Source: Diogma glabrata
Taxonomy: Eukaryota; Arthropoda; Insecta; Diptera; Cylindrotomidae
Direction of reading: 5' to 3'
Length of the DNA stretch: 64,000 nucleotides
NCBI GenBank assembly: GCA_963693315.1
Contig: OY856186.1
Span: 278,895,491 to 278,959,490, forward strand
Shown: in pieces, positions 1 through 64,000 of the stretch
Layout: each line of letters begins with the position of its first letter
Numbering within the stretch: position 1 is the first letter of the stretch
Program-made: the position numbers and the translations under genes
The notes under the pieces: model-generated
Database searches by the model: none
Seen by the model: the letters and a program-made list of their open reading frames with translations, nothing else
What the model was told of the DNA's origin: nothing

Positions 1-635
1 TAATCTAGATTGTTTATTATTTAGCCATTTATTGAAAATTGAAATAAACAACAATAAACAAACAACAAACCGCAAACAAACATGCAATGCAAACCGATCA
101 ACATAACTGCAGTTATTGTTTAAATTGTTGCACTGAAATTGTAAAAACGAATATCATTGGTTAACAATAAATCGTTGATAGTTTGTTGTACAATAAATTA
201 CGAATAACATTATAATAGATCAATTGTGTTAAAAATTATTTTGTTTTTTCTATTTCATTGTTCTAACGAATGGAGGAGTGGCTAATTATACATATATGTG
301 TTAAGTTAAGTCATTGAAAATGAAGTGCCAAGATTTTTCATAAAATAATTTGAAAATTGGTACTTATGTCATACAATAAAATTTCAAAACTGATATTACG
401 GTATTGAAATTGGGCAAACCGGTATATCTATACGAATTTATTTATTTATTTACTATAAATACGATTTCATATAATTTACAAAAAAACGAAAATGTTTACA
501 AATAAAAAATTGATTAGCATCATATATATACAAATAATAATAATTATTATTAAATTATTAAAGTTAATTAAGAATGTTTATAAACAGTTAACTTCGAGAT
601 GAGGTTGAGGTTGTCATTCTTTAATTTTTTTTCAG
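1..635. other. AT-rich stretch without recognised gene
   Basis: Nothing recognisable apart from poly-A and poly-T runs. The last bases, a pyrimidine tract ending in ttcag at 635, could be the 3' end of an intron leading into the possible exon that follows. Confidence 0.4.
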
Positions 636-883
636 TGTGGCAAATCTTAGATTATTTAATAATGCAAACTCAGATATCTCTACCATTTTGTCCCTTAAAA
701 ACCGATAATGAAGTCCCGTTCTATATTCCGTGTAGCAGACCGCAGAATGTAGCACATCCTCTCATTAATCAGGATGAAGACCTTGTACCTATTCAAATCT
801 TGTTTGCCGATTATAGTAACGTTATGCAAAAGGACTTATTTTTCCAAAATGAATATAAATGTCTGCGCAGTTTAAACAATTAA
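636..883 (+). CDS. Possible terminal exon of an unrecognised host gene
   Basis: An open stretch of about 82 codons follows a good splice-acceptor-like pyrimidine tract ending in ttcag at 635 and closes with TAA at 881-883. The product has a mixed, protein-like composition with several Pro and Cys residues in its first half and an acidic patch (NQDEDL), unlike the Lys/Asn/Ile-rich noise of neighbouring frames. An AATAAA hexamer lies about 200 bp downstream at 1081. An ATG at 599 would fall inside the presumed intron tract, so I do not use it as a start. I do not recognise the family and assign no function. It could equally be a chance open frame. Confidence 0.25.
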
Positions 884-2296
884 AATAAGCGTACATTAAA
901 CCCTCAGAACGCATTCTGTTGTAATTTTAATTGGCCGACTAACATTTTGTTTTGTTTTAATTGGATATTTTTTTCAACAGAACATATCCGTATGGTTGAA
1001 CCCGAAACAAGTTGAGATACGTTCAAACTACATATAACAAACATTAAAAACAAAGCTGAAGAAATCGTCAAATTGTTATAAATAAAATGTATTCTGTAAA
1101 CTATAAACTCATAATTTGTATGTACAAAGGAGTTGCCATCATAGATTGGTTTTTACAAACCAATAAAACACATAACAATAAAAAAATCTAAAAATAATCT
1201 TTCAATTAAAATTCATCTAACATAAAAAAAATGCTTGTTCTTGAAATAATTAAGAATTTTCTAAGATAAACAAGTTATGATCACATATTCAAAAATATTA
1301 TGTTAGATCAGAAATATGAATAATTGATAACATTCATTCGTATATGTAATTGATTTTTGGAAATTTAATTTTAATAATATTTAGATTTAAGTAAGAATAA
1401 ATGTTATGATAAATCATTAATATATGCCATGATTACAAGATAAAGGTGATGAGCAATTATAGATAAATCACACATATTGAAATGAATAACGATTAGGTTT
1501 TGAATGTGATTTGTATTGTCAAACTATTCTAATCAAATAAAATCTTATCCATTTGCTATTTATTTCGTGTAACTGACATAAATTTGTGATATTAGAATAC
1601 GTGTGAATAAAAATTCAACTCGCTCCCGTCAATTTGTTGTTATTTTTACTTAACTCTATATTAGATTAAACAAATATTCAAATTGTTGCATCGTTACTTA
1701 ACCTTACCACCTAAATGTTTTTATTATAGACATATAAATTAATTGAAATTGGTTTTTAAGTTAAATTACTGTGATGGTTTTATTAAATATCCAATCTAAT
1801 CATTAAAAATTAAAATGTTTTATTTTATAGACAATGAGAAAGAAAACTATAAATTTGCTCGTTTTATAGGCATCTTAGCTCCACAATGCAAATGCTGCAT
1901 TTTCATCACCTTTCAAAGATGTTAGGCTAAAATTTTATACTTTTGATCCAGATTATATTTTTCCACACTGCTTGCGGATTTTATATTCTTTTACCATAAC
2001 TAAGACTTTCTGTAAGTTTAAGTCATTCACAGGATTTTTGAAGTGAAAACTTCTTTTTTTAAGCGCTTTGTTCAATTTTGTATATTCGTTGTTAAAATTT
2101 ATATATTCGAGTGATCATTTCCACGCATCACGTATATATTTTTAAATATAAAATACCTCTATCCGTTCGTAACGTTTCAAATTGTAATATGGATATCGCG
2201 GTCGACTGAGGTTCTATAGGTCGAGACTTCAATTCCTGGTACATTTTTTATTGTTTTTTTTTATTTTTATTAAATACCATTAAAATTATAAGTCAC
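884..2296. other. AT-rich stretch, polyA-type signals only
   Basis: I see no gene. AATAAA-like hexamers occur at 1081 and near 1164 and could serve as poly(A) signals for the possible exon upstream. The rest is low-complexity AT sequence. Confidence 0.4.
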
Positions 2297-3040
2297 TAGA
2301 AATGAATGTATTCAATTGAATAGAATGAAAAATCGTTTTGAAAAGCGAAAGATCCGTAACAAATATTTTATCTCAATTCCGGTCGGTTCGGGAATCAAAC
2401 CGGCGTCCTTCTGATCAGAGTTTATGGTTAACCATTTAACCAACTCGACAAGCGACGAGATAAAATTTGTTTTTGGACGATCGACTTAACATCACAATTA
2501 TTTCAATTCATTTTTAGTGTCAATTTTTTTTTGTCTCATTTTTTATTTATTCTACGAATACGAACACTTTTCAAAGAAACTTTTCATTCTATTCAATTGA
2601 ATACATTCATTTCTAGTGTCTTATAATTCTAATTTACATAATAGTTAGATCCATTGCTATCGTATAGATAAAAATATTAATAAAATCTTGAATTTAAATT
2701 GGTTAGTGGCCATTCTCCACTAGTTGGGATTTGTCTCCCATATTCGTAGATCCACAATGTTCTTCATTCAATGTCAACTTCGTTGAAGTATGAAGAACGG
2801 TAAAACGTGTTCGAAGAATAAATAAAAAATAAGACAAAAAAAAAATTGACACTAAAAATGAATTAAAATAATTGTGATGTGACCGAACGGAATTGAGATA
2901 AAACATTTGTTACGGATCTTTCGCCAAAGCAATTTTTCATTCTATTCAATTGAATACAAACATTTCTATAGTGACTTATAATTCTAAACTACACATAATG
3001 GTTAGATCTATTGCTATCGTATAGATAAAAATATTGAATT
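2297..3040. repeat. Inverted-repeat cluster with internal direct repeats
   Basis: The block around 2297-2400 (motif ATTCAATTGAAT plus the GATCCGTAAC region) recurs reverse-complemented near 2885-2985. The block 2485-2570 recurs reverse-complemented at about 2805-2885. The block 2583-2690 recurs in direct orientation at 2933-3035. Together they form a nested foldback, probably a decayed non-autonomous transposon. No coding potential is visible. Confidence 0.6.
2383..2455 (-). other. tRNA-like (SINE-head-like) segment
   Basis: On the minus strand a B-box-like GGTTTGATTCC (2391-2401) lies about 38 nt after an A-box-like TTGTCGAGTTGG (2440-2451). This is RNA polymerase III promoter spacing. A full cloverleaf is not convincing, so I read it as a tRNA-derived remnant inside the inverted repeat. 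No hammerhead core is present here. Confidence 0.3.
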
Positions 3041-4463
3041 TTAACCATTAAAATTATTGTTTTTTATTCATGAATTCATAAAAATCAAAAAATTTCTTTT
3101 TACTAATTTTAAAAAATTGATCGATAATGCAGTTCTTTTAAGTTATTGCTACTGTCTTTTTCCGTTTCGTTCAAATTGTTATCATTTCGATATTAACCAG
3201 AAAATTAATTATGTTTTTGGCAGTCAGTGCTAAAAATTATAAAATATTGGTTTTCCCATCACTATTTTCCATAATTTCAATCTCGTGAAATAAAATAGGG
3301 AAAATAAAAACTACTATTTGAGTATGTTGTGTATGTGTATTTGAGTATTTGATTTAAACACATGGGGCGTTTTGCGATTTTGCATGGGGAAGAATTTATA
3401 TATTCGAGTCATCAAGCATAATTCGAGTCATCAAGCATTCGAGTCATCACGCTAAAAAATTTTGAATCTATATATATATAAAATTTAAAGTATGTCTGTT
3501 TGTCCTTTATGCATTAAAACACCATTCATCCGATCATCATGAAAATTTGGGAAGTTGTTGTGTAGACTGGCAAATTTTCTATTTTCAAAAATATCTTAAG
3601 GGGTTTGCCTAAATTTTGATAATTATTTAATTTGGTATTTATTTAAACATCGTTTTATTCGGTTAATCCTGTTAATCCGGGCCAATCCTGTTAAAGGAAA
3701 CAAAATTCTTAGCAGTATACAAATGGTCGGAAAATGTAGTTAATGGTCTAAGTAATTAAGGAAAAATCGATCCGACTGAGTAAAAGTCCCGGAAGGGGGA
3801 GGGCTAGTAGGGTGGTAGTTTATACGTTTTTAGGGGTGGGTAAGCCAAGATTAGTTAAGTACATGTAAATTACTTGCATAACATAGTATCGTATGAGAAT
3901 TAACGCTTTTTATGAATGCAAACAAAGAAAAAGAAATTCATGATTTCCACCGAAAAATCGATTCGGTTTTTTGCTTTTTGCTTTTTTAACGAAATATTTG
4001 TATTTAAACCATAATATATTTTAATTTTATATTAAATTTGGGATTTTAACGAAAAAAATGAGCGAAATGAAAGTTTTATACGAATCGAAAATACTACGAC
4101 AAATTTTTTCCGACGTATGATTGAAATGTTTCGTAATATTTTCGATTCTCATATAAACGCACCCTTTTATCTGTTTTGTGTTGATATTGATAGCATATAG
4201 CTTAAATGGCGAGTTTAGTTTTTTTTTTATGATTATGGATAGCTTTTCCGTTGTAAAATATAATTAATATAATTTACAACAAAACGTCGTATATAATTTC
4301 TGACAAGCAAAATGGATTCGAAAATTTTTTCCGACAGAAATGTTCGAATAATACTTTCAATCATATGCCATTTTAAATTTCCGAATAGTTATAATATTTC
4401 CGAGTCGGATTGTTATTCAATCATACCACATACCACCACTGGCAAAGTTCCTAAAGTTCCTTT
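3041..4463. other. AT-rich stretch with a short repeated motif
   Basis: No gene recognised. The phrase ATTCGAGTCATCAAGCAT is repeated imperfectly three times around 3400-3455. The rest looks like decayed repeat sequence. Confidence 0.4.
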
Positions 4464-4782
4464 TCGATTGAAAATTAGGTCTTTTTTTTAAATTTCCTTC
4501 ATAAAACTTCGGAAATTAAATATTTTGCTTTGAAAAAAATTGAGATTGTTTGAAACACAAAAAAAAAATTTTCACCGATTTTCATGAAAATATAAAATTT
4601 TTTGCGATAGTTATAAAATTAGGTCGATTGAAAATTAGGTCTTTTTTTTAAATTTCCTTCATAAAACTTCGGAAATTAAATATTTTGCTTTGAAAAAAAT
4701 TGAGATTGTTTGAAACACAAAAAAAAAATTTTCACCGATTTGATGAAAATATAAAATTTTTTGCGATAGTTATAAATTAAAA
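4464..4782. repeat. Tandem duplication, period 160 bp
   Basis: A segment starting TCGATTGAAAATTAGG at 4464 is repeated from 4624 with near-identical sequence and two small deletions in the second copy. Confidence 0.9.
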
Positions 4783-4911
4783 ACAGAAAACCGGTTTTAG
4801 GTTGATTTCATATAAAAATCTACCTATTGCAATGGGCTTCATCTCGGAATTTCGGAAAATTTTGGTGCCAAACGACTATGAATGATAAGCGGAGACGGAA
4901 AAACAAAAAAA

Positions 4912-5932
<1,021 letters not shown>

Positions 5933-5950
5933 TTGGTGACATCGGCGGAT
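5933..5950 (+). promoter_or_regulatory. Primer-binding site region
   Basis: TTGGTGACATCGGCGG follows the LTR directly. TGG at the start matches a tRNA 3' CCA. I cannot assign the tRNA with confidence. Confidence 0.55.
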
Positions 5951-5966
5951 TAGTTAGCTGTTAATA

Positions 5967-6122
5967 ATGGTTTTATTAAGTGATTTGAAGGTTCTTGAGT
6001 TAAAGAAAGAACTAGAACAACGTGGATTGGCAACAACCGGCAACAAAACTGAATTGACGATACGGCTTCGAGAAGCTATGGAAGCTAGTAGTTGTGGAAA
6101 GTTACAAGTTTGGAGTGATTAG
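5967..6122 (+). pseudogene. Gag N-terminus with SAP-like domain (frameshifted from Gag)
   Basis: An ATG at 5967 opens 51 codons whose first 35 residues read as a SAP motif: LLSDLKVLELKKEL, then a glycine-containing turn, then KTELTIRLREAM. SAP is a two-helix DNA/chromatin-binding module. The frame stops at 6120-6122, while the main Gag frame is open one register over from about 6090, so a one-base indel between about 6075 and 6115 separates the SAP part from Gag. The second gypsy element in this window has the same domain at the same place, which supports the reading. Confidence 0.7.
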
Positions 6123-7704
6123 TACAAATGCTGATTCAGTAACAATTGATGAAGAGAAAAGTTCTGTTGCGGAAACAACAACCTCATTGCCACCTGCAAA
6201 TTGTGATTTTACGCAGTTAATTGCTATGATGCAACAGATGAGTTTGAACATCAGTCAACAGAATCAGCAATTGGCTGCCGTAAATACCAATATGAATCAA
6301 AAACTGGATGATGTAAATACAAACATGGCTACCACTAAGCAAGAAATTAGTTGTAACATCAATCAACAAATGGCCGCTACAAAGGAAGAAATTAGTTGCA
6401 ACATCAATCAACAATTGGCTGCAAATAAAGAAGAAATCAGTAACATCAATCAACAGTTAGAAGCAATAAACACAAACATTGCTATGAGTCGCGATGAAGT
6501 CAAACAAATTATGGATGAGAAACTTCTACAAATCTCAACGGCATTCGATGGAAAAGTCGAGAAGATTCAAAATGATATCCAAGAATTAGAACAAAAAGTG
6601 CTTGACGAAAACAAAATGGTACTTTCCAAAGTTGATGATTTCGAAAAACGGTTGCAGGATGTTGAGACGACTAAAGTTACTTCCCAGGTGGTACATCAAG
6701 TAGCAAACATCAAATTAAAGCCACCATCATACGATGGAACAACATCGTTCGGAATCTTCAAATTCCAGTTTGAAACGGCGGCAGATCAGAATGTTTGGAA
6801 CGCCGAAAATCGTCTTGCTGCATTGATAGTTGCACTTAAAGGGGAAGCAGCTGAAGCATTACAGGCAGTGCCAGAAAATGACCGGAAAAGTTATGCTGAG
6901 GTGATGAATGCGTTGGAGCGTAAATATGGCAGCGACCATGAAAAGGAATTATACAGAATCGAGTTAAAAGGTCGCTTGCAACGGAGTGGGGAAAGCCTTC
7001 AGGACTATTCCTCGGCAGTGGAACGGCTAGTTCATTTGGCACACTCAAATATGCCACCATATTTTATTGAGAAAATGAAGATCGAGGCCTTCATTGATGG
7101 TATCCAAGATCCAGAAACCAGGATAAAAGTAATAACTACACCTAAGGCGACTTTCCATGAAACAGTCGCATACGCAATGCAATATGAGATGGTACAGAGA
7201 ATGTGTATGCCATCTAGTGGATGCAGAAAAAGGAATGTAGAGGGGAACATCAAAGGAGAAGTATTGGCACACAGAAGTGGCAGCTACATCAGATGCTGGG
7301 TATGTGACGAAGAGGGTCACATGGCGCGGGAGTGCAAGAAAAACAACGAAGCAGATAGATCGTCGTTTTCTGCGAAGAATATGGGAGTTGAAGACAAGCA
7401 GCACGGAGGGTTCAGGACCAGCAGTAGGAAAATCTTGTGTTGGATATGTAGAAAATCGGGCCATATCTCACAGGACTGCTGGAACAGGAAGCGTGATAGA
7501 TCTTCGTCTCCTATTCAACGGAAGCCTGTTGAAGGTGCAACTGTAAAGCCAAAAAATGAGGAGAATGCAGCCTCCATTCCAATTTCAAGAATTGCGGTAA
7601 ATAGTGAAAGCTTGGGTATCAACGGACAACTTGAAGGTAAAGGTTGTTTCATGACACTGGATACAGGTTCAGCTCGAACATTCGTCCCGCAAATTTTTAA
7701 TTGA
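6094..7704 (+). pseudogene. Gag with two CCHC zinc knuckles, continuing into retropepsin
   Basis: The main Gag frame. Residues about 40-200 form a coiled-coil-like region with repeats of the type INQQLAA/KEEI. About 205-375 is a retrotransposon capsid domain (FKFQFETAA, ALKGEAAEALQ, LERKYG). Two zinc knuckles follow, CWVCDEEGHMAREC near 403 and CWICRKSGHISQDC near 449. The C-terminus begins the aspartic protease with the active-site DTGSARTF near 526 and then stops. The reading frame starts at a GTG here only because the true N-terminus (5967) is in another frame. Its role would be to package element RNA into virus-like particles. Confidence 0.85.
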
Positions 7705-8416
7705 CGGCATTTTGGAATCATCAGATGGATTGAAACTCCGAACAGTAACTGGAGAATGCGCTGATGTAGCTGGGAAAAGGATCGCTGAAATAAAATTAGG
7801 GAACAACTGCTATAAACAAGAGGTGCTAGTGGCAAAGATTATAGATGAAGTCGTTTTGGGGATGGACTTCTTAAAGGCGAACGGATTCGTCATCGATTTT
7901 GGACGTGGAATCCTAAAGGTTAATAATGTTGAGATGCCACTACTTGTGAATGAAGCAGAATCCATAGATATTGGCAGCGATGAGAAACTATGCAGTGCAG
8001 GGGAAAATCCAGAACCATCATCCAAACAGATGACGGAAAGAAACGTCAACCGACGCAGACGTTTGAACAAACGCCGAAAGTTAAAAAGGAAACAGGTCCA
8101 AGTCCATAACGAGGTGAGCGATGTAAAAAAGGTGGTTCAAATAGCTGCAAACGGGGATGAATCGCAGCTGAAAATGAGAATGGTTCGGAGACATGGCATT
8201 GTGAAACTCCCAAAGGGAAGTGATAAGAAGCACTTTAGAAATAATGAGAATCCCTACTCATCACGGTGGGCTGACATAAAACAAAGTAATGGCCCAGTAC
8301 TTAGAAAGGAACCGGAAGTAATTCTAAATAGCCTGGGAAATAGGAAAAGAAAAAAAATGTTTGGATTCAACAATTGGAGGAGAGATCTAGATCCTGTTCG
8401 GGACGAACAGGCTTAA
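7705..8416 (+). pseudogene. Retropepsin C-terminal half and basic tail, Pol core missing
   Basis: A one-base frame change near 7700 separates this from the DTG half. It begins with the protease flap and C-terminal hydrophobic motif (VVLGMDFLKANG near residue 48) expected of gypsy retropepsins. A lysine/arginine-rich stretch follows (RRRRLNKRRKLKRK), then a tail ending VRDEQA. No RT YXDD box, RNase H or integrase motif is present, so several kilobases of pol have been lost. The ending VRDEQ plus purine tract is shared with the second gypsy element, placing both in related lineages. Confidence 0.75.
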
Positions 8417-8427
8417 GTGGAGGGCAA
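8417..8427 (+). promoter_or_regulatory. Polypurine tract
   Basis: GTGGAGGGCAA directly precedes the 3' LTR. It matches the minus-strand tract of gypsy element 2 (TGGAGGGCAG) and would prime plus-strand DNA synthesis. Confidence 0.8.
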
Positions 8428-9316
<889 letters not shown>

Positions 9317-9324
9317 AAACATCA

Positions 9325-9515
9325 AAAATTTTTTCTGTATACGTTGCGGCAAAAAATTTCTTGGACAAGTTTGTGAACTGGCCATATCCGGGTACAGGTT
9401 AAGTGGCTAGAGCCAAAAAAGTGGAATAATCTAGGGCCTTATAACTTCCGTTTGAATCATAATATTTTAATAAAATTTATCAATATATAATATTTAAACA
9501 TATTTCTATCATTTT
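9325..9515. repeat. Dispersed repeat R, copy 1, left half
   Basis: Matches 32582-32779 closely and resumes at 11700. It is split by the hammerhead repeat array. The last 16 bases (9500-9515) form the left target-site duplication. No protein function recognised. Confidence 0.88.
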
Positions 9516-9625
9516 GGATTTTTGAGATCAATTAAACTCAAGTAAGTAAAGAAGTAATTGGAATATTTTCAATTCAAAGGTATGGTTTGAAGTTTCTCAG
9601 AAAAAAACTACAATTCACATTTTTT

Positions 9626-9692
9626 ACGTGTTTCGGATCGGATTCGAACCTACCCTCGTCAGTGCCCGGCTCGAATCTTTGGGCAGACACGC
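9626..9692 (-). ncRNA. Type III hammerhead ribozyme, copy 1
   Basis: Read on the minus strand. Stem III GCGUGU pairs with ACACGU; cleavage triplet GUC, cut between 9686 and 9685; stem I UGCCC pairs with GGGCA around loop AAAGAUUCGAGCC; core CUGACGA; stem II GGGUAGG pairs with CCGAUCC (one G-U, one A-G mismatch) around loop UUCGAAU; then GAAA. All invariant core positions are present. Loop I GAUUCGA is complementary to UCGAAUC spanning loop II, as expected of a loop-loop contact. It would self-cleave unit-length RNA from a multimeric transcript. Confidence 0.88.
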
Positions 9693-10142
9693 TATCGATT
9701 ACGCCGTTGAGGCGATGACAATTTCAAAGTTGAAACTTCTTCATCACTTATTTATTTTTACTTAAGTTGAATTTTTCCACTGTCATTAGACTCCATATTA
9801 TGGAAATGCTTTTACATTATATGGGATTTTTTGCATTAAATTTCTAGACAATACTTTGTGTGAATTCATAGAATGGGGAACATTTCTATTCTAATTAACA
9901 TCCTAAGTCACGATTGTATAGTCATTATTGATTGTTTCCAATCAATGTGAAATCAATGGCTGACACTTGGTCAATTTGTAGTTCTACATGTATTAACATT
10001 AGACTACATTAAGGGAATTTAAATTTCATTTTGGATTTTTGAGATCAATTAAACTCAAGTAAGTAAAGAAGTAATTGGAATATTTTCAATTCAAAGGTAT
10101 GGTTTGAAGTTTCTCAGAAAAAAACTACAATTCACATTTTTT

Positions 10143-10209
10143 ACGTGTTTCGGATCGGATTCGAACCTACCCTCGTCAGTGCCCGGCTCGAATCTTTGGG
10201 CAGACACGC
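10143..10209 (-). ncRNA. Type III hammerhead ribozyme, copy 2
   Basis: Identical in all motifs to the copy 517 bp upstream. Cleavage falls between 10203 and 10202 on the minus strand. A third minus-strand copy starting at 10660 is cut off after about 18 bases by the inversion junction near 10677. Confidence 0.88.
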
Positions 10210-10782
10210 TATCGATTACGCCGTTGAGGCGATGACAATTTCAAAGTTGAAACTTCTTCATCACTTATTTATTTTTACTTAAGTTGAATTTTTCCACTGT
10301 CATTAGACTCCATATTATGGAAATGCTTTTACATTATATGGGATTTTTTGCATTAAATTTCTAGACAATACTTTGTGTGAATTCATAGAATGGGGAACAT
10401 TTCTATTCTAATTAACATCCTAAGTCACGATTGTATAGTCATTATTGATTGTTTCCAATCAATGTGAAATCAATGGCTGACACTTGGTCAATTTGTAGTT
10501 CTACATGTATTAACATTAGACTACATTAAGGGAATTTAAATTTCATTTTGGATTTTTGAGATCAATTAAACTCAAGTAAGTAAAGAAGTAATTGGAATAT
10601 TTTCAATTCAAAGGTATGGTTTGAAGTTTCTCAGAAAAAAACTACAATTCACATTTTTTACGTGTTTCGGATCGGAATATGGAGTCTAATGACAGTGGAA
10701 AAATTCAACTTAAGTAAAAATAAATAAGTGATGAAGAAGTTTCAACTTTGAAATTGTCATCGCCTCAACGGCGTAATCGATA

Positions 10783-10849
10783 GCGTGTCTGCCCAAAGAT
10801 TCGAGCCGGGCACTGACGAGGGTAGGTTCGAATCCGATCCGAAACACGT
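10783..10849 (+). ncRNA. Type III hammerhead ribozyme, copy 3 (inverted half)
   Basis: Same sequence on the plus strand: stem III 5' strand from 10783, GUC ending at 10789 with the cut after it, core CUGACGA, GAAA at 10841-10844, stem III 3' strand to 10849. Confidence 0.88.
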
Positions 10850-11299
10850 AAAAAATGTGAATTGTAGTTTTTTTCTGAGAAACTTCAAACCATACCTTTG
10901 AATTGAAAATATTCCAATTACTTCTTTACTTACTTGAGTTTAATTGATCTCAAAAATCCAAAATGAAATTTAAATTCCCTTAATGTAGTCTAATGTTAAT
11001 ACATGTAGAACTACAAATTGACCAAGTGTCAGCCATTGATTTCACATTGATTGGAAACAATCAATAATGACTATACAATCGTGACTTAGGATGTTAATTA
11101 GAATAGAAATGTTCCCCATTCTATGAATTCACACAAAGTATTGTCTAGAAATTTAATGCAAAAAATCCCATATAATGTAAAAGCATTTCCATAATATGGA
11201 GTCTAATGACAGTGGAAAAATTCAACTTAAGTAAAAATAAATAAGTGATGAAGAAGTTTCAACTTTGAAATTGTCATCGCCTCAACGGCGTAATCGATA

Positions 11300-11366
11300 G
11301 CGTGTCTGCCCAAAGATTCGAGCCGGGCACTGACGAGGGTAGGTTCGAATCCGATCCGAAACACGT
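11300..11366 (+). ncRNA. Type III hammerhead ribozyme, copy 4
   Basis: Exactly 517 bp after the previous plus-strand copy with all core and stem bases conserved. Cleavage is after 11306. Two same-strand copies spaced one unit apart would release a 517-nt RNA. Confidence 0.88.
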
Positions 11367-11699
11367 AAAAAATGTGAATTGTAGTTTTTTTCTGAGAAAC
11401 TTCAAACCATACCTTTGAATTGAAAATATTCCAATTACTTCTTTACTTACTTGAGTTTAATTGATCTCAAAAATCCAAAATGAAATTTAAATTCCCTTAA
11501 TGTAGTCTAATGTTAATACATGTAGAACTACAAATTGACCAAGTGTCAGCCATTGATTTCACATTGATTGGAAACAATCAATAATGACTATACAATCGTG
11601 ACTTAGGATGTTAATTAGAATAGAAATGTTCCCCATTCTATGAATTCACACAAAGTATTGTCTAGAAATTTAATGCAAAAAATCCCATATAATGTAAAA

Positions 11700-11919
11700 A
11701 TATTTCTATCATTTTTTTCCAAATTACAACCTTGGCGTTCCAGGTTCCTAAAAAATCAGCTGTTTTAAAAATTTAATAAACTTTGTTGTCCTTGATTTGG
11801 CTGAAAATGGCCAATTTCACTTTTGAAAATTTATGCACACGTTAACTAGAACATAAATCTTTCCAAAATTTTAAAAAAAAGTAGTTCAAGTCTAGAGGTT
11901 GAGACACCAGGGCTGTTAG
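11700..11919. repeat. Dispersed repeat R, copy 1, right half
   Basis: Continues the repeat broken at 9515 and matches 32764-32986. Both copies end at GGGCTGTTAG. Confidence 0.88.
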
Positions 11920-12394
11920 AACGAAAACAAACGCAAACGGCCATGCCTTCCTCATTTTTAAGTTTATGTTGTTTAAATCATACTCACTTTTAGATAAACT
12001 TTTCAACTATAACCTCAGAGATTTTCAGCTCTCTAACCCAAGAGATTTCAATGTAATTAGCATTAAACCTAATGCATGCCATTCAATTACAACAACAGCT
12101 TCCATAAAAATATAAAAATATTCCATAGAAATATTAAATAAAAGTTCTTTTGTTTTTTTTTTGAGTTTTTATTTTTTTTCGTAAAAATTTAAAAAAAATT
12201 GATTACACATTTACAAAAGTCTTCCTAAATTGTAGATATTTGAATTATTTGAGGTGTAAAAGTTGTTTGACAATTTTAGATTATAAAATTATGTGTGGTG
12301 GTGTTGTAGGTGTGATGTTGTGAGAACGTTTATTTGCTCTTTAGTGGATTTAATATGTTATTAAAACTAGTTTTAACCAAATTAAATAAAACTG

Positions 12395-12560
12395 TTCCGA
12401 AATCGCATTGATAATAGTAGATTCTTGTATGAGCTTAGAATGAAGGCAATTTTTCACGAGGATGAAGTTAAAACGAAACGAGCGTAGCGAGTGGAGGGAA
12501 TCATCCGAGTGAAGAATTGCCATCATCCTAAACGAATACAAGATGCTATTTTATCCACGA
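12395..12560. repeat. Hairpin repeat (family of unlike stems)
   Basis: Imperfect arms ATTCTTGTATGAGC... and ...CGAATACAAGAT enclose a GC-richer centre GAGCGTAGCGAGTGG. The layout resembles the hairpins at 13786, 14275, 47688, 52311 and 60846, with unrelated stem sequence. Confidence 0.6.
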
Positions 12561-13250
12561 CTGTAAAATATTTCGTTTAATTTCTAATTTTCATGCAAAC
12601 ATTTGTATCGCCATATTGAAATAAATACATCGAAGATAGCGAAAAACAAAACAAGTTTGTTGTTTAATTTGTTAGGGGAATATTTAATAAACTATAGAAC
12701 TGTTAAAGAATTTTAATCAAATTCACTAGTTGTGGAATGAATACAATACAATGGAAGACATACGCATGGAAAGCATATATTCTTTAGTAGTCGTGGATAA
12801 AGTAGTTTCCATTAATGTATTTAGTTTGGTTTGATAAATTTTTTGGATTATTTTGGACTTGGACTATTCTACTCAAATTTTTTATTTAAACTAATCTGGC
12901 ACATCCAATTCTATGGTCGCTTGGACTTATTTTATATCATATGTTTTGATTGTTTTAAATATAAAAATGTACATATATAACAATTGCTTGGAATGCTGAT
13001 AGATGTGAAACCCAGAATAATTTTAATGATTTTAATTTAAAAACTCTGAAATTTAAATATGCAACGCTACAATAATTGGAAGATACAAAAAAATACAGCT
13101 ATTTCACAGTTTTAAGTTTTCACTTCTGTCGGCAGTCTTCAAGATTGCCTTCTTTTTTGTTGAAAAAGAAATCAGAATAACCACTCGTTAATCCATACCA
13201 TTGCAGACTGTAACATGCAAAATAGGATTCTGATATATATTGATTAAATA
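12561..13250. other. AT-rich stretch without recognised gene
   Basis: No coding potential seen. The segment 13110-13165 (minus strand) vaguely resembles a Penelope 3' end but folds poorly. Confidence 0.35.
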
Positions 13251-13389
13251 ATTTTAGCGCCGGTATACTTTTTCGCCGTTGTGATAGCTGAACGACCAAC
13301 CACGTAAATACTTAATTTACATGATATTGTTTTTTTTAAATTGACTATAGGTTGTTTCCATAGCGATTTCTAGGAATTTAAATAACAAA

Positions 13390-13612
13390 CAACTATCTTT
13401 TTTCGGCTAACGGCTGTAAAGTTTAACTTTACTGCCGCTGGGGAGTAGCTAAAGTCTTACTTTTTAGCCGGCGGCTGCAAAAGTGACGTCATTTTTACTT
13501 TTTCTGCCGGCGGCTGTAAAGTAACTTCCATATTTTTACGGCGGCTGTAAAGTAATTTTCATATTTTTACGGCGGCTGTAAAGTAATTTTCATATTTTTA
13601 CGGCGGCAGTAA
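13390..13612. repeat. Short tandem repeats of a GGCGGCTGTAAAGTA motif
   Basis: The motif ACGGCGGCTGTAAAGTAA recurs about every 34 bp at 13535-13612 with more diverged copies upstream (GCCGGCGGCTG at about 13445-13520). It is GC-rich against its surroundings. Confidence 0.75.
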
Positions 13613-13785
13613 AGTAAAATAAAATGATATTATTAATTTGTTCAAAACAGAATGCATTTCAGTTCATTTTAATGAATAAAAATAAAAAAAAATTAATTTC
13701 AGAAAATTTATTACCTAAAACATATTTTTAAAATATTTGATGCATTAATTTCATATTTTTAAACAAATTTAAACGTTTGCCGAAA

Positions 13786-13926
13786 AAATAGTGTATTGAA
13801 TTCGGAGCTAAAGTGACTTTTTGTGTTTCGTCTATAATTGTCGGCCTCCCTACGGTCGGCCGCCAAACTATAGACTCAACACAAAAAGTACGACTTTAGC
13901 TCCTAATTCAATAATATACTATTTTA
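13786..13926. repeat. Hairpin repeat bordered by TAGT/ACTATTTT
   Basis: Arms TTGAATTCGGAGCTAAAG and CTTTAGCTCCTAATTCAA, then inner arms around CGGCCTCCCTACGGTCGGCCG. The right border is ATACTATTTT. The sequence after it (TATTAAAGTGTTACTTTATT) recurs at 52215 and, inverted, at 62530-62565. Confidence 0.7.
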
Positions 13927-14274
13927 TTCACCTGCATATTAAAGTGTTACTTTATTACTGTGATTTGCGGCTTTAAAGTATCACTTTTCAACTATTTATT
14001 TTGTTGTCATAGCTACGTCCAAAAAAGTATTTGTTTAAATTCTATGAAAAATAAAAATTTTCATCACAGCAACCCGTAAATTCAAAATTTCATTATCCAA
14101 TTAAAATAGTTGTTATCATTTGTTATCATAGCTATACAATAATTTGGAAAAAATAATAAATATTTTGTCAAAGGTTACTTGTTCCACATATTTTTATTTT
14201 AAAATTTATGAAAATTTATAATTTTAATTTAGAATAAACCAATTTTCTTAAAATATTTTGCTTGCGGCGAATAA

Positions 14275-14412
14275 AAAATAGTATATGATGCACGGACGTA
14301 AGCTATTTTGGACTTAATGTGGATGCAAATCTCGGCTAGCGCCTCGATTTGCAAACTCCACATCCGTCCAAAATCTTTAGCTTTACGTCCTAGCATCATA
14401 ATGTACTATTTT
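14275..14412. repeat. Hairpin repeat, paralogue at 60846-60985
   Basis: Arms ACGTAAGCTATTTTGGAC and GTCCAAAATCTTTAGCTTTACGT around a GGCTAGCGCC centre. The same element lies in opposite orientation at 60846-60985 including outer flanks (GCGGCGAATAAAAAATAGTA). Confidence 0.8.
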
Positions 14413-15186
14413 GTACGAGTAAACCGTAAAATTCACTTTTACGATTCAAAAACTGTGCGTAAAGCAGGCCTTTTTTTCCTATTGAAATAACAATGCCTAA
14501 AATTGAAATAACAATACCTAAAATTACTATTTTATGCCCTAAAGCGAAAATATTTTTGACAACATCAAACGAACTCAAAAGAACAAAATACGTTATGGCT
14601 ATTTCCAAAAAAAACATACATTTATATTAAATAATTTATAAAACATACATTTACATGCATACATTTATATACAAACAGAGATATATGTTTTGTGAACTTT
14701 TATTTTGAGAAATATGTTTAATCTAAGCATTTTTTGGTTTGTTCGTAATTTTATATATGTACAATTAAAATTAAATAAATTCATTGTTAAAGAAATTTAG
14801 AAAAAAAAATTAACAAAATATTACGTGTATAGTATATAACAATTTTCTCAAAAAGTATTTTACAAGAAATATGCATACTTACCAACCAATACGATAGATC
14901 AAATGAAACTGAAAAAAAAAATGTTTTAAATCAATTAATATAGAAATTTAAATAAACAATTGGTTGCTTGGTTGCGAAAAACTGCTTGTATTAAACAATT
15001 TTCTCAACAAACATTTTGCTATTTTGTGTAAATATGTGTATTTTGTGCAAATAATACAGAATCTTACTTGTACAAAAAATCTTGTATTTATTTCGGGGAT
15101 AAAGTATCTTTGCTTTGCTTTGCTTCTAAAAAAGATCTACTTTATGCTCTTAATACATAAATATCTATTTATTTATAGTTAGTTTT
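14413..15186. other. AT-rich stretch without recognised gene
   Basis: Low-complexity AT sequence. No supported feature. Confidence 0.4.
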
Positions 15187-15418
15187 TAACCGACTTCAAA
15201 AAAGAAGGAGGTTATGTGTTTCACGTGGGTTTTTTTATGTATGTTCACCGATTTCTCAAAAACGGCTCGTTCGATTCGGATGATTTAAATTGTGTTCTAT
15301 TTGGGTTTATTCCGAGAGGGTCCCATAATTTTTTTTATGATGTGAAAAGAAACGTTATTCAGAAAATTGGTAAAAACCATATTTTTTATGCATTTTCGTT
15401 GATTTCGTCAAAACATAT
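15187..15418. repeat. Remnant of a repeat interrupted by gypsy element 2
   Basis: Begins ACCGACTTCAAAAAAGAAGG; a close relative of this start occurs at 19796. The target site ATAT (15415-15418) is duplicated at 19540-19543. Confidence 0.55.
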
Positions 15419-16043
15419 TGTAACGACTCTTCGTTGGTTCTTTTAGATTATTGAGCAAATACGACAGTAAAAAGACAGATCTTTAGTTAACAAAATCCCA
15501 AACTTTATTTATCAACCAGATACAGCAACTTCCGATTTTAATTACAATAAATTCCAGGGTCTCCAATTTATGCACGATGAACTTCACTGCTTTTCCACAA
15601 TTTGAATCAATAATACTCGGAATCGTAAAATCTGTATTTACTATTCCACTAAGTTCAAATTCTTTTACTATTAGTACCCAGGCTCAAGTACCACCGATTA
15701 TTCCTTATACTTTCGAATATTTGTAAAACACTTTTAATTGCAAAATTAAAAACTGACTATCTGATATTTTTGTTCGCTTATTTATATCGAAAAATAAATA
15801 AATCGAAACTTCTATAATCCACTAGAAATCAATACTACGTAGTCCGTACATCTTGAATAGGCCACACCTGTTTTCATTCATACTTGCATTTGTATTAGCG
15901 AACTCAAATTTAATTTATGCAAAATGTATTTGTTAAAGGGAGTTGATTCATCTTTGCCATAGAATGTAGAAAACATTTAGGCGGAACGTATTGGTTATTT
16001 ATGATTAAATTAAATTAACCCATTCTGGACGAAGTTTATTATA
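15419..16043 (-). repeat. 3' LTR of gypsy element 2
   Basis: Directly repeated at 18914-19539. The last two bases are TA here against CA in the other LTR, consistent with one transition. Confidence 0.93.
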
Positions 16044-16054
16044 CTGCCCTCCAT
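16044..16054 (-). promoter_or_regulatory. Polypurine tract
   Basis: On the minus strand ATGGAGGGCAG abuts the 3' LTR. It is near-identical to the tract at 8417-8427. Confidence 0.8.
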
Positions 16055-18634
16055 TTAGTTTTGTTCGTCCCGAACAATATCAGCTATCGCATTGGTGCTG
16101 TTACCTTGGTACGGTGCAAACCTTTGCAGATGTATCACTTTCATCTTGGTACGGGGTCCCTTTTGTATGCGGTAGATAACATCATTAATTCGTTTGATTA
16201 TTTTATATGGGCCTTCCCAATCTGGCTGCAGCTTGGGTGATCTTCCCTTAGTTCTTCTGGGGTTGTATAGCCATACCAATTCTCCTTCTTGAAAACCGCC
16301 ACTATTTGCATTTATGTCGTACCTGGTTTTCATTTTGTCACTGGCAATCTTAATGTGGTCTCGAACCTGCTGATGGATTTTATTCATCTTCTCCCTTAGT
16401 TGTCCCACATAATCTGTTTTCGTGGATACCAGACCTCCAGGGATGCCAAACTCGATGTCACTAGGAAGATGTAGTTCTCTTCCGAACATGATATTCTCTG
16501 GCGTTTCACTTGTCGTATCGTGCACTGCGCTACGATAGGCCATCAAGAATAACGGAAGATCCTTGTCCCAATTTCTTTGGTTGGCTTCTACTACCTTTGA
16601 CAAATGTTCTTCCATGGTTCGGTTGAATCGTTCTACCATGCCATCCGACTGCGGGTTCATAGGTGTAGTTCGTGTTTTTCTAATGTCGAGTGTTCTGCAC
16701 AGCTCTTCCATCAATTGAGATTCGAAATTCCTTCCCTGGTCCGTATGCAACTCGTGCGGTGTTCCATATCTGCAAATCCATTCATTGACTAATGTTTCAG
16801 CGACCGTAACTGCTTCCTGGTTCGGTATTGCATAAGCTTCCGGCCATTTTGTAAAGTAATCAATGACCACCATGATGTATTTGTTACCTTTTGTAGTTTC
16901 CGGAAATGGCCCCGCGATGTCTATAGCAATTCTCTCCATTGGGGCGCCCAAATTGTACTGTTGCATCTCTCCTCGAGTTCTAGTCTTTGATCCTTTGCTC
17001 GCCGCACAAGTATCACATCGCCGACACCATTGCTCTACGTCGGTTCGATACCTTACCCAATAAAACCTCTCCCTTACTTTAGCCAGGGTTTTATTGACTC
17101 CCAGGTGTCCTCCAGAAATACTTCCATGCAGCTTTCCCAGTACCTCTTCTACTCGACTTGATGGCAGTACCAGTTGCTCTAACACTTTCTTTCCATCAGC
17201 GGACTCCCATTTTCTTTTTAGTATCCCGTTGTCCATCAATAGTGAGTCCCATTGCGCCCAGTAGCACTTCACCTCCGTACTTAAAGGTGCTACCTCTTTC
17301 CACTCCGGTCGCCTTCCCTCGGTTTTCCATTTCAATATTGGTGCCATAGCTGGATCCTTTTGCTGCTCTCTTTTCATTGCCTCGGTACACCAATCGTCAG
17401 GAGTTTGGAACTTAATTTGCTTCACTGTCATTGCCTCTTTTCTCTCAGTCCTGCTACATGGCTTGCGCTCCTCAATACAGGGTCTTTTTGCGCTCCTCAA
17501 TACAGGGTCATCAGCGTTACAATGTATCCTTCCCTTCCGGTGTGAACCGTGGAAATCTCTTTCCTTTTTGACATCCACTTGCTTGTTTGAGAGGTTCATC
17601 AACTGGACTGGAACTACTCCTTCTTTTGCTGCTACTCGTGTTTTGCATTCCCGTCTAATGTGCCCTAACTTCCCACAGTTCCAGCATCGTACTCTGCTAG
17701 ACCTACTTCGTTGATTTCGCTCAGGCTTATCTCCCAGACTTTTGACACTTATGATCACTTCATCAAGCGCTGCTCTTAGAGGTTCTTCTGTAACTTCCAT
17801 CTGACGTACTCTATCTGAACCGTACGCTCTTTTTCCAGCTTCCATTTGCAGGGCCAATGCTAAGACTTCTGCAGGTAGCTTCTTTCCGCTTGGATAAAGC
17901 TGATTCCTCATTTGAACATCTCGAAGAGCATTGATAAATGTATCAGCTGCCAATTCGTCTCGGTGTTCAGCGTTATAGTTCGGGTATGACAGATTTACCA
18001 GTCTCACAATGTCAGCCTCTAATTCTGGCAAAGTTTCGCTGACTCCTTGTTTCCGTGTTTTGAGCTGCATGCGATGGAGAGCTTGCATATGACTTTCCCC
18101 ATATCTTACTTCTAAGGCCTCCATTATCTTGCTGTAATCACGCTCTGTCGCTGATAGTGTTTGCAAAATTTTAGCAGCAGGTCCCTTCAATGCCAATATA
18201 AGCGCGTTTGCTTTTCGCTGGTGCTCAACCCCAGTTGTTGCTATCTCAAATTGCATCTTAAATATCTGATACGATGTAGATCCATCAAATGCGGGTGTTT
18301 TTACTCTAGCTGGGGCTGAAGTAGTTGATAGATTGATCATGTTACCTGACTTCCCTTGTGCTATTTCTTGGCGTAATTCACTTGAAAGTTTGCGTAATTT
18401 CTCTTCATGTTCTTCGGTAACTTTCCGCAGCTCCCTTTCCACGTTGTTGATTTTCACCTCTGCACTGGATATACGTGACTCGATTACTTCACGTAGACTT
18501 TCTTGCTTCGCCATCATATCAGCAAATTGTTGTCGTTGCTCTACTTTTTGTTCTGCTGCCTGTTTTTCTTGTCGGGCCATCATATCAGCAAGTTGTTGTT
18601 GTTGGTTGTTTCCTTGTTTGGTCATTATAAGCAA
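16055..18634 (-). CDS. Gag-integrase fusion polyprotein of gypsy element 2
   Basis: 859 codons in one frame. Residues 1-110 are Q-rich and coiled-coil-like with repeats of QQLADMMA. About 115-290 is retrotransposon capsid. A single CCHC knuckle CWNCGKLGHIRREC lies near 316. At about 350-375 Gag switches to the end of RNase H (HCNAD) and then to integrase: zinc-binding H..H..C..C near 500-545, catalytic D near 570 (IDIAGPF), D near 630 (HTDQGRNF), E near 668 (SDGMVERFNR), and a C-terminal GPY/F-type module (WEGPYKII). Protease and reverse transcriptase are missing. At the join a 22-bp direct repeat (17463-17484 and 17488-17509) marks the rearrangement. The frame has stayed open, so it could in principle give a particle protein fused to an integrase. 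Ends VRDEQN. Confidence 0.88.
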   Translation of the reverse strand: MLIMTKQGNNQQQQLADMMARQEKQAAEQKVEQRQQFADMMAKQESLREVIESRISSAEVKINNVERELRKVTEEHEEKLRKLSSELRQEIAQGKSGNMINLSTTSAPARVKTPAFDGSTSYQIFKMQFEIATTGVEHQRKANALILALKGPAAKILQTLSATERDYSKIMEALEVRYGESHMQALHRMQLKTRKQGVSETLPELEADIVRLVNLSYPNYNAEHRDELAADTFINALRDVQMRNQLYPSGKKLPAEVLALALQMEAGKRAYGSDRVRQMEVTEEPLRAALDEVIISVKSLGDKPERNQRSRSSRVRCWNCGKLGHIRRECKTRVAAKEGVVPVQLMNLSNKQVDVKKERDFHGSHRKGRIHCNADDPVLRSAKRPCIEERKPCSRTERKEAMTVKQIKFQTPDDWCTEAMKREQQKDPAMAPILKWKTEGRRPEWKEVAPLSTEVKCYWAQWDSLLMDNGILKRKWESADGKKVLEQLVLPSSRVEEVLGKLHGSISGGHLGVNKTLAKVRERFYWVRYRTDVEQWCRRCDTCAASKGSKTRTRGEMQQYNLGAPMERIAIDIAGPFPETTKGNKYIMVVIDYFTKWPEAYAIPNQEAVTVAETLVNEWICRYGTPHELHTDQGRNFESQLMEELCRTLDIRKTRTTPMNPQSDGMVERFNRTMEEHLSKVVEANQRNWDKDLPLFLMAYRSAVHDTTSETPENIMFGRELHLPSDIEFGIPGGLVSTKTDYVGQLREKMNKIHQQVRDHIKIASDKMKTRYDINANSGGFQEGELVWLYNPRRTKGRSPKLQPDWEGPYKIIKRINDVIYRIQKGPRTKMKVIHLQRFAPYQGNSTNAIADIVRDEQN

Positions 18635-18884
18635 ATTGTTGTTGCTGCTGTGCCATCATTTCTTTCATCAACACCATCATCGGATCAATTGCTGGGGCAT
18701 TCTGGACCGTAACTTCCTCTGGCTCTACCTCTATGACCTCTGTGTTTTGGCCTGCTTCTTCTAAAACTTTACGCATCCGGAATGCAAGTTCTGCCTTCGT
18801 TCCATGGATTAGAGCATTCCTTTTCTTCAACTCATCCTTCAGCTGGGTCTGGCTGAGATCACTAATATTTACTGTCTTGACCAT
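18585..18884 (-). pseudogene. Gag N-terminus with SAP domain (frameshifted)
   Basis: The ATG at 18884 follows the primer-binding site closely. Residues about 5-45 form a SAP motif (ISDLSQTQLKDELKKR, then a glycine turn, then KAELAFRMRKVL), followed by an acidic linker and a Q-rich stretch. The frame is lost by a one-base slip near 18628, inside the Q-rich repeat, where the 859-codon frame takes over. SAP domains bind AT-rich DNA, so the domain may tether the particle to chromatin; that role is inference. Confidence 0.75.
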
Positions 18885-18895
18885 TGTTTCAATAA

Positions 18896-18913
18896 TCCCA
18901 CTTCTGACACCAC
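18896..18913 (-). promoter_or_regulatory. Primer-binding site, tRNA-Leu type
   Basis: The minus strand reads TGGTGTCAGAAGTGGGAT directly after the LTR and one G. This is a sequence I associate with tRNA-Leu-primed gypsy elements. Confidence 0.7.
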
Positions 18914-19539
18914 TGTAACGACTCTTCGTTGGTTCTTTTAGATTATTGAGCAAATACGACAGTAAAAAGACAGATCTTTAGTTAACAAAATCCCAAACTT
19001 TATTTATCAACCAGATTTTAACTTCTTCCGATTTTAATTACAATGAATTCCAGGGTCTCCAATTTATGCACGATGAACTTCACTGCTTTTCCACAATTTG
19101 AATCAATAATACTCGGAATCGTAAAATCTGTATTTACTATTCCACTAAGTTCAAATTCTTTTACTATTAGTACCCAGGCTCAAGTACAACCGATTATTCC
19201 TTATACTTTCGAATATTTGTAAAACACTTTTAATTGCAAAATTAAAAACAGACTATCTGATATTTTTGTTCGCTTATTTATATCGAAAAATAAATAAATC
19301 GAAACTTCTATAATCCACTAGAAATCAATACTACGTAGTCCGTACATCTTGAATAGGCCACACCTGTTTTCATTCATACTTGCATTTGTATTAGCGAACT
19401 CAAATTTAATTTATGCAAAATGTATTTGTTAAAGGGAGTTGATTCATCTTTGCCATAGAATGTAGAAAACATTTAGGCGGAACGTATTGGTTATTTATGA
19501 TTAAATTAAATTAACCCATTCTGGACGAAGTTTATTACA
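18914..19539 (-). repeat. 5' LTR of gypsy element 2
   Basis: 626 bp bounded by TG and CA in plus orientation, differing from its partner by a few substitutions and a short replaced segment near 19014. Confidence 0.93.
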
Positions 19540-19779
19540 ATATTATTCTGTTTGGGTGTTGTGGGCAGTATTATATTGCAATACTTGTCGAGGTTATCGT
19601 AAATAGTTTTCTATGACGGGAAATATGTATGCCGTTTCTGCCAAAAATCGCAAAACCATAATTATCTATTCTATCTGTCACTAATAAAAGTTTTTCCGGC
19701 ATTTGAAGTTATTACTTTTAGAACGCTTTCTAGCCGACATTTGCTTTATGACTACACTAAAAATAAAAAAATAAAAAAC

Positions 19780-20385
19780 TTAAAAAAAAAATAGAACCGA
19801 CTTCAGAAAAAGCAACAGAGGCACAAAAAAGTGAAAAATAACTCAATTGTTGCTTTTAGAAACAAAAATACGTTACATTTTGATTAATTTAATTTAATTA
19901 TACCTTACTATAGACAAAAAAATTACGCTATTAAACAAAGTTACTATATTTAAATAATTATTTTTTATTATAATTATTATAGTTATTATAAATGTTATAA
20001 TATATATTATATTTTAAAAGTTATTTGTAGTACAAAACTGTTCGAAGTCGGTGCCACATTGACGAAAACCCGACTAATATGTGATATGTCTCGGGCTTGG
20101 CACCGATTTCCAACAGTTTTGTACTACAAATAACTTTTAAAATATAACAAATATTATAACAACTATAATAACTATAATAATTATAATAAAAAATAACTAT
20201 TTAAATATAGTAACTTTGTTTAATAGCGTAATTTTTTGTCTATAGTAAGGTATAATTAAATTAAATTAATCAAAATGTAACGTATTTTTGTTATAAAAGC
20301 AACAATTGAGTTATTTTTCACTTTTTTGTGCCTCTTTTGTTTTTTCTGAAGTCTATTTTTTTTTTTAAAGTTTTTTTGAGATTTT
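19780..20385. repeat. Long foldback element
   Basis: The left arm to about 20056 pairs with the right arm from about 20098 over some 260 bp with few mismatches. The loop is 20057-20097. Arms begin near AGAACCGACTTCAGAAAAAG and its complement at 20345-20360. No coding frame. Probably a non-autonomous foldback DNA transposon. Confidence 0.85.
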
Positions 20386-20588
20386 ATTTTATGTTAATGA
20401 TTATAAGAAAAAGTTTGGTTTTAAAATATTTATTTAATATTATATTATATTTTGTGATTGTGGATTATATTGAAGTTGAAATGAAAGCGAAGTAAATTAT
20501 ATGTGTTGTTGCGGCTTTTTGAGATCAGCTAAACTCAAGTAAGTAAGGAAGTATTTGAAATTTTTCAATTCGAAGGTATGTATGGTTG

Positions 20589-23117
20589 GAAAATGGAAAC
20601 AAGGAACAAAAATGACGTGGTTGGAAAGAAAATCAACCATTAGAGATCAAATGAAAATGAATTTGTATTGGAACAGTTTGCAACCCTCAATAACTTAAAA
20701 ATTGTAAGTACCTGGGGAAGGAACTCCATCCTAATAACATGGACAAGAGGTGCAAATTCATCAGAACGTCACAGCGCAATGTGACATTAGGAGCCAAAAA
20801 TAACACTCAACAAGTAACAAATGAAATTTACCATAGAGATTGGAATCTACAACTATTAAAAATAGAAAAATACTGGAGAAATATGATGATAATTTCAATA
20901 AAAGAAATATTGAAAGCAAATGAAAAATCATAACTGAATGTATTAAAAATGCAGCAGAAAAGTTTCTGAAAAAGAAACTTCCCCTTACACCTAGAAGAAG
21001 GAGAGCTTTGGCAGCCTTAAAGAAAGCACAATTTCTAAAAAAATAGGGATCCAAGTAACAGTCATTTTTTTAACCAAATAAGAGCAGCAAGGCAGAACCT
21101 CTCAAATAGCTACAAGACGCGTCGAATGGAAAGCTGTAGTGAATTATTCAACAACATAGGTAAGAAAAACTAGCTGCAAATAGGAGAAAAAAAAATTCCT
21201 TAATGAATATAGAAAAGGACAAAATCAGGTTAATTCACACTATATGCCAATCTCAGCTTGTTATAATGAGCTACAAAAATTTGAAAGAGGTTGGAATCCA
21301 GTTATACCAGAAGAAGATCATTGGCTTATGGAACAACCACCAACGAAATCCGAGGTGGAAAATGCAATTGCATATTAGAGATCCGGGACTGCACCAGGTA
21401 GGGATGGCATATCAATGGAGCTATGGAAAGAAGCTCCTGTTGAAATTGTGTCGGCTGTACATCAGCTTATAGAGGAGATTCGGAAGAATAATACGCCACC
21501 AGATGATTGGATATATACAATTCAATTCCCTATCCCAAAAAAAGAACCGTGTCTCAATCAACGACTACAGACGGATAACACTGTGCAACACGATATATAA
21601 AATCTATGCAAAATTATTACTGGATCGATTGGATAAAAAACTCACAGAACCTGCTGCCTACCAGGCAGCATTTCTCAAAAATAGGTCAACGGATGATCAT
21701 ATGTTCACTTGCAGAAGAATATTAGAAGAAAAATTGAGAGCTAGAAATTAGCATAATGTATTCTCCCTAGACCTTGAGAAAGCCTTTGATAGAGTGGACC
21801 TAACAGTAGTTTCAGCGGCCCTGAATCATAAAATTCCACATCACCTGTGTAACAGAATCACTAAAGCATGTTTTTGGGAGAGAACCAGTCTTCGATGGCT
21901 CAATATACAAACAGGGAAAGTAAATAAAAACAGACGAGTGAAGCAAGGATGCCCTATACCACCGAGAATATTTACTTTTATAATAAATGAAGTATTGGAG
22001 ACTATTCAAGAACAATATCCAGAACTAAAACTGGACCAACGAGACACAATCACCCTTCCAATAATCTTAGTTTTTTCAGATGATGTCATTATAATAACAA
22101 GAAATTTCCGAAATATAGATGTAATTGTCAAGGAATTGGTAGCAGTACTAAAATCAGTTGGTTTAACAGTGAATGATACCAAATCCACAGTACTTGTAAG
22201 AAATCCTGCAAACCAAGATCCAATACCCCCATATATACTGTGTGGCGGAAAAAACTTTAAAGTAGTAAAAACGATGCGATATTTGGGCACATATATAATG
22301 GATAGGTTACAAAGACGTCATACGATCAAAAGCAGATGCCATAAAGCAGCAGGAATAGCTAAACAAATATCGCAATCCATTAAGATACATTAAATTCCGA
22401 CAAACATAGTTTTAAGAATTTATGAAACGATAATTGCTGCTGTAATAACTTATGGTCTCAAGGTACCAACGCTAACCAAGGAAAACAGAGTGCGTCTTCG
22501 CAAATATGAACAAATGCTATTATGCAAGTTACTTCAGTTTGCGTCAGACAGACCAACTCGAATAAAGATCAAAGAAATACTACAAGGAAAAACAATAACA
22601 AAGAAGGTGAAAACTCTTCGGATTCATTATTGGGGACATATTGCTAGAAGAGAGAGGACATATTCTACATGCAGCAACAAATTATGTAGCAAGTAAAAAG
22701 AAAATAGGAAGACCATGCCTAACGTGGACAACTTAATAAAATCGAATAGCGCCTTTTTGTCGCATACATTAATGGAATGGGAAGAAATACTCAAGGATAG
22801 GAATTATGTGAAACACGCGGTGCGGGCTATATATGAAGAGGACGAATCAGATGACAATGAAGTCCAAGATGAATCAGAATCAGATACAGAAATGATTAAT
22901 CCAACATAGGCGAAAGAAAAGGAAAATATTTAAGATGTATGGCGTTTTTTTGTATTGTAGAATCTAGTTATGTATATTTAATGTATATAGACTTCATGGT
23001 GAACTGGAACTGGATTTATTCTTGTGTTGTTCTAACTATCCTTCATGTTACTTGTTAAAAGATATACGGAGGGCCTGGCCATTCATTCATTCATTAATTC
23101 ATTCATTCATTCAAAGA
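20589..23117 (+). mobile_element. RTE-like non-LTR retrotransposon, degenerate
   Basis: Flanked by a perfect 12-bp duplication TATGTATGGTTG (20577-20588 and 23118-23129) inside repeat E. It ends in an ATTC-type simple tail (about 23081-23112), typical of RTE elements, which lack poly(A). Endonuclease motifs are not recognisable. Reverse transcriptase is in pieces from about 21400 to 22700. Confidence 0.82.
21400..22909 (+). pseudogene. RTE-type reverse transcriptase, broken by stops and frameshifts
   Basis: Pieces in order: fingers/palm start (WELWKEAP, then a KK-bounded segment), NDYRRITLCNTIYKIYAKLL and NRSTDDHMFTCRRILEEK (about 21500-21750), a stop, FSLDLEKAFDRVDL (about 21765), then an open frame 21794-22393 with VKQGCPIPPRIFTF and the catalytic box as SDDVIII, then stops and thumb/C-terminal pieces (LRIHYWGHIARR). 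The catalytic FADD is degenerate to FSDD. The tail 22715-22909 is acidic. A dead copy. Confidence 0.82.
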
Positions 23118-23162
23118 TATGTATGGTTGTAAGTTTCTCAGAAAAACCACACTTCTCATTTT

Positions 23163-23227
23163 ACGTGTTTCGGATGAACTCGAACCTTCCTCGTGAGTTC
23201 CTTGTTCGAATCCTGAGGCAGACACGC
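23163..23227 (-). ncRNA. Decayed hammerhead ribozyme in repeat E copy A
   Basis: Stem III GCGUGU with ACACGU, the GUC triplet and GAAA are kept, but the core reads CUCACGA, a G5-to-C change that abolishes activity in hammerheads. Stem I has a mismatch. Compare the intact core in copy B. Confidence 0.75.
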
Positions 23228-23993
23228 TATCGATTACGCCGTTGAGACGATGACAATTTCGAAGTTGAAACTTCTTCATCACTTATTTATTTTACTTAAG
23301 TTGAATTTTTCCACTGTCATTAGACTTCATATTATGGAAATGTTTTTACATTATATTGCGATTTTCGCATTAGTATTGTGTTTTAGTGAAGTTGTATTTT
23401 ATTGAAGATGTAAATTGTGTTGTGTTTTATACTTCTAAGACCTCAACACCTATAGTTCAGTTGATCTGTCAGTCATTTAAGTCGATAAGTCAGTCATTTA
23501 AGATATCAAACGCTGATGTAGCTCTATTTGTTGAGCATAACTGGTGACAGGCTATTTGTTGGCTTATTTGAGGTTTTTTTAAATGCTTTATCCCATGTTT
23601 TGTGGACTTCTGAACAACAGTTAGTCCTTGGAATGGCGTCGAACGCTTTTATTGTTTTTTGGCACTGCGAATTACGTTCTTCCACTGAAGCTACACGTTG
23701 TTTTTGTCTTCTTTAATGATCTTGTTACAAACGATTAGCTGTTACAGGAGGTCCTGTTACTAGCGGTGATGAGTGTTGAGTATGGTGAATTATGGTAGGC
23801 GCCTTTCTTTTGACAAATTGGTTCATCGTGAATTATTAATTAAGGCAAAGTTTCGAACTGTTCAACTTTTATTGAGGACTACGCCTTCGAAAAAAATCTA
23901 AAGTCGCTTCAGTGCGTTTTCTAAAAATTTGATTTTGATTTGGGCCAGATTAAGACAGGATTAGGTTGGTTTAAAGTGTCTTTATGTTAAAGT

Positions 23994-26900
23994 GATGAAT
24001 CAGGGGTCACTGGTCTGATTAGACCGTGATACGGGACCTGGCGAACCCGAGGTACCTGAGCTATAGTAGGCTCTGGCCTGCTATTGCAAACCGTAAACCT
24101 ATTGTCATGTCTAGTGGGAACGGGGACCTTGGCTTAGCCGCCCGGGTTGCAGGAAGGTGCTCCCTTATTAGCACCCCTAGTGGGTACACACTAGAGAGGA
24201 CTCATGTGGGGTCAAACCATGAAAAGTACCAACTTCTGGGCACCTGTCACCCCCAGTTGTGTATAGACTTCTAACAGGTATAGACGAAGGCCTGTTAATG
24301 ACCTTTATTGCGTCTAAACTCGTGGGAACAAGATGGATAAATATTTTAGTAACATTTCAAATTTTTTAAAAATTTTGTTTTCACATTATTATTTCTTACA
24401 TCCTATCATGAAATATTGGCCTATGTCATATTTTGTTATATGATAGGATTTATTGTTTAGTTACCCATTTATAAAATTATATTTTGATCAAATGATTACG
24501 TTTGATAAAAAATTCAAAATACACATCCAAAATATTTGTGGATTGAATGCCAACCGAGACGCCGTGCAACATCATCTTGAGCACGACAAGCCACATATTC
24601 TTTTTCTTACAGAAACACAAGTTTCTGAAAACTATCCTTATGACGTAACACTAAATTCCAAATATAGGCTTGAATCAGCTTTTAAACTTCATCAAGGTGT
24701 ATGTGCGTACATTCATGAGAGTGTTGCGTACAAACGCTTTTCAAATTTTGAACTACGTGGTGATGGCTACAACACAGTAGTATTAAAGGTTTGTCTACCT
24801 GAAATCTCTTTTTTCACAATAGCTCTATACCGGTCCCCAAACAAACACAGTCCCAATTTTTTTAATGACTTGACTAATGTTGTGGACGAAATTAGAGCAC
24901 AATTCGAAATTGTGAGGTTATCGTTACCGGTGACTTCAACGTCCACAACAAATCGTGGTTAGAATTCTCCAAAACGACCGACGACGACAACAATGGAAGG
25001 CAGGCAGAAATATTTGCCGCATCGCACGACCTGACGCAGATTGTAGAAAACCCAACTTTCACTCCTCGTAATGGCGGTGACAATAGTTTTCTCCTAGACC
25101 TCTATCTCACATCTATGCCAGATATTACGAGTGTCGATGTCGATAAGGGTAGTATTGGAAATTCTGACCATTATCTAATCACATCAGTTATCAAAACCGA
25201 TTTACTACAAACTAGAGTTCCCAAACCCCGTAAAATATTTCACTTTTCAAAAATGGACACGATTGGACTCCGAAGTTTTTTCAAGGGTTTCCCTTTTGAT
25301 CGTCATTGTTTTTATACTGACGTTGTAAATGTTTCTGCTCAAAACTTTACTGAAACCATTCAATTCGGTATTAACAAATTTGTTCCCTTTTCAATAATGA
25401 AACCCCAACAAAAATATTTGTTTTCGAAGGCAGTCAAATTGGCTCTAGACGTAGACTATTTAATATTTGGATTCATAAAAAGAATTCTGTTAATCGATCC
25501 CAATATTTAAAGGCAAATAAAATATCAAACCAGATAATTGAAAACGAAAAGGCAGAGATTGACAGAGCGAAAGCGGCAAAACTTTCGAGTATGTCAATTT
25601 CTGACAAAAGTTTTTACAGTGCCATTAATTCTTTAAATTCTGGTACTAAACCTTCTATCCCCCTATGATCGATGGTGACTCAATCGTTACTGACCCTGCA
25701 AGGAAAGCTACATTGTTCGCGGAACGCTTTGCTTCGCATTCGACAGTTTTAGAAACTCCTGAAGAAATTCCCCAAATCCAGTCTTCAGGAGTCAATATGA
25801 AACAATTACATTTCAAACCCAAAATTGTCGAAAAACTTTTAAGAGGGTTAAACAATAACAAAGCCTCCGGTCTGGACAACATTCCTCCTGTTATTCTAAA
25901 AACATTTTCAAAAGAACTTGCACCAACTCTCACCAAAATATTTTATAAATCCTATAAATCTGGTATTTTTCCATCCTGCTGGAAGTTGGGCCAATGTCCA
26001 GCCTGTCCCAAAAAAAGGAACGAAATGTGATATTTCAAATTATAGACCAATAGCCTTACTCCCAGTCCTGTCTAAAATATACGAGCAATATATTAATTTA
26101 CACATATCCAAATTTTTGGAGGTAAACCATTTGATATCTGACAGCCAATACGGTTTTAGAAACAACAGATCAACAACCGATCTATTGAACTATGTAGCAC
26201 ATCTTTGGAATAGCATACTTGAGAAAGGTGGTGAAACGTACGTAATCGCATTAGACATCTCAAAAGCATTGATCGAATCTGGCATGCCAACTTGATCAAC
26301 AAGCTCGTTGCGTACGGTTTCATCCCGCAGTCGTGAAGTTGATTCAAAATTTTCTGTCTAACCGATACATCTCGGTATCTATAGATGGCTTCTCTTCTGA
26401 GTCCAAATTAATTAACACTGGTGTACCCCAAGGCTCAGTTATATCTCCCACTTGATTCCTAATTTAATCATCGAACTGTTGAAAATCACCAGTAACAATA
26501 GTTTTGCAGATGATAGTACACTGCACAAGTCATTCGTCCCCCTATCAAGATTATTCGTAAAATGTATGAACGAATAAATCCGGCCGGAGAGACGCTGCCA
26601 GAAATGTAAACGAGGATCTAAAATAAGTCGCCGATTGGGGTGACAAAAATTTGGTCAATTTTAATTCCACCAAAACACAGCTATTGATTGTTTCCAGATC
26701 AAAGACCGAGTTTCCCAACGATATTTCAATTAATATGTGTGACGACCAAATAGACGAATGTGAAAGCATTCGTTTATTGGGAGTCACAATATCCAATGAC
26801 TTACTCTGGAACGATCATATAATGGCCATGGCAAAGAGCGCGTCAAGAAAATTCGTCCTCCTCAATAGATGTAAAAAATATTTTACTTCGCATCAATTAC

Positions 26901-27445
26901 TCCACATTTATAAGTCCTATATTCGTTCTTGTATGGAGTATTGTCGTCAAGTTTGCTCTTTTGGACTTGCTGCTAGCTCTTTTGGACTCTGTTCAAAGCA
27001 TGCTATACGAATTGTTGGTGATCGAAATTTAACATTAGATATTGATTCCCTACAACATCGTCGCACTGTTGCTGATCTCGTTGTTTTTTATAAATATCGT
27101 CACCTGCAGTGCTCGGATGAAATCAGGTCCATAATGCCTCAGACATATGTTTTTCCCCGTTTTACTCGTCAATCGGTTTGTGCAGGTGGTCGGACTGTCG
27201 AGATTACTCACTGTCATAGTAATAGAACGCAAAGGGATTTCTTTGTCCGTACATCGTACAAATGGAATGCTTTGCCCGAATCAATAGTCTCGAGTGCCTT
27301 CAAGCCACAAAGATTTAAAGAAAGCGTCCACCTATACCTCAAGACGCATGATGTTGTGGGACCTGGGTCTTAAAAGGTATCTATGTGTTGTTGTGACACA
27401 TTTTGTAATTCCTACTACACAACATTTTTTATTAAAAAAAAAAAA
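23994..27445 (+). mobile_element. CR1/Jockey-like non-LTR retrotransposon with poly(A) tail, degenerate
   Basis: Inserted in repeat E copy A at a site unoccupied in copy B. Flanked by AAAGT (23989-23993 and 27446-27450) and ending in a run of A. A GC-richer leader (about 24000-24330) precedes the endonuclease. No convincing ORF1. Confidence 0.85.
24453..27373 (+). pseudogene. Endonuclease-reverse transcriptase of the CR1/Jockey-like element, multiply frameshifted
   Basis: In order: an AP-type endonuclease N-terminus (IQNICGLNANRD, LFLTETQV, LYRSPN) to about 24900; after a frameshift, GDFNVHNKSWL near 24930 and SDHYLI near 25165. RT starts near 25800 with NNNKASGLDNIPP, then after a frameshift NYRPIALLPVLSKIYEQ and QYGFRNNRSTTDLL. 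GVPQGSV near 26420 is followed by a stop. The FADD box is at about 26505-26520, then a 240-codon frame (26651-27373) with LLGVTISNDLLW and a C-terminal WNALPESIV motif. At least four frame breaks. Inactive. Confidence 0.85.
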
Positions 27446-28104
27446 AAAGTAATTATTATTTTGAAAATTTTTGATTTTGTATGCTCTTATAGGCTCAAAG
27501 AGTTTAAAATAAATTAAAATCTATATTCTCCGAGTTTCATGTCTTTATGTTAATGTTAACCCACGCCGCCATACCATTTAGTTTGCTATTCAAATAACAT
27601 TGGGTTTTAGTCATATAATGATTGGTTTTTCGATTCCAAAGTAAGTACTACTGCACGTAATTTAAAACTTGGCAAACTTCAATCTTAAAGTAGTATCCAT
27701 TCCGTAAAAAGTTTTTTCTGTCCGTTTTCCGTTCTGATTTGATCAATAAAGTTGTCATTATTTAGAGATTAAACGTATAAATATGTTAAGTCATTATACG
27801 TTAATCGTTCTAAAAATGGTCAGATAAGACGCAAATTCGTTACAGCAGAATTGACTTGAAAAATCTATCAAATCTGTATAATAAAATTCAAAACTCATTG
27901 TTATTGTTAACCACTTATGGTGCTAACATTTGTTTTGTGTTTGCTTAAATGAATATAAAAAACAAATAAACAATTTGTTAACAAATATGTATAATGATAA
28001 AAGAAGTTGTAACTGTTTAAACATTAAATAGAGAAAGTTATTTGTCACTATTAAAATTGTGAATAGAAGTTTTTTGATCATATAAGAATGCTTAATTCAA
28101 CAAT

Positions 28105-28437
28105 TTGTGGTTTGCCAATTCCCTACCGGCAATCGCATTGGACGAAATATATGACGAAAATAAGGACACATTGGATTTATTGGATAAAATCTGGATTCGT
28201 TGGATTTTCGTCCACTGTGTGGATTTAATTCCTGATCTCGGACATCTGTCCAATATGACGAACATAAGAAGTTATTGGACGGATTGGACGAAATCTGGGA
28301 TTAATTTCCATTTAGTCCATGGTGTGGATTTAATTTTGGATCTTAGAGATCTGTCCAATATGACGAACATGAGGATGAATTGGACACATTGGACAATACC
28401 TGGGCATCATTGGATTATTGTTCGTTTTCTGGATTAA
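28105..28437 (+). repeat. Tandem repeat with open frame, period 104 bp
   Basis: Two copies of a segment containing TCCAATATGACGAACAT (28249 and 28353), rich in TTGGA/TGGAC words. An uninterrupted 110-codon frame crosses it, with internal protein repeats of the type VDLIPDL/LSNMTN. I do not recognise a family. A repeat-derived chance frame is more likely than a gene. It begins just beyond the end of repeat E copy A. Confidence 0.6.
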
Positions 28438-28440
28438 AGT

Positions 28441-28982
28441 AAACCTTACGTCCAATAATTTGAATTGTAATTGGATTTTATCTGGAACAATCGTCTTACT
28501 GATTGTAAATTGGAAAATCTGGAACGTTTTAGTTAAATTTTTGTCTATGGAATTATAAATTGCATTGTTACAAATAAAAAAAACGATTGTAACTTAGAAC
28601 ATTTAAGATATCCTTATGAAATATAAAAAAATTTAAATAGTCGTCAGTTTCCATATCATAAAAAAGAAACCATAAATTTCAATATTTATAAACAAATATC
28701 CAATTGTTTTAAAAACAAAAGTAATAAAAAATATATAAAAAGGTGAGGAAAATTTCACTTAATTACGTTACCAAAATAAGAGCATCTGTAAAGGTTTAGT
28801 TTAATACAAACTATATACCATGGTATATTATAATAGGATAATACCAATTATATAAACAAATAATCTATTGTGGTATGCATTCTGTAATTTTTAATTTTCA
28901 GAGATGTTATATTGTTTTCGTTCTTATTTTTGGGTGGAATATTTAGATAAAATTATACTTAGAAGCCAGAAAATAATTACCT
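28441..28982. other. AT-rich stretch without recognised gene
   Basis: Nothing supported. It may hold part of the Helitron 5' region. Confidence 0.35.
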
Positions 28983-29182
28983 NNNNNNNNNNNNNNNNNN
29001 NNNNNNNNNNNNNNNNNNNNNNNNNNNNNNNNNNNNNNNNNNNNNNNNNNNNNNNNNNNNNNNNNNNNNNNNNNNNNNNNNNNNNNNNNNNNNNNNNNNN
29101 NNNNNNNNNNNNNNNNNNNNNNNNNNNNNNNNNNNNNNNNNNNNNNNNNNNNNNNNNNNNNNNNNNNNNNNNNNNNNNNNNN
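28983..29182. other. Assembly gap (200 N)
   Basis: Exactly 200 undetermined bases, a default-length scaffold gap of unknown true size. Missing N-terminal Helitron sequence may lie here. Confidence 0.99.
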
Positions 29183-29420
29183 CTTTTTCTATACATATGC
29201 ATTATAAGTTTACATACATGCAAAAACAATTTTCTTTTTGCTTTAAAACAATGCTTTAAAATTTTTCTTTTTTATATATTAGCTATCGAACCGAACAACG
29301 AATAACAAAAACGAAAATTTTTATATTTATTTTATATTCATTTCAGTCGTCGTATTTATTTTATATTTTAGTCGTCTTTTATCTTTCAAGAAGGACGGTT
29401 TTCGATATTTTTCGATTATT

Positions 29421-31802
29421 TTGTTTTTTATTGATATAAAGATTTTTGAGATATTTTTGTATGCACAATTATATTTTTATGATGTTGATACTGCTGCTAA
29501 TATGAGAATGAATAGAAATACCAATGTATGTGAAATTTTTCTTATGCGTGAGATAGGTTTTGAGTTAGATCGTGTGAATCCTTTTGTTCGTTCTTTCAAA
29601 TCAATGCATGAATTTTGTGAAAGACCTGAGAATGTTACTGCTGATTTGTCAATGGTTATAAAAGTTAACAGAGAATGTGATATTCGTCGTTTTAATGATG
29701 CTGTTCAAACTGATGTGGCTGCTATTTTTAAAAATGATGATGGTGAACCACCTTTTGAAAGAAATATGATTGTTTTTTCAAAAAATGCAAATGAAATTCG
29801 TTTTGTTTCTGTCCTTGATTCTTCTTTGGATCCTTTAGCTTATCCTTTGTTGTTTCCAAATGGTGATACTGGGTGGCACGTTAATATTCCACATAATTTA
29901 GTTTCAACTTCACGTGCTAATGTGTCACGTACAAAAGTTACAATGTTGCAATATGCATCTTATCGCCTTGCTATACGTGATGGTTTTAGTCTTTTGCATC
30001 GTTCTCAAAAATTATTTCTTCAATGGATTGTTGATATGTATGTTCGTATCGAAGGTACACGGCTTCATTACATTCGTTCAAATCAATCTGCTCTTCGTGC
30101 TGATTTGTACAATAATTTAACAGATTTCTTGCATCAAAATCGCAATGGCGATGATAATATGCAAGTAGTTGGTCGTAAAGTAATTTTGCCATCTTCTTTC
30201 ACCGGTTCACCACGTAACATGTATCAAAATTACTTGGATGCAATGTCTATTGTACAACATTTCGGTAAACCTTCTTTATTTATAACAATGACATGTAATC
30301 CTCAATGGCCAGAAATTGTTGATAATTTGAGTAATTATGAGTCTTCGAATTTTCGTCCTGATATTGTTGTGCGTGTGTTTAAAGTGAAACTTAAAGAGCT
30401 CATAGATTGTTTAATGAAAAAAAAGATTTTCGGTTCTGTCAAAGCACTTATATATACCATTGAATTTCAAAAACGTGGTCTTCCGCATGCCCATATTTTG
30501 TTAAATTTATCAGATGAAGATAGAATTGATGGAAATGAAATGATTAATAAATTTGTATGTACTGAAATCCCTGATCCCATTCTTTTTCCTAAATTACATG
30601 AATATGTGAAACGTCATATGATGCATGGACCATGTGGTGCTCTAAATCCCAATTCTGTTTGTATGAGAGATGGTAAATGTAGTAAGAATTTTCCAAAACC
30701 TTTTTCTGAAAATACTAAAGAATCTGTGAATGGTTATCCTTTGTATCGTCGACGTGATAATGGTATGAGTGTTGATGTACGTGGTGCATCTCTTGATAAT
30801 AGATATGTTGTTCCATATAATCCTTATCTTCTTGCAAAATTCAATTGTCATATTAACGTTGAAATATGTACGACTGTTAAAAGTGTGAAATATGTTTACA
30901 AGTATGTATATAAAGGGTATGATTCTGCCAATGTTGAATTGAGAGTGAATGGAGAGAATGCAGTGAATAATGATGATGCGATTGTGGGAAATGAAATTCA
31001 AGATTTTTTGAATGGACGGTATGTTGGTTCGACTGAAGCTGCTTGGCGCATATTTGAATTTCCAATGCATTTTCAATCTCATACAATTATTCGACTTGAT
31101 TGTCATTTGCCTAATAGACAAAATGTTTATATCAGGAATGGTAATGTGGCTGGTGCAGTCGCAAATGTATCAAGAACAAAATTGTTAGCATTTTTCCATT
31201 TGAATTCCATTGATAATTTAGCTAATGAGTTTTTGTATACAGAATTACCATTACATTATGTTTGGCATGATCAAAGTAAATCGTGGAAAAGAAGACAACG
31301 TGGGGCTGATAAAGTTGTTGCTCGATTATATATGGTTTCTCCAAAAGATATAGAATTGTTTCATATGCGTTTACTTCTGTTGCATGTTCGTGGTCCAAAA
31401 TCTTTTTCTGATCTACGTATGTATGAAGGTGTTGAGTACCCTACTTTTGTTGCAGCATGTGAAGCTCGAGGTATTGCAACAAATGATAATGAATGGCGTG
31501 AATGTTTACTTGAAGCTTCAGAAATTCAATCACCAAAACAGTTTCGTCAATTATTTGCATTTATCTGTGGTTTGAATGTTCCTCCGAATGCTTTAGCTTT
31601 ATGGATTGAATTTAGAAATAGTATGATTGAAGACTTTTTACGAAATTACGATGAAGATGTGTCAATTAATCGAGCCTTGCTTGAAATTAATGAAATTCTT
31701 CTTACACATAATACTTCATGTGGTGATCTTGGTCTTCCGATTCCACAATATAACTTACAGATTGGCGATGTAGGTCATTTTGATATTGAAGAAGAAGTGT
31801 GA
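29421..31802 (+). CDS. Helitron Rep (HUH endonuclease) portion of Rep-helicase
   Basis: 793 codons; homology starts around residue 18 (LYFYDVDTA), so the true N-terminus, normally with zinc fingers, is missing upstream, probably around the gap. The Helitron-like N domain begins near 265 (LDAMSIVQHFGKPSLF, MTCNPQWPEI). The HUH metal-binding motif GLPHAHILL lies near 353-361, a Cys-rich segment (CMRDGKCSKNF) near 412, and the paired catalytic tyrosines in KYVYKYVYKGYD near 488-501. All key residues are present. Rep nicks and joins single strands during rolling-circle transposition. The frame stops at 31800-31802, just before the helicase. Codon use is AT-rich and the frame is intact over 2.3 kb, so decay is recent. 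Confidence 0.92.
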   Translation: MFFIDIKIFEIFLYAQLYFYDVDTAANMRMNRNTNVCEIFLMREIGFELDRVNPFVRSFKSMHEFCERPENVTADLSMVIKVNRECDIRRFNDAVQTDVAAIFKNDDGEPPFERNMIVFSKNANEIRFVSVLDSSLDPLAYPLLFPNGDTGWHVNIPHNLVSTSRANVSRTKVTMLQYASYRLAIRDGFSLLHRSQKLFLQWIVDMYVRIEGTRLHYIRSNQSALRADLYNNLTDFLHQNRNGDDNMQVVGRKVILPSSFTGSPRNMYQNYLDAMSIVQHFGKPSLFITMTCNPQWPEIVDNLSNYESSNFRPDIVVRVFKVKLKELIDCLMKKKIFGSVKALIYTIEFQKRGLPHAHILLNLSDEDRIDGNEMINKFVCTEIPDPILFPKLHEYVKRHMMHGPCGALNPNSVCMRDGKCSKNFPKPFSENTKESVNGYPLYRRRDNGMSVDVRGASLDNRYVVPYNPYLLAKFNCHINVEICTTVKSVKYVYKYVYKGYDSANVELRVNGENAVNNDDAIVGNEIQDFLNGRYVGSTEAAWRIFEFPMHFQSHTIIRLDCHLPNRQNVYIRNGNVAGAVANVSRTKLLAFFHLNSIDNLANEFLYTELPLHYVWHDQSKSWKRRQRGADKVVARLYMVSPKDIELFHMRLLLLHVRGPKSFSDLRMYEGVEYPTFVAACEARGIATNDNEWRECLLEASEIQSPKQFRQLFAFICGLNVPPNALALWIEFRNSMIEDFLRNYDEDVSINRALLEINEILLTHNTSCGDLGLPIPQYNLQIGDVGHFDIEEEV

Positions 31803-32100
31803 TTGATATTGTTTTGCGTGAAGCTCAATTCCATGATACTGGAAATAATGTTTTTTTCTTGACAGCTCATGCAGGTTGTGGCAAAACTTTTGTTCAAACG
31901 GCAATCATTCATAAATTTAATTCATTAAATCTTTCGTGTATTGTAACTGCCTTCAGTGGTATTGCATCAACTCTTTTGATTGGGGGGCGAACTTTGCATA
32001 ATGTTTTCAAATTACCAATTCCATTATTAGAGAATTCAATGCCAAATATAACTCCAAACAGTGTACATGGCACATATATTAATAATGCATCAATCATTAC
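31799..32100 (+). pseudogene. Helitron helicase N-terminal fragment (P-loop)
   Basis: In a different frame from Rep and overlapping its stop. It contains the Walker A motif AHAGCGKTF near residue 24, then SGIASTLLIGGRTLHNVFKLPI, the standard start of a Pif1-type helicase. Roughly 20-40 residues expected between Rep and this point are missing, so a small deletion caused the frame break. The sequence is cut at 32100 by the palindromic MITE, and I do not find the rest of the helicase beyond it. Confidence 0.88.
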
Positions 32101-32102
32101 TA

Positions 32103-32513
32103 GGAGGGCCCGGCGTGCTTCGCTACGCTTATAAATAAAGTTTTTGCGTAGACATTTTGTTGACGTAGAAGCAATGATTTCAAAAAGTGGTAATGAGAAA
32201 TGCTACCATATAATTTTTAATTTTTCTTTTTAAATATATGAATGAAAAATAATCAGAACTCTAGCTGATCAGTTGGGATATATGAAAAATTAGCGATCAA
32301 ATAAGTTTTCAAGTAAGCTTCGCTAATTTTTCATATATCCGAACTGATCAGCTAGAGTTCTAATTATTTTTCATTCATATATTTAAAAAGAAAAATTAAA
32401 AATTATATGGTAGCATTTCTCATTACCACTTTTTGAAATCATTGCTTCTACGTCAACAAAATGTCTACGCAAAAACTTTATTTATAAGCGTAGCGAAGCA
32501 CGCCGGGCCCTCC
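32103..32513. mobile_element. Near-perfect palindromic MITE with TA target duplication
   Basis: 411 bp. The termini GGAGGGCCCGGCGTGC and its complement are flanked by TA on both sides (32101-32102 and 32514-32515). The arms pair over about 190 bp with almost no mismatch around a loop near 32291-32325. The TA duplication suggests a Tc1/mariner-type source. It interrupts the Helitron helicase. Confidence 0.9.
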
Positions 32514-32581
32514 TAGTATATATAACTATATGAGCTATAACGGAATTTACCGGCACTCTCACGATTGTATTTCTTGACCTA

Positions 32582-32986
32582 CAACAAAAATTTTTTCTGT
32601 ATACGTTTTGCGGCAAAAAAGTTCTTGGACAAGTTCTCGAACTGGCCATATCCGGGTACAGGTTAAGTGGCTAGAGCCAAAAAAGTGGAATAATCTAGGG
32701 TGTTATAACTTCCGTTTGAATCATAATATTTTAATAAAATTTATCAATATTGAATATTTAAACATATTTCTATCATTTTTTTCCATATGACAACCTTGGC
32801 GTTCCCTTGGTTTCTAAAAAATCAGCTGTTTTAAAAATTTAATAAACTTTGTTGTCCTTGATTTTGCTGAAAATGGCCAATCTCACTTTTGAAAATTTAT
32901 GCACACGTTAACTAAAACATAAATCTTTCCAAAATTAAAAAAAAAAGTAGTTCAAGTCAAGAGGTTGAGACACCAGGGCTGTTAGT
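32582..32986. repeat. Dispersed repeat R, copy 2 (unoccupied site)
   Basis: A complete copy of the repeat seen split at 9325-9515 and 11700-11919. It contains the unduplicated 16-bp target at 32764-32779 and so defines the boundaries of the hammerhead array insertion. It ends at GGGCTGTTAG directly against repeat E copy B. Confidence 0.88.
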
Positions 32987-33048
32987 TGTTTCGGATGAAT
33001 TCAAACCTTCCTCGTCAGTTCCTTTTTCGAATCCTTAGGCAGACACGC
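32987..33048 (-). ncRNA. Hammerhead ribozyme, repeat E copy B, truncated stem III
   Basis: Core CUGACGA and GAAA intact and the cleavage triplet GUC kept. Stem I UGCCU/AGGAA has one mismatch. Stem III is cut to about 3 bp because the repeat is truncated at 32987. Loop I GAUUCGA still pairs with UUGAAUU spanning loop II through two G-U pairs. Weak or no activity expected. Confidence 0.7.
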
Positions 33049-33365
33049 TATCCATGACGCCGTTGAGACGATGACAATTTCGAAGTTGAAACTTCTTCAT
33101 CACTTATTTATTTTACTTAAGTTGAATTTTTCCACTGTCATTAGACTTCATATTATGGAAATGTTTTTACATTATATTGCAATTTTCGCATTAGTGTTGT
33201 GTTTTAGTGAAGTTGTATTTTATTGAAGATGTAAATTGTGTTGTGTTTTATACTTCTAAGACCTCAACACCTATAGTGCATTTGTTTGTTTTCATCGTTT
33301 TAGTCCAAAAATGTATATAAATTAAGCTTTTTGTTCAATTTTTCAAAACATTTTATTTAATTATT

Positions 33366-33408
33366 TGACGACATGTTTCAGCTTTTAACAAAAGCTATCC
33401 TCAGGTCA
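33366..33408 (-). ncRNA. Minimal type I hammerhead ribozyme in Penelope copy (minus)
   Basis: Minus strand: stem I UGAC pairs with GUCA; core CUGAGGA; one extra U; stem II AGCUUUU pairs with AAAAGCU around a two-base loop; GAAA; a very short stem III (ACAUGU, self-complementary) ending in the cleavage triplet GUC, cut between 33370 and 33369. The short stem III suggests activity as a dimer, as reported for Penelope hammerheads. Confidence 0.78.
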
Positions 33409-33690
33409 GAACAAAAAATATTCAACTATACAAAACAGAAAATGATAATAATACAATTTAAACAATATCAGCAAAAATCACTTACAAAAATGTATTGTCC
33501 AAATAAACAACTTCACTGATTATCACTAATCTTATTATTATTAATTTTAATTTTCAATTAAAAAAATTTTTTCAATTAATTATAAACTAAACTGAAACAT
33601 ATAAAATATCGTCTTTAAACAAACGGATAAAAAGTTTTTTTGAAAGATAAAACAAAGATAGACAGACAGTGTTTTAAAATTTTTTAAAAT

Positions 33691-35544
33691 TTAAATAAAA
33701 GAAAGGTATACATTATCTAAATATGTGCAATCAGATTGTATGTTCATATTGTTATGGAATTTTTTAATATAAATTGACTCAAGAATTTTGCGCTTAACCG
33801 TATTAGACTCAAAATTTAAAATTTCAGGATTATCCCAATCAATTTTATGATTACTAGTAATAACATGATCACATAAAGCACTATGTGACCCATTACCTCT
33901 AGAAATATGATATTTATGGTCCTTTAACCTGGAAACAAGATATTGTTTAGTTTCACCAATATATGTTATTGTTAAGCCACAATTAGGTTCAGCACAATTA
34001 ATTTTGTAAACTAAATTAGAAAAATATTCTTTGGGAACACGATCTTTAAGAGGTGTCAAAATACGATTTCTTAGAGTATTGCAAGGTTTACAAACTGCTT
34101 TAATATTATAATTATGTAACACACGATTTAAATTCTCAAATAAAACCTTAACATAAGGTAGGGATACAAATTTAAAAGTGCTGTCCTGATTATTAACTCT
34201 AGAAATGTCAAAATTTAAATTATTATGTATATTGATAGTATTGTAAATGTGATGATCAATAAATTTTTCGGGATAGAAATTTTCTTGAAGAGTAGTTTTT
34301 AATAATTTGAAATTTTTATGATGAAAAATGGGATTCGATAATTTTAAAATTTTTTCTGTCAATATTGATACAGTATTTTTTTTATACGAAATTGGAAGAG
34401 AAGAGTTGAAATTTAAATAACGACCAGACCAAGTAGGTTTCAGATACCAATCTGTTATTAATTCACCAAGATTGTTTTTTATAACTAAAGTGTCCAAAAA
34501 AGCAATTTTGTTTTCATTCTCAATTTCAAGAGTAAATTTAAGTCGAGGATGGTAATTATTAAATTTAACAAGAACAGAACCAATTAAAATACTAGGAACA
34601 GCGGTCAGAATATCATCAACATAACGCATATAAAATGGAAGCACAAAGTCCAAAGATTCAATAATTTTAATTTCAACATATTCCATAACCAAATTAGCTA
34701 ACACTGGACTAGCTGGAGATCCCATAGGAGAACCATAAATTTGTTGATAAAAAACATTATTATAAGAAAAATAACAATGGTTTAATACTAATAACAGTCC
34801 TTCAATGAAAATATCTTTCTCTAAAATTTTATATTGAATATTGTTTTTTGTTTTTCTAACATTAACAGAATTTTGTCGTCGAATATTACTAATAATAAAT
34901 TCTTGATTAGCAAGTTCTTGAATAACTATTTCAATTTCATCCCATTTACTTTCAATACACTCAAGAACTAAGGAATTTGGAATATTTGTGAAAAGTGATG
35001 TCACATCTAAAGAAATCAAAGAATAGTCTATAGGAATAACTAAATCTTTAATTTTATCAATAAAATCATAAGAATTTTTAACATAGCTAAAAGTCTTTCC
35101 AACAACTCTTGATAGAATATCAGAATAAAATTTTGAAAGATTATATAAAGGAAAATTAATATAAGAAACTATAGGACGTAATGGTTCACCAATCTTATGG
35201 ACTTTTACTAACCCATATATGCGTGGAAAAGAACTATTATATTTCCGCATAAGAGTTGCACGTTCATTTGTTAAATTACTATTCAATTCTAATTTACTAA
35301 CAAAAGTATTGGTTTTTCTTTGCAAATAAGCAGTTTTATCCTTTGGAATAACCTTATAAGTATCAGTGTCATTTAAGTAAGAAGACATTTTACTATCATA
35401 ATCAGATAAATTCATAACAACTGTTATGTTACCTTTGTCAGCTTGGGTTACAATTAAATGAGGATTATCAATAAAAAAAGAATTGGTCTCTGTGAGATTT
35501 TTTTGTAAAATTATGCGGAAATATAATAGTTCTTTTCCACGCAT
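33691..35544 (-). CDS. Penelope-like reverse transcriptase with GIY-YIG endonuclease, 5'-truncated
   Basis: 617 codons; the first dozen or so residues are read from the inverted neighbour across the junction near 35513. An N-terminal segment (TQADKGNITVVM near 33) is followed by RT fingers and palm (YGLVKVHK near 110, SLDVTSLFTNIP near 178, GSPMGSPASPVLANL near 270, catalytic RYVDDIL near 305, a primer grip/thumb region with KIAFLDTL near 345), a long linker, a Cys pair (CKPCNTLRNR near 485) and a GIY-YIG module near 527 (TYIGETKQYLVSRLKDH). There the usual LTYIGETK is expanded by two residues (LTITYIGETK). It makes cDNA primed at an endonuclease nick. The frame is fully open over the retained part. 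Confidence 0.93.
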   Translation of the reverse strand: MRGKELLYFRIILQKNLTETNSFFIDNPHLIVTQADKGNITVVMNLSDYDSKMSSYLNDTDTYKVIPKDKTAYLQRKTNTFVSKLELNSNLTNERATLMRKYNSSFPRIYGLVKVHKIGEPLRPIVSYINFPLYNLSKFYSDILSRVVGKTFSYVKNSYDFIDKIKDLVIPIDYSLISLDVTSLFTNIPNSLVLECIESKWDEIEIVIQELANQEFIISNIRRQNSVNVRKTKNNIQYKILEKDIFIEGLLLVLNHCYFSYNNVFYQQIYGSPMGSPASPVLANLVMEYVEIKIIESLDFVLPFYMRYVDDILTAVPSILIGSVLVKFNNYHPRLKFTLEIENENKIAFLDTLVIKNNLGELITDWYLKPTWSGRYLNFNSSLPISYKKNTVSILTEKILKLSNPIFHHKNFKLLKTTLQENFYPEKFIDHHIYNTINIHNNLNFDISRVNNQDSTFKFVSLPYVKVLFENLNRVLHNYNIKAVCKPCNTLRNRILTPLKDRVPKEYFSNLVYKINCAEPNCGLTITYIGETKQYLVSRLKDHKYHISRGNGSHSALCDHVITSNHKIDWDNPEILNFESNTVKRKILESIYIKKFHNNMNIQSDCTYLDNVYLSFI

Positions 35545-35737
35545 ATATGGGTTAGTAAAAGTCCATAAGATTGGTGAACCATTACGTCCTATAGTTTCTT
35601 ATATTAATTTTCCTTTATATAATCTTTCAAAATTTTATTCTGATATTCTATCAAGAGTTGTTGGAAAGACTTTTAGCTATGTTAAAAATTCTTATGATTT
35701 TATTGATAAAATTAAAGATTTAGTTATTCCTATAGAC
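35514..35737 (+). pseudogene. Penelope RT 5' piece, plus-strand copy, before the hAT
   Basis: Encodes the segment from RKYNSSFPRIYGLVKVHK to DLVIPID, the same as residues about 100-175 of the minus-strand copy, then enters the hAT. The copy resumes at 39212. Confidence 0.9.
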
Positions 35738-38700
35738 CAGAGGTGGCCAAGCTTCACTACACGTGGAGCCGCAGTACAATAATCTCTCGTTACGAGAGCC
35801 AACATAAAAAATAAAAAATTTCAAAAGTATCAGTTGTTTGGAAATATTTATTTTATTGAAAAAACAAATATGTACTTATGCTTATAAATACATACAAATA
35901 CATATTTAAATTTTGTTACATGACATGTTTGCTGGTAGATGGTATGTTTGTTTGTAACTTGGCCGTGAATTTTCTGAAATCTGGTTCATAGTTTGTTAGC
36001 GCAGTACGAATTAATTCCGTTAAATGCTCATTTGTAAGTTGTGAACGGTGGTTTGATTTTATAAACTTCATTGTTGAAAAAAGTGATTCACAACAATATG
36101 TTGTACCGAATATGGACAGTAATCTGGCAACAGCTTTTTTCAAATTAGGGTACTTTGATTGAGACACTAGTTTCCAAAACTCATTTGGAGATTGTGTGGC
36201 TTTGTGATGCATTTTTAGAATGTGATCTTCCTGTAGCTCTAGTAATTCCATTTCTCCTGAGGCATTGTCATGCAAAATATAACAAGGAATCGTTAAGCCC
36301 TCGTTAATAATGTTAATTTCGAATGGATTTACAAGTAAATTAAGAGAAATATTTAAATTATTCAGATCATTAAATCGCAAGTGAAAGTCTTTTAATAATT
36401 CTGCTAATTTACTGTCATATTCACTCAGTTTGTTATCATTAATTTTAGAGAGTCTGTTCTTCAGAAGAGGAAAGTGGTTGAACACTTTTGTTGTTAAATC
36501 TCGTTGAAAAAGTTGAATTTTTTTAATAAAACTCAGAATCGTTTGAATAAGATCAGTAATAACTTTATCTTGTAATGCTAGGTTGAGGGATTGCAGATGC
36601 TCCATTATATCAGTCAAAAACATGCAGTAATGGATTAATGCATTAATCATCCTTTAATTCCTGATAGTGTTTTTCTTTTTCATTCCCTTCTGATAGGTTC
36701 CATTAACTCAACAAATCGGCTAAGAACATTATAGGTGGATAACCATCGCACAAGGCAGTAAAATGATATATCTTGAGGATGATCTTCAAGATGCAGTGCT
36801 TTGATAAAGTTCTTGAATTGGCGATGGGTTTTTGAATTCGTCCGAATATAGTTCACAATTTGTAGCACAGTTTTCATTACGTTTTTATATTTAAAATATT
36901 TTGCAACTAAATGTTCACGATGAACAATGCAATAAAGTGGCAAAAATTCGGGTATTCTTGGATCATTTTTTAATAGACCAATAAGGCCTACATTTTTTCC
37001 TAACATTGCAGGTGCTCCGTCAGTTGCTACACTTACCAAATTATTCAGTGAAATATCTGTATCTGACAATATATTATCAAGGACACTCTTAATATCAATA
37101 CCACGAGTAGTATTTTTAAGTGCTACCAAATCTAATAATTCTTCCTTTACGATTAAAGATTCGGAAACGTATCGGATAAATACAGCTAACTGTGGGGTGT
37201 CTTGTATATCGATTGATTCGTCAAGGGCTAAGCTGAAAGCAACACTTTTTTTTACATCTACTTGTAGCCGCTGTTTAATATCTTTACTTATTTCTGTAAT
37301 ACGTCACTCAGTGGTATGACGTGATACTGGAACATTGCTAATTAATCTATGCAATTTAGTATTTAAAGGATCCAGCATTTTAACAACCTTTTCCATATTC
37401 TTTTTGATAAATTCTCCCTCAGTGTAAGGTCGTTTAGCATGGGCGATGTTCCAAGCGATCATAAAACTAGCTTCGGTAGTATTATCAGCTTCTGTGCTAA
37501 AAGATGATAATAATGTTTGCTGACTACTTAATGCAGATTTTAAAGAGTTTATTTTGTTTGTTTTGATGTTGGTATTTAACGGATAGTTATCCAAAAATTT
37601 ACTATGGTTTTTTTCGTGATGCCGTTTTAAATTACTGGTTTTATAATGAGAAAGTGATTCATTGCATATAAGAAACAAAGGTTTTCCCCCTTTATTGACG
37701 AATGCGTATGCTTCAACCCATTCTTGCCTGAAGCTACGATTTTCTTCGTCATATCTTCTTTTTTGTGGTCTGACATATTTAGCAGTTAAATTAAACTAAA
37801 ACACAATCCTTAATTTATTTTACTGTTAAAATAATTATTAAAACTTAATAAAAAAAATTGAAATCTGTCAATAATTACCGTCAAATGATGGAAAAAAATT
37901 ACACGACACAGAAACAACAAGTATTACTTTTCTATCGAAAAATATGAACACAATTTTTCACAATGTTATTTTAGCAGCCAGCCCACAATAATGATTTTCT
38001 CTCATTTCATAAATTTATTTATATGAATTATTTTGTTGTTCTTTTATTTCAGTGATTCCCCTAACAATACAATTTAAATTCAGTAAAAATGATTTTGTGA
38101 ATTTGCTGACATATAATAATAGAAACCAAAATACAATTTTTCGTCAGAAAAAAACAGTTAATTTTTTTTTGTTTTAACCAACAAGAAAATTATCCGACTT
38201 GTTGATATTTTTGAATAAGAGCACAAAATATACCAAAATCAGCGCTGTCGTTTTTAAAAAGTAAAAAATAATGGGTATATTTGCCTGGGTCAGCGGAGTA
38301 TCTTAACAGCGCATGCATCAATAGCCGTGTTCGATTTGATTGAAACAACTGAAGCAACTGAAAAATTAAATGCAATTGTTGTTGTTTTTTCAGTTGTTTC
38401 AGTTAAATCGAACGCACCTAATGAAATTACTTTTACTCATGAGATTTGAGCAACTTTTTATTATTATTTTTTAATAGTAGCACAATACTTTAAAATGTAG
38501 CTAGGTTCATTCTCTATTAATCATGAGAGCTTAGGCTAGGTTCATTCTCTATTAATCAATCTTACTGTCGTAGATGGAGAAGCGGTTGAGATAGCATATG
38601 TCGGAATTGCACGTATTTTTTAATTCTATTTAATTATGAACTTATTCATTTTTTAATTGGAATATTAAAGGATACATTAAATTTAACGTCGGCAAATTGC

Positions 38701-39203
38701 CTAAAGATAAAATATCAAAAATATTGTCTATAAAAAAATTGCAGAAAAAGATAATCATAGAAAAACAAACGAATCCAAAAGGAAAGACTTTTGATTTTAA
38801 GACAGATTTTTGTGCATTAATTTGAGACGAATATAGGTGATTTTATTGTTAGTCCACTAGAATATGTTAAACGTATAACCTTAAATAATAAAATTAGTTA
38901 AATTTATTTATAACAGCGGATTATAAACTTGATTCGCGAAGTAAAGTAGTATGAAACTAAAACAAAATCGCAAAACACTCCAATAGTAGTAACCTCGACA
39001 GGACGGACCTAAATATAATAATATGATTGCATTAAATCATATTATATTAAACAGCATTATAAATTATATGTATTATTTCTAATTTTGTTACAATTTTTAT
39101 GAATTATTAAATATTATTTAATTTTTTCATTTCTTTTCGAGAGCCGCATTTATTCTTTCAAAGAGCCGCATGCGGCTCGCGAGCCGCGGTTTGGCCATGT
39201 GTG
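35738..39203 (-). mobile_element. hAT DNA transposon, degenerate
   Basis: Flanked by a perfect 8-bp duplication CTATAGAC (35730-35737 and 39204-39211), the hAT signature. Ends CAGAGGTGGCCAA and, inverted, CACACATGGCCAA. Subterminal GAGCCGC repeats are prominent near both ends (35766-35770 and 39139-39187). Transposase lies on the minus strand in several pieces. Confidence 0.92.
35916..37770 (-). pseudogene. hAT transposase, broken
   Basis: Read on the minus strand. From about 37770 there is an N-terminal segment including a BED-type zinc-finger region (EWVEAYAFVNKGGKPLFLIC then H..H spacing in LKRHHEKNH), a frame 37678-37304, stops, then 37129-36680 with the RNase H-like core (VATDGAPAMLGK, CIVHREHL, RWLSTYN), a frame change near 36660, then 36650-35916 ending with the hAT dimerisation domain (CCESLFSTMKFIKSNHRSQL near its C-terminus). 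It resembles the SPIN/ZBED5-like branch. No in-frame ATG at the N-terminus and several breaks make it non-functional. Confidence 0.85.
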
Positions 39204-39211
39204 CTATAGAC

Positions 39212-40533
39212 TATTCTTTGATTTCTTTAGATGTGACATCACTTTTCACAAATATTCCAAATTCCTTAGTTCTTGAGTGTATTGAAAGTAAATGGGATGA
39301 AATTGAAATAGTTATTCAAGAACTTGCTAATCAAGAATTTATTATTAGTAATATTCGACGACAAAATTCTGTTAATGTTAGAAAAACAATATTCAATATA
39401 AAATTTTAGAGAAAGATATTTTCATTGAAGGACTGTTATTAGTATTAAACCATTGTTATTTTTCTTATAATAATGTTTTTTATCAACAAATTTATGGTTC
39501 TCCTATGGGATCTCCAGCTAGTCCAGTGTTAGCTAATTTGGTTATGGAATATGTTGAAATTAAAATTATTGAATCTTTGGACTTTGTGCTTCCATTTTAT
39601 ATGCGTTATGTTGATGATATTCTGACCGCTGTTCCTAGTATTTTAATTGGTTCTGTTCTTGTTAAATTTAATAATTACCATCCTCGACTTAAATTTACTC
39701 TTGAAATTGAGAATGAAAACAAAATTGCTTTTTTGGACACTTTAGTTATAAAAAACAATCTTGGTGAATTAATAACAGATTGGTATCTGAAACCTACTTG
39801 GTCTGGTCGTTATTTAAATTTCAACTCTTCTCTTCCAATTTCGTATAAAAAAAATACTGTATCAATATTGACAGAAAAAATTTTAAAATTATCGAATCCC
39901 ATTTTTCATCATAAAAATTTCAAATTATTAAAAACTACTCTTCAAGAAAATTTCTATCCCGAAAAATTTATTGATCATCACATTTACAATACTATCAATA
40001 TACATAATAATTTAAATTTTGACATTTCTAGAGTTAATAATCAGGACAGCACTTTTAAATTTGTATCCCTACCTTATGTTAAGGTTTTATTTGAGAATTT
40101 AAATCGTGTGTTACATAATTATAATATTAAAGCAGTTTGTAAACCTTGCAATACTCTAAGAAATCGTATTTTCACACCTCTTAAAGATCGTGTTCCCAAA
40201 GAATATTTTTCTAATTTAGTTTACAAAATTAATTGTGCTGAACCTAATTGTGGCTTAACATATATTGGTGAAACTAAACAATATCTTGTTTCCAGGTTAA
40301 AGGACCATAAATATCATATTTCTAGAGGTAATGGGTCACATAGTGCTTTATGTGTTCATGTTATTACTAGTAATCATAAAATTGATTGGGACAATCCTGA
40401 AATTTTAAATTTTGAGTCTAATACGGTTAAGCGCAAAATTCTTGAGTCAATTTATATTAAAAAATTCCATAACAATATGAACATACAATCTGATTGCACA
40501 TATTTAGATAATGTATACCTTTCTTTTATTTAA
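39212..40533 (+). pseudogene. Penelope RT and GIY-YIG, plus-strand copy, after the hAT
   Basis: Continues with YSLISLDVTSLFTNIP. A 7-base deletion near 39391 relative to the minus copy shifts the frame. From 39505 the frame is open again through GSPASPVLANL, RYVDDIL and the GIY-YIG module in its normal form (GLTYIGETK). It is near-identical to the minus copy otherwise, so the two derive from one source. Confidence 0.9.
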
Positions 40534-40815
40534 ATTTTAAAAAATTTTAAAACACTGTCTGTCTATCTTTGTTTTATCTTTCAAAAAAACTTTTTATCCG
40601 TTTGTTTAAAGACGATATTTTATATGTTTCAGTTTAGTTTATAATTAATTGAAAAAATTTTTTTAATTGAAAATTAAAATTAATAATAATAAGATTAGTG
40701 ATAATCAGTGAAGTTGTTTATTTTGACAATACATTTTTGTAAGTGATTTTTGCTGATATTGTTTAAATTGTATTATTATCATTTTCTGTTTTGTATAGTT
40801 GAATATTTTTTGTTC

Positions 40816-40858
40816 TAACCTGAAGATAGCTTTTGTTAAAAGCTGAAACATGTCGTCA
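40816..40858 (+). ncRNA. Minimal type I hammerhead ribozyme in Penelope copy (plus)
   Basis: Same structure as at 33366 with core CUGAAGA. Stem I is UAAC against GUCA, one C-A mismatch caused by a G-to-A change. Cleavage would follow the GUC ending at 40854. Confidence 0.7.
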
Positions 40859-42179
40859 AATAATTAAATAAAATGTTTTTGAAAAATTGAACAAAAAGCT
40901 TAATTTATATACATTTTTGGACTAAAACGATGAAAACAAACAAATAAATATTAAATCGTCCAACAAAATAAAAAATATTACCTATAGTTCAGTTGATCTG
41001 TCATTTAAGTCGATAAGTCAGTCATTTAAGATATCAAACGCTGATGTAGCTCTATTTGTTGAGCATAACTGGTGACAGGTTATTTGTTGGCTTATTTGAG
41101 GTTTTTTAAATGCTTTATCCCATGTTTTGTGGACTTCTGAACAACAGTTAGTCCTTGGAATGGCGTCGAACGCTATTATTGTTCTTCCACTGAAGCTACA
41201 CGTTGTTTTTGTCTTCTTTAATGAACTTGTTACAAACGATTAGCTGTTACAGGAGGTCCTGTTACTAGCGGTAATGAGTTTTGAGTATGGTGAATTATGG
41301 TAGGCGCCTTTGTTTTGACAAATTGGTTCATCGTGAATCATTAATTAAGGCAAAGTTTTGAACTGTTCAACTTTTATTGAGGACTACGCCTTCGAAAAAA
41401 ATCTAAAGTCGCTTCAGTGCGTTTTCTAAAAATTTGATTTTGATTTGGGCCAGATTAAGACAGGAGTAGGTTGGTTTAAAGTGTCTTTATATTAAAGTAA
41501 TTATTATTTTGAAAATTTTAGATTTTGTATGCTCTTATAGGCTCAAAGAGTTTAAAATAAATTAAAATCTATATTCTCAGAGTTTCATGTCTTTATGTTA
41601 ATGTAAACCCGCGCCGCCATACCATTTAAGTTTACTATTCAAATAACATTGGGTTTTAGTCATATAATGATTGGTTTGCCGATTCCAAAGCAAGTACTAG
41701 TGCACGTAATTTAAAACTTGGAAAACTTCAATCTTAAAGTAGTATCCATTCCTTAAAAAGTTTTTTCTGTCCGTTTTCCGTTCTGATTTGATCAATAAAG
41801 TCGTCATTATTTAAAGATTAAACGTATAAATATGTTAAGTCATTATACGTTAATCGTTCTAAAAATGGGTCAGATAAGACGCAAATTCGTTACAGCAGAA
41901 TTGACTTGAAAAATCTATCAAATCTGTATAATAAAATTCAAAACTCATTGTTATTGTTAACCACTTATGGTGCTAACATTTGTTTTGTGTTTGCTTAAAT
42001 GAATATGAAAAACAAATAAATAATTTGTTAACAAATATGTATAATGATAAAAGAAGTTGTAACTGTTTTAAACATTAAATAGAGAAAGTTATTTGTCACT
42101 ATTAAAATTGTGAATAGAAGTTTTTTGATCATATAAGAATGCTTTTCTTACTTGATTCAACAATTTGTGGTTTGCCAAT

Positions 42180-42714
42180 TTACAATAATATTTTTTCAAT
42201 TTGAAATTATATATCTGTCTAAGTTTTTCATCTAATCTGTAACCGAACACATTACATAATCATTAACCGACACGTTCAAGTGGTTAACATTTGCTACAGT
42301 AATTCATTATTTACCGATTTAATTTTCATCAACATTTTATGTTCACGTACTAATGTGCAAATTATATGATTTTATCTATAATTAACGTATTTTAAATAAA
42401 TTAAACTTCTTTTCAACTTCTCCGCAAACAAACAACAAATATTTGTTGTAATTGATTATTATTACACTAAAGGTAAAACTTTAAACTTAACTAAAATCGA
42501 TTACGTGTTAAATAAAACGAGTAGTGTTGAAACCTTGTAAAACAATGTTTTTAAGGATTGTCATCAATTTACATTTTACTGACAATTACAATTTACATTT
42601 TTACTGACAACATTGGGATAGGTTTGTTCATCGAAAATAAATACTAATTTTTTGTTTGATTTTTTAAGTAAGATGTTTTTAAAAACATTTAATAATATTG
42701 TTCGGGATTTTGTA
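42180..42714. other. AT-rich stretch without recognised gene
   Basis: No supported feature. Confidence 0.4.
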
Positions 42715-43084
42715 AGTAATTGAACTCAAGTAACTAAGGAAATAATTTGAATTTTTTCAATTCAAAGGTATGGTTGGAATTATCTCAGAGAAAAACACTG
42801 TTTTGCTCGTTTTACGTGTTTCGATTTGAGATTCGAACTGGTATGGTAATCGATCAATACCATACCATTGAGATCAAATCTTTTGGCAAACACGCTATCC
42901 ACCTCGCCATCAATGCGATGCTATTTCGAAGTTGAAATTTCATGATCACTCTATTTACTTAAGTTGAATTCTAAACTATCATTAGACTCCCATTTTTTCG
43001 GAAACGTTTTAACATTATTTCAGGGATTTTTTCCATTAAATTTCTAGACAGTACTTTTGTGTGAATTCATAGAATAATACCATA
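42715..43084 (-). repeat. Diverged relative of the hammerhead repeat
   Basis: Aligns over its length with the 517-bp unit, including TTGAACTCAAGTAA and TAAATTTCTAGACA. The ribozyme position (42814-42895, minus) keeps stem III (GCGUGU/ACACGU), GAAA and loop complementarity, but the CUGANGA core is replaced by a palindrome (GGTATGGTA...TACCATACC). Confidence 0.7.
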
Positions 43085-43252
43085 TTTGTCCTGAACCGGC
43101 CCGAACAGCAAAGACCTATCTCATCCCTAGTAGTAAATGGCTATTCAATCCTGATGAAGTCAACGTGACAACTGTAGTTGAAGATAAAGATTACTGAGTT
43201 GAAATTTGGGATGAAGAAAGAATCGTCTCACTCACTGTTTTGGAAACATGAT
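43085..43252 (+). pseudogene. Short coding-like fragment
   Basis: One frame reads about 50 residues with a single internal stop (PSSKWLFNPDEVNV, VEIWDEERIVSLTV), ending at TGA. The composition is protein-like but I do not recognise the source. Probably a transposon fragment. Confidence 0.25.
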
Positions 43253-43355
43253 TATTGGATTTTACATATTTAACAGGACGTTAATTTATTTGACCTATAA
43301 GTATATATATGTGTAGTAAACTTTTTCTTATTTTCATGAAAACTTTCGACATAAT

Positions 43356-43387
43356 TTTCTGATGCTTTTGGACTCTATCATCCTCAG
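43356..43387 (-). ncRNA. Weak hammerhead-like motif
   Basis: CUGAGGA, a stem II UGAU/AUCA and GAAA are present in order, but stem III and stem I do not pair well. A degenerate Penelope end is possible. Confidence 0.25.
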
Positions 43388-43403
43388 TGTCTTTGTATAG
43401 TTG

Positions 43404-43778
43404 TCATATCAGCTCCAGAGTTGGCCAATAACAACTCAGATGATCAATGACAACAGTGACGGGTATGGCAAAAGCAAAATCTCGGAATTTTGTTTGGAAT
43501 ACTACCTGTAGTGTTATTTCCAATGGGTTGTGTTGTAAACTTTCTCTCGTTATGGAAAATGAAAAAGCATTAACGTGGTGTATGTCCTGGTCTAAGATTT
43601 CTGTTTGGAAAATTTTACATATATTTAGACCTTCAATATTACCTTCAGTAATTGTAAATTTTCTTCCCGTTTTGGTTTTTGTTACGAGAATGCGAATTCT
43701 TAAAACATATCTGGCCAAAACTATCTTAATTAATGCGTTTCGCCGACATGCACCATATATCCCAACAATTATAAAAAC
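43404..43778 (-). CDS. Possible terminal exon of an unrecognised gene
   Basis: On the minus strand a pyrimidine-rich acceptor (TATTGTTTATAG, ending at 43779) is followed by 124 open codons and TGA at 43404. The product starts hydrophobic (VFIIVGIYGACRRNALIKIVL) and continues with an alternating polar/hydrophobic, beta-rich-looking stretch (ITLQVVFQTKFRDFAFAIPV). AATAAA lies about 115 bp downstream (43285-43290, minus). The first residues loosely recall a membrane segment. I make no family assignment. A piece of an unknown transposon is the alternative. Confidence 0.35.
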   Translation of the reverse strand, partial: VFIIVGIYGACRRNALIKIVLARYVLRIRILVTKTKTGRKFTITEGNIEGLNICKIFQTEILDQDIHHVNAFSFSITRESLQHNPLEITLQVVFQTKFRDFAFAIPVTVVIDHLSCYWPTLELI

Positions 43779-43864
43779 CTATAAACAATAACACACAATT
43801 ATTTACATACAGGTTATTATTATTTACAAATATTTCCAAAATAATTTTCTTCATCAATAAATAT

Positions 43865-45465
43865 TTCTTATTATTTTGGTATTACTTCGGTCTGAAATTA
43901 CTTCGGTCTGAAAGACCTAAGTATTACATTCATGAGCTCAAAGTGAAATTCTTACCCCCACTTTTTTTGACATTTCTCGACGTGCCGTCCGGCCGGCCGT
44001 CATTACCTACGCTGCAGGGAAAACCGCTGGAGGGATTTCAAAAATTTTTTTTTCTAAAAATAGGTATACTCAAGAGAAGGGTCCGAAAGGACGCTGTGTT
44101 CGATAACTGTACCGGAAGTGTGTCAAAAAAATCATTATGTGTGTCAAAAATAGCAAATTTTCATATTTTTGGCTTAACGTTCATTTTAAGTGATTACGAG
44201 TAGGAACATTAAATTTGGAGAAATCTTGATGGTCGGGATTGGTATGTGAGATCAAAAACTAGATTATTGCATTATAAGTTTGTCAAAAAAAAGTAGTCAA
44301 GTGTGTCAAAAGAAAGATTTTTATTTATTTTTTACCCAATTTTTTGGAAAAAATAAAATTGTTTGAAATGAAATTAATTATTATTATTGAGAATCATGGC
44401 ATTATAAGATTGTCAAAAAAATGTTGTCAAGTGTGTCAAAAGATTTTTATTTAGTTTTTTACCTAATTTTTTGCAAAAAAAATAAAAGTGTTTGTTTGAA
44501 ATGAAATTTTATTATTATTATAGAGAATTGAGGCATTATAAGTTTGTCAAAAAATGTTGTCAAGTGTGTCAAAAGCAAGGTTTTTATTTATTTTTTACCC
44601 ACTTTTTTTAGAAAAAAAATAAAATTAATAGTTCGTATGACATGATATTTAATTATTATTATAGAGAATTATGGCATTATAAGTTTGTCAAAAAATAATG
44701 TCAAGTGTGTCAAAAAATGATTTCATTTAATTTTTTAGCCAATTTTTTGGGAAAAACAATGTAGCTGTTTTTATGACGTAAATGTAATTTAAAATGAATT
44801 TGGACATGGAAATTTTTGAATTTGTTATAGTTTTTGAAATATTTTTGGAATTTTGAAAAAGTTTGTATTTTTGATTTTGTAATAATTTTTGCAATATTTT
44901 TAGAATTTCGGCAAAAGTTTTAATATTTGATTTTGTAAGAATTTTTGGAATATTTTTAGAATTTTGAAAAATTTTTAATTTAGATATTATTATAATTTTT
45001 GGAATTTTGAAAAAAGTTTCAATTTTTGATTTTGTAATAATTTTTTGCAATATTTTTAGAATTTTGGAAAAAGTTTGAATTTTTAAGAATTTTTGAAATA
45101 TTATTGGAATTTAGAAAAAATTTAAATATTTGATTTTATTTTAATTTCTGGAATATTTTTGGAATTTTGAAAAAGTTTGATTTTATTTAATTTAACAATA
45201 TTTTTGGAATTACTTCGGTCTGAAAGTTTTGATTATAATTTTCCGGCAACCTATTGATGTTTCGTGTTAGTTTTGTAATAAATTTTTAAACAGAGATAAA
45301 AAATACATGTACTTTAACAAAGAGTTATGTTTGATATACATCGCTGCCCAAAACTAAAAACCATGTCCTCATAAAAGTTTTTTGGCGAAAACTATATCAA
45401 AATCCTTAACCCAGACCGAAGTCTTGATATCTCAGAGCTGTGAGATTTCAGCCCCTCCATATTTT
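43865..45465. repeat. Large repeat, copy 1 (inverted partner at 52463-54305)
   Basis: Begins with duplicated ATTACTTCGGTCTGAAA and ends with CTCAGAGCTGTGAGATTTCA. Inside are four units of 130-140 bp containing TCAAGTGTGTCAAAA (near 44281, 44411, 44545, 44685) and then about 60-bp units of TTTTGGAATATTTTTGGAAT type. The near-identical termini, inverted, bound the second copy. Non-coding and transposon-like. Confidence 0.75.
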
Positions 45466-45796
45466 TTTGTATTAAATTTCTAGATATTACGATGTGTGAA
45501 TTCATAGGATGAGAGAATATTTCGTCAACATCTAAGTCAACATTCTAATCAACATCCTAAGTCACGAGTGTAAAGTCATTATTGATTGTTGCCAATCAAT
45601 GCGAAACTTAATATCTGACGTAAAGTCAATATGTTGTTATATTTTTGGTTAGGAAATATAGACAACATTAGGGGAATTTTAATTTCGGATTGGTTTTTGT
45701 GAACAATTAAGCTTAAGTACATATTGGAAATCACTTGAATTTTGCAATTCGAAATAACTTTTCATTTTCTCTAAAAATCCCTTTAGAAAAAATTTG

Positions 45797-45870
45797 GTTG
45801 TGTTTCGTGTCAGGATTCGAACTACATTCATCAGAGACACATTGTTCAAATCCCGTGTGTCTTACACAAC
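45797..45870 (-). ncRNA. Type III hammerhead ribozyme, family 2, minus copy
   Basis: Stem III GUUGUGU pairs perfectly with ACACAAC; cleavage triplet GUA, cut between 45863 and 45862; stem I AGACACA pairs perfectly with UGUGUCU around loop CGGGAUUUGAACAA; core CUGAUGA; stem II short (UGU/ACA plus weak pairs, first pair A-C); GAAA. Loop I GGAUUUGAA is complementary to UUCGAAUCC of loop II over nine positions (one G-U). Stems I and III are rewritten relative to family 1 yet still pair, which is strong evidence for selection on structure. Confidence 0.82.
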
Positions 45871-46223
45871 TTAGCCAAAGCGGCGATGACGAAACATATT
45901 TTAATTTTGATGTTCAGATAATTTCTAAATTGAAAGTTCATCAACTTTCGCATTGATTGGCAACAATCAATAATGACTTTACACTCGTGACTTAGGATGT
46001 TGATTAGAATGTTGACTTAGATGTTGACGAAATATTCTCTCATCCTATGAATTCACACATCGTAATATCTAGAAATTTAATACAAAAAATACCAAAGAAA
46101 TACAATTTTCAATCATAGATGATAAATTCAACTTAAGTAAATATGAAAAATGATGAAGTTTCAATTTAGAAATTATCTGAACATCAAAATTAAAATATGT
46201 TTCGTCATCGCCGCTTTGGCTAA

Positions 46224-46297
46224 GTTGTGTAAGACTCACGGGATTTGAACAATGTGTCTCTGATGAATGTAGTTCGAATCCTGACACGAAACACAAC
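46224..46297 (+). ncRNA. Type III hammerhead ribozyme, family 2, plus copy
   Basis: Same as the inverted partner, with one stem I mismatch (AGACUCA against UGUGUCU). Core CUGAUGA and GAAA intact. Cleavage predicted after 46231. Confidence 0.78.
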
Positions 46298-46425
46298 AAA
46301 ATTTTTTCTAAAGGGATTTTTAGAGAAAATGAAAAGTTATTTCGAATTGCAAAATTCAAGTGATTTCCAATATGTACTTAAGCTTAATTGTTCACAAAAA
46401 CCAATCCGAAATTTCTTATTATCTT

Positions 46426-47515
46426 TTTTTCTCTAAAACTCTTCGATATTTTATTTTGTTAGATTTTTGGGGCACTAAATTCAGATTAACGTTTCAAAAA
46501 GGAATTTAAAATACAATAACGACTTATATCGATGTTTTTCTCCATGTCGATTTTGGTTTTCAACATAGAGTATGTACTCCAAAGAGTAGTTGTAGTTGGC
46601 TTCATAACTTTACTTTTTTCATTCAAAAATGTCAATACTACCTTTTCACTTATCGTACCAAATTTTCGCCGTTTTCCATTCTTAAAATTTTTTATAACAC
46701 TGCTCGTAAACTGGACTTGATTTTTCAGGCATTAAGTTATTCACTGCTTCATTTAATTAAGGCTTCATCTGATGGCACATCAGAATCGAAAACACTCGTA
46801 AACACTCGATTATTGTAACAATAAATTATTTTAATCTTGATTTAAGCTGATTATCCATTAGTCTTTTTCATCTTTTTTTCTAACCAAAATAGAACGAAAA
46901 ACCATGATTAATTTTTTAAAGAGAGAGTAAGACGAATATCCCAATTTTCATGGAAAAAATATTTTATAGGATTGGAATTGTGACATTTCACCATTATTTT
47001 TTAATAAACATCTAATCTTATAATATATTTTTAACAATGTCGTATCCAACATAGACTGCATAATAATTTTAAATATATTTTTTCAGTGTAAAAGTCGTCT
47101 TTTTCCAAAAAAAAGTCTTGGTCTATAGACTTTTTTTATATAGTAGAACACTTTTTTATAATAGTACATAACTTTTAAAAAAAAAAAGTCATGGAAAGTA
47201 AAAAAAAGACATGGAATAAATAAAAAGTCTTCATCTTTTTTCCTTTCGCACTTATATGATTTTCATATCTTCTATTTCACTAAATAAAAAAGACGAGAAA
47301 AAAGACTAATGGAGAATGACCTTTATTATGCATGAAACCTCTAAACACAATTTTGTTTAAGTCTCGCAAAATGAATTTTGAATGACTGCTTTGATTTGCA
47401 AAAATTTGAATTTTAAAATATACTACGAACTTTTTTTTTAATTCAACAGGAACGTTGTTCTAATAATTTTGTAGCTAGATTACAAAAAATAATTTTATGC
47501 AACTTATGTTAAAAA
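46426..47515. other. AT-rich stretch without recognised gene
   Basis: No supported gene. Several short AAAGTC/GACTTTTT words around 47095-47310 recur in both orientations. Confidence 0.4.
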
Positions 47516-47519
47516 CATG

Positions 47520-47843
47520 TGCTATGCCCTCGATGTGTAGTTTAACTCGCTTCGCTCCTTAAACAAACTCCACATCTCGTGCATAAAACAATTGTTTTTA
47601 ACACGAGTTGCATAAATAGCTATAATTTTGTTTGTATGTTGCTATATGTAAATAAATTCTCCAATATATATAGTTAATAGTAGCGTATAAAAATAGTATA
47701 TTAAGAAACTAGTTTCATAATCGACGATTTTATCGCACGCAATCTGTTTAGAAAACGACCCGCGCAGCGGGGAGTTTTCTAAAGGATAAGTGCGATAAAA
47801 CGTCTTATGAAACGAGTTTTTTATACTATTTTTTCTATTTTGC
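47520..47843. repeat. Two hairpin repeats
   Basis: 47520-47612: arms CTCGATGTGTAGTTT and AAACTCCACATCTCG around TCGCTTCGCTCC. 47688-47836: arms AAACTAGTTTCATAATCGAC and CGTCTTATGAAACGAGTTT, inner arms GTTTAGAAAACGACC and its complement around a GC-rich centre, bordered by ATAGTATA and TATACTATTTTTTC. Confidence 0.65.
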
Positions 47844-47947
47844 ATTTTTTGTCTTGAAATTTAAAAAAATATTTTTTATGTTTTAATGTTTTAAAGAAAA
47901 TTTCTAAAAATTTCAATTCAAAATAGTAAGCTCTGAGTTTCATCATC

Positions 47948-48313
47948 CCAGGTAAGCAGAAAGGATTGTTTTGACATTGAGCCAAGCTTGTTTTAAGGTC
48001 TAACAATCTTGGGACAAGCTTTAAAATAAACTTGGTTGAATGTTGTTTTAACCTTAAATGATAACCACGTACCATTATTATTTTTAGACATTGGAACAAT
48101 ATTTAAATACAATGCTGGCCCAATACTACCCAGGTAAGGACAAAAGATTGTTTTTACATTGAGCCAAGCTTGTTTTAAGGTTGAACAACGTTGAGACAAG
48201 GTTTAAAATAAAATTGGTTGAATGTTGTTTTAACCTTAAATGATAACCACGTACCATTATTATTTGTACACATTGGATCAATATTTAAATACAATGCTGG
48301 ACCAATTCTAAAA
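47948..48313. repeat. Tandem duplication, period about 182 bp
   Basis: Two copies beginning CCAGGTAAG and containing TTGAGCCAAGCTTG (47978 and 48160) and CAATGCTGG. Related AAGCTTGGGCC words recur at 50520-50990. Confidence 0.85.
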
Positions 48314-48545
48314 CAAATAAATCGAATTCATAGCTTTTTAATTTTTTTTGCAATGTATAATTCACTATATGTGTTGTTATGGTTTTCCATATTATTCACT
48401 GTTTGTGTGCTTTTGTCACTTTTGAATTAAAATGCAATATTTAAAAATATACTTTTTTAATATGTTTATTTTTAATTTTAAATTTTATTAATAATAATAT
48501 AAACTTCCTTATAGTAACAATTTGAATTTGATTTTTTATTTTAAT

Positions 48546-48579
48546 GAATATCGATTTCGACTTACGTTATCCTCAGTTC
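48546..48579 (-). ncRNA. Minimal type I hammerhead, Penelope family 2, minus
   Basis: Stem I GAA/UUC, core CUGAGGA, one extra U, stem II region AAC GUAA GUC with one mismatch, GAAA, stem III AUCGAU without a loop, cleavage triplet AUA. It differs from the partner by a G-to-A change in stem II. Confidence 0.6.
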
Positions 48580-49525
48580 TTAAATTATTATTACAATCTT
48601 TGCTTAAACTAATGTCTTATATATATACTATTTCAACTGCTATTTTTTATTATTATGTCATATATTTTACTAGTTTTAGTGTTGCTTTCATCATTTAAAA
48701 TGTTGTTATTGTTTTTATGTTTATATATTTCTATTTCTTCCTATCTGTCTAGATGTTGTCCTTTTCTTTTTTTATGTAATATTGTTAAATTTGTGTTGAT
48801 ATTGTTATATTTGTGTTTTTCTATTTTTAAATGTTGGGCATATCTGGATTTTGGATCACTTTTATTAATCTCACTGGTGTGCTCAATAAATTTTTTTGTA
48901 AAGGACCGCCCCGTTTGACCTATATAAAATTCACTGCAGTCATCACAGGTAATTTTATAAACACCTGTGTCTAAGGTTTGAGTTTTTTGGTTTTTAGGTA
49001 ATTTTCTGTTTTATTTTTGTTTTTTGTAAACTGCAATATATCCATATATTTTTAAAGTATTTTGCATTATTTTGAAGGTTGTTTTATTATATGTTACGCT
49101 TATGTATTTTTTACCTGCTAAGTTTTCTTTATTCCTCAGTGTTGTTAGGGTTTGCAAATTTTTCTTGTTCTTATGTTTTCTATTTAATGTGTCAATTATT
49201 TCGTTTTTATATCCGTTTTTACTAGCTATGTATTTTATATTATTTAATTCGTCTTGATAATTTTCTGCATTCATTGGTATATTGTTCAATCTATTGATCA
49301 TGTGGTTGTATGCAGCTAGTTTATGTTGCTATGGAGGATGTGATTTAATATTTATTGTTTGATCCGTTTGGGTTGGTTTTCGGAATTATTTGGATGTGTG
49401 TTTTAAATCTACATTTTTGATTGATAAATCCAAAAAAATTATTGTGTTATTTTCTTCATTTTCCAACTTGAATTTAATGGAATGTTCTATGCTATTTTTG
49501 TATTGTATATCATTAAATAGAATAT
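48580..49525 (-). pseudogene. Penelope RT C-terminus and GIY-YIG, minus copy
   Basis: Read on the minus strand: RT thumb (FLDLSIKN, FRKPTQTDQTIN, HKLAAYNHMINRLNNIPM), the linker frame 49301-49011 (DELNNIKYIASKNGY), a break, then a GIY-YIG domain (TLDTGVYKITCDDC, FYIGQTGRSF, FIEHTSEI). An in-frame TAG after LDR is shared with the plus copy, so both derive from an already inactivated source. RT palm is absent. Confidence 0.85.
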
Positions 49526-49654
49526 GAAATAATAATGGAATCAGTAAAGAATGGTATGGAAAGCACGATAAAAAAGAAAAGTGAAATAAAAAATTGAAAT
49601 TAAAAAAGTTAAAAGAATCAAAACTAATAGAAACGGGAACATCATCATATTAAC

Positions 49655-50110
49655 ATAATAAATCAATACAGACCGCTACAATATTGCAGCTTACAACAAA
49701 CAAAAATAAAATAGAAAATTACCTAAAAACCAAAAAAACCCAAACCTTAGACACAGGTGTTTATAAAATTACCTGTGATGACTGAAGTAAATTTTATATA
49801 GGTCAAACAGGCGGTCCTTCACAAAAAGATTTATTGAACAAACCAGTGAAATTAATAAAAGTGATCCAAAATCCAGATATGCCCAACATTTGAAAATAGA
49901 AAAACACAAATATACCAATATCAACACAAATTTAACAATATTACATAAAAAAAGAAAAGGACAACATCTAGATAGATAGGAAGAAATAGAAATATATAAA
50001 CATAAAAACAATAACAACATTTTAAATGATAAAATCAACACCAAAACTAACAATATATATGACATAATAATAAAAAATAGCAGTTTAAATGGTATATAAG
50101 ACATTAATTT
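49655..50110 (+). pseudogene. Penelope GIY-YIG, plus copy
   Basis: Same domain in opposite orientation (TLDTGVYKITCDD, a stop, FYIGQTG), with a frameshift in the GRSF segment and the TAG after LDR. Confidence 0.85.
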
Positions 50111-50136
50111 AAGCAAAGATTGTAATAATAATTTAA

Positions 50137-50170
50137 GAACTGAGGATGACGTAAGTCGAAATCGATATTC
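50137..50170 (+). ncRNA. Minimal type I hammerhead, Penelope family 2, plus
   Basis: Stem I GAA/UUC, core CUGAGGA, one extra U, stem II GAC/GUC closed by a GUAA tetraloop, GAAA, stem III AUCGAU, triplet AUA with the cut after 50167. The short stems imply weak or dimeric activity. Confidence 0.7.
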
Positions 50171-50295
50171 ATTAAAATAAAAAATCAAATTCCAATTGTT
50201 ACTATAAGGAAATTTATATTATTATTAATAAAATAAAAAAATTAAAAAAAAAATAAACACATTAAAAAAGTATATTTTTAAATATTGCATTTTAA

Positions 50296-51000
50296 TGTAT
50301 AATGCAGTATAATCCTTGGCTAGCTAACGTTGGTTACAGTCTGGGCCAGTTGTAAATGCCTAGACTGAACCAAGATTCAGTTTATTATGTTACGCATTAT
50401 TTACTAGTCTAATGTAGTGTAAACATGTGCAAGTCATTTTAAGCTTTTCTCTAATTTTATAAATGTTACTCTTTCAACAACTTCTTTCCACACATTTAAA
50501 GGAGGTCTGGAAAAAAAATTGGTTTGGTAGATCTAGCCCAAGTCTTATTTGCCAGACATGACTCAAGGACATCAGTCCAAACTTGGCACAAACTTGGGCC
50601 GTTTGAAAATATTAAGTATGGCCAAAACCCCGAAAGCTGTTGCGGTGCGAGCTTGGCGCAGGTCTGTCCCTTAGCCTTTTATTACCCGGATATTGTAGTG
50701 GAATTTCCTCATATATTGTAAATTTGTTGGTTACAGTCCATCATTGCACAAATGCTGAAATTATATAACAATTACAATAAATTTGTTTCAACATTGAAAC
50801 AAGCTTGGCCCAAAACTAAATATAGTAGTCAAAAGATACAATTTACATATATTTATTTTAACCATTGGCTTAGTATGACAAAATGTATCAAACTAAGGCT
50901 TGGCCATGCCTTGATAATCATTTCTTAGTTTTTCAAGCTTGGGCCAAGCTTGGCCCATTCGATAAGCCTTGGTATTTCTAACCTGGGATATTTCTATATA
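50296..51000. repeat. Repeat rich in AAGCTTGGGCC words
   Basis: Motifs CAAACTTGGGCC, AAGCTTGGCCCA and AAGCTTGGGCCAAGC recur in both orientations. Related to the duplication at 47948. A 65-codon frame at 50524 is not convincing. Confidence 0.5.
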
Positions 51001-52200
51001 TTTTTTTGTTGCAAAACTAGCTTTCATAAAATGTGTATTTTATTAAAATATAGTCAGTTTGATATTTTGTTATTATTACTAATTATTTTAATTAATTAAA
51101 ATATTTAACACTAATTTAAATTATTTTTTAATAATAAGATTAATTAATAAGAATAATTTTATTTATATAATTATTCGTTTTAACTTTCACTGACGTTTGT
51201 ATGACCAATGTGACCAACCTTGAAAAACAAAACTTTGCGTATCTTAATGAAGGCCATTTCGATACGCATTTGGGTATCGAAATGACTTTATTTTAGACGC
51301 AAAATAGAAAAAATAATTTTAGCAATCTTAAGACTATTTATTTTCATGGCATACTATGATACATTTGTATTTTTGAATATCAATATAGAAAACAATTAAA
51401 ATGTCTTTAAGCTAGATTATTAAGTGAAGCATAAAATCTTGTATGCACCGCTACCCCGCTTCGCGTTACTGAGTATAACGCCCATCAAGCGACAATCAAC
51501 CATTGCGATGAATTACGTCGCTTGCCGGGTGTAATAACCTCCACACCTTCCTTGACAACCAGTTAATTAAAAAAATTTAAAATAATTTAAAATATAAATT
51601 TGATATTCGAATGATTACTGTAAACAATTTTGGTCTAGCTAGCTAATTAAAATCATAATTTTTTTTTCGTATTCCGGTCTTGCAAAAAATTCAAAAAGTT
51701 TGTCACAAAAGGTTTTGACGGCGCTTTGTTCATAAACATAACATTTGAAAATTACAATTATATTAGTTTTCAATTTCTACCTAAACAAAATAATGACATG
51801 AACAAAAATAAAGCATTAACGGCTACATGTTATTGTAAAAAGTCTTTTATAAATAATTTCAAATATGTATATAAAGATAAACAAAATAGCTACTAAAGCA
51901 AATAAAGAAAACGTAAAATATGCCCAGACTCTGTTCATTCAATTGTAAACCAAAGCTAATTAAAATCTAACTAATATTCAATATTCTAAATAACACATCA
52001 ATCAAATTTTAAGCAAAAACAGCACTCAAAAAAATATTGAGGTTAAAGCTCTCAAAAAATATAAATAAATAAAAACGAGTGGTCGGTCATTGGCACTTTA
52101 AGAAATATAAATAAATTTTACAATAGCAAGAATATAGTAAAATGTTCATAAATCATAACAGAAGTAATTGAAGTTGAAATATACTAACGTTGAAATCGCA
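51001..52200. other. AT-rich stretch with small hairpins
   Basis: No gene. Small inverted repeats: 51230-51310 (TTTCGATACGC with GCGTATC) and 51460-51535 (ACGCCCATCAAGCGAC with GTCGCTTGCCGGGTGT). Confidence 0.45.
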
Positions 52201-52310
52201 CAAATAATTTTTTATTCGCCTACATATAAAAGTGTTACTTTATTACTGTAATTTGCGATCGTAAAGTGTCACATTTTAGACCTGTTCTTATGGTTACGTC
52301 CAAAAAATTA

Positions 52311-52438
52311 AAATAGTAGTTTATTTTATACACCATGGGAGAGAAGTGCATGTTTTTATCCCGAGGTGTGTTTAGTTCACTGAGGGAAATGAAATGCTCT
52401 CTGCTGAGGTGTATATACTATTTTTTCTATTTTTTACA
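52311..52438. repeat. Hairpin repeat
   Basis: Arms TTATACACC and GGTGTATA with AGAGAAG/CTCTCT inside, border TATACTATTTTTTC. The preceding 52205-52275 matches the sequence after the hairpin at 13786. Confidence 0.6.
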
Positions 52439-53352
52439 TGACCATAATATAATTATTATATATATGGAGGGGCTGAAATCTCACAGCTCTGAGATATCAA
52501 GACTTCGGTTTTGGTTAAGGATTTTGATATAGTTTTCGGCATAAAACTTTTATGAGGACATTGTTTTTAGTTTTGGGCAACGATGTATATCAAACATACC
52601 TCTTTGTTAAAGTACATGTATTTTTTTATCTCTTTTAATTTATTACAAAACTAACACGAAAAATCAATACGTTGCCGGAAAATCATAACAGATTATATAT
52701 TAACATAATTTAGAGAAAAGATACAATCAGCAAACTACTCAAAACCCTCTCCTTTTAGCGTTTCGAGAAAATATTACAAAATCACAAATTCATATTTCTT
52801 TCAAAATTCCAAAAATATTGTAAAAATTAAATAAAATCAAACTTTTTTCAAAATTCTAAAAATATTCCAAAAATTATTACAAAATCAAAGATTAAACTTT
52901 TTTCAAAAATTCTGTAAATATTGCAAAAATTAAAACAAAATCAAAAATTGAAACTTTTCTCAAAATTCCAAAAATTAGAATAAAATCAAATATATAAAGT
53001 TTTTCTAAATTCTAATAATATTCCCAAAATTCTTAAAAATTCAAAACTTCAAACTTTTTCCAAAATTTTAAAAATATTGCAAGAATTATGATAAAATCAA
53101 AAATTTAAAATTTTTCAAAATTCCAAAAATATTCCAAAAATTATTACAAAATCAAAAATTGAAACTTTTTTCAAAATTCCAAAAATATTTCAAAAATTAT
53201 AATACAAATTCAAAAATTTCCATGTCACATTTACGTCATCAAACAGCTAGATTCTTTTTCCAAAAAAATTGGCTAAAAAAATAAATGAAATCATTTTTTT
53301 GACTACTTGACAATATTTTTTTGACAAACTTATAATGAAATAAAATTCTCAA

Positions 53353-53663
53353 ATCCCATATAATGTAAAAGCATTTCCATAATATGGAGTCTAATGACAG
53401 TGGAAAAATTCAACTTAAGTAAAAAATAATTAAGTGATGAAGAAGTTTCAACTTTGAAATTGTCATCGCCTCAACGGCGTAACCAATAGCGTGTCTGCCC
53501 AAAGATTCAAGCCGGGCACTGACGAGGGTAGGTTCGAATCCGATCCGAAACACGTAAAATGTGAATTGTAGTTTTTTTCTGAGAAACTTCAAACCATACC
53601 TTTGAATTGAAAATATTCCAATTACTTCTTTACTTACTTGAGTTTAATTGATCTCAAAAATCC
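53353..53663 (+). mobile_element. Single hammerhead repeat insertion (retrozyme-like monomer)
   Basis: 311 bp beginning CCCATATAATG and ending TCTCAAAAATCC, the same boundaries as the array at 9516-11699 but with one ribozyme only. Flanked by AAATAAAATTCTCAA (53338-53352) and AAAATAAATTCTCAA (53664-53678), a target duplication identical in its last ten bases. Confidence 0.8.
53489..53555 (+). ncRNA. Type III hammerhead ribozyme, single-copy insertion
   Basis: All stems, the GUC triplet and the CUGACGA/GAAA core match the array copies. One loop I change (GAUUCAA) weakens the loop-loop pairing. Cut predicted after 53495. Confidence 0.86.
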
Positions 53664-54904
53664 AAAATAAATTCTCAATAATAATAATATCATGTTTATA
53701 ACATTTCATTTCATCCAAATAACTAATTTTATTATTTTCTAAAAAAAGAAATGAAAATCATTCTTTTGACACACTTGAGATTATTTTTTTGAGAAACTTG
53801 TAATGGCATAATTCTCTATAATAATAATAAAATTTCAACAAATAATTAATTTTATTTTTTTTTCAGAGAATTTCCAGAAAAAAAGTAATTCAAAATCATT
53901 CTTTTGACACACTTGACAACATTTTTTTGACAAATTTAAAATGCCATAATTCGGCATAATAATAATAAAATTTAAGGTCATACAAATAATTAATTTTATT
54001 TTTTTCCAGAAAATTGGGTAAAAAAATAAATAAAAATCTTTCTTTTGACACACTTGAAAACATTTTTTTGACAAACTTATAAAGCAATAATCTAGATTTT
54101 GGTCTCATATACCGATCCCAACCATCAAGATTTCTTCAAATTCAATGTTTCTATTCGTAATAACTTAAAATGAACGTTTTTCAAGCAAAATATATGCAAA
54201 TTTCCTTGTTTTGACACACTTGACGTTTTTTTTGACACACTTCCGGTACAGTTATCGAACACATCGTTCTTTCAGTTCTTCCCATTGAGTAAACCGAAGT
54301 AATATTAAAAACAAAATCTAATCATTTAAAGAGAAAGAAAATTATAATTTTTAATGTTCGTCATAGTAGGCGGTTTTTATACCAATTTGTTTGAATTTAT
54401 CGTAAGCATTTATGTTTCCATGAAAATTACTATTATTGTCATGCGGTTTGTTAGTTTTTATTCCCCCAAGGGAGGAGTAAAAGATACAATCCAAATGAGG
54501 GACCAGAATTGAACTTTATATACAACACGTGCAAAAACCTTATGCAAATCTTTTATAATCCAATTAAAATAGTTGTTAGTTTTTGTTGTCATTGTTATAC
54601 AATTATACTCTGCTGGGCGTCTAAAAATTTTAGCTTTGCGTCCTTCCATCATAATCTACTATTGATAATAAGTTTGTAGTCTAAGACACCAACCATTAAA
54701 TAAATGACCTAGTTTTTGTATAAATTTAAAATATGACATTTTACTGTATATGACATTTTCAATTCTAAATGATATAGTTGTATGAATAATAAATAATCAA
54801 AATCATTTATAATAAATTTATTTTTAATAAAAGAAACACTTGTTTATATTTCGCAAATTAATTTTTGTTTCTAACTTTATTTATATTAAAATAAAATTAA
54901 AAAC

Positions 54905-54943
54905 AGCTCACCGGTTTCGGTTTTTAAGCCATTTTCAAGAGCT
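54905..54943 (-). ncRNA. Decayed Penelope hammerhead
   Basis: Stem I AGCUC pairs with GAGCU, stem II UGGCUUAAAAACC, GAAA and stem III CCGG are visible, but the core reads UUGAAAA (C-to-U and G-to-A) and the base before the cut is missing. Inactive. Confidence 0.6.
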
Positions 54944-55209
54944 TCAAAATTGTTACAAAGAAAAAATAATACAACATGTCATTTATATACAAATAAAATT
55001 AAATTAAAAATGAAACTAGATCAAAAATGAATACAAAACAATATTTAAATTTAAATAATAATAAATTCAAATAGCTGACATTTTTAAAAATTATTGTTAA
55101 TCCATTAAATATTAAAATTAATATATGAAATAATGACTGCATCTTCGCATCTAACAAATGGAAATTACAACACAATTTAGAATTTTCTGAAAACAAGTAA
55201 AAATGTGTG

Positions 55210-55793
55210 TTAAAGAAACAGATCTGGGTTGGCTAAAAACGAATAAACGACATCTATTTGTAAATTTAATAAACTTTTATTTAAATAAAGAGCTTTACGA
55301 ATTTCAAACGATTCAAGAATATCAAGTTTGGGGCCTTTAGTTTCAACATGATGAATTTTTAGATTTTCGTTATTAAGAAAACTGCTATTATGGTTTTCGT
55401 TAATTAAATGGTTAGAAAAAGTTGAACATGTATGTCCCAACCTTAATGCTCTTAAATGTTCTTAGCATCGCTGTTTGAAATAACGACCAGTTTGGCCTAC
55501 ATATATAGCAATACAATCTTCACAACTAAGTTAGTAGACCCCAGATTTTTAAATTAAATTTTGTTTAGGTTTATTGTTAACTAATAAATTATGTAAGTTG
55601 AAATTATTGTAAAATGCACAGCTTAAATTTGTATATTTAGATAATGTATTACCTAGTCTCTGACATAAATTATCCGAATAATGAATTTTGCGCCAATGTT
55701 TAGTATCTTGTAATGAATTTGGATAAATCAAGTTGTAAGCAATACGTTTTAATTTTCGTTGAAGGATTTTGTGAACTAATTTTGTGAACAATT
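55210..55793 (-). pseudogene. Penelope family 3 linker and GIY-YIG domain
   Basis: Frame 55791-55549 (LVHKILQRKLKRIAYN, LCQRLGNTLSK) is the RT/GIY-YIG linker. After a stop, a GIY-YIG core (LSCEDCIAIYVGQTGRYF, one stop, EHLRALRLG) leads into frame 55440-55210 (HLINENHN, LDILESFEIRKA). The order matches the other Penelope elements. Two in-frame stops make it inactive. Confidence 0.82.
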
Positions 55794-55805
55794 AATAAAA
55801 TTAAA

Positions 55806-58724
55806 TTTAATTATTTTTTAAAATTTTGTTCAGAAAGTGGTGTTTTAACAAGTCTCTCGACGAGTGAAAAGATTGCGGCATTTTTTGCATTATAGAATGT
55901 ATATATTTAAACATACAAGGTCTTACAAATAATTTTGCTGAGCTTGAAGCTATTTTAGTAGGGAATACTTTCGATTTTATTTGTTTGACAGAAACGCACT
56001 TAACTGATGCAGATGTTGATCCGTTGGTACAAATTAATAATTATAATTTATTTAGAATCAATAGTCATTCGCGTCATACTGGTGGTGTGGCGTTCTATAT
56101 AAAAAGCTGTTGGAATGTAGAGCTAATAAAGAGTGCAGCATATAATAATGAATCATGGTGGCTGCTTGTAAAAGTTAGTCTGGCAGATGTATGTTTTTAT
56201 TTGGCTGGTTTATATAGATCACCTAAACCATTAAACATGAATGCTGAATTCTTTAGTTATTTTAGTTCACTTTTGGAAGAATTAGGCGAATTTAGTGATA
56301 ATTCAATAGTTTTTGGTGACTTTAACATAAATTGGTTTAATGATAACAATCACAAATTAAAAATGAAAGAAATTATGGATGACAACGCTTTCAAACAGTT
56401 AATAGCGGAACCTACAAGAATTAGCAATACATCTTCTACCTTAATTGATTGGGTGGTAACAAACTTGTATAGCAACATCAAAGTAGAGATGGACTTTAAT
56501 TTAAAAATAAGTGATCACGAAACTTTTAAAATAAAAATTAATCTCAAAAATGATATTGATACTAACCCAAAAACTTTTAAATATTTAAATTATAATGAAA
56601 ATTCCTTTCTTTCGAAAATATGCTCAAGTGACGTAATGACAATGTATTTTGCTGAGTGCAACATAAAAGCAGAAAAATTTTCTAATGGTTTACGTAAGGT
56701 AGCTAACAGTTTTGTTAAAGAAAAAAAATTAATTTTATTAGAAAATGCTTGGTTTAATGATGATCTAAAGTTACTAAAAATTAAAAAAATTGAGCAATAT
56801 AAACGCGCAACTTGGATTAAAAGTAAAAATGAATGGCAGAACTATAGAAATTTAAGAAATGAGTATAAAAATAAAATAAATCTAGCGAAAAACAAATTTA
56901 TTCAAAATAAAATTGAAATGTCTCAAGATCAAAACCAAATGTGGTTAAATATAAAGTCGTATGTTTTAAAAGATCAAAAGTCGGATATTAGTGAAATATT
57001 ATTTCTTAATGAAGTAATTAAGGACAAAACAGAAATTGCAAATAAATTTAATAAATATTTCATTGATAGTATAAAAGATATTAATGGAAGTATACCGCTA
57101 AAACCTTATATTAACTTAATTGAAGATAGTGATACTAATTTTAAATTTGAGTTACTAACATTAAATGAATTAGAAACAATTTTAAAAACAATTAATAAAA
57201 AAAAAGACTTTAATTTTATAAATAGTGAAATGTTATTAGATTCTTTTAAACTTATTGGTCCAAACTTACTATCAATTATAAATAAATCGCTTGAAACAGG
57301 AGTTTTTCCAGAAATATGGAAAATCTCTTTAGTGGTGCCAATTGCAAAAGTGAAGGATACAAAGGAGCCCCATGAATTTCGTCCAGTCAACATGATTGCT
57401 ATTGAGGCAAAAGTATTGGAAAAAGTTGTCAACAACCAACTGGTGAGATATTTTGAAAATAATAATTTAATTTCTGATTACCAATCAGGCTTTCGTAAGG
57501 ACCATAGCTGTGAATCTCTTATAAATTTAGTGGTTACAAACTGGAAAACTGCTATTCATGATAATCAAGTCATAGTTGGTGTTTTTTTGGATTTGAGGCG
57601 TGCTTTTGAAACCGTTGACCGAAATATTCTCATTCAAAAGTTGCAAGCGTATGGGGTAGAAGAGAAAGAACTACAGTGGTTTGTATCCTATTTAAGTAAT
57701 AGGAAACAAAAAACAAAGATTAGCGATGCTGTGTCAGATGCCATTGATGTTCAGCTTGGTGTTCCTCAAGGAACCGTTCTTGGAGTGCTGCTTTTTCTTA
57801 TTTATATAAATGATATGGAAAAGGCCATAAGTATAGCAAAGCTAGTTCTTTTTGCCGATGATGCATTAATTTATATAATTGGTGATAGTGTTGAAGAATG
57901 TGTAAGGCAGATCAATATCGACCTAGAAAATCTGAGTGATTGGTTTAAAATGAATAAACTTAAATTAAATGTAGACAAAACGAAATGTATGATTATTAAT
58001 AGTAATATTAGAAATGATATTGTAATAGATGGTCATAAATTAGAGGTAGTTAAAGAAATAAAATACTTAGGTGTAATTATTGATAGTAATTTAAGTTTTA
58101 AAAATCATGTTAATTATGTATGTAAAAAAGTAGCCAAAAAAGTTTATTTTTTTTCAAAAATTCGTTGCAAATTGGGCTTTTCTACAGCTGTAAAAATATA
58201 TAATGTTATGATTAAGCCACATTTTGAGTATTGCTCCACTATTCTGTTTACTTGTACGAAAGAAATGTTAAATAAGTTACAAAAATTGCAAAACAAATGT
58301 ATGAGAATTATTTTAAAAGTTAGTAAATATACGTCAATTAAATTTATGTTAAGTGCCTTAAAATGGCTTAATGTACATCAAAGAATTGAATATAATGTTT
58401 TGGTAATAGTTTTTAAAATGAAAAATGGCATTTATCCAAAATATCTTTGTGATAAATTAGTATATGTAAAGGATGTTCATGAGTATAATTTACGAAATAC
58501 TAGTGGTTTTAGGCTTAAATGTTATAATAAAGAAAAGACTAAACAAATGCTCATGTATAATGGGCTTAAATTATTCAATGAGTTACCAAATGAAATTAAA
58601 ACTGAAACAAGAATTAATTTGTATAAAAAAAAAATTATTAATTTTATTAGAACTAAATAATATTTTTTCTATATGTTTGTAAAATTATAAAAAAAAATAG
58701 TTTTTTTAACTAAATAAATAAATA
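55806..58724 (+). mobile_element. CR1/Jockey-like non-LTR retrotransposon, largely intact ORF2
   Basis: Flanked by AATAAAATTAAA (55794-55805 and 58725-58736), with an AAAT-type tail (about 58711-58730). No ORF1, so it is probably 5'-truncated. It interrupts the Penelope RT of family 3. Confidence 0.8.
55868..58660 (+). CDS. AP endonuclease-reverse transcriptase (ORF2 protein)
   Basis: Open from the codon after a TGA at 55865 to TAA at 58658-58660, 930 codons. The first ATG is at 55985 but endonuclease homology starts upstream (LNIQGLTNNFAELEAIL), so the ATG at 55985 is not the natural start and the real one is probably lost. Numbered from 55985: endonuclease to about 190 (LTETHL at 2, LYRSP near 80, GDFNINW near 108, SDHETFKI near 178); RT about 400-700 with EFRPVNMIAIEAKVLEKVV near 460, GVFLDLRRAFETVDR near 530, GVPQGTVLGVLLFL near 592, FADDALIYI near 622 and LKLNVDKTKCM near 660; C-terminal domain with KPHFEYCS near 745 and ending NELPNEI. 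All catalytic residues seen are in place and there is no stop over 2.8 kb, the best-preserved retrotransposon gene here. Confidence 0.93.
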   Translation, partial: KDCGIFCIIECIYLNIQGLTNNFAELEAILVGNTFDFICLTETHLTDADVDPLVQINNYNLFRINSHSRHTGGVAFYIKSCWNVELIKSAAYNNESWWLLVKVSLADVCFYLAGLYRSPKPLNMNAEFFSYFSSLLEELGEFSDNSIVFGDFNINWFNDNNHKLKMKEIMDDNAFKQLIAEPTRISNTSSTLIDWVVTNLYSNIKVEMDFNLKISDHETFKIKINLKNDIDTNPKTFKYLNYNENSFLSKICSSDVMTMYFAECNIKAEKFSNGLRKVANSFVKEKKLILLENAWFNDDLKLLKIKKIEQYKRATWIKSKNEWQNYRNLRNEYKNKINLAKNKFIQNKIEMSQDQNQMWLNIKSYVLKDQKSDISEILFLNEVIKDKTEIANKFNKYFIDSIKDINGSIPLKPYINLIEDSDTNFKFELLTLNELETILKTINKKKDFNFINSEMLLDSFKLIGPNLLSIINKSLETGVFPEIWKISLVVPIAKVKDTKEPHEFRPVNMIAIEAKVLEKVVNNQLVRYFENNNLISDYQSGFRKDHSCESLINLVVTNWKTAIHDNQVIVGVFLDLRRAFETVDRNILIQKLQAYGVEEKELQWFVSYLSNRKQKTKISDAVSDAIDVQLGVPQGTVLGVLLFLIYINDMEKAISIAKLVLFADDALIYIIGDSVEECVRQINIDLENLSDWFKMNKLKLNVDKTKCMIINSNIRNDIVIDGHKLEVVKEIKYLGVIIDSNLSFKNHVNYVCKKVAKKVYFFSKIRCKLGFSTAVKIYNVMIKPHFEYCSTILFTCTKEMLNKLQKLQNKCMRIILKVSKYTSIKFMLSALKWLNVHQRIEYNVLVIVFKMKNGIYPKYLCDKLVYVKDVHEYNLRNTSGFRLKCYNKEKTKQMLMYNGLKLFNELPNEIKTETRINLYKKKIINFIRTK

Positions 58725-58736
58725 AATAAAATTAAA

Positions 58737-60400
58737 GGAATTATTTGATGGATGAAGAATGTATTAAAATATCAGTACAAGTAGGCTTACGATATATGTC
58801 AAATTAAAATTTAGTTGTAATGTGTTGAATTTTAATATATAGAAAATTTAATGTTTTATCAATTTCTTTTTCAATGGTAAATTTAATTGAAGGATGTTTT
58901 CCATTAAGTAAAATAAGAAAATTGACTGTCTTTCTGTACCGGTCCAAAGGCAAAGAATATCGTCTACGTATCTATACCAAAATAAAATATTATTAATTGC
59001 TATTTGTAAGTTAGCATCTAGGAATTGATGTTCAAATCAATCCATAAAAATTTCGGAAAGTAAGGGTGATAAGGGCGAACCCATTGGGAGTCCGTCAGTG
59101 AATTTAAAAAATTGGTTTTCGAAAGTGAAATAATTTTGTTCTACGAAAGTCTTATATATAAGGATTAACTCATTTCTAATATCGGCAGATAATACATTTA
59201 CGTTTATAATTTGAATTACAATGTCATTTAGTATATTTAATGGAATAGATGTAAACAAACGTGATACGTCAAACGATATTAATTTAGAATTTAGAGGAAC
59301 TACAACATTTTTAATTTTATTAATGAGATCTAAAGAATTTTTATCTGAATATTTAGAAACAAAACCAGTTTTTTCAATGAAAATGTTTTGAAACTTTTTG
59401 CAAACTTTGTAGGCAGGAGCACTACAATATGAAACGATTGACCTACTTGGTATGTTTGGTTTGTGCAGTTTTGGTAGTCCGTAAATGACAGGTACAAACG
59501 GATTCATTTGTTTAAATGGAAATGCTGTTGAAGGTGGTATCCAATTAGTACATGAAGAAAGACAATTTGTAACAGAAAGTTTAAATTTATTTGTAGGGTC
59601 GGTTCGAAAAATGTCTGCATTGCTATCAAATAAGAACTCATTAATTTTTTGGATATATAAAGATTTGGGTAAAATTGTGATGGTATTTTCCTTATCAGCT
59701 TTAGAAAGAACACAGTCATTTAAAAGAAGTTTGGATTTGATTGTTTTAACTAAATTTAAATTTTTAAAATCTAACTGGCTTATACTTAAATTTTGGTTTT
59801 TTTCACATCTAATTTCTTCGGCACAAATAGCTTTTAAGTTGTTTTTGTTAATGGAACAGTTAAAACTTCCAGATAAAGCGACTTCCTCATCAACAGCCAC
59901 TTCAAATAAGTTGTTGGAAACATTAGTGTTAACCGGTGCAAACCTCAGTCCTTTATTCAACAAATTTGTTTCTTCTATTGTAAAATTAATAGTTGATAAA
60001 TTTTCAATTTTTTTGAAAAACTCATGAGATGTTTCTTGTGGAATTGTTTTAGGAAAATTAATGATCAAAAGTTGTTCCAACTTCTTTTTTTGTAGTAAAT
60101 ATTGTTGATGTGCAATTTCATTTACTTCATTTCTTAAATAAATATCAATTACATGAAATTCTGTAGGGATTACATCCTACAACATTTCAGTATCTGCAAC
60201 TTTTAGGTGTGTTGAAATATTGTTCCTGAAATAATTTATTTCAGCCTGGAGCCACGCTGCTTGTCCTATGTGAATACCTTTCAATGCACGATCATTTTTA
60301 ATTGGGGTATAAATTTGAATATAGTTTGGTATAATTTTGAATTTTTTACAGCGTGTATTAAACCATGAATGATTGTTGGTAAGTTCTTTTTTCTTTAATA
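58737..60400 (-). pseudogene. Penelope family 3 N-terminus and reverse transcriptase
   Basis: Minus strand. From about 60360: RCKKFKIIPNYIQIY, an in-frame TAG near 60178, then the frame 60080-59037 with KADKENTITILPKSLY, YGLPKLHKPN, LISFDVSRLFTSIP and GLPMGSPLSPLLSEIFMD, a stop, and beyond it RYVDDIL (about 58985-58965) and a thumb region (RKPTCTD) up to the non-LTR insertion. The RT active-site aspartates are retained but the frame carries at least two stops. Confidence 0.87.
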
Positions 60401-60845
60401 ACTTTTTATAAAATCATTTATATTCATAGAATATAAAATCATTTATATTCATAGTTCCACATATATTCAATATTAATCGCACGCAACATAATCACAACAT
60501 TTTTTTCATTTGTCACGCCTAAAATGAGAGCAATAAAATTAAAATTAAAACTAATTTATGTATAAAATATTTAGATAAATATAATAATAACAGAAATAAC
60601 TTAATCTAAGAAACATGTTTACCTTTTCAAAACATCAAAATTTATTGCAAAATCATTTTGTTCACAAGTCACAACCATATATACAAGCCAGCTATTTCTG
60701 ATTTTATAAAAGTTGGGAATGAGCTATTACTGTCTTTTGTTTACTTCTTGACCTTAAATGCCTCCCTGCCGGTTGGGAAGTAAAAATGATATAGCGACTA
60801 CTTTTTGTAGTACAAATTTTATTAAAATTTGATTGAGTTAACTTA
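60401..60845. other. AT-rich stretch without recognised gene
   Basis: A short direct repeat (AATCATTTATATTCATAG, about 60412-60452). Otherwise nothing supported. Confidence 0.4.
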
Positions 60846-60985
60846 ATAGTACATTATGATGCTAGGACGTAAAGCTAAAGATTTTGGACGTATGTTGAGT
60901 TTGCAAATTGAGGCGCTAGCCGAGATTTGCACCCACATTAAGTCCAAAATAGCTTACGTCCGTGCGTCATATACTATTTTTTATT
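60846..60985. repeat. Hairpin repeat, inverted paralogue of 14275-14412
   Basis: Same stem and centre as at 14275 in the opposite orientation, flanked by TATTATGATGCTAGG and ACTATTTTTTATTCGCC. Confidence 0.8.
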
Positions 60986-61275
60986 CGCCGCAAGCAAAAT
61001 ATTTCAAAAAAATTGTTTATTCTAAATCAAGTTATAATTTTGCATAAATTTTGAAATGAAAATATGTTGAACAAGTAACCTTTGACAAAATATTTGTCGA
61101 CAACAAGACGACAACAAGACAACAAAATAATAACAATAATTTTAATTGGATTGTGAGATTTTGAATTTAAAGGTTGCTTTGATAAAAATTTCTATTTTTT
61201 ATAGAATTTAAACAAATAAAAATGTTTTTTACTTTTTTGGACGAAACTAATGACAACAAAATATATGGTTAAAAA

Positions 61276-62562
61276 GTGACACTTTACGGCCGGTGAAAAA
61301 CGCGTGAAATCAGCAAAAAACATGCAATTTTGGAAATGAGGTTTTTATTTTGTATATTTAGGTATTGGAATTCGTTGACATCAATAAAAAAAACTTTTCT
61401 GCGTTTTTAGTTTTTTTTTTTTTAACACTGTCTTAAGATACAGGGTGTTGAAAAATCAAGAAATTGCTCGACCCTGGTGTATTGAAATGGCTCTACAGTC
61501 AAAACTACCGGACTGATTGTTATATAGCTCATAATGTTATATCAAAATGTAGGTATTGAACAGAGCTAATCAAAATAATAATTCACATTATATGACCTTG
61601 AACATTTTCTTTTAGAAAAATAACGGTAAAAAATTCAAATTCGATTTTCTAGAAATGCACATTTTTAAAATTTTTGATTTTTTAATATGTGAAAGGTACA
61701 TATGTTACTAACATTATATAAAAAATTCGAGGGGAAAATTTTTTGTTTTTTTTTTATTAATTTTATTGCAACACGCCTTAAAATTTTTCATCATAAAAAA
61801 AAGTGGAGTTAAAAAATTAACAGCTTTTTTGGATTTACATATATGTTTTTGTAATAAATTTTTAATTTCAACTCAAAATAAATATTTTACACATTTTTTA
61901 TCATTTATTTAATTTTACATTACTAAATTCCGTAGAGTTAGAATAACGTCTAACTAAGATTGATACATCATTTGTAGGAATGTATGAGTGATATCCTCCA
62001 GGAATTGTTAAATTCAAATTAAATAAATGATAAAAAATGTGCAAAATATTTATTTTGAGTTAAAATTAAAAATTTATTACAAAAACATATATGTAAATCC
62101 AAAAAACTGTTAATTTTTAACTCCACTTTTTTTATTATGAAAAATTTTAAGGCGTGTTGCAATAAAATTAGTAAAAAAAAAAACAAAAAATTGTCCCCTC
62201 CTGAATTTTTTATATAATGTTAGTATGTTAATGTTAGTATCATAGGTCATACAACGTGAATTATTATTTTGATTAGCTCTGTTCAATACCTACATTTTGA
62301 GCTATATAACATTAAAATCAGTCCGGAAGTTTTGACTGTAGAGCCATTTCAATACACCAGGGCCGAGCAATTTCTTGATTTTTCAACACCCTGTATCTTA
62401 AGACAGTGTTAAAAAAAAAACTAAAAACGCAGAAAATTTTTTTTTTGATGTCAACGAATTCCAATACCTTAATAAACAAAATTAAAACCTCATTTCCAGA
62501 CCTTGCTGATTTCACGTGTTTATCACCGGCCGCAAATCACAGTAATAAAGTGCCACTTTAAT
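61276..62562. repeat. Large foldback element
   Basis: Left arm 61276-61915 pairs with right arm 62016-62562, with a loop of about 100 bp. About 90 bp in the left arm (around 61600-61690) are missing from the right. Outer ends CGGCCGGTGAAAAACGCG and CACGTGTTTATCACCGGCCG. Termini resemble sequence beside the hairpins at 13926 and 52205. No coding frame. Confidence 0.88.
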
Positions 62563-63880
62563 ATGTAGGCGAATAAAAAAATTTTTATAGTTAAAAATAA
62601 AATTTCAGTGTAGGGAACTAGATCAAAACAATTTGACGTTTTATTTTTTATATAGAAACCATGGTAGAAATTTTCATATTCGAATTGTGCTCTAAATACC
62701 CTTAGCGTTAGGCTTCGACCTTACGACCTGAGTACTCTATGATAGCAAACAAATTTCCAAATCGTTATGTAATATACTATTTATTTGACAAGTAATGATT
62801 AGCATGATGCATGTTTTAGCTGTCTTTCTGGCTTGTCAGATTAACAGGCTTGTCAGATTAATTGAAAATCATTTTTATGAGAATTAAAAATATCTTATCA
62901 AGTTTATTTTGAATTAGCAGATATTAATCAATGAATAATCACCAAAATCTTTTCGTATTTTGTGATTTCGTTGGTATTTTTGAAACACAAAATTTAAAAA
63001 CCGTAATGCGGAACAGAATAAATGCTAACAAAAAAAACATACAACGTAAGTAATAATAATAATAAATAAAATTAACACAAAATCAAAATTAAAAAGCTTT
63101 TGCATCAACTTAAAAAAAGTTGATATAAAATCTTATTGCATATCTTTATTTTAATTTTAAACCAACAAAAAAATGTGAAAATAAGAAACTCATATTTCAG
63201 AAATATGATTTTGATAATTTTTTTTTATTTATCTAAAGTAATAAAAACCAAAAATAGCCATAAATAAAATTCTTGGATTTTCCAAGAAAAAAATAAATTC
63301 ATCTTGAAATTTAATCTTCGTTCATTGGAAAGTTGGTTGGTATTATATGATTGTTTTCTTTTAATTAATTAATTTTAGTGATTTTGTTAAAGCATTTTCC
63401 ATAATTTCTTTTAAAAACATGTAAATGGAATCACATAAATCACTTATAATTTTTTTAAACGTATTTCGTTTAATTGAATTCAACTATACCATGAAATCTT
63501 TATTTTTTTTTTCAATACAAAAACGTTAAATAAAATTTGTCATTTCACAAATTAAGTTCGTATTCCTAATATAAGCTGCGCCAATCCTACAAAAATTTCA
63601 CGTGCTAACAAAAATCTGCTCCATTTATGTTATAATTTAATAGTAATCAATCTACAACTATTTTTTTACAAACGTACAATTTTGTTGATAGATGACTGAC
63701 AGAAAATTAAAATTATGTCAAATAATTTGATATAATAATAAAAAGGAATTCGTTAGCTGTCATCAAGTCAGTAGAATTGGACATTGAAATATTAATTAGT
63801 TTTAGACAAACAATAAATTGATGAAATCATTATTTGTCTATCGAAGGTCAAATATTTTTTTTTGTTATACACTGAAAGAA
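62563..63880. other. AT-rich stretch without recognised gene
   Basis: No supported feature. Confidence 0.4.
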
Positions 63881-64000
63881 AAAATTTGGTTACTACAACC
63901 GCGTTTGTGCCAACCGAATGTTTGTTGTTACTCTAAATTCGGTTGTTGTTTCTTCAAATTTTGTTTTGGAAGTAAAGACAACCGAATTTGAGGTTATTGT
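63880..64000. repeat. Possible start of a repeat running off the window
   Basis: ACACTGAAAGAAAAAATTTGG is followed by repeated CAACCGAAT / ATTCGGTTG words in both orientations, like the terminus of a foldback or MITE cut by the window end. Confidence 0.35.

Follow-up and report, generated by a model that had tools for sequence, protein, structure and literature searches.

A type III hammerhead element in Diogma glabrata whose insertion ends point to Penelope-type priming on both strands

The window analysed here, a stretch of 64 kb (64,000 nucleotides) from contig OY856186.1 of the dipteran Diogma glabrata, contains several copies of a young, many-copy mobile element that is derived from RNA and is dispersed in the genome. 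We believe, with a probability of roughly 0.7, that this is a non-coding and non-autonomous element of the retrozyme type, which carries a type III hammerhead and is inserted by Penelope-type machinery that primes both strands of a circular or multimeric RNA. As far as can be judged from DNA sequence, the record behind this reading consists of a ribozyme motif with compensatory change, dispersal, fixed 3′ ends that pair as X with Y, head-to-head order, target duplications and a nick motif. To these can be added templates that span the cleavage junction and a Penelope-like element of the same anatomy.

Two divergent arms at 9516-11699

The first-pass annotation of this DNA had proposed an array of 517-bp units at 9516-11699, bounded by a perfect 16-bp target duplication and with an empty site at 32764. 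The units are real: their spacing is exactly 517, and apart from their outer ends they are 100% identical. The duplication (ATATTTCTATCATTTT) is likewise present, on the left at 9500-9515 and on the right at 11700-11715, and the empty site is found as a single copy of the 16-mer at 32764-32779 in a paralogous flank. However, the tandem units do not make up one array as had been described, but rather two divergent arms that point outwards from 10676/10677 and are thus arranged head-to-head. The left arm (9516-10676, minus strand) comprises 2.2 units, points left and has its 3′ end at a site that we call X. The right arm (10677-11699, plus strand) comprises 2 units, points right and has its 3′ end at a second site, Y.

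Phases are counted here from the first base after the predicted cut. By BLAST, the left arm ends at phase 177, or at 170 once the duplication has been trimmed by hand, and the corresponding values for the right arm are 406 and 393. Internal copies of both sites are found on the plus strand, X at 10951-10971 (CAAAAATCCAAAAT...), which corresponds to the end point of most insertions, and Y at 11159-11179 (CAAAAAATCCCATATAA...), which corresponds to the end point of the opposite arm. The unit of 517 nt has a GC content of 32% and no coding for a reverse transcriptase or a GIY-YIG domain, and the longest stop-free stretch in a trimer of the unit is 71 codons.

The hammerhead motif

Four complete ribozymes had been claimed for the array, and a descriptor that combines the core bases with three stems recovers all of them in the window. 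Two are on the minus strand (9626-9692 and 10143-10209) and two on the plus strand (10783-10849, with a predicted cut after 10789, and 11300-11366, with a predicted cut after 11306). The same descriptor finds a fifth complete motif, which had not been listed, at 53489-53555 (plus). Among 150 dinucleotide-shuffled windows, three gave a descriptor match, one each, and the core pattern alone matches five times in the window and never in 100 shuffles. In the main motif, stem III pairs CGUGU with ACACG and the predicted cut follows GUC, stem I pairs UGCCC with GGGCA around a 13-nt loop, and stem II pairs GGGU.GG with CC.AUCC around the loop UUCGAAU, with CUGACGA and GAAA as core segments. The features that define RF00008 are all present, namely the CUGANGA core, GAAA, A15.1-U16.1, an NUH cut site, three stems and an open stem III. 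The spacing also supports the prediction that two consecutive motifs on the same strand would release a unit of 517 nt.

A search with covariance models, which had been named as a check, gave a divided answer. No match reached the gathering threshold in the whole window, but with 101 bases given, RF00008 (Hammerhead_3) matched at 10782-10850 (plus) with 27.1 bits and an E-value of 2.5e-4. This was the only Rfam match at E ≤ 10 on the 101 bases, which gave no tRNA match. The core, the three stems and the sole match to Hammerhead_3 support the assignment to type III that had been made earlier. Because the score lies below the gathering score of 48.5, we call the motif hammerhead-like on the basis of its letters and E-value. 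The lack of a covariance-model match above threshold had been named as grounds for refutation, and these grounds apply under the curated cut-off but do not apply under the E-value. When 2401 bases were searched at E ≤ 10, the ribozyme was not listed, perhaps through filters.

A second subfamily has CUGAUGA and GAAA as core segments and forms its three stems from other letters, and its copy at 46224-46297 scored 12.7 bits against Rfam (E = 3.1), which is not significant. Between the array and the second-subfamily motif at 45797-45870 there are five two-sided pair changes (pairs 1, 3 and 5 of stem I, pair 2 of stem II and pair 5 of stem III), a number counted by eye and from two subfamilies only. 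One stem pair of the second subfamily (10.1-11.1) is A.C. To judge from the two-sided changes, the hammerhead stems are kept by compensatory change between the two subfamilies. We reject conservation within the young main family as proof of selection, since the variability of core plus stems is not significantly lower than that of the remaining positions (a value as low is reached by 6857 of 20000 random position sets); the part of the core outside the search pattern varies by 0.44%, compared with 1.78% for the rest. At least one complete motif is held by 67 of the 76 loci described below (99 copies), a proportion that is biased upwards because the loci were found through the core pattern.

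Loop I is complementary to loop II in all seven copies that were folded. This pairing could represent a loop-loop contact, as reported for type III hammerheads in HDV-like RNAs and in flies, or could instead belong to an inactive hairpin. The predicted minimum-energy fold of the array motif is the inactive hairpin, at -23.2 kcal/mol as against -16.8 kcal/mol for the hammerhead modelled without the loop contact.

Copy number and divergence

The main-family pattern of core plus stem II has 3044 exact matches (1496 + 1548) in the 1.33-Gb assembly, and the reversed-pattern control has 0. For the second subfamily, whose unit is about 550 nt, there are 657 matches (350 + 307), again with 0 for the control. 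The exact main-family pattern has no match in viral and prokaryotic contigs. Our sample of 76 loci consists of 74 clusters from the first 100 of the 3044 matches listed, together with the array and the copy at 53353-53668 of the window. For these first 100 matches, 61 of the 74 clusters contain a single core match, and same-strand spacing is 513-520, with 516 in 11 of 19 cases. Among the first 100 matches listed for the second subfamily, 17 of 24 neighbours within 2.5 kb are spaced by 549-551.

The comparison of divergence took in 62 of the 76 loci (60 fetched and the two of the window). Units of one locus differ by a median of 0.74% (31 loci), whereas the median between loci is 3.6% (1891 pairs). 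Overlap was sufficient for a comparison of units in 28 loci, where 88 substitutions are common to all units of their locus and 101 are specific to one unit; in two loci (L020 and L053), all substitutions, 5 and 7 respectively, are shared by the units of the locus. This pattern fits the use of one template per insertion followed by decay, without proving it, and the differences among units within single loci count against our overall reading.

Insertion ends and target sites

With segments more than 120 bp apart treated as separate, the 76 loci divide into 29 with plus arms only, 29 with minus arms only and 18 that are head-to-head, and none is tail-to-tail. Among the first 100 matches listed, six pairs of neighbours are in minus-plus order and one is in plus-minus order (1150 bp apart); among the first 100 listed for the second subfamily, the numbers are nine and 0. 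The 3′ ends fall at two places, which are X at about 175 nt after the cut (phase 168-190) and Y at about 388 nt (phase 372-396). Most single-arm copies end at X (52 of 58, with three at Y and three elsewhere), and 15 of the 18 two-armed copies combine X with Y (14 directly, and the array of the window after hand-trimming of the duplication). One end is unclear in the other three (L045, L057 and L076), and there are no X-X or Y-Y pairs among the 18. A chance estimate for the X-Y pairing was based on the clear cases only (15 of 15). Very short Y arms of 15-16 nt are found in L034 and L048, of which L048 is counted among the two-armed copies and L034 is not. Where the Y arm is short or absent, a copy looks like a simple 5′-truncated insertion. 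The sequence CAAAAA(A)TCC is common to X and Y and occurs only at phases 162 and 370 of the unit; two or more occurrences were present in 10 of 5000 shuffled units.

The 5′ ends are scattered round the unit. Among the 52 X-ended single copies, two start no more than 6 nt from the cut, 48 have the length needed to cross the cleavage junction, and 12 start at phase 360-398, a figure that is suggestive only, given that this interval was picked after seeing the data. Nearly half of the single copies (26 of 58) are longer than one unit. Of the 76 loci, 49 lie between exact duplications of 10 bp or more, compared with 14 of 449 for a null made from mismatched flanks, and the commonest duplication lengths are 12 and 13 bp. 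No exact duplication of at least 9 bp is present in 25 of the 76 loci, and a wider duplication search gave 38 of 60, a figure without a null of its own. When 48 sites are oriented on X, one nick carries AAAAY|ATAA and the second carries AT|NTTTT; this is the same motif on both strands, and it is weaker at the second nick. The element displays the hallmarks of retro-insertion, namely duplications, a fixed 3′ end, a variable 5′ end and no protein of its own. It also displays the head-to-head copies, two different internal start sites and duplications that characterize insertion of the Penelope-like kind.

Other copies in the window

The fifth copy of the main family, at 53353-53668 (plus), runs from a phase of about 374 to X, has an intact ribozyme motif and is flanked by a target-site duplication (AAATTCTCAA) at 53343 and 53669. 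The second subfamily is represented by a pair of arms at 45463-46414 for which no clear target-site duplication was found. Its left arm (45463-45945, minus strand, about 74% identity) includes the motif at 45797-45870 and ends at the equivalent of Y, and its right arm (45946-46414, plus strand, about 72% identity) includes the motif at 46224-46297 and ends at the equivalent of X. Three older copies lie on the minus strand: in one (42701-43101) the ribozyme core is broken and no hammerhead match remains, in another (32987-33193) the core is intact and stem III is truncated, and in the third (23109-23372) the core is mutated to CTCACGA, with G5 changed. The latter two probably go back to one original insertion that was duplicated with its flank. 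A stretch at 20513-20580 (minus) that ends at X and has no ribozyme was considered as a LINE tail and rejected by eye; it resembles a short relic of the element.

A resident Penelope-like element

A candidate for the type of helper resides in the same window at 33278-40979, where a Penelope-like element has been inserted head-to-head, with a minus arm at 33278-35510 and a plus arm at 35511-40979 that is split by a hAT at 35738-39203. The copy is flanked by a 9-bp target-site duplication (ACCTATAGT) at 33269 and 40980, a sequence that occurs once, at 23448, in the paralogous flank. The name is based on relatives that carry reverse transcriptase and GIY-YIG domains, the nearest named relatives of the protein being from Bradysia and ants, and on the usual features of the Penelope-like family; in a Pfam search RVT_1 was below the curated cut-off.

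In the window's pair, one arm stops just after AAACAAACAAAT and the other has a tail of about 34 nt. A pattern from the 3′ end of the Penelope-like element has 69 matches genome-wide, in 57 loci, which include 12 minus-plus pairs within 15 kb and 0 plus-minus pairs. Ends were fetched for 10 of the 12 pairs and were considered with those of the window's pair, one pair being left out. In nine of the 10 fetched pairs, a tail of about 32 nt is present on one arm only, and the window's pair agrees with this; in the tenth (L091/L092), both arms lack a tail and no duplication is seen. Eight of the 10 have duplications of 11-15 bp. By letters only, the Penelope-like 3′ region contains a minimal type I-like hammerhead (CTGAGGA...GAAACATGTC), a motif that Rfam did not recognize in this region.

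A self-comparison of the window reveals no sequence shared by the two elements beyond their A-rich start sites. Resident LINEs and the window's Penelope copy were also considered as partners with a shared 3′ tail and were rejected, as their inspected 3′ ends have no CAAAAATCC. The link to Penelope therefore rests on anatomy and not on a shared tail. This anatomy has parallels in biochemical and genomic work. According to the available text of PMC11167929, a purified protein of the Penelope-like kind is able to cut both strands and to extend them, prefers AT-rich targets and starts inside its RNA at two adjacent sites, although this in vitro study leaves the later insertion steps unvalidated. 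In a rotifer, Penelope copies are reported that lie head-to-head and have a tail at one of the inverted ends, and self-priming on an antisense template has been given as their explanation (PMC3846280, in the portions available). In the present data, the ends seen in the clear cases are accounted for by priming of both strands at two start sites on the sense RNA.

Proposed mechanism and alternatives

In the mechanism that we propose, tandem or read-through transcripts would undergo one self-cleavage per 517-nt unit, and ligation would turn the resulting monomers into circles. A Penelope-type reverse transcriptase/endonuclease would make a staggered cut at AAAAY|AT...AT|NTTTT, 12-13 bp apart, and both DNA 3′ ends would prime inside the RNA, with X as the start for one end and Y for the other, as the anatomy of the copies suggests. 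Copying, of variable extent and either round a circle or along a multimer, would produce tandem units, and the joining of the two cDNAs would leave a head-to-head array between target duplications. Cleavage, ligation to circles, the Penelope protein as the enzyme and rolling-circle copying are the steps that we infer. A more specific version, in which a Penelope-type dimer reads one circle with two start sites simultaneously from both ends of the break, using X for one strand and Y for the second, is tentative, and we place it slightly below an even chance.

The strongest competitor retains the same element but takes an uncut multimeric transcript as the template, with the ribozyme trimming the RNA or travelling as a passenger. 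We regard this as unlikely but in need of serious consideration. In vitro, as far as the available text of PMC11167929 describes, ribozyme cleavage is not needed by the Penelope-like protein and uncut RNA is its main substrate, so linear multimers are a live alternative to circles; moreover, the templates of the element span the cut site. On the other side, the ribozyme appears to be kept by compensatory change across the subfamilies, and cut monomers could template junction-spanning cDNA only after ligation.

Target-primed insertion of the LINE type, in which a resident LINE carries out ordinary twin priming, seems improbable to us. Twin priming by LINEs also yields duplications of 10-16 bp and inverted 5′ parts. 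However, the 3′ ends of both arms lie at fixed sites, the same motif is found at both nicks, there is no run of at least eight A or T within the unit, and the two-end rule is also seen in the Penelope-like element. A LINE control of 16 places gave no pairs, which are too few places for a strong control.

We consider it more improbable still that the element is a tRNA-derived SINE whose hammerhead likeness is accidental, a reading for which the pol III signals are the main argument. An exact match to the pol III B-box consensus (GGTTCGAATCC) lies within ribozyme stem-loop II of the main family at 10825-10835 (plus). All five exact B boxes in the window lie in this element, but five more occur in 194726 bp of flanks of the loci, some of which contain further copies of the element. 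A T7 run at 10868-10874 (plus), 43 nt after the start of the B box, is a possible pol III stop, and runs of T5-T7 are located 31-44 nt after the B-box start in three of the five copies examined. The second subfamily has an A-box match (TGGCTAAGTTG), which we set aside as weak promoter evidence because chance alone would produce an A box with one mismatch or none in 38% of stretches like these. The T7 run would tend to halt pol III before X and Y, and it is therefore doubtful that a pol III promoter drives whole units. ARAGORN found no tRNA. Against a tRNA origin stand the sole Rfam match to RF00008 noted above and the three stems that are re-formed with changed sequence.

Least probable of all is tandem satellite DNA, spread or homogenized at the DNA level by unequal exchange or extrachromosomal circles and with no role for the ribozyme in dispersal, because the near-constant unit length and the greater likeness of units inside arrays than between loci are outweighed by dispersed copies with mostly single core matches, target duplications, fixed 3′ ends, scattered 5′ ends and the empty site of the array, and the satellite reading raised in the first-pass annotation is given up accordingly.

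Relation to known systems

The comparison with retrozymes that had been drawn earlier is supported by sequence. Like the metazoan non-LTR retrozymes of PMC7229834, the element that we interpret as Penelope-inserted consists of short, GC-poor tandem hammerhead units without LTRs in a genome that also contains Penelope-like elements, and a Penelope helper for animal retrozymes has already been suggested (PMC7229834, Cervera and de la Pena 2020). In the available text, the metazoan retrozymes have type I hammerheads and circular RNAs of about 170-400 nt, whereas this element has type III hammerheads and units of 517 and about 550 nt, and its insertion ends are resolved as X, Y and head-to-head. 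Plant LTR retrozymes share the type III hammerhead and form RNA circles of 600-800 nt, but they have LTRs and are linked to Gypsy-type mobilization, neither of which is seen for this element (PMC7229834, PMC4918200, as far as available).

The earlier statement that animal hammerheads are mostly type I agrees with what is available of PMC7229834. However, insect type III motifs have already been reported: those with paired loops 1 and 2 are described for Drosophila pseudoobscura, other dipterans and termites (PMC7936874). The type III motifs known from HDV-like RNAs, termites and dipterans resemble ours in being associated with animals and in having a 5-bp stem I and loops 1 and 2 that are able to pair; their loop sequences differ, and no retroelement anatomy is described in the available part of PMC7936874. 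The Schistosoma repeats SM-alpha and W are also SINE-like or satellite repeats with a hammerhead, SM-alpha having a relation to tRNA, but they are type I and are not described as following an X-Y rule in the accessible portions of PMC2770079 and PMC8490949.

Penelope-like elements are similar in forming head-to-head inverted copies and tandem or partial tandem copies, in having two reverse-transcription start sites, and in carrying a hammerhead and short duplications, of 8-10 bp in their case; a tail of 30-40 bp is found on one inverted end (PMC3846280, PMC11167929, in the text available). They encode reverse transcriptase/GIY-YIG proteins and reportedly carry minimal type I hammerheads, whereas this element is non-coding (same sources). 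The distance between X and Y is about 211 nt here, compared with about 32 in Penelope-like elements. A search of the open-access literature, with subscription papers and preprints outside its scope, yielded no type III animal retrozyme with resolved ends and no X-Y rule on both strands. The two-site, both-strand rule is the new part of our findings, whereas hammerheads of type III are already reported from insects and a Penelope helper has been suggested in print. The head-to-head anatomy with its two ends, which the first-pass annotation had not described, is more unusual than the ribozyme type.

Implications

For the insertion of Penelope-like elements and the origin of their frequent one-tailed inverted copies, self-priming has been proposed in PMC3846280 and in vitro evidence is presented in PMC11167929, to judge from the available portions of both. 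A non-coding passenger with thousands of core matches, in which X pairs with Y without exception in the clear cases, offers an in vivo record of both-strand priming. This record can be counted genome-wide and can be tested in vitro with a single RNA of 517 nt. The element also brings type III hammerheads, which are elsewhere characteristic of plants and subviral RNAs, into the setting of an animal retroelement. Furthermore, it ties an animal retrozyme to insertion machinery by anatomy, whereas the available text of PMC7229834 argues from shared hammerheads, tandem copies and coexistence. If a single circle is indeed read at two sites, rolling-circle reverse transcription would write head-to-head tandem arrays in one step. 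If true, the two-site rule would also explain in general why Penelope copies are inverted and why their tail is optional.

Hammerhead-like motifs, possible mobile elements and repeats in the window

Both arms of the Penelope-like element, a head-to-head insertion that represents a candidate helper type for the non-coding retroelement, carry a match to a minimal type I-like hammerhead motif (at about 33340-33410 on the minus strand in the minus arm, and about 40815-40880 on the plus strand in the plus arm). The cut site of this motif lies approximately 90 nt ahead of the element's first RT start site, and the motif was not recognised in an Rfam search. Nested inside the plus arm is a hAT transposon (35738-39203) with a dimerisation domain, accompanied by the 8-bp duplication CTATAGAC. 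Another RT fragment with Penelope-like motifs is present at 59037-60176 on the minus strand, where the RVT_1 match falls below the cut-off.

Two further stretches are bounded by direct repeats. The first (5356-9024) encloses a gag-like frame with a zinc knuckle between repeats of 94% identity (5356-5932 and 8467-9024). A domain scan of a single frame here revealed no pol domain, and a 253-aa frame besides that one lies at 7655-8416; this is possibly an LTR element without pol. The second (15419-19537; repeats 98.6% identical) contains a single 866-aa frame in which a domain search found a zinc knuckle and integrase and no RT domain, and is perhaps an LTR element shortened internally.

Long palindromes resembling fold-back elements occur at 19773-20376, 32098-32518 and 61706-62225, with self-complementarity within them of 86-96%. 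Two A+T-rich tandem repeats (44046-45462 and 52462-54316) are paralogues in opposite orientation, and the latter served as the insertion target of the retroelement copy at 53353-53668.

5' ends of single copies

Among the 52 one-armed retroelement copies that end at X, one of two fixed 3' ends, 12 have their 5' end near the other, Y (phase 360-398 of the unit, counted from the predicted hammerhead cut, a range chosen post hoc). This cluster is suggestive of X-primed synthesis that often halts at the position of the other complex.
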